IMG/VR virus record: IMGVR_UViG_3300022752_000239
Coordinates: 1-32,998 of that record
From: a virus
DNA: 32,998 nt
Direction: 5' to 3' (one strand)
In this document: in pieces, positions 1 through 32,998 of the stretch
Layout of the letters: every line of letters begins with the position of its first letter
Position numbering within the stretch: position 1 is the first letter of the stretch
The notes under the pieces: model-generated
Told to the model about the DNA's origin: nothing
Database searches by the model: none
Seen by the model: only the letters and a program-made list of their open reading frames with translations
Position numbers and translations under genes: made by a program

Positions 1-861
1 CCACAGGGACCCCAGGGACCACAAGGTGCAACTGGACCACAAGGCCCCAGCGGTGCCAGTGTAACAGGGGCTACAGGCCCACAGGGACCCCAGGGACCCC
101 AGGGACCCCAAGGAGCAACTGGACCACAGGGACCCAGCGGCGCTTCTGTTACTGGACCTCAGGGACCACAAGGAGTTCAAGGACCGCAGGGATCGACTGG
201 CGCACCTGGACCACAGGGACCACAAGGCACAACAGGAAATACTGGCGCAACTGGACCACAGGGACCACAAGGTACCACAGGAAATACTGGACCTACAGGG
301 CCACAGGGTCCTCAAGGAGCAACAGGTCCAGCCTATACTGTGTCAGTAGGGGAAACACCACCTGTAAGCCCTTTACAAGGAAGTTTATGGTGGGCCAGTG
401 ATACTGGATCTTTGTTCTTTTACTACCAGGATACTGATAGCAGTCAATGGATAAGTGCAGTGGCAGGAGGAGGACTTGGACTAGTAAGCAGAAGCACAGT
501 CAGTGGATCCACTGCAAACATTGCCAATAATGCCACAGGTAATGTAAATATAACTGGTTTTAAAGGCTATGCTCTTTATAAAATTCAAACCAGTGCAGCA
601 GCTTGGGTGAGATTATATACTGACATTGCCAGTAGGTCCAGTGATAGTTCAAGACTGGTCAGTGTTGACCCTAGCACTAATGCAGGAGTTGTAGCTGAAG
701 TTGTAACTACCAGCAGTCAAACAATTGTATTTGCGCCTGCTGCCATAGGTTTTAACAATGAATCTACGCCCACATCGGTGATACCAGTGGCAGTAACTAA
801 CCTTAGTGGTTCGTCAGCAGCTATCACAGTTACCCTAACACTATTACAGGTAGAAGTATGA
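1..861 (+). CDS. Collagen-like tail fibre protein, 5'-truncated
   Basis: The reading frame is open from base 1 and has no start in the window, so the gene begins upstream. About the first 110 codons are Gly-X-Y repeats (GPQ, GAT, GNT, GAS), which in phage fibres form a trimeric collagen-like shaft. They are followed by a short module ([20 protein letters not shown]) and a C-terminal domain of about 110 residues, rich in Ser, Thr and Val, beginning near [21 protein letters not shown] know this C-terminal module as a recurrent one in marine phage structural proteins; its exact role is unknown, and a fibre tip or connector is plausible. An ATG at base 340 falls just after the repeats and is an internal Met-less artefact of truncation rather than a convincing start. 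The stop overlaps the next start as ATGA, which suggests translational coupling with the protease gene. Confidence 0.88.
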
Positions 862-2498
862 GTAGTTTAAAAGAATATGTGGTCACTTTAAAAAATATTG
901 AGGACCTTGATCAGTTCTATGAAGATATGGAAACTGCTGGAGGTGATTTATATATTCCTAATCGCGTGGTTGATCTTGCATATCGTAGAGAAAATAGTAG
1001 AAATACTCATTATTATCTTACCAAAGAAGAGGCCTTGCTTTTAAAAAGTGATCCTAGGGTAGTGGATGTAGAACTTACAATCAAAGATTTGCCTGTAGTG
1101 ATTAGACCTGCTTATATACAAACAGAAACAACTTGGGACAAAACCAGCGCAAATACTGCCAGTCATAAAAATTGGGGATTATTACGAGTAGTCAACGGTG
1201 TGCAGATCAGTAATTGGGGTAGCGACGCAACGCCCTCGTCTGCAAGAACTCAAACAGGAACCATACAGGTAAATGCACAGGCTAGAAATGTAGATGTGGT
1301 TATTGTAGATGGTATGATCAATCCCGCTCATCCAGAATATGCTCTAAACTCAGATGGCACCGGTGGTACAAGAGTCATTCAATATAATTGGTTTCAGCAT
1401 CGTCCATCTGTAGAAGGAAGCAGTGCAGGCAATTATGTCTATACCCCGTATACTGGAACAGGAGCCGAAGCTGATAATAATCATGGAGCGCATGTGGCAG
1501 GCACTGCCTGTGGTAATACTCAGGGCTGGGCCAGAAGTGCAAATATCTATAATATAAATCCCTATGGATCAGATGTTAATTCTATGAATAGCAATTTTTT
1601 GTTTGATTATATTAGGGCTTTTCATAATAATAAATCTGTTAATCCAAACACAGGACGTCGAAATCCTACTATATGCAATAACAGTTGGGGTGCATTTTAT
1701 AATTTAGGAATATCTTCAATTACCAGTGTAAGATATAGAGGTACAACCACAGCTTTGAGTAACCCCAGTGAGGGAACTTTGTTAAACTATGGCATCTATT
1801 CATCTGGAGGATACGCTGCCACTCCTCTAAGAAATTCAGCTCTTGATGCAGATATACAAGATGCTATAAACGATGGTATTCTATTCGTGGGAGCAGCAGG
1901 AAACTCTTATGCTAAAATGGATATAAGCGGTGGCTTAGACTACGATAATTATTATGTCTGGGGCGGTAATACCATTTATTATCATAGAGGTGGTAGTCCT
2001 GCTTCTGCAGCCACAGTAATTTGTGTGGGAGCTGTAGGATCCACCATAGCAGAGACCAAGGCCACATTCAGCCACTGTGGTCCCAGAGTCGACCTATATG
2101 CTCCTGGGGCTAATATTATGAGTAGTTTTAATAGTTCTGCCAGTTATGGAGGGGTTAGTGATCCTAGAAATGCCAGTTACATAATTGGAAAAATTGGAGG
2201 AACTAGTATGGCAAGCCCACAGGTTACAGGTGTATTGGCCTGTGCCTTGGAAATTTATCCAAACATGACACAGAGTATGGCTGTTCAATATATTCAGGCC
2301 TATGGCAAATTATCACAAATGACTGATACAGGCGGTGGTTTTACCGATTATACCAGTTTACAGGGCGGTGCTAATAGATACTTATTTTATTACAAGGAAC
2401 GAAAAGATTCTGGCAATACTTGGCCTAAAGTGAATCATTTTGTCAGACCAAGCACAGGTGTATATTGGCCTAGGGCTAAAATACGTAGGACTTCATAA
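858..2498 (+). CDS. Subtilisin-like serine protease (family S8)
   Basis: This 546-residue protein carries all the hallmarks of an active subtilase. The Asp motif VVIVDGMI has D151, the His motif [10 protein letters not shown] has H209, the oxyanion-hole Asn is N349 in VGAAGNS, and the Ser motif [10 protein letters not shown] has S450. Residues 1-80 (YVVTLKN near the start, then [20 protein letters not shown]) resemble an I9-type propeptide that would act as folding chaperone and inhibitor. No signal peptide is visible, so the enzyme is probably made in the host cytoplasm and may be virion-associated. It starts on an ATGA overlap with a collagen-like fibre gene and is followed by another one. 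Plausible roles are maturation of fibre proteins or digestion of host-surface protein during adsorption; the sequence does not decide between these. The family call is secure, the role is inferred. Confidence 0.95.
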
Positions 2499-2511
2499 AG
2501 TAAATAATGAT

Positions 2512-4293
2512 ATGACAGCTTTAAATTTTCCCAATACTCCAACCACCGGTACTACCTATGTTAGTGCCTATACAACATGGACCTATGATGGAACAAAATG
2601 GCTGGCCAGTGTCAGTGCTGGTCCACAGGGACCAATTGGACCAAGTGGTCCTGATGGTGCAACTGGTCCACAGGGTCCACAGGGACCTCAAGGCCCTCAA
2701 GGACCCCAAGGCGCTACAGGAGCGACTGGTGCAGCAGGCGGTGTAACCTACACTGTGACAAATTCTGGGGCAAGTGCTTATCTAATTGCCGGTCAATCAA
2801 ATCCCACCTTAAGATTGGTCAAAGGGTTTACCTATTATTTTTCAGTATCGGCTGCAGGACATCCTTTTTGGATCAAAACAGCCAGTGGAACAGGCACAAA
2901 TAATCAATATAATACAGGTGTAACAAATAATGGCACACAAAATGGTACGTTGACTTTTACTGTATCTTTTGATGCGCCTTCAACTTTATATTATGTTTGC
3001 GAATATCATGGATCTATGTTTGGTCAAATAATTGTAGCAGATTCGACTGTGGGCTCTCAGGGACCCCAGGGACCCCAGGGACCGCAGGGTGCTATTGGTG
3101 CTACTGGACCCCAGGGACCCCAGGGACCCCAGGGAGCCACTGGAGCTACTGGACCTCAGGGACCTCAGGGAGTAAATGGAGCTACTGGACCGCAGGGACC
3201 GCAGGGAGCCACTGGAGCTACTGGACCGCAGGGACCTCAGGGAGTAAATGGAGCTACTGGACCCCAGGGACCTCAGGGAGTAAATGGAGCTACTGGACCG
3301 CAGGGACCGCAGGGAGTAAATGGAGCTACTGGACCGCGAGGCCCCCAAGGCCCTCAAGGTGACGTTGGACCGCCCGGAGTAAGTATAACCGTAAAAGGAT
3401 CAGTGGCAACCATAGGGAATTTACCTCCTTCAGGTAATGCTCAAAATGATGCTTATATTGTGATATCAAATGGATCACTTTACATTTGGAATGGTACTGC
3501 ATGGTATAACTCTGGACCAATTGTAGGCCCACAGGGCAATGCCGGTCCGCAAGGCCCTCAAGGCCCGCAAGGCCCTCAAGGCCCAAGTGGTTCCGACGGA
3601 ACAATAGGAACAAACGGTTCCACAGGACCACAGGGCCCCCAGGGCCCCCAGGGACCACAAGGTGCTACCGGACCCCAAGGACCCCAAGGTGCTACCGGAC
3701 CCCAAGGGCCCCAAGGACCCCAAGGTGCCACAGGATCTACCGGACCACAGGGACCAGCAGGTGCTACAGGGACTCAGGGATCTCAGGGGGTGACTGGTCC
3801 ACAGGGTCCACAGGGTCCACAGGGACCACAAGGTGTCACGGGATCTACTGGACCAGTAGGACCAACAGGTCCTACAACAACCACATTGACTCTAGGTTCT
3901 ACTACCCTTACGCTAGGGGCGACTACTACTGCGGTAGCAGGCATGGTAAGTTTATCATCTATTAGGTACCAACGAGCAATTAGTTCAATAACTCCTGCTG
4001 CTGGTACTGTTACCTTAGATCTAGCATCTGGAAGTGCTTTTGTTATTTATCTTACAAACGCTATCAGTGGATGGACTATAAGTAATGTGCCTGCAAATGG
4101 TCAAGAAGTAGAAATACGTTTATACATTGTGTTTAGTGGCGGAAGCATTTCAGGATGGCCAGCAGGAACTAGATGGGCCAATAACCAAAGCCCATCGTTA
4201 ACAGGAACCAGTTCTAAAACTGATGTCATAAGTTTAACTACCTATGATGGAGGCACAGTCTGGCATGGTATGGTAGTGGGACAAAACTTCTAA
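2512..4293 (+). CDS. Collagen-like fibre with embedded cupredoxin-like domain
   Basis: I place the start at 2512 ([13 protein letters not shown], 593 residues). It follows the protease stop, and the sequence resembles the N-terminus of the fibre at 17450 ([11 protein letters not shown]). An upstream in-frame ATG at 2440 would overlap the protease by 59 bases. Order: N-terminal module (1-36), short Gly-X-Y block (37-75), cupredoxin-like beta domain (about 77-178), long Gly-X-Y block with tandem [12 protein letters not shown] units, a beta module ending [16 protein letters not shown], another long Gly-X-Y block, and a C-terminal domain of about 130 residues (from [18 protein letters not shown]) that may be the tip. 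The cupredoxin-like part has H117 in AGHPFWIKT and C163, H166 and M169 in [12 protein letters not shown], the His-Cys-His-Met set of type 1 copper sites. A structural fibre role is likely; copper binding is inferred. Confidence 0.87.
2740..3045 (+). other. Cupredoxin-like domain inside a collagen-like fibre
   Basis: This domain of about 100 residues lies between two Gly-X-Y blocks. The C-terminal C-x2-H-x2-M pattern (CEYHGSM) after a beta strand, plus an upstream GHPF histidine, fits plastocyanin-type copper ligation. Similar inserts with HPFWIKT and CEFH/CEYH motifs recur in marine phage and bacterial proteins. Metal occupancy cannot be seen from sequence. Confidence 0.72.
3133..3348 (+). 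repeat. Tandem 36-bp repeats (six units) in a collagen-like gene
   Basis: Six in-register 36-base units encode G(VN/AT)GATGPQGPQ. The shared block agtaaatggagctactgg recurs at 3171, 3243, 3279 and 3315, with two GAT variants at 3133 and 3205. The spacing is exactly 36 bases, so unit gain or loss changes fibre length without a frameshift. Confidence 0.9.
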
Positions 4294-4294
4294 C

Positions 4295-5044
4295 ATGTAC
4301 TCTACTACTTACCAACATCAACCAACAGGCGGTATCAGCAAAGTAGCACAAGGTGCTACAACAACTGCTGGACTTGTTTTACTACCTGCAACTCTTACAT
4401 CTGATCTATTACCCGGTGAAGGTGTTGTGGTACATGTTACATCACAAGGCGGCGTTGTCTGGAACGCTCTATATGGTCCAAACGATGTTAACGGTGGTAA
4501 AACTTTGTCTGGACAGAATGCATCTGACGGCACACTAGGAGCATATAATGTTACAGGAAATGCCATTGGGGGTGCGGGGGGTGTAAATCTTGTTAGTTTT
4601 CATTCCGTAGGCGATAGAATTGCTTCAGGTTCCAGTTTTTATGTTTATATTACCACAGGCGGATCCTGTATAATTACACTTTTTAGAATACAAGGTAGTC
4701 CACGTTTACAGGACTACAGTGTAGTGGGTGGAAATTTAACAGGGGGCAATATTTATAACCTTGGTTCGGTAACTAGACAATCTGGTGCTGTGATAAGAAG
4801 CGGTATAGGAGGGTATAGACGGAACATCTGTGCGCTACAAGTAAGCGCTACTGCGACTAATGCCTTACAGAATGGTGTGGCTGCATATTGGTCATTAGTC
4901 AATAGTGGAACACTTGGAGCATCAACAGTTAGTCAAAGCGCTCAAAAATGGGATCTTGTCTACATGCCTTTCGGGCAGAGTTACATTTATAGACAGAACA
5001 TATCTGCATATGCGGCCTGTACCAACATGCAATTCGTTATTTAA
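4295..5044 (+). CDS. Probable structural protein of unknown function
   Basis: This 249-residue protein starts one base after the upstream fibre stop and has no strong ribosome binding site. It is rich in Gly, Ser, Thr and Val with few charged residues, as expected for a beta-rich virion or fibre protein, and has no membrane segment or signal peptide. I recognise no family. Two sections can be told apart: residues about 20-135, a beta-sandwich-like section (LLPGEGVVVHVTSQ, FYVYITTGGSCIITLFRI), and residues about 140-249 containing SGAVIRSGIGGYRRNICAL. Its place between collagen-like fibre genes suggests a fibre accessory or tip protein. That role comes from context only. Confidence 0.7.
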   Translation: MYSTTYQHQPTGGISKVAQGATTTAGLVLLPATLTSDLLPGEGVVVHVTSQGGVVWNALYGPNDVNGGKTLSGQNASDGTLGAYNVTGNAIGGAGGVNLVSFHSVGDRIASGSSFYVYITTGGSCIITLFRIQGSPRLQDYSVVGGNLTGGNIYNLGSVTRQSGAVIRSGIGGYRRNICALQVSATATNALQNGVAAYWSLVNSGTLGASTVSQSAQKWDLVYMPFGQSYIYRQNISAYAACTNMQFVI

Positions 5045-5053
5045 GGGGATTTT

Positions 5054-5323
5054 ATGTACCATATCTATGTTGATCGCAGTTTATTAACCACTGTTCAAAC
5101 TAAGCAAGAAATAGGAGCAGTAGTTGTTCAAGCCTTAGAAACAAATCCTTCTGCTTGGATTATAATTAAGGAACTTCAAGGAGAGTTAGCCCTTCCTGAA
5201 ATACTTTTACCTTTACCGGTGGCTTCTGATGCTATAAAACCTTTAAGTCTTGAAGAAGCTCAGGCATTGAATTTCAATGAAGTAGAATTTACATTTGAAC
5301 CATATCTACACCTAAGAAGGTAA
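5054..5323 (+). CDS. Small protein of unknown function
   Basis: The 89-residue product has a clear ribosome binding site: aggggatttt directly precedes the ATG. The protein is mixed alpha/beta, with acidic and hydrophobic stretches (ALETNPSAWIIIKELQGEL, LSLEEAQALNFNEVEFTFEP), no cysteines, no signal peptide and no membrane helix. It is not repetitive, unlike its neighbours. Small proteins of this size between fibre genes are often assembly helpers, but I see no motif that proves this. It closes a block before the promoter-like box at 5341. Confidence 0.68.
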   Translation: MYHIYVDRSLLTTVQTKQEIGAVVVQALETNPSAWIIIKELQGELALPEILLPLPVASDAIKPLSLEEAQALNFNEVEFTFEPYLHLRR

Positions 5324-5340
5324 AATTATGTTAATTTTCC

Positions 5341-5348
5341 AATAAATA
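5341..5348 (+). promoter_or_regulatory. Late-promoter-like box (aataaata)
   Basis: The box lies 20 bases ahead of the fibre start at 5369, in the only real gap nearby. It resembles the T4 late promoter core TATAAATA and matches similarly placed boxes elsewhere in the window. Confidence 0.5.
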
Positions 5349-5368
5349 CCCTAAATTGGAATAGAAAA

Positions 5369-7936
5369 ATGCCCACGCAGATAAAATCAACAAATATTCA
5401 AGCAGGATCAATTACTACAGACAAATTAAATGTAGTGGGTATTTCAGCCAGTGGAGTTAGTACATCAACTAACATAGCGGGCGGACTTGCTAACCAGATC
5501 CTATATCAACAGTCCGCAGGAAATACCAATTTTATTTCGGCTCCAATAACACCAACAGTTTATCTGCAATGGAATGGCACTAGTTTTACTTGGGCCAGTT
5601 CTACTGGACCCCAGGGACCTCAGGGACCTCAGGGACCCAGTGGGGCTAATGGCACTATAGGCGTAAATGGATCAACCGGGCCACAGGGACCACAGGGACC
5701 ACAAGGCCCCCAGGGAGTTCAAGGACTATTGGGACCACAGGGACCACAGGGACCACAAGGTGGTCAAGGTCCTCAGGGATCTACAGGAGCTACCGGGCCT
5801 AGAGGACCCCAGGGACCCCAGGGGCCCAGCGGAGCGCAGGGTCAGACAGGTCCTCAAGGACCGCAGGGTACATCTGGAGGTCCAGGAGCTACAGGAGCCA
5901 CCGGTCCCACTGGACCTTCAGGGTCTCAAGGTGAAACAGGAGCCTTCGGTGGTGCTAGTTTTTACTATACATTCAGTACCAGTACTGTTGCTAGCAATCC
6001 TGGATCTGGATTTATAAAATTTAACACCAGTACCGTGGCCAATATTACCACTCTTTATATCAATAAATTTGATGGAGACGGTAATGATATCAGTAATTTT
6101 ATAGGTACTCTAGACGGCAGCGAGAGCACTATTAATGGTTATGCCAAAATAGCCGGAGCTACAACCACAACCAATTTTATTTTCCTATCAGTTACCGCTG
6201 ACAGTACCAATAACATCAGTTATTTTAACCTACCTGTGGGCTATCTTTCCGGTACCGTTAATAATTTTAGCAATGGTGAGGTTGTGGTCATCACCTTTGC
6301 CACAAATGGCAATAGAGGTGATTCTGGGCCCCAGGGTCCCCAGGGACCATCTGGACCCAGCGTGATCGGACCACAGGGACCACAGGGCGTACTTGGTCCA
6401 CAAGGCCCCCAGGGACCGCGTGGAGCAGACGGTACCAGTGTGACTCTTGTTGGCACTGCCACTACCTATGTGAGTTTACCTGGCTATCCTAATTCATATG
6501 GAGGTGCCGTGGGTGACGGCTATCTGACCGCCGACGGACATTTATGGGTTTGGAGTGGTTCTTCGTGGTTTGATGCAGGTACGCTACAGGGTCCACAGGG
6601 AGCCACAGGCGCCACTGGACCACAGGGACCCCAGGGGGTAACTGGTCCACAGGGCCCGCAGGGCCCACAGGGAGCCCTAGGCTTCACTGGTCCACAGGGA
6701 CCTAGAGGACCTCAGGGTGTGCAGGGAAATATTGGGCCGCAGGGACCAATGGGTCCACAGGGACCCAGCGGAGCCAGCGTAACAGGGCCACAGGGACCTA
6801 CAGGACCTCAAGGTGCAACAGGTCCTCAAGGACCCCAAGGCGCCACAGGAGCGACTGGACCGCAGGGTCCGCAGGGTCCACAAGGTAGTACGGGACCACA
6901 GGGACCACAGGGACCTCAAGGCCCCCAGGGACCACAGGGAATCACAGGGCCTCAGGGACCTCAAGGTCCCCAGGGTGTGTTTGGACCTCAAGGTCCTCAA
7001 GGTCCTCAAGGCGCCACAGGAGCGACTGGTCCACAAGGTCCGCAGGGAGTTATTGGACCACAAGGTCCTCAGGGTGCCACAGGAGCGACTGGACCACAAG
7101 GTCCTCAGGGTGCCACAGGAGCGACTGGACCACAAGGTCCTCAGGGCCCCCAAGGACCACAAGGCGCGACTGGACCACAAGGACCAACTGGGCCTATAGG
7201 TGGAACATCAGGGCAAATTCTTTATAACAATGCAGGAAATACTGGAGGTTTTGGAAACTGGAATGGAACTAATGTAACAGTGGCTGGTCCTATCTTTGCT
7301 ACAAAGTTTCTAGGCACAGTTACTCAAAGCGGTAGTGGTGACAGCAATGTACAGGTACAAATGCAGGCAGACTATAGCGGTTGGGTAGATTTATTTGCAG
7401 GCTCACCAGGTAGTGCCAACGGATGGGGAGTATTTTGGGCAGGAAATCAAAGTGCTGCCTATGGAACTAACGGAACAGGTGGTCCGGGTAATATTTTCAG
7501 TAACTCAACTAATCCTAATGAACTGGTATTTTTAGGCAATGGTAGAACAGATTGGGCCATGCAGTTATATGATGGTAGAGTATGGCAGCGCAGTCATTTC
7601 TATTGTGCCGGTGATGTGGTCACTAATTACTCTGATCTACGCCTAAAAGACGTGATAGGTCCTATAGAAAACGCTGTTGAAAAAATCAAGCTAATAGATG
7701 CTTTTTATTATAAACCAAATCAAAAGGCTAAAGATCTAGGTCAAGATGATAAAGTTAAAATTGGCGTTAGTGCTCAAAGTGTAAAGACAGTGTTACCTGA
7801 AGTAGTGCAGCCTAGTCCTGTAGATATTAATTACGATACTGTTCAATATGAACGTCTAGTTCCTCTATTGATAGCAGCAATTAAAGAACAACAACGGGAA
7901 ATTGACGAGCTGAAAAAACAAGTAGGGAGTAAGTAA
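5369..7936 (+). CDS. Large collagen-like tail fibre with C-terminal S74 chaperone domain
   Basis: The 855-residue fibre has this order: N-terminal module (1-80, [20 protein letters not shown] to FTWASSTG) shared with the fibre at 28444; Gly-X-Y block; a beta module of about 120 residues ([15 protein letters not shown] to [14 protein letters not shown]) shared with the fibre at 17450; a short Gly-X-Y block; a beta module ending [14 protein letters not shown]; a Gly-X-Y block of about 200 residues; a spacer; and an S74 intramolecular chaperone domain from about 751. The S74 Ser-Lys pair is visible as S755 and K760 in SDLRLK, and the domain ends in a helix ([15 protein letters not shown]). S74 domains help fibre trimers fold and then usually cleave themselves off, so the mature fibre should lack roughly the last 100 residues. 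The stop overlaps the next ATG. Confidence 0.93.
7073..7144 (+). repeat. Perfect 36-bp tandem duplication in a collagen-like gene
   Basis: Two identical 36-base units (7073-7108 and 7109-7144) begin ggtgccacaggagcgactgg and encode [13 protein letters not shown] diverged third copy precedes them at 7012-7047. Confidence 0.85.
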
Positions 7937-9108
7937 TGGCTTTTAAAGATAATAACACTAGTATTTTTGATACCAACACCGTTGCCATACCCACTCTTGC
8001 TACTGCTAGCCTACCTGCAAGTCCTGTGAAAGGACAGATTGTTTATAATACAACAAATCGTAGAATGGAAATCTATGACAGTGATGCTGCGGTTTGGAAA
8101 AGTGCTGAAGATGTAAGACGCAGTCAATTTCTAACTAGGCAGACCATAACTACAGGTTATGTGATGGGTGGATACCAGAGTGGAAGTCCATGGCGTAATG
8201 TAAATCGTATGGTACATGCTACAGATGTGTGTACAAATTTAGGAGACCTGCTGTCATACGCCGGTGCCTATACCAGTGGAGTTGCTAATTTAAGTAAAGG
8301 TTTTTTGTGGTCAACTGACAATAGCTTTCCCGGAAGTAGCGCCCAAACAAGTGCGTTTAATCTTTCAACCGAAACTACAGCCGGAACTAATACAAATTGG
8401 AATTGTAAAGAAGGCGGTGAAGATCGTGGAACAATTTTTAATCAATTAGAATGGGCTTTTATTATTGGAGGAGCAAGCAAAACTTCTATAGATCAGTTTA
8501 ATATGACCACAGAGGTTATGCAGCAACAGGTAAGCCCTAGTACTTTTAACTTTACTTCTAGTCTTGGATACTACGACACCACAGGCACAGCGACATTATC
8601 CGGTGAAGAACATGGTTATGCCTATGGGAGTAACGGTTCTGTAAAAGTAATTTTCGCCACAGGTGTGATGTATCAGGCTGCATCTGGTACTTTTGATTGG
8701 AGACCAACCAACAATCCTCCAGCTTCTGGGCATTTTATTAGAATGCAGACACCTGAAAAAGGAGGTGGTGATTTAACAACCTATGCTCAACAAAAAGGGA
8801 TTAATAGTAAAATAGGAAGAGGATGGTTTGGTAACGAAGGCACCTATAACGGTGGCTATAATTTAAGAAGAATTAATTTTACAACAGATTTAAGTTTAGG
8901 AACCGTGTCTAAACCCATAGGAAACACCGGAGAAGAAAATTTTGATATGGGGCAGACAAAACAATATATGCTAGGTTGTTATGACGGGTCTCAGAATAAT
9001 AGAACTTGGCGTTTTACCTATTCTACTGAATCTGGCAGTGAATTAGGAGCAGGATCAACAAGGACCGGAGTCCCTGGCGGTAGTTCTGGTCATTGCGTAT
9101 GGAAATAA
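7936..9108 (+). CDS. Tandem fibre paralogue 1
   Basis: The 390-residue protein is the first of three tandem paralogues. It has an N-terminal TATASLPASPVKGQIVYNTT module (about residues 20-55), then a beta-rich body with TTGYVMGGYQSGSPWRNVNR, TNLGDLLSYAGAYTSG, KGFLWSTDNSFPGSS and GEENFDMGQ, ending RTGVPGGSSGHCVWK. The repeated strand-turn motifs (GYVMGGY, WAFIIGG, GFLWSTDN) suggest a propeller-like or repeated beta fold, but I do not recognise a named family. It follows the S74 fibre on a TAATG overlap, so it is probably co-translated and structural, perhaps a fibre tip or a receptor-binding variant. It differs most from the other two copies in the middle (about residues 150-270). Confidence 0.85.
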   Translation: MAFKDNNTSIFDTNTVAIPTLATASLPASPVKGQIVYNTTNRRMEIYDSDAAVWKSAEDVRRSQFLTRQTITTGYVMGGYQSGSPWRNVNRMVHATDVCTNLGDLLSYAGAYTSGVANLSKGFLWSTDNSFPGSSAQTSAFNLSTETTAGTNTNWNCKEGGEDRGTIFNQLEWAFIIGGASKTSIDQFNMTTEVMQQQVSPSTFNFTSSLGYYDTTGTATLSGEEHGYAYGSNGSVKVIFATGVMYQAASGTFDWRPTNNPPASGHFIRMQTPEKGGGDLTTYAQQKGINSKIGRGWFGNEGTYNGGYNLRRINFTTDLSLGTVSKPIGNTGEENFDMGQTKQYMLGCYDGSQNNRTWRFTYSTESGSELGAGSTRTGVPGGSSGHCVWK

Positions 9109-9112
9109 TCTT

Positions 9113-10219
9113 ATGACATTTTATGTTAATAACACATCAATTGGTGATTTAAATGGTCTGCAAGTACCTGTGCTTACCACTGCTACCAGACCATCAAGTC
9201 CAGTAGATGGGCAGGTCATCTATAATACCACACTAAATCGTTTGGAAATATATGACAGTGGTCTGTGGAAACTGGTAACAGATACAGAAACTGGACAGGG
9301 TAGGCCCTTCTTATATAGACAAATTATTACCCATGGCTATGTTATGGGTGGTTACAAAGATAGTAGCCCATGGCGCAATGTGAATAGACTAAATCATAGC
9401 ACAGATGTATGTACAAACTTGGGAGATTTACTGTCCTATGCTGGCGCCTATACCAAAGGTTGCTGTAATCTTGTCAAAGGTTTCTTGTGGTCAACTGACA
9501 ACAGCTGGCCAGGGGCAAGTGTGACAACCAGTGCCTTTCACTTGGCCACAGAAACTACCGCAGGTTTGAATACAAACTGGAACATGACTGTGGCTAGAGG
9601 TGATATGGCCAACATCTGGAAAGAATTTTACTATGCTTGGACTGTAGGAGGTTCTGGCGGGTCCAATGCCATGGATGTTTTCAATATGACCACAGAAGTA
9701 ATGAGCGCCTCTGGGGTGAACAGCACAATTAACGATACGGGCAGCGGCGGTACAAACGGACTAGGTTCTTTTAGTGACGAATTAAAAGCATTTGCTTGGA
9801 ATGACAGCACTGGTAATAAGTTTACGTTTGCCACAGGAACAGGTTCTGCTATAACAGATAACGGAACTTCTGGAGTAAGAGGAGTTCATGGTCAACAAAA
9901 AGGAATTAGTTCTAAGGTAGGCAAGGGATATGGAGGCGGTAACGGCAGTTGGAATAGCGGGTACACACTAAGAAGATGGAATTTGACTACAGAAACTTCT
10001 GCAGGAGCAGATGTAAATAAGCCTGTGGGTAACTGCGGCGAAGAGAATTTTGACATGGGACAAGATCGTCAATACATGCATGGCTGTTACGACGGGGCAC
10101 AAAACAATAGAGGTTGGAAATTTACCTACGCCACAGACAGTGGTGTGGAGCTTGGAGCAGGATCTGTTAGAACTGGAGTACCGGGTGGTAGTTCGGGCGC
10201 CTGTGTCTGGAAAGGTTGA
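9113..10219 (+). CDS. Tandem fibre paralogue 2
   Basis: The 368-residue second copy has the TTATRPSSPVDGQVIYNTT module near the N-terminus, then HGYVMGGYKDSSPWRNVNR, TNLGDLLSYAGAYTKG, KGFLWSTDNSWPGASV, GEENFDMGQ and the ending GVPGGSSGACVWKG. Conserved blocks alternate with a divergent centre (about residues 170-260), the pattern expected when a scaffold is kept and surface loops change. It starts four bases after copy 1 and abuts copy 3. The Cys in the last six residues (ACVWKG) is shared by all three copies. The molecular function is unknown; a virion-structural role is inferred from context. Confidence 0.85.
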   Translation: MTFYVNNTSIGDLNGLQVPVLTTATRPSSPVDGQVIYNTTLNRLEIYDSGLWKLVTDTETGQGRPFLYRQIITHGYVMGGYKDSSPWRNVNRLNHSTDVCTNLGDLLSYAGAYTKGCCNLVKGFLWSTDNSWPGASVTTSAFHLATETTAGLNTNWNMTVARGDMANIWKEFYYAWTVGGSGGSNAMDVFNMTTEVMSASGVNSTINDTGSGGTNGLGSFSDELKAFAWNDSTGNKFTFATGTGSAITDNGTSGVRGVHGQQKGISSKVGKGYGGGNGSWNSGYTLRRWNLTTETSAGADVNKPVGNCGEENFDMGQDRQYMHGCYDGAQNNRGWKFTYATDSGVELGAGSVRTGVPGGSSGACVWKG

Positions 10220-10224
10220 TAGAT

Positions 10225-11301
10225 ATGGCTTTTTATTATAATACCACAAAGTATGCCGACTATAATGGTATTAATGTTCCTACATTTACCAGTACAACTA
10301 GACCAGCTAGCCCTGTTAATGGGCAGGTTATTTACAACAGCACTTCTGGGGTTATGGAGATTTATGTTGATGGATTGTGGAAACCTATAGATAATATTCA
10401 AACCCCTAATCCCTTTTTATATAGACAGGTTATTACCACGGGATACGTTATGGGTGGATATAAAGATTCAAGCCCATGGAAAAACGTTAATCGTATGGTA
10501 CATGCTACAGATGTTATGACTAATCTTGGAGATTTACTGTCATACGCCGGTGCCTATACCAGTGGATTTTGTACAACCACAAAAGGCTTTTTGTGGTCGA
10601 CTGACAATAGCTGGCCTGGGACCAGTGTGACAACTAGCGCATTTAATCTTGCCACAGAAACTACAGCAGGAACCAATGCAAATTGGAATATGACTGTGAG
10701 TAGAAACGACGTAGGTACATTTTTTAAAGAAACATCCTACGCTTGGCTGGTAGGTGGTGGCAATTCGGGTATAGATTTTTTCAATGGTACAACAGAAACA
10801 ATGAGCGCTACAGGACAAACTAGCATGAGTGGGGATAGTATGCAAAGCGGTGTGGCCACAATAAGCGACGAACTAAAAGCATTTGCCTGGGGTGATGCCA
10901 CTCATAAATATAGTTTCGCAAGCGGTAGTACGATGACAGTGAATACATCTGGTACAGTAAGTGGTAGTGGTAGCCAACAAAAAGGTATAAATTCAAAACA
11001 TAATAGAGGTTATTGTGGGAACGAAGGCACCTATAATAATGGTTATAACCTGCGTAGATGGGACCTAACCACAGAAACTAACCTTGGAACTACTGGAAAA
11101 CCTGTAGGCGACAGCGGGGAAGAGAATTTCGATATGGGACAGTTCCATCAATATATGATGGGATGCTATACCGCAGCAGGACAAAATAATAGAGGATGGA
11201 GATTTAGTTATGTTTCAGAAACCGGATATGAACTTGGATCAGGTTCAGTCAGAACAGGTGTTCCAGGAGGAAGTTCGGGACATTGTGTGTGGAAAGGTTA
11301 G
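10225..11301 (+). CDS. Tandem fibre paralogue 3
   Basis: I start this copy at the ATG at 10225 (MAFYYNTTKYADYNGINV, 358 residues), because it aligns with the starts of copies 1 and 2 ([18 protein letters not shown]). A TTG at 10216 would add only three residues. It has the TTRPASPVNGQVIYNST module, TTGYVMGGYKDSSPWKNVNR, TNLGDLLSYAGAYTSG, KGFLWSTDNSWPGTSV, GEENFDMGQ and GVPGGSSGHCVWKG. The codons for Pro-Gly-Gly near the end spell AGGAGG (11265-11270), whereas the other two copies use different synonyms. This may supply the ribosome binding site of the next gene. Same unknown fold and presumed fibre role as its siblings. Confidence 0.85.
   Translation: MAFYYNTTKYADYNGINVPTFTSTTRPASPVNGQVIYNSTSGVMEIYVDGLWKPIDNIQTPNPFLYRQVITTGYVMGGYKDSSPWKNVNRMVHATDVMTNLGDLLSYAGAYTSGFCTTTKGFLWSTDNSWPGTSVTTSAFNLATETTAGTNANWNMTVSRNDVGTFFKETSYAWLVGGGNSGIDFFNGTTETMSATGQTSMSGDSMQSGVATISDELKAFAWGDATHKYSFASGSTMTVNTSGTVSGSGSQQKGINSKHNRGYCGNEGTYNNGYNLRRWDLTTETNLGTTGKPVGDSGEENFDMGQFHQYMMGCYTAAGQNNRGWRFSYVSETGYELGSGSVRTGVPGGSSGHCVWKG
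11265..11270 (+). promoter_or_regulatory. Shine-Dalgarno-like AGGAGG inside paralogue 3
   Basis: The six bases encode part of Pro-Gly-Gly in the upstream gene and match the ribosome binding consensus. The sibling genes encode the same residues as ctggcggt and cgggtggt, without the consensus. This supports a start for the downstream gene near 11282-11285. Confidence 0.45.
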
Positions 11302-12109
11302 AATACCAACAGAAAAGTTTAGTTATTCGGCTAATGCCCTTACCACGAACACAGCATTTTTGTCAGAAGAACAACGAGAATTAATAGCACAATCATTAAA
11401 TCAAAAATGGGTTATACCAGAGTTTAAGGTTAAAAACTTTATTGGTAATGCTCAAATTACGCCATATGCCAAAATAAAACAATATCTATTAGAACTTAAC
11501 ACGAGAGAAAGCGCCGTAGAGGCAATGGAATATGAAGTTCAAAAAATTGCATTTGAAATTGAAATACAGCAGGAACTTAAAGCAGAAACATCAAGTCCAG
11601 CACAGAAAAAACTTCACGATTTAGAAATTGTTAAACTAGAAAGAGTTCAACGTAAAAGTATTGTTAGATTACGTGACTCCTATATAGAAAGAGATATGTA
11701 CTTAAAATTAATTGAAGAATTTAATAATACTCCCGAAGCCTATACAGAAGATGGACGTAGATTAATGGATCTAATTGATATACCAGAAGAAGCGGAAAAG
11801 TTAGAAAGACATTATTGGACTCTACGTTTAGCCAAACAAACTGCTTTAGATATGATTGCTTATGGTAGAGCGGGTGTTGGTAATATGGAAGCGGTCAGTA
11901 TGTTAGAAACAGATCAACAGTATGAAGTGATGCAGATAGCCTGTGATTATTTTGTAAGGAATGAAATGCGTACAAATAGTCTATTAAGTAATATAAATGA
12001 AAACATTCAAAAATTAGGAGCAGCAGCTCCGGTAACAGAGCTTTCTAGGCAGTTGTATCTACAAAATGAAGGGGATAAACATGTACCTACTATTCAAATC
12101 AGTAAGTGA
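11285..12109 (+). CDS. Helical protein of unknown function next to fibre genes
   Basis: The frame is open from well inside the upstream gene. I prefer the GTG at 11285 (274 residues) because it overlaps the previous stop by only 17 bases and follows AGGAGG at 11265-11270. The spacing of 14 bases is long, so the start is uncertain; ATGs at 11210 or 11228 would overlap by over 70 bases. The protein is rich in Glu, Lys, Leu and Ile, strongly helical, with likely coiled-coil stretches (VEAMEYEVQKIAFEIEIQQE, KKLHDLEIVKLERVQRKS). It has no collagen repeats, no signal peptide and no membrane helix. I recognise no family. With the next gene it may form a fibre-assembly pair, inferred from context. 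Confidence 0.72.
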   Translation: MCGKVRIPTEKFSYSANALTTNTAFLSEEQRELIAQSLNQKWVIPEFKVKNFIGNAQITPYAKIKQYLLELNTRESAVEAMEYEVQKIAFEIEIQQELKAETSSPAQKKLHDLEIVKLERVQRKSIVRLRDSYIERDMYLKLIEEFNNTPEAYTEDGRRLMDLIDIPEEAEKLERHYWTLRLAKQTALDMIAYGRAGVGNMEAVSMLETDQQYEVMQIACDYFVRNEMRTNSLLSNINENIQKLGAAAPVTELSRQLYLQNEGDKHVPTIQISK

Positions 12110-12809
12110 TCAAGAATTAGGATTGATCAAAAGAGCAGGTCAATATACAGATTATGTAGTTGGATATCTAGATGATAGTGTGAAGGATATTGCTAAATTT
12201 GAACATCTTAACGCCACGGTGTTAGATGAAGAAACGGCCATGGGCTGGAAATTTGCTAGTAATTATAGTGGCTATCTCAGTGTAAGATCAAACACAGCAG
12301 CAAATGAACAGTTAAATTTTATCATAAGTAGTGACGAACCTGAATCAGTTAAAGTTAAATATTATCTTACGGATCAGGACAAGGCTAATGGTGCAGCTTT
12401 TATGAAGGCACTGTTAAGGAAAATATTAGACGATGTATATGATAAGAGATTCGCACAAATCAACTTATCTGTTTCAAAGTTAGAAGAAGTGAGTTGGGCT
12501 CAGCAGCGTTCAGAAGCAGAAGCCTATTCTGCAGATAACACAGCACCCACACCTTTATTGTCAAGTCTAGCACAGAGTAGAGGAATAACCTTATCAGAGA
12601 TGGTAACTCGTGTGCTTACTGCTATTACGAATTACAATCAAGAAGTTGCCACTCTATTAGCCAGAAAGCAGATGATTGAAACCGAAATTAAATCATGTGC
12701 AGATATTCAAGCATTAAATATTGTCATACATAATAGATTTGGTTATAACATGCCTGCTAAACAACAACAGGATCTAGGAATAACCACTTCAAGCACCTAT
12801 GACTTGTAA
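12081..12809 (+). CDS. Possible tail-fibre assembly helper (DUF4376-like)
   Basis: I choose the ATG at 12081 (MYLLFKSVSDQELG, 242 residues), with aagggg six bases upstream, over the ATG at 12066. The N-terminal half is mixed (YLDDSVKDIAKFEHLNATVL). The C-terminal half (about residues 135-235) has a pattern like DUF4376-type fibre-associated proteins: EVSWAQQRSEAEAY, TPLLSSLAQSRGITLSEMV, then a helix with LLARKQMIETEIKSC and a closing FGYNMPAKQQQ. Such domains often sit beside phage tail fibres and are thought to help assembly. The family resemblance is from memory and moderate. The gene overlaps the upstream stop by 29 bases and the downstream ATG by one base, so it is part of a tight unit. 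Confidence 0.75.
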   Translation: MYLLFKSVSDQELGLIKRAGQYTDYVVGYLDDSVKDIAKFEHLNATVLDEETAMGWKFASNYSGYLSVRSNTAANEQLNFIISSDEPESVKVKYYLTDQDKANGAAFMKALLRKILDDVYDKRFAQINLSVSKLEEVSWAQQRSEAEAYSADNTAPTPLLSSLAQSRGITLSEMVTRVLTAITNYNQEVATLLARKQMIETEIKSCADIQALNIVIHNRFGYNMPAKQQQDLGITTSSTYDL

Positions 12810-14434
12810 TGAAAATTTTTAGCGTACCAATAAACCCAAAATTACCGCCTTTACAATTTAATCTTTTTATAGCCTTCTTAGAAGATTACAAAGATTGGAT
12901 CTATGATCTATACTTTACTAGTAGAATGCCCCCATTCGTTCAAGACGCAATGGGCGATGTATTTGTACAGGGAGAAATAGGCGCCATTGAAATGGCTGTA
13001 GAAATACAAGAAAAACTAGGCATACCTATCAGTGCTACTTTTAATAATACTCTTGTAAGACCTGATCAACGCAATCTAGATCTGTTCATACACAATTTTA
13101 GGCAACTTTATGCTGCCGGTATAAGATCTGCTACCATACCGCATACACATTGGCTGATGACCAAACAGATACAGACAGAATTTCCAGAATTGTTTATTAA
13201 AAATACTATTTTAAGGAATCCTAATACTGCCAACGAAGTAGCAAATCTAGCAAAAGCAGGATATCATTATGTAAATCTAGATAGAGATCTCATGCGAGAT
13301 AGAGACCTACTGGAAAAAATGCTACGAGTAAAACAGAAGTATGGAATAAAATTAAGTTTATTGGCCAATGAAGGTTGTCTAGGCGCCTGCCCCGTAATGG
13401 ACGAGCACTTCCATTTTAATAATTCTAGATTTGGCACAGCACCGCAATATTTTAATGATCCTATTAGCAGAGTAAGTTGTCCTAAATGGGATAAAGAAGA
13501 TCCTAGTACACCTCTAAAAACTGCCAACTTGACACCATGGAGAGAAGACTGGATTGAACTATTACAGTATGTAGATGTAATAAAAATGCATGGCAGAGAA
13601 AGTTCTACTAAATTATTTGAAACTATCAGCATTATCCAGAACTTTGCCAATGATAAAGAAATATTATTTGATACATTTAATGAATACTTAGATGATACTA
13701 ATCTAGTAGATAAACCAATACATGCGTGGCGTAAGAAGATTAAAAATTGTAAGTTTGACTGCTGGGATTGCAATTTCTGTGACAAGATATATGAAGCTAA
13801 ATCACAGATTAAAACTAACCCATTAGTGTTGGCAGTGACCAAGGAACTGGTAGACAGTGTGAACCTGCCCTTAGAAATAACCACTATAGGATTGACCAGT
13901 AGTAGAGTACAGCAGTTATTAAATTCTTTATCCAATCATTGTAAGAGTTATTTAGAAGTGGGATGTGCTCTAGGAGCTACCGCAGCAGCAGTGGCTATGA
14001 ATCCCAATATTCAAGTTCATTTTGTGGACAATTGGAGTGAAACGCTTCAACCCGAAACTGGACTCTTTGAAATGCCCAGTGGAGATAAGGATTTGTTTTT
14101 AGATAATATACGTCGACCTGATGCTATTATCATTGACAGCGATTTTCTACAAGCAGATAAATCACAAATTCATGCTGTTGATTTGTTTTTCTATGATGGT
14201 CCACATGACCAAGAATCTGTTAGGCAGGCTGTGTTATACTATAAAGATTGTCTGGCTAAATCCGCGATTCTAATATTTGATGACGCAAATTGGGATGGAG
14301 TAGTAACAGGAGCTAACCAAGGCATAGCAGAATCTGGACTTATTCCTATATATAGTAAAATGATGCTCAATCAAGTTGAAAGTCCCGATCAATGGTGGAA
14401 TGGGTTATATATAGTTGTGGTGAATAATGGCTAA
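12809..14434 (+). CDS. U32-like (Fe-S?) protein fused to a SAM methyltransferase
   Basis: This 541-residue protein has two parts. Residues about 1-335 look like a TIM-barrel U32-family protein: MGDVFVQGEIGAIEMAVEIQ, ISATFNNT, a RNPNTANEVANLAKAG segment, then ANEGCLGACPVMDEHFHFNN. Cysteines at 190, 194, 224, 314, 318, 321 and 324 could hold an Fe-S cluster, as known for U32 RNA- and ubiquinone-hydroxylation proteins. Residues about 375-541 look like a class I SAM methyltransferase: motif I YLEVGCALGATAAAV, acidic FVDN after strand 2, and LFFYDGPHDQES as in macrocin-O-methyltransferase-like enzymes. It starts on a TAATG overlap and overlaps the following oxygenase gene by eight bases. The pairing suggests a modification enzyme; the substrate is unknown. 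U32 members include proteins once called collagenases, which is suggestive next to collagen-like fibres but not proof. Confidence 0.72.
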   Translation: MKIFSVPINPKLPPLQFNLFIAFLEDYKDWIYDLYFTSRMPPFVQDAMGDVFVQGEIGAIEMAVEIQEKLGIPISATFNNTLVRPDQRNLDLFIHNFRQLYAAGIRSATIPHTHWLMTKQIQTEFPELFIKNTILRNPNTANEVANLAKAGYHYVNLDRDLMRDRDLLEKMLRVKQKYGIKLSLLANEGCLGACPVMDEHFHFNNSRFGTAPQYFNDPISRVSCPKWDKEDPSTPLKTANLTPWREDWIELLQYVDVIKMHGRESSTKLFETISIIQNFANDKEILFDTFNEYLDDTNLVDKPIHAWRKKIKNCKFDCWDCNFCDKIYEAKSQIKTNPLVLAVTKELVDSVNLPLEITTIGLTSSRVQQLLNSLSNHCKSYLEVGCALGATAAAVAMNPNIQVHFVDNWSETLQPETGLFEMPSGDKDLFLDNIRRPDAIIIDSDFLQADKSQIHAVDLFFYDGPHDQESVRQAVLYYKDCLAKSAILIFDDANWDGVVTGANQGIAESGLIPIYSKMMLNQVESPDQWWNGLYIVVVNNG

Positions 14435-15041
14435 GATATTACCAGTTGTACACGCAGATATTTTTTATAAACCTAATGTTGGTTCAGAAGTTCAACGCAA
14501 AGATTTGTCAGATCAAGCATGGAACGAGTATCACAGTAATAAAGAAACCCTAGCTTGGACTAATCGTGGCTGCTGGCGCAGTTATTTTCAGTATAAAAAT
14601 ATATCATGGTTAATAGATGAGGTTAGAGATAGTGTTAATCAAGCAGGACATCATTATCAGAAATTAGATCCTATATATCCTAAAAAGGCAGCATCCTTTA
14701 CCGGGAGCGAAATAAAGTATTGGACAAATATCAATAAACCCGGTGGTAAAAATGCTCTACATGATCACAAGTTATGGCATTATGTGGCCGTGTATTATAT
14801 AGATGCTGCAGGCACTGGCGACATTGTTTGGTATAATCCTATGAACCTTACAGAAGGTTGTAATCCCTACGCTCCGTTTGTGAGTCCTATAACCTTTAGT
14901 CCAAAAAATGGTGACCTATTGATATGGCCAGCTTGGTTACCTCATGAAGTTGAACACAATTTTTCAGATCATCATAGGGTCAATATTGCTATGAACATTA
15001 GATTTCAAGCACCTATGAGCATTGAAGAACTGGAATATTAA
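14427..15041 (+). CDS. 2OG-Fe(II) oxygenase 1
   Basis: The 204-residue protein fits the small phage 2OG-Fe(II) oxygenase group (Pfam '2OG-FeII_Oxy_5' type). The core double-stranded beta helix is marked by ALHDHKLWHYVAVYYI (candidate iron ligands H112, D113, H114), GDLLIWPAWLPHEVEHN (distal H173) and HRVNIAMNIRF (R184, which would bind 2-oxoglutarate). Family members couple decarboxylation of 2-oxoglutarate to hydroxylation of a protein, nucleic acid or small molecule. It overlaps the U32/methyltransferase gene by eight bases and the next gene as TAATG, so it belongs to one operon-like cassette. The substrate is unknown; fibre prolines are a hypothesis because of the surrounding collagen-like genes. 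Confidence 0.85.
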   Translation: MAKILPVVHADIFYKPNVGSEVQRKDLSDQAWNEYHSNKETLAWTNRGCWRSYFQYKNISWLIDEVRDSVNQAGHHYQKLDPIYPKKAASFTGSEIKYWTNINKPGGKNALHDHKLWHYVAVYYIDAAGTGDIVWYNPMNLTEGCNPYAPFVSPITFSPKNGDLLIWPAWLPHEVEHNFSDHHRVNIAMNIRFQAPMSIEELEY

Positions 15042-15766
15042 TGGATAAAATTATTTTCTTTTCGTCAGTTTTAGGACTGGCAGAAACCTTTCCCATTCGC
15101 CCTGCCAAAGAAGTTGTACCAAAATGGGCCTATGTGGCCAGACAGGATTATATTAAAAATAAAGATAAAAAGGAAATGCACATCTATAAGTGCCCCGGTA
15201 TCTTTGATACATTTGGGTCTGGTTATATAATATCTGCTTGGCATGACATTGAATTAGAAACGGATGGATCAAAATTTAGGCTCACAATACCAGATAAACA
15301 ACTAAATGAATTATTGGAAAAGGAAACTCTACAAGAACAAACATGGAATGCTAATATAGTCAAATTTATTCCAAAACCTCCTTGGGCCGTTAAGAGTATA
15401 TTAAAAATTAATACCCCATGGCATATACTGGCACCCAAAGGTGTAAAGTTTTTAATCATACCTTTGCCTTATCCAGATGATTTCCAATTTCAGAGTTGTA
15501 TAGGCATACTTGATCCGGGGGTAAGTTCTGAATTAAATGTACAGGGCTACTGGAATGATACTGGCACAGGACCCCGCGTTATTAAGGCAGGAACGCCGTT
15601 GGCTCAGGTAATTCCAATTACAGAAAAAAATTACGCCCACATTGTGAGAGATAAAACCGATTCAGATTCTAAATGGCTTCAAAAAAGGAAATTTTTAAAC
15701 TTTTTTAGTTTCATATTAAATAGAAACAAAATTAAAGAATCCTATGAAAGACACAAACGTGATTGA
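15041..15766 (+). CDS. DUF6065-like protein of unknown function
   Basis: This 241-residue soluble protein lies between two oxygenase genes. It begins with a segment on pairing with a 'P-x-W' motif (PAKEVVPKWAYVARQDYI) and contains GSGYIISAWHDIELETDGS, then NTPWHILAPKGVKFLIIPLP, a GILDPGVSSELNVQGYW strand set and GTPLAQVIPI. This order resembles DUF6065, a presumed beta-barrel fold found in phage and bacteria near oxygenases; the assignment is from memory and moderate. The last 35 residues are basic and extended (KWLQKRKFLNFFSFILNRNK). Its stop overlaps the next gene by 22 bases. If the cassette modifies proteins or metabolites, this could be the substrate-binding or partner subunit, which is inference. 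Confidence 0.7.
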   Translation: MDKIIFFSSVLGLAETFPIRPAKEVVPKWAYVARQDYIKNKDKKEMHIYKCPGIFDTFGSGYIISAWHDIELETDGSKFRLTIPDKQLNELLEKETLQEQTWNANIVKFIPKPPWAVKSILKINTPWHILAPKGVKFLIIPLPYPDDFQFQSCIGILDPGVSSELNVQGYWNDTGTGPRVIKAGTPLAQVIPITEKNYAHIVRDKTDSDSKWLQKRKFLNFFSFILNRNKIKESYERHKRD

Positions 15767-16343
15767 TTCATTATTTCCTACACCAATTTTTATTCACGAT
15801 TTCAAAGGTGATACATTAAATAAAATTCAAGATGAAATAGATATAGCCTTACCTGAAATCGTGACATATAGAAAAAAATCAACGGATGCAGGGCAGGTAG
15901 ATAGTACATTTAGGTTTAATGATGATCAATACGTCAGTGACATCATTAAATTTAAATTAGATCACATAAAAAATATATTCACCGAGGCTGTTCATGCCTA
16001 TGCTTATTCAATTAAGTATAAGGGTCCATTTTTATCACTAGATGGATCCTGGTTTAATTTTTTTGAAAAGGATGGCTTTTACTATGATCATAATCATCCA
16101 GGTGTAAAGGTAGCAGGGGTGTATTATTATCTAACCAACGGAAAAGATGGTAAATTAAGATTTCAAAATCCTAACCCACATATGTTTTTTGGCAACTGGC
16201 CAGCAGATGGTATGGATGAAGAATGTATATATTATCCGCCAATTCAAGGTAGGTTGATGCTGTGGCCTGCTTGGATGATTCATAGAGTAGAATTTAATCA
16301 CAGTGATCAAACACGTATAAGTATAGGCGTTACTTTTAAATAG
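15744..16343 (+). CDS. 2OG-Fe(II) oxygenase 2
   Basis: This 199-residue second oxygenase has FPTPIFIHDF near the N-terminus, a start typical of this family. Catalytic features are YYDHNHPGVKVAGVYYYL (D115, H116, H118), RLMLWPAWMIHRVEFNHS (distal H180) and TRISIGVTF (R191). It is only distantly similar to oxygenase 1, apart from the shared W-P-A-W turn before the distal His, so it may act on a different substrate or site. The start overlaps the preceding gene by 22 bases and the end is ten bases before the GTG of a membrane protein gene. Phage enzymes of this family are common in marine T4-like phages, but most have no known substrate. Confidence 0.87.
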   Translation: MKDTNVIDSLFPTPIFIHDFKGDTLNKIQDEIDIALPEIVTYRKKSTDAGQVDSTFRFNDDQYVSDIIKFKLDHIKNIFTEAVHAYAYSIKYKGPFLSLDGSWFNFFEKDGFYYDHNHPGVKVAGVYYYLTNGKDGKLRFQNPNPHMFFGNWPADGMDEECIYYPPIQGRLMLWPAWMIHRVEFNHSDQTRISIGVTFK

Positions 16344-16352
16344 GATGGTACC

Positions 16353-17399
16353 GTGGAATTATTAAAATTTACAAAAGGATTAGAATATCTTTGGCTAGTT
16401 TTCTTCATAATGCTGGTAGCTGGCATTGCCAAAGAACGCAACTTATTCATGCCAGTGTATTCATATATAAAAAGTTCATTCAAAAGCAACAGAATTGTAT
16501 TATTTCTAATCAGTGCTGTAAGTGGTATATTGCCTATTGAAGGTAGGGTCACTGTCAGTGCTGGGGTACTGGATACAATTACGCATCGAGGCTGTGGTCA
16601 CGATCATGGGAGACAAAAGATGGGGGTGGTAGACTATCTGTCAACTCATCATTACTATCTGTGGAGTCCACTGGAAAAGACTGTGATTATTCCTATGGCC
16701 ACATTTGGTCTAACCTATACAGCATGGTTAGACATGATATGGCCACTGTTGGCTGTGACAGCGGCATTCATATTTTATTATATTTTTTATCGAGTTAAAG
16801 AAGAAGAAATTAACATTGAAACCAGCGAATTTAAAATAAGTGCTGTATTACGTAATGTACTGCCTTTTTTTCTTGCTATAGGAACATATATCTATGTAGG
16901 TGGAGAACGACATGTATTTGCTATTTTTGGATCACTTGCTCTGTATTATGTTTTTCTAACTCAAACTTGGGACTACAAAAAACTATTGGGCTATGTTAAT
17001 TGGGAAGTGTTGATAACCGTGGCCCTAGTAATCGTGCTGGGTAATTATTTTAAGAGTCAAGAAGCTGTTATAAATGCCTATATCAAAGGACTAGGTGTTG
17101 ATATTACAACATTTACAGGATTGCTGTTTATTTCAGCTGTAGGTTTAACAGCTAGTTTTGCCATGGGATCCAGTGGTAAATTTATAGCATTGGCTGTACT
17201 AATGAGCACTGTGTTTGGTAAAGAGTATTTCCTATGGTTTTTTGTGGTAGACTATGTAGGATATCTTTTAAGCCCCACTCATAAATGTGTTATGGTTGGT
17301 AATAGATATTTTGGGACACCATTAACCACCTACTATTCAGCGTTGGGCCTATGGAGCACTTTGCTTCTATTACTAGCAGGGTTTATAACTTTTAGTTAA
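16353..17399 (+). CDS. Polytopic membrane protein, DUF401-like permease
   Basis: The 348-residue protein has about nine or ten hydrophobic segments (roughly 12-26, 47-62, 128-147, 165-182, 187-204, 217-231, 253-275, 278-298, 332-347). Starts with GTG after tagga at 16341-16345, seven bases away. The C-terminal signature YLLSPTHKCVMVGNRYF (304-320) resembles the S-P-x-H-x-C...Y-F block of DUF401 integral membrane proteins; SAGVLDTI and THHYYLWSPLEKTVI are other conserved-looking blocks. A His/Cys-rich loop (HRGCGHDHGRQK, residues 78-89) could bind metal. A permease in the middle of a tail-fibre cluster is odd; it would be placed in the host membrane. Transport substrate unknown. It might feed or tune the neighbouring modification enzymes or alter the host envelope, both speculative. 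Confidence 0.75.
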   Translation: MELLKFTKGLEYLWLVFFIMLVAGIAKERNLFMPVYSYIKSSFKSNRIVLFLISAVSGILPIEGRVTVSAGVLDTITHRGCGHDHGRQKMGVVDYLSTHHYYLWSPLEKTVIIPMATFGLTYTAWLDMIWPLLAVTAAFIFYYIFYRVKEEEINIETSEFKISAVLRNVLPFFLAIGTYIYVGGERHVFAIFGSLALYYVFLTQTWDYKKLLGYVNWEVLITVALVIVLGNYFKSQEAVINAYIKGLGVDITTFTGLLFISAVGLTASFAMGSSGKFIALAVLMSTVFGKEYFLWFFVVDYVGYLLSPTHKCVMVGNRYFGTPLTTYYSALGLWSTLLLLLAGFITFS

Positions 17400-17419
17400 A
17401 GGAAATAGTCTTCTATCTT

Positions 17420-17427
17420 GGTAAATA
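17420..17427 (+). promoter_or_regulatory. Late-promoter-like box (ggtaaata)
   Basis: The box lies in the 50-base gap after the membrane protein gene, 22 bases before the fibre start at 17450. AAGG at 17439-17442 gives a ribosome binding site. It shares TAAATA with the other boxes in the window. Confidence 0.42.
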
Positions 17428-17449
17428 TTTAAATTACTAAGGTACTAAT

Positions 17450-19462
17450 ATGGCTTTTCCTACCTCACCCACTGATAATCAACAAGCAACCGTAGCAGGA
17501 ATTAGCTATACCTATAGTACAGCCACAAATAGCTGGACTAGAGTAAGTATAGAGCAGGCTATACCCTGGCAGAGAAAAACTGGTAATTACACAGCTGTCA
17601 ACAATGATAGACTGATCTGTGATACCACATCGGGGTCATTTAATGTAAGTTTACCTGCTAGTCCACGAACTGGTTATTATGTGATAATTACAGATGGAGG
17701 ACAGTTTGCAGTCAATAATCTAGTTGTGGTGCGTAACGGATCTACCATAGAAGGTATCAGCGATAACATATCTCTTGACATAACAGGTGCTACATTTGAA
17801 TTTATTTTTGACGGATCAACTTGGCAAATTACTTCTACAGTCGGTCCACGTGGTCCCAGCGGTCCATTGCCTACACTAAGTGCCATTGGTGAGAGTATAT
17901 TACCATCTGCTACATTGACCTATGATTTAGGTAGTCCTACTTACCAATGGCGCAGTCTATATGTGGGCACATCTACTATCTACATCGGTGATTATGCACT
18001 GGGTGTGAGTACTGCTGGTTTTATTACCTTACAAAATACTGTAGATCCGGCATCCGAACCAACACCAGTTGTAGGCCCTCAAGGCCCCCAAGGACCAAGT
18101 GGTCCCAGTGTAACAGGTTCAACTGGACCTCAAGGACCTCAAGGACCCAGCGGTGCTAACGGCACAATAGGAGTCAATGGATCAACTGGCCCACAAGGTC
18201 CCCAGGGCTCAACTGGACCTCAAGGACCTCAGGGAGTTAATGGACCGCAAGGACCCCAAGGTCCACAAGGTCCCCAGGGCAGTACGGGACCCCAAGGTCC
18301 ACAAGGTCCCCAGGGATCGCAGGGACTAGCTGGACCACAAGGACCACAAGGTCCTTCCGGACCAGAAGGCACATTTGGTGGAGCTGCTTTTCGTTATCTC
18401 TACTCCACTACCAGTACCAGTAACCAAAACCCCGGCAGTGGTAAGATTGCGTTTAATTCACTGGCCCTCACCACTGCCACCCTGCTGTATATTAATCTCG
18501 CAGACAATGACGCAGTTGATGTAACATCATTTTTACAGACCATTGATGATTCAAGCAGTAATATCAAGGGTCATTTCAGTGTGGCAGACAAGAACAATCC
18601 CAATACCTATGTGCTGTTTTCTATCATAGGCACACACACTGAATATGCCAATTACTTCCGTGTGCCTATAAGCTATCTCAGCGGTACAACAACCTTGACC
18701 AATAATCTCAATACTGTGGTAACTTTTGCACGTACAGGAGACAAAGGTGACACTGGGCCACAGGGCCCGCAGGGAGTCGTAGGACCACAGGGGCCTCAGG
18801 GACCACAGGGGTCGCAGGGAGTAGCAGGTCCGCAGGGACCACAGGGTCCGCAGGGTGTCAGTGGACCACAGGGTCCGCAAGGAGCCACAGGACCTCAAGG
18901 ACCACAGGGGCCTCAGGGACCACAGGGACCTCAAGGTGCAACAGGACCACAGGGTCCGCAAGGAGCCACAGGACCTCAAGGACCACAGGGGCCTCAAGGT
19001 GCAACAGGACCACAGGGACCTCAAGGCCCTGGTAGTCCGTTAGCTACTATCTTTACTATAACAAATATTACAGCAGTCACTAGTACAAACACAGGTGCCC
19101 TACAGGTAGCAGGTGGCGTTGGCATTGGTGGTGGTATCTTTATAGGTGGCACTATGACTGCTACATGGATCGTAGAAACTAGTAGTCTAGATCTTAAAGA
19201 AAATATCATGCCCATAACCGATGTAATGAACATTGTGAGTAATCTGCAAGCATACACCTATGATCGTAAAGATGGTTCTAGAAAAAATGAACCGGGCTTA
19301 ATCGCAGAAGAAGTAGATAAGGTATTACCAAATATTGTAAATTACGATCAATATGGTAAACCTATGGGAATTAGCTATACTAAATTAAGTGTATATCTAC
19401 TAGAGGCAGTGAAATTGCTCAAAGAGGAAATAGCCGAGCTTAAAAACTCAAGAGGGGCTTAA
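17450..19462 (+). CDS. Collagen-like tail fibre with S74 chaperone domain
   Basis: The 670-residue fibre begins with an N-terminal module [17 protein letters not shown] and a beta domain ([20 protein letters not shown] to [15 protein letters not shown]) resembling fibre-shaft start domains. Next comes a spacer with [20 protein letters not shown], a Gly-X-Y block holding [19 protein letters not shown], a beta module ([16 protein letters not shown] to [12 protein letters not shown]) homologous to that in the fibre at 5369, and a second Gly-X-Y block of about 100 residues. [15 protein letters not shown] turn leads into an S74 domain. Its Ser-Lys pair is S578/K583 in SSLDLK. The final helix ([18 protein letters not shown]) is typical of S74 tails. 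The domain should drive trimer folding and then self-cleave. This is probably a side fibre or alternative tail fibre. Confidence 0.92.
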
Positions 19463-20206
19463 ATGGCCCAACTTAAAAATACAAATATTAATGACACAGG
19501 GTTTTTAAGATTACCTGTGGGTACTACTGCTCAAAGACCTTCTAGCCCAGTGGACGGTGATACTAGAATCAATAGTACTACTAACGCATTTGAAGTATAT
19601 TATAGTGGTAGTTGGGCTACCATAGCAACAGTAGGTTGGGTAGCACAAAATCAATTGAATACTACCGCAATGGCACATAGTATTGTCAATGTGGGTGGTA
19701 CAGGATTACAGGGTGCAGGTAGTACTACAATTAGCACATATGGCAATGCTGCACCTAGTGTCACACCAGGTTCTGTTTCATACACATCAACATATTTTAG
19801 TACGCATGGTGGTCATAGTGGATCAAATAGTTATCCAATGTACTGGGCAGTATATCTAGGTACTATCAAAGCCGCAAACCAATTAGTTGTTTATGTACAC
19901 CCCAATAGTTGGGGATACTTTGTATTAGAAGGCTCTAATGATTGTGGTAATTCCGGGTCATTTGCTACAGCAGGAACTTGGACTGCATTAACATTTACTG
20001 GTAGCAATAATGGATCAAATAATCAGAACATGGGCGGAAATAGCAGTGGAAGAAGTGATGGAAGTAGTATAACCTTTAGTTATAGTAATAATACAGGTTA
20101 TCTTGCTTACAGAATTAGAATGTTAGATAGTAGTCAGCCTACTCAAGCACAAGGTACATATTATGGTGGTAGTGCGGGATATAGTTGGCAGTTGAATAGG
20201 GTATAA
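19463..20206 (+). CDS. Fibre tip protein with possible discoidin-like domain
   Basis: The 247-residue protein follows the S74 fibre directly, with gagggg ahead of the ATG. Residues 1-55 form the recurring module MAQLKNTNINDTGFLRLP...TTAQRPSSPVDGDTRINST...YYSGSW. The remaining 190 residues are beta-rich. IKAANQLVVYVHPNSWGYFV, then VLEGSNDCG, GTWTALTF and YLAYRIRMLDS recall F5/8 type C (discoidin) jelly-roll domains, which bind sugars or lipids. The assignment is suggestive because the canonical termini are not clear. Its N-terminal module is shared with the next three genes, which look like alternative tips on a common base. Surface binding is inferred. Confidence 0.8.
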   Translation: MAQLKNTNINDTGFLRLPVGTTAQRPSSPVDGDTRINSTTNAFEVYYSGSWATIATVGWVAQNQLNTTAMAHSIVNVGGTGLQGAGSTTISTYGNAAPSVTPGSVSYTSTYFSTHGGHSGSNSYPMYWAVYLGTIKAANQLVVYVHPNSWGYFVLEGSNDCGNSGSFATAGTWTALTFTGSNNGSNNQNMGGNSSGRSDGSSITFSYSNNTGYLAYRIRMLDSSQPTQAQGTYYGGSAGYSWQLNRV

Positions 20207-20207
20207 C

Positions 20208-21194
20208 ATGGCAACACTTAAAAATACCACAGTTAATGATACCGGTTATATACAACTCCCAACTGGTACCACAGCACAAAGACCTGCTACGCCTACAGAC
20301 GGAATGATTAGATTTAACACTACAACCGGTGAACCCGAGTGGTATAGTGCTACTAATATTACTTGGGTAAAATTTTCCCAAAGTTTATCCTATTCAATAG
20401 AATATCTCATTGTTGCAGGTGGTGGAGGTGGTGGAGGTTCAGATTGCGGTGGAGGTGGTGGTGCTGGTGGATTATTATCTTCTACTGCTACAGTTACTCT
20501 AAATTCAGTATATACTGTGACAGTCGGAGCAGGAGGAGGAACTAATAATTCTAATTTTGGTTCAAATGGTACAAATTCGGCTATCGTAGGACTAGCCACT
20601 GCCACTGGTGGAGGTGGCGGCGGAAAAGGTAATGTTAACAACTCTACCACTGGTGCTGGACAGGACGGTGGTTCAGGAGGGGGCGGTGGCTGGGGCGCAA
20701 GGCCCGGGGGAAATGGTACAGCAGGACAAGGAAATAATGGTGGAGCGGGTAACGGTTCACAAAGTGGATCTACAACTGGTGGTGGCGGTGGAGGAGCATC
20801 AGCAGCCGGTACTAGTAACAGTGATCCAGGTAACGGTGGAGCGGGAACTAACGCATACTCAACATGGGCTTCAGCAACAGGCACTGGAGCATCGGGGTAC
20901 TATGCAGGCGGAGGTGGTGCAGGTACAGATGTTTCTACTTCTAGTGGTGGAGCCGGCGGTGGGGGAGGAGGCGGCAGAGGAAGTCCTGCTACATCTGCAA
21001 CGGCAGGTACTACAAACACGGGCGGTGGAGGTGGAGGTGGTAGAGGATACTCTGGGCCAGGAGGAGCATCAGGCGGAAGTGGTATAGCAATTATAAGGTA
21101 TTTAGGAAGTCAAAGAGGAACAGGGGGAACTATTGTTCAGAATGGCGGATATACATATCATACCTTTACGGGTTCAGGTACATTTACAGCATAA
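20208..21194 (+). CDS. Glycine-rich adhesin-like fibre protein 1
   Basis: The 328-residue protein has the shared module (MATLKNTTVNDTGYIQLP, TTAQRPATPTDGMIRFNTT, ITWVKFSQ) in residues 1-63. A strand SIEYLIVAGGGGGGGSDCGG then opens about 220 residues of polyglycine-rich sequence, closed by GGSGIAIIRYLGSQRGTGGT and YTYHTFTGSGTFTA. This is the glycine-rich domain common in marine phage and bacterial surface proteins. Known T-even/S16-type gp38 adhesins also rely on polyglycine-rich motifs, with variable loops between glycine runs binding the receptor. A receptor-binding role is therefore plausible by analogy, not by homology. High GC in this stretch comes from the glycine codons and is not by itself evidence of transfer. 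Confidence 0.85.
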   Translation: MATLKNTTVNDTGYIQLPTGTTAQRPATPTDGMIRFNTTTGEPEWYSATNITWVKFSQSLSYSIEYLIVAGGGGGGGSDCGGGGGAGGLLSSTATVTLNSVYTVTVGAGGGTNNSNFGSNGTNSAIVGLATATGGGGGGKGNVNNSTTGAGQDGGSGGGGGWGARPGGNGTAGQGNNGGAGNGSQSGSTTGGGGGGASAAGTSNSDPGNGGAGTNAYSTWASATGTGASGYYAGGGGAGTDVSTSSGGAGGGGGGGRGSPATSATAGTTNTGGGGGGGRGYSGPGGASGGSGIAIIRYLGSQRGTGGTIVQNGGYTYHTFTGSGTFTA

Positions 21195-21196
21195 AC

Positions 21197-21370
21197 ATGG
21201 CCACACTAAAAAATACCACAGTTAATGATATAAATTTTTTACAACTAGCCAGAGGTACTACAGCAGAGCGTCCTGCTAGTCCGGTAGCGGGAATGGTTAG
21301 ATTTAATACCTCATTAGGATATGCTGAAGTATATAATGGTAGTAGTTGGGTAAAATTTGGTTTAAATTGA
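21197..21370 (+). CDS. Stand-alone 57-residue fibre base module
   Basis: The short gene encodes only the module that starts its neighbours: MATLKNTTVNDINFLQLARG, then TTAERPASPVAGMVRFNTS and AEVYNGSSWVKFGLN. It begins two bases after the glycine-rich gene and its TGA overlaps the next ATG (ATGA-type). It could be a truncated copy that lost its adhesin domain, or a genuine small base protein. The intact frame, conserved residues and tight overlaps favour expression. No function is proven. Confidence 0.72.
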   Translation: MATLKNTTVNDINFLQLARGTTAERPASPVAGMVRFNTSLGYAEVYNGSSWVKFGLN

Positions 21371-22359
21371 TGGCAACACTTAAAAATACCACAGTTAATG
21401 ATATCGGTTATATACAACTCCCAACTGGTACTACGGCACAACGACCTGCTAGCCCAACATCAGGTATGGTTCGTTGGAATACTTCATTAACACAAGCAGA
21501 AATTTATAATGGGACAAGTTGGGTATCATTAACAAGTAATGCTCCTACTGCGGTAGATTATTTGATTATAGCAGGCGGTGGCGGTGGCGGCGGCTATATC
21601 GGTGGTGGCGGAGGTGCCGGCGGCTATGTAACAGGAACAAGTACAGGATTCACTGCTGGTACATATGTGGTGGTAGTGGGATCAGGTGGTACAGGTGGTA
21701 CAGGTAACGGATACTCAACAACTAAAGGAAGTGATTCATCATTTAATAGTATAATAGGATACGGCGGGGGTAATGGGCAAGGCGGTGAAGGAAGTGCGGC
21801 TCCCGCAAACGGCGGCAGTGGCGGTGGACAAGGTAGAACAGTGGGCGGTAGAGGCGGCAGTGCAGGTGTCGCAACTCCTGCAGGACAAGGATATAATGGT
21901 GGCCTGTGTGGTTGTGGCGGAGATGGCCCAGGTAATGCAGCAGGTGCGGGAGGTGGTGGCGCGGGTGGTGTAGGAGAAACTAACCCATGCGGTAGAGGTG
22001 GTAACGGAGGACCAGGTCTAACTTCAACAATCGATGGTACAAGCACTACAAGAGCAGGTGGCGGTGGTGGCGGGGGATATTCTACAACTGCAGGTACAGG
22101 TGGTTCTGGAGGAGGTGGAGCAGGTGCATCAGGAACAGGACCAGTAGCTGGCTCTGGATCTACTAATACAGGAAGCGGCGGCGGAGCAGGTGGATACCCT
22201 ACAAATCAAAATGGCGGAAATGGTGGAAGCGGCGTAGTTATTTTACGCTATTCTACTACTTATATCACTGCAACATCGACAACAGGATCACCTACTTATG
22301 TAACATCAGGTGGATATCACATATATACTTTTACAGGTTCAGGCTCAATAACTTGGTAA
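21370..22359 (+). CDS. Glycine-rich adhesin-like fibre protein 2
   Basis: I start at the ATG at 21370 (MATLKNTTVNDIGYIQLP, 329 residues). It matches the starts of the two genes before it and overlaps the preceding stop; a TTG at 21346 would add eight unsupported residues. The shared module (TTAQRPASPTSGMVRWNTS, AEIYNGTSWVSL) spans residues 1-55. VDYLIIAGGGGGGGYIGGGG then opens about 200 residues of glycine-rich sequence, closed by GGSGVVILRYSTTYI and GGYHIYTFTGSGSITW. It contains cysteines in a CGCGG-like turn (GGLCGCGGDGPGN) that the sister gene lacks. The end motifs match glycine-rich protein 1, while the central loops differ, which fits variable receptor-binding loops on a common base. Confidence 0.85.
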   Translation: MATLKNTTVNDIGYIQLPTGTTAQRPASPTSGMVRWNTSLTQAEIYNGTSWVSLTSNAPTAVDYLIIAGGGGGGGYIGGGGGAGGYVTGTSTGFTAGTYVVVVGSGGTGGTGNGYSTTKGSDSSFNSIIGYGGGNGQGGEGSAAPANGGSGGGQGRTVGGRGGSAGVATPAGQGYNGGLCGCGGDGPGNAAGAGGGGAGGVGETNPCGRGGNGGPGLTSTIDGTSTTRAGGGGGGGYSTTAGTGGSGGGGAGASGTGPVAGSGSTNTGSGGGAGGYPTNQNGGNGGSGVVILRYSTTYITATSTTGSPTYVTSGGYHIYTFTGSGSITW

Positions 22360-22455
22360 CATAGTATGTCTCAACTAAAACACACAGCATTCATAGCAAC
22401 AGTTCTCTAAATAAGTTATTTTGACGCTAAATATTAGGATAATAATGGACAGTAA
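22360..22455 (+). other. Gap with a 14-codon remnant and two TAAATA boxes
   Basis: The 96-base gap holds a 14-codon ORF at 22366 (MSQLKHTAFIATVL) whose first residues resemble the MAQLKNT/MATLKNT starts of nearby modules, so it may be a decayed copy. It also holds TAAATA boxes at 22406-22413 and 22426-22433. No other gene is visible. Confidence 0.45.
22426..22433 (+). promoter_or_regulatory. Late-promoter-like box (gctaaata)
   Basis: The box is 22 bases before the fibre start at 22456 and is identical, including the preceding c, to the one at 24718. A second box (tctaaata) lies at 22406-22413. Confidence 0.5.
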
Positions 22456-24051
22456 ATGCCTACTTCAGTTCGTAATCTAATATCGTCATATCTTCCGTCT
22501 GGACCACAGGGCAACCAAGGTAACACAGGACCACAAGGACCACAAGGACCCCAAGGACCACAGGGCAACCAAGGTAACACAGGACCACAGGGAAATCAGG
22601 GCAATCAAGGACCACAAGGACCTAGCGGACCACAAGGTCCATCAGGACCAAGTGGGCCACAAGGTAACCAAGGACCACAAGGCCCAAGTGGACCAAGTGG
22701 GCCACAGGGCAATCAAGGCAATCAAGGACCGCAGGGACCGCAGGGACCAAGTGGACCAAGCGGCCCATCAGGACCACAGGGAAATCAGGGCAATCAAGGA
22801 CCACAAGGACCTAGCGGACCACAAGGTCCATCAGGACCAAGTGGGCCACAAGGTAACCAAGGACCACAAGGCCCAAGTGGACCCCAAGGGCCACAGGGCA
22901 ATCAAGGCAATCAAGGACCACAAGGACCTAGCGGACCACAAGGACCACAGGGCAACCAAGGTAACACAGGACCACAAGGACCACAGGGCAACCAAGGTCC
23001 ACAAGGACCCCAAGGACCACAGGGCAACCAAGGTAACACAGGACCACAAGGACCACAGGGAAATCAGGGCAATCAAGGACCACAAGGCAACCAAGGTCCA
23101 CAAGGACCCCAAGGACCACAAGGACCTAGCGGACCACAAGGCAACCAAGGTCCACAAGGACCCCAAGGTAACACAGGACCACAAGGCAACCAAGGACCAC
23201 AAGGACCTAGCGGACCACAAGGCAACCAAGGTCCACAAGGACCCCAAGGTCCACAAGGACCACAGGGCAACCAAGGTAACACAGGACCACAAGGACCACA
23301 GGGAAATCAGGGCAACCAAGGTCCACAAGGTCCACAAGGACCACAGGGCAACCAAGGTAACACAGGACCACAGGGCAACCAAGGTCCACAAGGACCAAGT
23401 GGTCCGTCAGGACCTGCTGCTGGTGGTGGTTTTTCTCAAGCTCAAGTATTTACTTCTTCTGGCACTTTTACTGTCCCATCTTCCGGTAAATTCAAAGTAA
23501 CAATTATTGGGGGAGGTGGTGGAGGTCCAAGGGGCAGTTCCAGCAGTTATTTTTGTGGACAGGGGGGTGGTAGTGCAGGGACCGTTATTAAGTGGTATAC
23601 AGGCGCTACTTCAGGCGCGACCGCTACAGTTACTATAGGTTCTGGTGGTGCAGGAGCGACTACAGACAATACTGCTGGTTCAAACGGAGGTAATTCTACA
23701 TTTGCACTTTCGGGGTTTACTACGCTGACTGCTGGTGGTGGAAATGGTGGCTATCCTTCAATTCCTCCTGTTAAAAATAATGGGTCAGCGTCAGGTGGGG
23801 ATATAAATATTAATGGGCAAAACGGTATGGGGCCAGCAATACGATCTGATGGCGGAGGAAATGCTCTTGCTGCTACATTAGGCGGCAGCACTCCTTTAGG
23901 TCTTGGTGCAGCATGGAACTACAACGCAAGCGTTGAAGTTAGTACAAATTATCCTGCTTCAGGATACGGCGCTGGTGGTGGTTCTGGATCTGGTATATTT
24001 GGGACTAATGGTGGGGCAGGAACCGGCGGCATTTGTATTGTGGAGTACTAA
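22456..24051 (+). CDS. Collagen-like fibre with Gly-Asn-Gln repeats and glycine-rich tip
   Basis: The 531-residue fibre has a very short N-terminus ([15 protein letters not shown]) followed at once by about 305 residues of Gly-X-Y in which GPQ, GNQ, GNT and GPS triplets alternate. Asn-rich triplets ([12 protein letters not shown]) distinguish it from the other fibres in the window. A C-terminal domain of about 200 residues starts [20 protein letters not shown] and runs through [15 protein letters not shown] to [13 protein letters not shown]; it is a glycine-rich domain of the same kind as those at 20208 and 25118, probably the receptor-binding tip. Long perfect DNA repeats inside the shaft make its length prone to change. 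The gene is preceded by a TAAATA box and followed one base later by a small fibre-assembly-like gene. Confidence 0.9.
22580..22694 (+). repeat. 115-bp perfect direct repeat, copy 1
   Basis: Bases 22580-22694 are identical to 22769-22883, read base by base. The offset is 189 bases (63 codons), so recombination between copies would delete or duplicate 63 residues of collagen-like shaft in frame. Confidence 0.9.
22769..22883 (+). repeat. 115-bp perfect direct repeat, copy 2
   Basis: Second copy of the repeat at 22580-22694. The flanking bases differ on both sides (22579 a / 22768 t; 22695 a / 22884 c), which sets the limits. Such a long synonymous identity implies a recent duplication or ongoing gene conversion. 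Confidence 0.9.
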
Positions 24052-24052
24052 A

Positions 24053-24301
24053 ATGGCTAAATATGCAATTATTGAAAACGGTAAAGTCATAAACACCGTC
24101 CTTGCTGATCCAGAATATGCTGATACTCAAGGCTGGAGTGCTTGTCCTGATGAAGCAGGTATTGATTGGGAATATATAAATGGGCAGTTTGTAGATAATC
24201 GCCCAAAACTCCCAGAACCTCCCGCACCACCTCCACCTAATAAAGAAGAATTACTTCAACAACTTTTAACCTTACAAGCACAAATCCAAAATCTGGAGTA
24301 G
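24053..24301 (+). CDS. Small fibre-assembly-like protein
   Basis: The 82-residue protein starts at the ATG at 24053, one base after the fibre stop; an upstream ATG in this frame at 23903 would lie inside the fibre. MAKYAIIENGKVINTVLADP, then CPDEAGIDWEYINGQFVDNR, a proline hinge (PKLPEPPAPPPPNKEEL) and a C-terminal helix (LLQQLLTLQAQIQNLE) form a familiar pattern of small proteins found directly after phage tail fibre genes. Many are annotated as fibre-assembly or hypothetical proteins. It probably helps fold or attach the fibre encoded just upstream. The role is inferred from position and pattern. Confidence 0.83.
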   Translation: MAKYAIIENGKVINTVLADPEYADTQGWSACPDEAGIDWEYINGQFVDNRPKLPEPPAPPPPNKEELLQQLLTLQAQIQNLE

Positions 24302-24350
24302 ATCATGCTTGTTCTGACCCGTAGTTGCCGCGATATCGCAAGGGGTGAAC
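24302..24350 (+). other. Short foreign-looking leader upstream of a mosaic ORF
   Basis: This segment is richer in G and C than the surrounding non-collagen DNA (for example cgtagttgccgcgatatcgc) and contains a 17-codon ORF at 24305 without recognisable identity. It carries a good ribosome binding site (aagggg, ending five bases before the ATG at 24351). It looks imported together with the truncated gene that follows. Confidence 0.4.
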
Positions 24351-24662
24351 ATGTTTGATCTACTCTCAGGTGGTCTTTTAGGCTCCATATTCGGAGGGCT
24401 ATTCAGGCTTACACCGGAAGTGATGAAATTCCTAGATAAAGGGAATGAACGCGCTCACGTGTTGAATATGTTACGCTTACAAACGGATCTGGAAAAACTC
24501 AGAGGGTGGCGGAGGGGGCGGAGGCTACGGAAGTCCTGGGGTATTTTTAGCCGGTGGTGCAGGTGGTTCTGGCATAGTCGTCCTAGGTATACCAAATTTG
24601 TACACAGCCACATTCTCAGCCGGACTAACTACTTCATTATCAACCAGTCAAACGGGTTATAA
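24351..24662 (+). pseudogene. Truncated phage membrane/coiled-coil protein fused to out-of-frame DNA
   Basis: The first ~50 residues (MFDLLSGGLLGSIFGGLFRL, then PEVMKFLDKGNERAHVLNML, LQTDLEKLRG) match the pattern of a small phage protein with an N-terminal hydrophobic segment and a helix with N-E-R...H...L-E-K; such proteins are often holin-like or unassigned. From about base 24500 the frame encodes an Arg- and Trp-rich sequence (GWRRGRRLRKSWG) that is clearly the wrong frame of glycine-rich coding DNA. The ORF therefore spans a recombination junction and has lost its natural C-terminus. A strong ribosome binding site means a truncated product could still be made. I call it broken; the original family assignment is tentative. 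Confidence 0.62.
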
Positions 24663-24708
24663 AACCTATTCTATTACAGCAGGAACTGGCACAGTTACTT
24701 TTAGTTAA
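24505..24708 (+). pseudogene. 3' remnant of a glycine-rich fibre gene
   Basis: In the frame of base 24505 the DNA encodes GGGGGGGYGSPGVFLAGGAG, then GGSGIVVLGIPNLYTATFS and an end at TGTVTFS followed by a stop at 24706-24708. GGSGIVVL is the closing motif of the glycine-rich genes here (GGSGVVILRY, GGSGIVILKY). There is no start: the 5' part has been replaced by the unrelated gene fragment at 24351. It is a dead tail, not a gene. Confidence 0.75.
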
Positions 24709-24717
24709 AGATTAACC

Positions 24718-24725
24718 GCTAAATA
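24718..24725 (+). promoter_or_regulatory. Late-promoter-like box (gctaaata)
   Basis: The box is 21 bases before the ATG at 24747, with ggag at 24736-24739 as ribosome binding site between them. The nine bases cgctaaata are repeated before the gene at 22456. Confidence 0.52.
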
Positions 24726-24746
24726 TAGTTATTATCGGAGATTATT

Positions 24747-25118
24747 ATGGCAGCACCTAATTTAATGAGTGTAAGCACAATATATGGAAAAACTACAGCA
24801 ACTAATCTTACATCAACTGCTTCTACCGCAATTTTGAGTAATGCTGCTGCATCGAGTAAGGCATTTAAGGTTAACACACTTAATGTGGCAAATACCACAA
24901 CCACTGCGGCCAATGTATCAGTAAGTTGGTATACGGCTGCTGCTATTGGAGGTACAGCATTTCCCTTAGCTGGTACAATCAGTGTTCCAGGTAATTCTAC
25001 ACTCAATGTAATTGACAAAGGCAGTTTGTTATATCTAGAAGAAAATCAAAGCCTAGGAGCTACCGCAGGCACAGCCAACGCACTGATTGTTACCTGTAGT
25101 TATGAGGACATTAGTTAA
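24747..25118 (+). CDS. Conserved small marine-phage virion protein
   Basis: The 123-residue protein (MAAPNLMSVSTIYGKTTATN, FKVNTLNVANTTTTAANVSV, SVPGNSTLNVIDKG, SLLYLEENQSLG, TCSYEDIS) matches a small beta-rich structural protein that I recognise from marine T4-like phage genomes, where it is annotated as hypothetical or structural. It has no signal peptide or membrane segment. The layout of box, ribosome binding site and ATG is clean, and the stop overlaps the next ATG as TAATG. It is probably a virion decoration or tail component; the exact location is unknown. Confidence 0.82.
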   Translation: MAAPNLMSVSTIYGKTTATNLTSTASTAILSNAAASSKAFKVNTLNVANTTTTAANVSVSWYTAAAIGGTAFPLAGTISVPGNSTLNVIDKGSLLYLEENQSLGATAGTANALIVTCSYEDIS

Positions 25119-26809
25119 TGGTCAAACGCTTTTTGGGCGGCATACAGTCTGCTACACAAGGTTCTGCTACGGCTTCTGTTGCTTCGGGTATTTGGGGACT
25201 AACAGATCAGATCAGGTATCAAAGTTCTTCAAGTTGGCCTAATGTAAACGCACGAACAGTTATAGTAACATTTACTGCGTCTGGCACGTGGACCTGCCCT
25301 ACAGGTGTTACCAGTGTTGACTACCTTGTGGTTGGTGGGGGTGGGGGCGGTGGTAGTGGCGATGGGGGCGGTGGCGGCGCAGGTGGTTTTAGAACGGGAA
25401 CCGCTTTATCCGTTACGGCTGGCACTGATTACACTGTTACTGTTGGTGGTGCTGGGTCATCTCCAGCAAATAATCAAAAAGGAGGCAGCGGTGGTAATTC
25501 AGTATTTAGCACCATCACATCTGCTGGAGGAGGAGGAGGTGGTGGTAGTATTGTTGGAGGCGCTGGATTAGGCGCTGGAATAGCCGGTGGTTCTGGTGGC
25601 GGGTCTGGGTATCAAGGCGTTTCTCCTGGTTCCGCAGGCGCTTCTGGCAATACTCCTGCATCATCATCCCCTCCTGATACTAATGCGGTACAAGGTTACG
25701 CTGGTGGCTCAAATAGCACTGATACCATTACTTATGGAACAGCCGGTGGCGGTGGCGGCGCTGGTGGTATTGGTGGAAATGCGTCCGCTGCGGGTGGCGG
25801 CGCTGGTGGCGTTGGTAGTGTAGGCCCATCATTTGCTCTGTCTTATGGGGCGGCCGGCCCTGGTGGCACACCGGCTACAGGCTGGTTTGCTGGGGGCGGA
25901 GGTGGAGGCGGTGATTCCAGAGGATCAAGACCAGCAGGTGCAGGAGGTGCTGGAGGCGGAGGTGCTGGAGCTTTTGGAACAACCGCAACAGCAGGCGGCA
26001 CAAACACCGGAGGCGGCGGCGGGGGAAGCGGGTATCTGAATGGAACAGGCGCAGCGGGTGGCTCCGGTATCGTCATCCTAAAGTACATCGTACCTAGCCA
26101 AAGTGTTTTAATCTTTAAGAGTACAGCAAAATGGATTTGTCCAACAGGTGTTTCTAGCGTTGATTATCTAGTAGTAGGTGGCGGAGGGGGTGGTGCCAGC
26201 GCCGTAAGTAGTAATAATAGAGGCGGAGGCGGAGGTGGTGCTGGAGGTTATAGAACAGGAACGTCTTTGGCAGTTTCTGCTGGTACAGAATATACTATTA
26301 CAGTCGGTGCGGCTGGCACTGGTGGAACATCTCTAGGCTCAGATGGTACATCAGGAACATCGAGCACCTTTTCCACCATTACATCGGCTGGCGGCGGCGC
26401 CGGAGGGACGGAAGGACGGGCAGGATCTGCCGGAGGTTCTGGCGGAGGTGGTGGTGGCGGTGGTGCAGGAGGTGCAGGAAATACCCCATCTACTTCACCC
26501 AGTCAAGGCAACGCAGGGGGGTCCTCAAGTTCGAGTAGTCAAACCACAGGTGGCGGTGGCGGTGGTTCAGGAGGAGTGGGAACTAGTTTTCTATCACCGG
26601 GATCCGCATTATGTGCCGGCGGCCCTGGAACAGAAAATATAATTTCTGGAAGCAGTGTTACATATGCAGCAGGTGGACCCGGCGGTTATGGTCCAAGTCC
26701 CCCTTACGCCGCCCCAGCAGCGAATTTAGGTAACGGTGGAGGCGGTGGCGGAAATCCTTTAGGTACTGCTGGATCTTCAGGTATCGTTATAATCAAAATC
26801 AATCAATAG
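25118..26809 (+). CDS. Double glycine-rich adhesin-like protein
   Basis: The 563-residue protein starts MVKRFLGGIQSATQGSATAS, GIWGLTDQIRY, and then holds two tandem glycine-rich domains. Domain 1 runs from TVIVTFTASGTWTCPTGVTS to GGSGIVILKYIVPS and domain 2 from VLIFKSTAKWICPTGVSSVD to SSGIVIIKINQ. Each opens with a W-x-C-P-x-G-V strand followed by DYLVVGGGGGG and closes with SGIVI. The duplication within one chain is clear. This type of protein is common in marine phage and bacterial genomes and is likely a surface or fibre tip component. A decayed relative lies at 28101-28392. The stop is followed by an inverted repeat at 26816. Confidence 0.87.
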   Translation: MVKRFLGGIQSATQGSATASVASGIWGLTDQIRYQSSSSWPNVNARTVIVTFTASGTWTCPTGVTSVDYLVVGGGGGGGSGDGGGGGAGGFRTGTALSVTAGTDYTVTVGGAGSSPANNQKGGSGGNSVFSTITSAGGGGGGGSIVGGAGLGAGIAGGSGGGSGYQGVSPGSAGASGNTPASSSPPDTNAVQGYAGGSNSTDTITYGTAGGGGGAGGIGGNASAAGGGAGGVGSVGPSFALSYGAAGPGGTPATGWFAGGGGGGGDSRGSRPAGAGGAGGGGAGAFGTTATAGGTNTGGGGGGSGYLNGTGAAGGSGIVILKYIVPSQSVLIFKSTAKWICPTGVSSVDYLVVGGGGGGASAVSSNNRGGGGGGAGGYRTGTSLAVSAGTEYTITVGAAGTGGTSLGSDGTSGTSSTFSTITSAGGGAGGTEGRAGSAGGSGGGGGGGGAGGAGNTPSTSPSQGNAGGSSSSSSQTTGGGGGGSGGVGTSFLSPGSALCAGGPGTENIISGSSVTYAAGGPGGYGPSPPYAAPAANLGNGGGGGGNPLGTAGSSGIVIIKINQ

Positions 26810-26815
26810 ATACTT

Positions 26816-26838
26816 CATGCTGTTTAAATAACAGCATG
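26816..26838 (+). promoter_or_regulatory. Perfect 9-bp inverted repeat covering a start codon
   Basis: catgctgtt and aacagcatg are exact reverse complements around a five-base loop (taaat). The right arm contains the ATG at 26836. It could be a weak terminator, though there is no T run, or a hairpin masking the start. It also contains TAAATA (26825-26830). Confidence 0.55.
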
Positions 26839-27117
26839 GAATATACTAATCAACCTAAAATTTATCGCATGGTGGGCATAGACACTGCCATGCATCTACT
26901 ACGTCCAGGTGCCAGCTGGGAAATATCTAATACCACATTTACTAGATGGGATGATCCCCGCCCCTGTCCTAGTTGGGAAGAAGTTGCAGAAACTGTGGAA
27001 AAGATTAGACAGTTTGAAGATAGTATACAGACTATTTGGCTACCCGAACAGATAGCGGAAATTGAACGTAATAATCCCGGAATAAGAGAACAATGGGAAC
27101 ATGATGCAGCTACATAA
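26836..27117 (+). CDS. Small protein of unknown function (fibre-associated)
   Basis: The 93-residue protein from 26836 lacks a ribosome binding site and its ATG lies in an inverted repeat. The alternative ATG at 26869 (MVGIDTAMHLLRPGASWEIS, 82 residues) is a reasonable rival start. It contains GIDTAMHLLRPGASWEISNT, WDDPRPCPSWEEVAETVEKI and a helical tail (LPEQIAEIERNNPGIREQWE). The P-S-W-E-E-V segment followed by a helix resembles small fibre-chaperone-like proteins from phages. It overlaps the third oxygenase gene by 17 bases. Its role is unproven. Confidence 0.7.
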   Translation: MEYTNQPKIYRMVGIDTAMHLLRPGASWEISNTTFTRWDDPRPCPSWEEVAETVEKIRQFEDSIQTIWLPEQIAEIERNNPGIREQWEHDAAT

Positions 27118-27706
27118 CCTTTTTCCAACACCCATTGGTTTTTTTGATCTTGATAGAGACTTTACTGAACTAGAGAAAAAATTTATAGATAAGCAAGAAA
27201 CCAGAACCAATATGGGCAACACTACCAGTATAGATAACTATGTTCTTAAGAATAAAAACCTATCTGGATTAAGACAATTCTTTGATGATTCTTTACAGGC
27301 GTATCTACGAGCCACCCATAATCCAAAACAGGACATTAAACTACGCATCACACAGAGTTGGATAAACTATACCGCACCCGGCCAATTTCACCATAAACAT
27401 GCTCATCCCAACAGTTTTATCAGCGGTGTTTTTTATATACAGACAGATCCCACTAAAGATCGTATATTTTTCTATAAAGATGCATATCAACAACTTAAAT
27501 TTGAAATAGCAGAATGGAATCAGTATAATTCGGAAAGTTGGTGGTTTGAAGCACCGCCCAAAAGATTAATACTGTTTCCTAGTTCATTGACACACATGGT
27601 AGAAACTACACTAAAAGACATTGAAACTAGAATCAGTTTAAGTTTTAACACATTCCCCCAAGGCCTATTGGGCATAAATCAGGACCTTACCGAGCTAGTC
27701 CTATAA
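27101..27706 (+). CDS. 2OG-Fe(II) oxygenase 3
   Basis: The 201-residue oxygenase of the same family as those at 14427 and 15744 starts MMQLHNLFPTPIGFFDLD, as is typical of this group. Candidate catalytic parts are QFHHKHAHPNSFISGVFYI (H100 and H102), RLILFPSSLTHMVETT (distal H165) and TRISLSFNTF (R177). The H-P-N-S-x-x-S-G-V-x-Y block is the closest of the three to the consensus of this family. It stands more than 10 kb from the other two, next to small fibre-associated genes. Either Met (27101 or 27104) could be the start. The substrate is unknown; another protein-hydroxylation or nucleotide-related role is equally possible. Confidence 0.88.
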   Translation: MMQLHNLFPTPIGFFDLDRDFTELEKKFIDKQETRTNMGNTTSIDNYVLKNKNLSGLRQFFDDSLQAYLRATHNPKQDIKLRITQSWINYTAPGQFHHKHAHPNSFISGVFYIQTDPTKDRIFFYKDAYQQLKFEIAEWNQYNSESWWFEAPPKRLILFPSSLTHMVETTLKDIETRISLSFNTFPQGLLGINQDLTELVL

Positions 27707-27712
27707 TAAATA
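27705..27712 (+). promoter_or_regulatory. Late-promoter-like box (aataaata)
   Basis: The box overlaps the oxygenase stop region and lies 21 bases before the ATG at 27734. The ribosome binding site aaggag is at 27721-27726. Confidence 0.5.
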
Positions 27713-27733
27713 TTTTAATTAAGGAGTATGCTA

Positions 27734-28099
27734 ATGGCACATTTTGCTGAATTAGATAATAATAGTAGAGTTTTAAGAGTAATTGTTGTAGATAATAAAG
27801 ATACCGCAGATGCCTCTGGACAAGAGGATGAATCTATTGGTATAGCATTTTGTCGTAAATTGTTGGGCGGAACATGGCGTCAGACCAGTTATAATGCCAA
27901 CTTCCGAAAAAACTATGCTGGTATAGGGTATACCTTTGATGAAGGCAGAAATGCTTTTATACCACCTAAACCTTTTGAGAGTTGGGTACTAGATGAGACC
28001 ACTTGCCAATGGCAGGCGCCTACTCCTATGCCCTCAGATGGTAAAACATATAGTTGGGATGAAGATACAGTAAGTTGGGTAGTCGTACCTAATACGTAG
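27734..28099 (+). CDS. Conserved small phage protein of the MAHFAEL type
   Basis: I place the start at 27734 (MAHFAELDNNSRVLRVIVVD, 121 residues) because aaggag sits seven bases ahead; the ATG at 27728 is only one base from it. The sequence AHFAELDNNSRVLRVIVVDN, FCRKLLGGTWRQTSYNANFR, KNYAGIGYTFDEGRNAFIPP and a Trp-rich end (WVLDETTCQWQAPTPMP, YSWDEDTVSWVVV) is a pattern I know from many marine T4-like phages, where it lies close to fibre genes and remains without a function. No signal peptide or membrane segment is present. It may be a structural or assembly protein. Confidence 0.87.
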   Translation: MAHFAELDNNSRVLRVIVVDNKDTADASGQEDESIGIAFCRKLLGGTWRQTSYNANFRKNYAGIGYTFDEGRNAFIPPKPFESWVLDETTCQWQAPTPMPSDGKTYSWDEDTVSWVVVPNT

Positions 28100-28100
28100 T

Positions 28101-28392
28101 AATGGTAAATTGCTAGGTAAGGCAAATACGCCAACTGCCACTACAGCAACAGGAGTTTGGAGCCTATATGATCAGTTTTTAGGATCTCTGTCTTTTACCT
28201 GACCAGGGATAGGAAGAACTGTAATAGTAACTTTTAACGCTTCAGGAACTTACCTGCCCTACCGGTGTTTCTAGTGTAGAATATCTAGTAGTTGCGGGTG
28301 GAGGCGGAACATATCCAGATAATATAGTAGGATATGCAGGCAACGGTGGTAGTGGCGGCTCAGGTATAGTTATCATAAAGTTAAACCAATAG
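28101..28392 (+). pseudogene. Decayed glycine-rich fibre gene
   Basis: Frame 28101 encodes NGKLLGKANTPTATTATGVW, SLYDQF and SLSFT, then a TGA at 28200-28202 where relatives have Trp, followed by RTVIVTFNASGT. A 2-base loss (acttacctgc, where acttggacctgc is expected) moves the reading to the next frame, which gives TCPTGVSSVEYLVVAGGGGT and GGSGGSGIVIIKLNQ, ending at a stop at 28390-28392. The same strands in the same order occur in the intact gene at 25118. The polyglycine middle is mostly deleted. Nonsense mutation, frameshift and internal deletion together make this a clear pseudogene. Confidence 0.85.
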
Positions 28393-28412
28393 CAAATCAA
28401 ACTCATATTTCC

Positions 28413-28420
28413 GATAAATA
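28413..28420 (+). promoter_or_regulatory. Late-promoter-like box (gataaata)
   Basis: The box is 23 bases before the fibre start at 28444, in the gap after the pseudogene. It is the closest match in the window to T4-type TATAAATA apart from the aataaata boxes. Confidence 0.52.
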
Positions 28421-28443
28421 TTAGAATACGATTATGCTGAACA

Positions 28444-30516
28444 ATGACCACACAAATACAATCCTCTAACATTGCTTCAGGTGCTGTTACAGTTGAAAAA
28501 ATATCAATCGTTGGTATTTCTTCAGCAGGTGTAACCACAGCCACTAACCTAGCAGATGGAGGTGCAAATACTATCCCCTATCAAACGGCCGTTGGTCAAA
28601 CTGGATTTATCACAGCACCTACCACAGCATCAACTTACCTCAGATGGACAGGTAGTGCCTTTACCTGGGCCAGTTCTACGGGACCCCAGGGACCACAGGG
28701 ACCCAGTGGTGCTAATGGCACTATTGGAGTAAACGGATCTACTGGACCACAGGGACCACAGGGCGTAACTGGACCGCAGGGACCACAGGGCGTAACTGGA
28801 CCGCAGGGACCTACTGGTAATACAGGACCACAGGGACCACAGGGCGTAACTGGACCACAGGGACCTCAAGGAGTTACTGGAAATACAGGACCACAGGGAC
28901 CTCAAGGAGTTACTGGAAATACAGGACCACAGGGACCTCAAGGAGTTACTGGTCCACAGGGACCTCAAGGGCCTGGAAGTCCATTGAGCACCGTATTCAC
29001 TATAACAAACACCACTGTAGCCAGTTCAACTATCTCAGGCGCACTTCAAGTTGCAGGTGGTGTAGGAATTGGTGGCAAATTGTATGTAGGCGGCGATGTT
29101 GTGTTTTCAAGCACAGGTACATTATCATTACCGTCTGGTACAAGTGCCCAAAGACCAGGAACACCCTCTCTAGGTATGACAAGGTATAACTCAGATCTTG
29201 GAGCAGCAGAATTCTATACCAGTGGCGGTTGGGTACAATTTGGGGGTCTAGCAGTTACAGGAGTAAGCCCTACTAGTTTTAACGGAACTAGCGGAACTTC
29301 ATTTACAGTTAATGGGAACGGATTTGTAGCAGGTGCTCAGGTAAGGTTCGTTACTAATTCGGGAACAGAGTATGCAGCAGCCAGCGTGTCAATTGTAAAT
29401 TTTAACACTATTATTACTACAACTCCTAGAAATTTTTCAGTTGATGACGAACCATTAGATCTCAAAGTAATAGGCAATGGTGGACAATCTGTAACCTTGT
29501 TAGATGCCATAGATTGCGGAGGGAGTCCCAATTGGGTCACAACAGCAGGTAATATTGGATCTGTCGTAGAAGATGTGGCTATGTCTACTATATCAGTATC
29601 TGCCATAGATCCAGAAAGTCAAACAGTTACCTATTCATTAACATCAGGAAGTTCACTACCTACCGGACTGTCTTTAAGCAGTGCAGGGGCTATTACAGGT
29701 ACACCTAATGTCAACGATAGTTATAACATATCAGGAGTGACGCATAATTTTAGCATAGATGCATCAGATCCTATAGGAAACAAAACCGCTCGCGCTTTTA
29801 ATATTATTAGATATTGGCAAGATGGCGGCGCTGCATCTAGAGCAGCAAATAGTGCTGCTGCTATACTAACGCTTACAGGAACTGCCATGCCAGATGGTAT
29901 ATATTACCTTAACCTAGGAAATAGTCAAGGCGTACAGCCCGTATATTGTATCATGAACTCGGCAGTAGACGGAGGCGGATACATGGTATTATGGGGTACA
30001 CCCTCTGGTGGTACTAGTCAAACATATAGATTTAGCGCAGATAGACAAGATACAAGTGTGGTGCCTATTACAGGAAATTATAGTTTAAATTATGCTAGAC
30101 GCAGTGGAGTAAGAGCAATTTGCAGTTCAACTAGATCATTGGTATATAAGAACGCTTCAGGATGGATGAGAATTAATGGATATGTTTGGGATACATCTAC
30201 TACACCTGTGGGTAATTTTAATTACGAAACTACATTTAGTGTTGTTACTGCTGATAACACTACAGATAGCAGTGTAAGAGTTGGATTGATAAACTATAAT
30301 AATAGTGGAGGCGGTGATTTTGGTATTGGCGTAGACAGTTTGGATCATCACTCTGGTAATTATTATCATTTAAATAGTAGTTGTGTCAGCCATTATTTGT
30401 ATCAGTATGGTTCAGGTTATAAAGCAACAAATTCATTATCCGGATTCAATTCAACAACAAGTAGCTGTGACTCATCTGATACTAATGCGTTCGGATTTTT
30501 AGTGGCCATGAAATGA
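28444..30516 (+). CDS. Collagen-like fibre with IPT, Ig-like and fibrinogen-like domains
   Basis: The 690-residue fibre: N-terminal module 1-79 homologous to the fibre at 5369 ([20 protein letters not shown]); Gly-X-Y shaft 80-178; spacer with [39 protein letters not shown] module (231-268); IPT/TIG-like domain (271-352, [20 protein letters not shown]); putative Ig domain of the He_PIG kind (about 370-455, [18 protein letters not shown]); and a fibrinogen-related C-terminal domain (about 470-690). The last is marked by [29 protein letters not shown] (499-517), and cysteines 502, 560, 647 and 675. Collagen shaft plus fibrinogen-like head is the layout of animal ficolins, which bind sugars; a sugar-binding receptor role for this fibre is inferred. 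The stop overlaps a small gene as ATGA. Confidence 0.9.
28870..28941 (+). repeat. Perfect 36-bp tandem duplication in the ficolin-like fibre
   Basis: Two identical units (28870-28905 and 28906-28941) begin ggagttactggaaatacagg and encode [13 protein letters not shown] partial third unit follows at 28942. Confidence 0.85.
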
Positions 30517-30668
30517 CCCCGGAACAGCGTTTAGAAATTTGTAAATCTTGTGACCAATATGGGGTGAGTCCTTTAAAGATGTATAAGGATAATTGTCAAC
30601 AATGCTTCTGTTACATGCCTATTAAGGTTAAAATTCCAGAATCTACCTGTCCTCTAGGAAAATGGTAA
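30513..30668 (+). CDS. Cysteine-rich mini-protein (zinc-ribbon-like)
   Basis: This 51-residue gene is easy to miss because of its length. It starts on an ATGA overlap with the fibre stop. The protein reads [20 protein letters not shown], then [19 protein letters not shown] and PLGKW. Cysteines at 10, 13, 28, 31, 33 and 46 form a C-x2-C...C-x2-C-x-C...C set typical of small metal-binding proteins (DUF6171-like) found beside structural genes in marine phages. The role is unknown; it may be a zinc-stabilised assembly or regulatory factor. Confidence 0.82.
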
Positions 30669-30713
30669 TTAATTTATCTCGCCTTTTAAAAATTTTCCTA
30701 ACTAAATAGCACT
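30669..30713 (+). promoter_or_regulatory. Gap with a TAAATA box close to a start
   Basis: The 45-base AT-rich gap holds actaaata at 30701-30708, only five bases before the ATG at 30714. If used as a promoter, the message would be almost leaderless, so this box is less convincing than the others. I see no ribosome binding site. Confidence 0.35.
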
Positions 30714-31040
30714 ATGAGAGCAACAGAAATAATCCGCGGAGTGCTGGATCTAATTGACCAAATAGAGTGCGGCACAGAACAGACACCCGTGATTCAGCCC
30801 GAGCCTGTTCAAGAACCAGATCCGGTACGAACCGGCGTTGATCAAAATAGATTCAAACAGATTTTTGATATACTAAGTGCTAAAAGCACACAGATCTATA
30901 ACAACAGCCCCGATCCTGTGGTCACTGGCCTAGATTCTGTAACTATACACGCAGGTGGTGGAGAAAACGGTCCCAAGAACCCTGCAGATATTAGAGCCGA
31001 TAGTGTGCCAATGTATCCCAACTATCTGGCCAAGAATTAA
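30714..31040 (+). CDS. Small acidic protein of unknown function
   Basis: The 108-residue protein starts MRATEIIRGVLDLIDQIECG, an amphipathic helix, followed by a proline- and acid-rich linker (IQPEPVQEPDPVRTGVDQNR), a second helix (FKQIFDILSAKSTQIYNN) and a tail GGGENGPKNPADIRADSVPM. The NPADIRADSVPMYPNYL ending looks conserved and ordered, but I recognise no named family. No signal peptide. It precedes two probable virion proteins, and a phage-specific structural or assembly role is possible. Confidence 0.72.
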   Translation: MRATEIIRGVLDLIDQIECGTEQTPVIQPEPVQEPDPVRTGVDQNRFKQIFDILSAKSTQIYNNSPDPVVTGLDSVTIHAGGGENGPKNPADIRADSVPMYPNYLAKN

Positions 31041-31049
31041 GGAACAATA

Positions 31050-31340
31050 ATGAGTCAATACTATACAATACAGACCCTAGATGGTGTAGATACAATTAGG
31101 TTTCAAACCATCAGCACCAACGGATCCAGTGTTCAGAGCACAACCTGTACCAGTAGACGTGTCTTAATTACCACAGGTGGTCAAACTACTTTTATTGAGT
31201 TTGGAACTAATCCAACAGCCAGTGTGGCAGATTTTGTAGTACCAGCTAACAGCCAAATGATTTTTAATTTCAAACCAGGCAATAAGGTCGCTGTTTATAC
31301 AGCATCACAAAGTTATACGTCAATTTTAGATCTTGACTGA
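31050..31340 (+). CDS. Small beta-rich probable virion protein
   Basis: The 96-residue protein follows aagga ahead of its ATG. It is all-beta in composition: MSQYYTIQTLDGVDTIRFQT, SRRVLITTGGQTTFIEFGTN, VPANSQMIFNFKPGNKVAVY. The order of a V-P-A-N-S turn and a closing strand is like small capsid-decoration or neck proteins of marine phages, though I cannot name the family. No repeats, signal peptide or membrane helix. It is followed two bases later by the next gene, forming a unit with it. Confidence 0.74.
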   Translation: MSQYYTIQTLDGVDTIRFQTISTNGSSVQSTTCTSRRVLITTGGQTTFIEFGTNPTASVADFVVPANSQMIFNFKPGNKVAVYTASQSYTSILDLD

Positions 31341-31342
31341 TC

Positions 31343-32347
31343 ATGCCCGTTGATCGCTATCTCAATACCGGATCAAACTACGTTCATCCTAATGAAAGTA
31401 ATCTTCTAAACGTCCATAAGGCCTTAGAGTATGACGGACTGGGACGCCCCAGTCTACGAACCATACTCAATACCACCACAGTTCAGATAACCGGTCCTGT
31501 TAATATACTGTCAACAGTAACAGTATCATCTACTCCAGCAGATCCCATACATAACCACATAGTTGAAGTAGGCACAAGTGGTCTACTTACTGTGCCTTAT
31601 ATGCCCATAGGCGGAACTGTGACAGCCACACAGGGCACAACACCTTGGGTTATTACTGGAACTGTTGCGGTCAGCAACTTTACTTCTACAGTATTTGTAA
31701 GCAATACCGTTACGATCAGCAATACCAGTTTTGCTGTCACAAACTTTCCTACAACCAGCACAGTATATCAAGGAACCAATCCTTGGGTTGTAACTGGCAC
31801 CGTCGCTACTACCATCGCCGATGTAATCACAGTCATAGTTGACGAAGATGCTGGCGCAAACTACTCTTTTAACAATCACGCTACCAATGCTAATCGCGGC
31901 TGGACTATGGACAACACTATGCGTCCTGTTATTAGCATTCGTGTTACAGATACAGGAACAACAGTAGCAGATCTTGTAAAAATTACAGAATACGAAATTG
32001 GCAATAACAATGCTAATCAAAGCACTATCATCTATGAATGGTATGAAGGTCCTTTAACTATTTCAGGTGCGGCCATACCTGCCTGGACCAACGCGGGCAC
32101 CAAGACACAATACAGGGTTTATCAGGATCAATATTCCAGCAATCAAGGCAATACATTCACAGTTCCCGCAGGAACACACATGCGACACAGTGGTATTATC
32201 ATTGGTAAAAACGCAGCCGATGATGAAGGCCCAGCAACACTAAAAGGCGGTGCTACACCAAATATGCTAACATTGTGTATGAAGCGTGTAGACAATGCTA
32301 CTAAACTAGATGTATGGTTTGCCTTTACTATCAAGGAACTTGCCTAA
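31343..32347 (+). CDS. Probable virion structural protein with repeated strand motif
   Basis: The 334-residue protein starts MPVDRYLNTGSNYVHPNESN and has a repeated motif: TQGTTPWVITGTVAVSNF and YQGTNPWVVTGTVATT, some 45 residues apart, separated by TSTVFVSNTVTISNTS. The C-terminal half is a beta-rich domain (VISIRVTDTGTTVADLVKIT, YEWYEGPLTISGAAIP, FTVPAGTHMRHSGIIIG, WFAFTIKELA). This fits a tail or head fibre protein with a beta-sandwich tip. I do not recognise the family by name. The stop overlaps the next ORF (TAATG). Confidence 0.8.
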   Translation: MPVDRYLNTGSNYVHPNESNLLNVHKALEYDGLGRPSLRTILNTTTVQITGPVNILSTVTVSSTPADPIHNHIVEVGTSGLLTVPYMPIGGTVTATQGTTPWVITGTVAVSNFTSTVFVSNTVTISNTSFAVTNFPTTSTVYQGTNPWVVTGTVATTIADVITVIVDEDAGANYSFNNHATNANRGWTMDNTMRPVISIRVTDTGTTVADLVKITEYEIGNNNANQSTIIYEWYEGPLTISGAAIPAWTNAGTKTQYRVYQDQYSSNQGNTFTVPAGTHMRHSGIIIGKNAADDEGPATLKGGATPNMLTLCMKRVDNATKLDVWFAFTIKELA

Positions 32348-32511
32348 TGTATAGCAAGTTGATCAACCCAGCAACGCTAAAAAGAATTTTATCGCACAAA
32401 ACTAAGACAGCACTGACAGTGAAATCTATGTGGTCTGCGGCAAGGCCATCGGCGGAACTGCTAAACTTTGGGTTGATTTCCAGTGGCGAGAGATATATTA
32501 AAAAGGATTAA
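32347..32511 (+). CDS. Small ORF with conflicting frame signals
   Basis: The ATG at 32347 overlaps the previous stop and opens 54 codons (MYSKLINPATLKRILSHKTK). The first half reads like a real start. From about 32406 to 32501 another frame is far more protein-like, giving DSTDSEIYVVCGKAIGGTAK and LWVDFQWREIY, then a stop just before the next gene's ribosome binding site. The two halves probably belonged to one gene that has a frameshift, a decayed gene, or a sequencing error here. I therefore give low confidence to the 54-codon product as annotated. Confidence 0.4.
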   Translation: MYSKLINPATLKRILSHKTKTALTVKSMWSAARPSAELLNFGLISSGERYIKKD

Positions 32512-32512
32512 C

Positions 32513-32950
32513 ATGAAAAAATTACTATTAGCAGTATTGATGGCAGTCTGTATGCCTGCCCTAGCACAAAAACAGCCTCAGGGCGTGACCTATGACGCAC
32601 AAATTGTGCGTGTGAATGATGGGGATACCGTGGTCATAGCAGCCCCCTTTCTACCAGCACCCCTCAAGCCCGAACTGGCAGTGCGAATCTATGGTGTAGA
32701 CACACCAGAAAAAGGATTTCGTGCCAAGTGCCCCGCAGAAGATCGGCGTGGTCTAGCAGCCACAGAATTTACTAAGAAAGCAGTGGCCGGTACGCAAAAG
32801 CATCAGGTCATTCTCTATGGATGGGACAAGTATGGTGGTCGTGTATTAGGTGATATGATCCTAAACGGTCAAAGCCTACGTGCTGAACTTATCAAGAATG
32901 GATTCGCTCGTGAATATTACGGTGAAGCAAAGACTTCTTGGTGCGATTAA
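32513..32950 (+). CDS. Secreted staphylococcal-nuclease-like endonuclease
   Basis: I start at the ATG at 32513 (aaagga five bases ahead), which gives 145 residues and a signal peptide MKKLLLAVLMAVCMPALA, with likely cleavage after residue 18. The rest is an SNase/thermonuclease domain. VNDGDTVVI supplies the calcium-binding Asp (D38), VRIYGVDTPEKGF supplies R58, D63, T64 and E66, and YGWDKYGGRVLGD supplies the second Arg (R110). These match the catalytic set of staphylococcal nuclease. Two cysteines (73, 144) could form a disulphide. A calcium-dependent nuclease sent to the periplasm or outside could degrade DNA of competing phages or scavenge nucleotides; these roles are inferred. It is the only supported gene in the window with a classical signal peptide. 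Confidence 0.9.
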   Translation: MKKLLLAVLMAVCMPALAQKQPQGVTYDAQIVRVNDGDTVVIAAPFLPAPLKPELAVRIYGVDTPEKGFRAKCPAEDRRGLAATEFTKKAVAGTQKHQVILYGWDKYGGRVLGDMILNGQSLRAELIKNGFAREYYGEAKTSWCD

Positions 32951-32998
32951 CAATCCTTGGTTTTTTCACAGTTATCACGCCCTGTGGCTGATCTTGGG
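32951..32998 (+). other. Downstream end of the window, no gene seen
   Basis: The last 48 bases hold a short T-rich stretch (ggttttttcacag) but no convincing hairpin or ORF. Confidence 0.5.

Follow-up and report, generated by a model that had tools for sequence, protein, structure and literature searches.

We analysed a 33 kb fragment (the window, by which we mean this whole stretch of DNA) from a phage related to the Kyanoviridae (T4-like cyanophages). A five-gene cassette headed by a fusion gene lies there downstream of fibre-like genes, in the following arrangement:

7936 to 9108, plus strand: fibre-like protein, copy 1 (phrog_1417, E 2e-61), an upstream module partner with repeated GYVMGGY-type segments
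9113 to 10219, plus strand: fibre-like protein, copy 2 (phrog_1417, E 3e-63)
10216 to 11301, plus strand: fibre-like protein, copy 3 (phrog_1417, E 2e-59)
11210 to 12109, plus strand: conserved module gene phrog_1409 (E 2e-30)
12066 to 12809, plus strand: conserved module gene phrog_1604 (247 aa, E 2e-34)
12809 to 14434, plus strand: U32-fold/O-methyltransferase fusion (541 aa; full-length match to phrog_1458, E 1e-151)
within the fusion, residues ~1-330, plus strand: U32-fold domain (structural match to PDB 5d88)
within the fusion, residues ~338-541, plus strand: COMT/TylF-class O-methyltransferase domain (O-methyltransferases at Z ~17)
14427 to 15041, plus strand: 2OG-Fe(II) oxygenase a (PF13759, E 8e-13; phrog_81)
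15041 to 15766, plus strand: dUTPase-fold protein, weakly DUF6065-like (241 aa; full-length match to phrog_7084, E 2e-37)
15744 to 16343, plus strand: 2OG-Fe(II) oxygenase b (PF13759, E 2e-17)
16353 to 17399, plus strand: DUF401 membrane protein (PF04165, E 3e-10; full-length match to phrog_14035, E 4e-83)
17450 to 19462, plus strand: collagen-like fibre with an S74 chaperone tail and 61 Gly-X-Y triplets, a neighbour outside the conserved module

All five cassette genes described in an earlier note on this DNA were recovered as plus-strand open reading frames at these coordinates. The tight overlaps reported there held for the first four genes (8, 1 and 23 nt in order), but not for the DUF401 gene, which follows a 9-nt gap and starts with GTG; the fusion gene overlaps the stop codon of its upstream neighbour by a single base. 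Among near relatives for which dS was estimable, dN/dS was ~0.04-0.10 for the fusion, dUTPase-fold and DUF401 genes and 0.23 for oxygenase b, while dS was saturated for oxygenase a. These ratios show purifying selection, and the five reading frames are real genes. Predicted promoters were near chance level; terminator-like sites were above chance, at positions that do not delimit a unit.

The call of a U32-like/methyltransferase fusion was borne out at the level of fold. The top Foldseek match of the N-terminal domain was the U32 protein Mk0906 (PDB 5d88; E 4.8e-7; Z 16.8; rmsd 3.1; 225/247 aa). Peptidase U32 (PF01136) gave no sequence match in the window fusion at E values up to 1 and was absent from the 25 families listed for 46 phrog_1458 members, whereas Methyltransf_24 exceeded its cut-off in the window fusion and was found in 44 of the 46. 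An hhalign comparison with E. coli UbiU, UbiV, TrhP and RlhA, made with a thin four-sequence profile, returned E 0.011 and a probability of 3.9%. Sequence-level proof of U32 membership was thus not obtained by family scan, PDB profile search or hhalign, and on its modelled fold we class the domain as U32-fold, apparently outside the PF01136 family. In the contig alignment, seven cysteines (Cys190, 194, 224, 314, 318, 321 and 324) are invariant and are candidate Fe-S ligands, with a spacing that differs from that of the E. coli U32 paralogues; the KxHGRE segment is also invariant, as are D463, H466, D491 and D492, the putative equivalents of the COMT metal ligands. The fold of the C-terminal domain matches O-methyltransferases that act on hydroxyl groups, among them TomG, COMT, MycF and TrmR (Z ~15-17), and the domain resembles the sugar O-methyltransferases MycF, SpnH and CalS11.

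The best-known role of U32 proteins is in the prephenate-dependent hydroxylation of RNA, and in B. subtilis the U32 proteins TrhP1 and TrhP2 and the COMT-like TrmR, encoded in one operon, hydroxylate and then methylate tRNA U34 (PMC6599085). This 5-methoxyuridine operon combines a U32 hydroxylation factor with a COMT-like O-methyltransferase, as the window does, although in the window both domains are fused and phage-encoded beside fibre genes, with no detectable PF01136 match. With the operon as precedent, we propose hydroxylate-then-methylate chemistry for the fusion. Carried over in full, the precedent would place the activities of TrhP and TrmR on one polypeptide, with the fusion hydroxylating a tRNA or rRNA base, then O-methylating it and so tuning translation during infection; phages would thereby have a compact means of modifying bases. 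TrhP and RlhA, both U32 proteins, do hydroxylate pyrimidines, and TrmR is among the fold matches as well as being the best PDB sequence match of the fusion family profile, at an E of 0.03 only. However, the fold match to TrmR is not exceptional among O-methyltransferases, the window contains no tRNA gene, and the fusion is strictly co-inherited with fibre-region genes; we regard RNA as an improbable substrate.

The fusion was found in 123 cyanophage records. A genome scan recovered it on two MAG contigs only, binned as bacterial and archaeal respectively, both of which are phage-like and carry the same phage module; in the phylum to which one of these MAGs belongs, 243 genomes yielded just that contig. 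On these searches, a cellular origin was rejected. In Syn33, Syn19, S-RIM2 and S-H25, the same protein (phrog_1458 / T4-GC 354), 43-45% identical to the window fusion over its full length, occurs in the same gene neighbourhood and is annotated as hypothetical. The fusion has been left hypothetical despite its occurrence in 123 phage records, its purifying selection and its co-inheritance with fibre-region genes. Unlike the window, the cyanomyophage isolates examined lack the pair of oxygenase a and DUF6065-like gene beside the fusion.

The link between a hydroxylation/methylation unit and fibre genes was upheld by gene content: the set of complete genomes that carry phrog_1458 (8 of 21) coincides exactly with the sets that carry phrog_1604 and full-length phrog_1417. 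This raw count ignores the kinship of the genomes. The genes phrog_1417, phrog_1409, phrog_1604 and phrog_1458 are adjacent in this order at most loci, and the module is kept in S-ShM2 even though an insert of ~6 kb, made up of oxygenase-like and metabolic genes, interrupts it. The fusion, phrog_1604 and phrog_1417 form a co-inherited core module. From its position, and from an N-terminus of copy 2 that is common to other fibre-like reading frames (phrog_1325), phrog_1417 is a putative virion protein. The cassette gene order was seen again in tens of contigs. A search for it elsewhere, as the earlier note had suggested, recovered the order fusion, oxygenase a, DUF6065-like gene, DUF401 gene at 27 loci, which are fragments and mostly have no collagen in view. 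At 21 loci without the oxygenase pair, the DUF401 gene directly follows the fusion, and 3 of the 8 complete genomes with the fusion also carry it. The pair of oxygenase a and dUTPase-fold gene is an insertion between the fusion and the DUF401 gene, and the oxygenases, the dUTPase-fold protein and DUF401 turn over faster than the core module.

According to the earlier note, the cassette interrupts a cluster of collagen-like fibre genes and hydroxylates the phage's own collagen-like fibres. The comparison of loci reversed the first statement, with the cassette being the conserved part and the collagen-like reading frames being lineage-specific additions. As for the second, collagen-like reading frames do lie near the cassette in the window and in the relatives closest to it (L028, L030, L031 and L051), and oxygenase b occurs in its slot only in part of this clade, which leaves room for a narrow clade-specific role of that enzyme. 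The note had stated in advance that regular occurrence of the cassette in phages without collagen-like genes would refute its reading, and all eight surveyed complete cyanophage genomes with the fusion gave no collagen match. Collagen-like genes were no commoner at loci with the oxygenase (3 of 22) than at those without it (6 of 17), and at this locus the collagen-rich L018/G001 lacks the oxygenase pair. The Y position of Gly-X-Y is the site of action of collagen prolyl-4- and lysyl hydroxylases, yet of the 436 triplets in the window fibres only two have Pro and one has Lys there. A literature search for phage collagen with prolyl hydroxylase found no papers. Because it occurs in many phages without collagen-like proteins, the cassette is not a collagen-modifying system; such a general function was rejected on the collagen-free genomes, locus counts and Y-position composition, and modification of the phage's own collagen-like fibres is highly improbable.

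The observed folds and co-inheritance lead us to propose, tentatively and at somewhat less than an even chance, that the locus encodes enzymes which hydroxylate and O-methylate a virion adhesin, tailoring either the protein or a glycan on it. O2-independent hydroxylation would fall to the U32-fold domain, followed by methylation of the new hydroxyl by the putatively Mg-dependent O-methyltransferase domain. The likeliest target would be an adhesin component from the genes immediately upstream (the product of phrog_1417, phrog_1409 or phrog_1604) or the glycan on that component. Accessory roles may fall to the remaining proteins: the two oxygenases would add O2-dependent hydroxylations, the dUTPase-fold protein might have some binding or nucleotide function, and DUF401 may serve in membrane transport. 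To our knowledge, U32 products have been described on RNA and quinone and none on protein. It is possible, if unlikely, that the fusion hydroxylates and then O-methylates adhesin side chains while the 2OG oxygenases, joined by halogenases in relatives, add further marks, yielding a post-translational diversification of host-recognition proteins. If adhesins are tailored, fibre chemistry would contribute to host recognition beyond fibre sequence alone. The cultured phages Syn33, Syn19 and S-RIM2 carry the fusion gene and no collagen, and modification of adhesin and of RNA are both testable there.

Both oxygenases exceeded the cut-off for PF13759 (2OG-FeII_Oxy_5), in agreement with their original assignment. 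Oxygenase a has an invariant HxH...H motif and Arg in the alignment, and its nearest solved relatives are 3bvc and 2rg4. Oxygenases of the phrog_81 class occur in 20 of 21 complete genomes, in multiple copies at scattered places; constant clustering at this locus was only weakly indicated (combined p 0.0016, a signal that comes from a few genomes without the fusion). The scatter and the weak overall clustering run counter to adhesin tailoring. The sets of syn9, S-SM1 and S-SCSM1 are likewise of the phrog_81 class, and those of syn9 and S-SM1 closely follow tail-fibre genes, whereas the window has only two oxygenases, which share a fixed operon with the fusion and DUF401 genes. For cyanophages, Sullivan et al. 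2010 proposed that such enzymes draw down 2-oxoglutarate and affect NtcA signalling (PMC3037559). The multi-copy occurrence of the oxygenases agrees with this being their main effect, the cassette then consisting of auxiliary metabolic genes, but the fusion, its fibre partners and the fixed order would be left unexplained. Moreover, psbA was absent from 21 related contigs (the large relatives of the window, most of them fragments), and a cyanobacterial host is therefore unproven; we consider this explanation very unlikely.

The third gene had been called DUF6065-like, but it does not reach that family: Pfam DUF6065 (PF19541) gave no match for the window protein and matched a single one among 28 relatives, with E 0.005. 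The protein models as a dUTPase fold (pLDDT 88). Its top 50 structures by Z are all dUTPases, with a maximum Z of 10.3 across 126 aa, and 5 of the 28 relatives match dUTPase (best E 3e-4). Motif III-like LDP and motif IV-like AGTPLAQ of the dUTPase superfamily are conserved, whereas the motif II Arg-Ser is missing, the position reading PLPY or variants. With the motif II Arg-Ser absent, dUTPase activity was rejected, and the protein is unlikely to be an ordinary dUTPase. A search for literature on DUF6065 found no papers. In syn9 and S-RIM44, DUF6065-like genes adjoin tryptophan halogenases and oxygenases, which, together with the likeness of the methyltransferase domain to MycF, SpnH and CalS11 and a transporter-like membrane protein within the unit, is consistent with tailoring of a deoxysugar or small metabolite that DUF401 may transport and that is finally displayed on the host surface or on the phage. 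Family scans recognised no glycosyltransferase or sugar-nucleotide gene in the window, however, and the co-inheritance of the fusion with fibre-region genes also speaks against such a product, which we view as possible but doubtful. The assignment of the DUF401-like membrane protein was sound, with a score of 40.3 against the 24-bit cut-off of PF04165 and most of the profile covered, although it falls far under the cut-off of the NCBIfam model TIGR00529 (50.6 versus 378 bits). Some of its relatives lack the central segment.

The five open reading frames (ORFs) at 12809-17399 lie where the earlier note had placed them, with successive junctions of -8, -1 and -23 nt followed by a 9-nt gap. Pfam identified a Methyltransf_24 domain in gene 1 (the fusion, 12809-14434), 2OG-FeII_Oxy_5 in both oxygenases (gene 2, OXYa; gene 4, OXYb) and DUF401 in gene 5, and returned no match for gene 3. 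In PHROGs, phrog_1458, phrog_7084 and phrog_14035 matched genes 1, 3 and 5, respectively, at full length, and the oxygenases were assigned to phrog_81. The cassette genes are under purifying selection, with OXYb constrained least. The window also encodes another oxygenase:

27101-27706, third PF13759 oxygenase, lying beyond the cassette between phrog_21526 and phrog_7759 genes, with another collagen-like ORF shortly after

Three components, the fusion (phrog_1458), phrog_1604 and full-length phrog_1417 (counted at E below 1e-130), share the same 8/21 complete cyanophage genomes: S-H25, metaG-MbCM1, S-CAM4, Syn33, S-RIM2, Syn19, P-SSM4 and S-ShM2. By chance, an exact match would be expected at 1/203490 per pair, assuming independent sets and uncorrected for shared ancestry. 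The module is complete in S-ShM2, though oxygenase-like and metabolic genes spanning approximately 6 kb divide it. DUF401 occurs in only 3/8 of the fusion-bearing genomes, sitting apart from the fusion in S-CAM4, and phrog_81 oxygenases occur in 20/21 complete genomes. The fusion query retrieved 123 phage records, cyanophages without exception, at identities below 60%. The module genes of the window, an IMG/VR fragment, resemble those of T4-like cyanophages (Kyanoviridae), a resemblance that does not establish the host of this lineage, since psbA was not found on 21 related contigs, most of them fragments.

Across the loci examined, after removal of several duplicate records, the fusion was followed by OXYa-gene 3-DUF401 in 27 and directly by DUF401 in 21, whereas the OXYa-gene 3-OXYb-DUF401 order of the window recurred in two; OXYa adjoined gene 3 in 52 cases. 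Thus, within this group of contigs the core comprises the fusion and DUF401, with the OXYa/gene 3 pair as an insertion between them and OXYb as the addition with the narrowest distribution. The genes preceding the fusion are arranged almost invariably as phrog_1417 (one to three copies)-phrog_1409-phrog_1604. The window carries three tandem phrog_1417 paralogues (7936-11301) with repeated GYVMGGY-type segments, reminiscent in sequence of kelch/propeller blades. DUF401 relatives align as long and short forms, the latter without a central segment. Two contigs assigned to MAGs of Dehalococcoidia and Euryarchaeota (L108 and L109) bear the phage module and therefore appear to be phage sequence that was binned wrongly.

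AlphaFold2 modelling used alignments that combined window proteins with their contig relatives. In the gene 1 model (mean pLDDT, 84.6), residues about 1-270 had the U32 protein Mk0906 (5d88) as their first-ranked Foldseek match (E, 4.8e-7), with a Z of 16.8 over 225/247 residues, and residues about 350-541 resembled the O-methyltransferases TomG, COMT, MycF, SafC and TrmR (Z, 15-17). PF01136 membership was not reached from sequence alone; therefore, gene 1 is described by its predicted structure as a U32-fold protein and not as a U32 family member. Seven cysteines are invariant among its relatives. The gene 3 model (pLDDT, 88.4; best Z, 10.3) adopts a dUTPase fold, with dUTPases making up all of its top 50 matches, and would represent a repurposed scaffold, as the motif II Arg-Ser is absent from the alignment. 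A coliphage protein named Peptidase (Escherichia phage OLB35; BFVD A0A3G3MCS7) also showed structural similarity to the fusion model (E, 2.5e-11; 269 aa; 17% identity), which probably lies in the U32-fold domain; U32-like proteins may therefore extend past cyanophages.

The U32 domain of the fusion would hydroxylate a substrate, and the fused O-methyltransferase would then cap the new hydroxyl, a proposal with a precedent in the B. subtilis operon encoding TrhP1/TrhP2 (U32) and TrmR (COMT-like), which hydroxylate and then methyl-cap tRNA U34 (PMC6599085). Because this phage enzyme is co-inherited with fibre-region genes, we tentatively favour a virion adhesin, or its glycan, as the substrate; tailoring of a sugar or small molecule ranks after this and appears unlikely. 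The B. subtilis system shares the U32/COMT-like pairing and targets tRNA, and RNA as the substrate of the fusion is less likely again. Further tailoring enzymes are encoded around the fibre region of related phages: syn9 and S-RIM44 have two tryptophan halogenases adjoining a gene 3 homologue and oxygenases, and S-SM1 has oxygenases. Published work lists cyanophage 2OG oxygenases among auxiliary genes whose role is metabolic or unknown (PMC3037559, PMC9602691, PMC9964418); a metabolic use of 2OG is improbable here. No prior description of the fusion or the module was found in searchable open-licence literature.

Modification of the phage's own collagen-like fibres, the function proposed for the cassette in the earlier note, was not supported by genome, locus or triplet data, and collagen is a very improbable substrate. 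The fusion does occur without collagen-like genes (collagen matches in 0/8 fusion-bearing complete genomes), and P-SSM2 has clear collagen repeats and no fusion. In the loci flanked by 5 kb or more on each side, Gly-X-Y runs of at least eight were present in 3/22 with an oxygenase versus 6/17 without; the three were the window, L028, whose fusion protein is 100% identical to that of the window, and L031. Y is the position hydroxylated by the animal-type prolyl-4-hydroxylase and lysyl hydroxylase. The 436 Gly-X-Y triplets of the window carry Pro at X in 276, Pro at Y in two and Lys at Y in one. OXYb may act narrowly, in a clade-specific manner, on Gln, Asn or X-Pro of collagen-like fibres. In a 531-aa ORF (22456-24051), 102 triplets run without interruption and a Gly-rich domain comes next. 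Two collagen-like ORFs flank a subtilase (858-2498; Peptidase_S8; E, 9e-27) in which the D, H and S active-site motifs can be recognised; it is a possible fibre-processing protease. A collagen-rich relative (L018, on a 166-kb record) has frames of 1190 and 1541 aa and carries fusion-DUF401 without the oxygenase pair at this locus, with PF13759 genes elsewhere on the contig.
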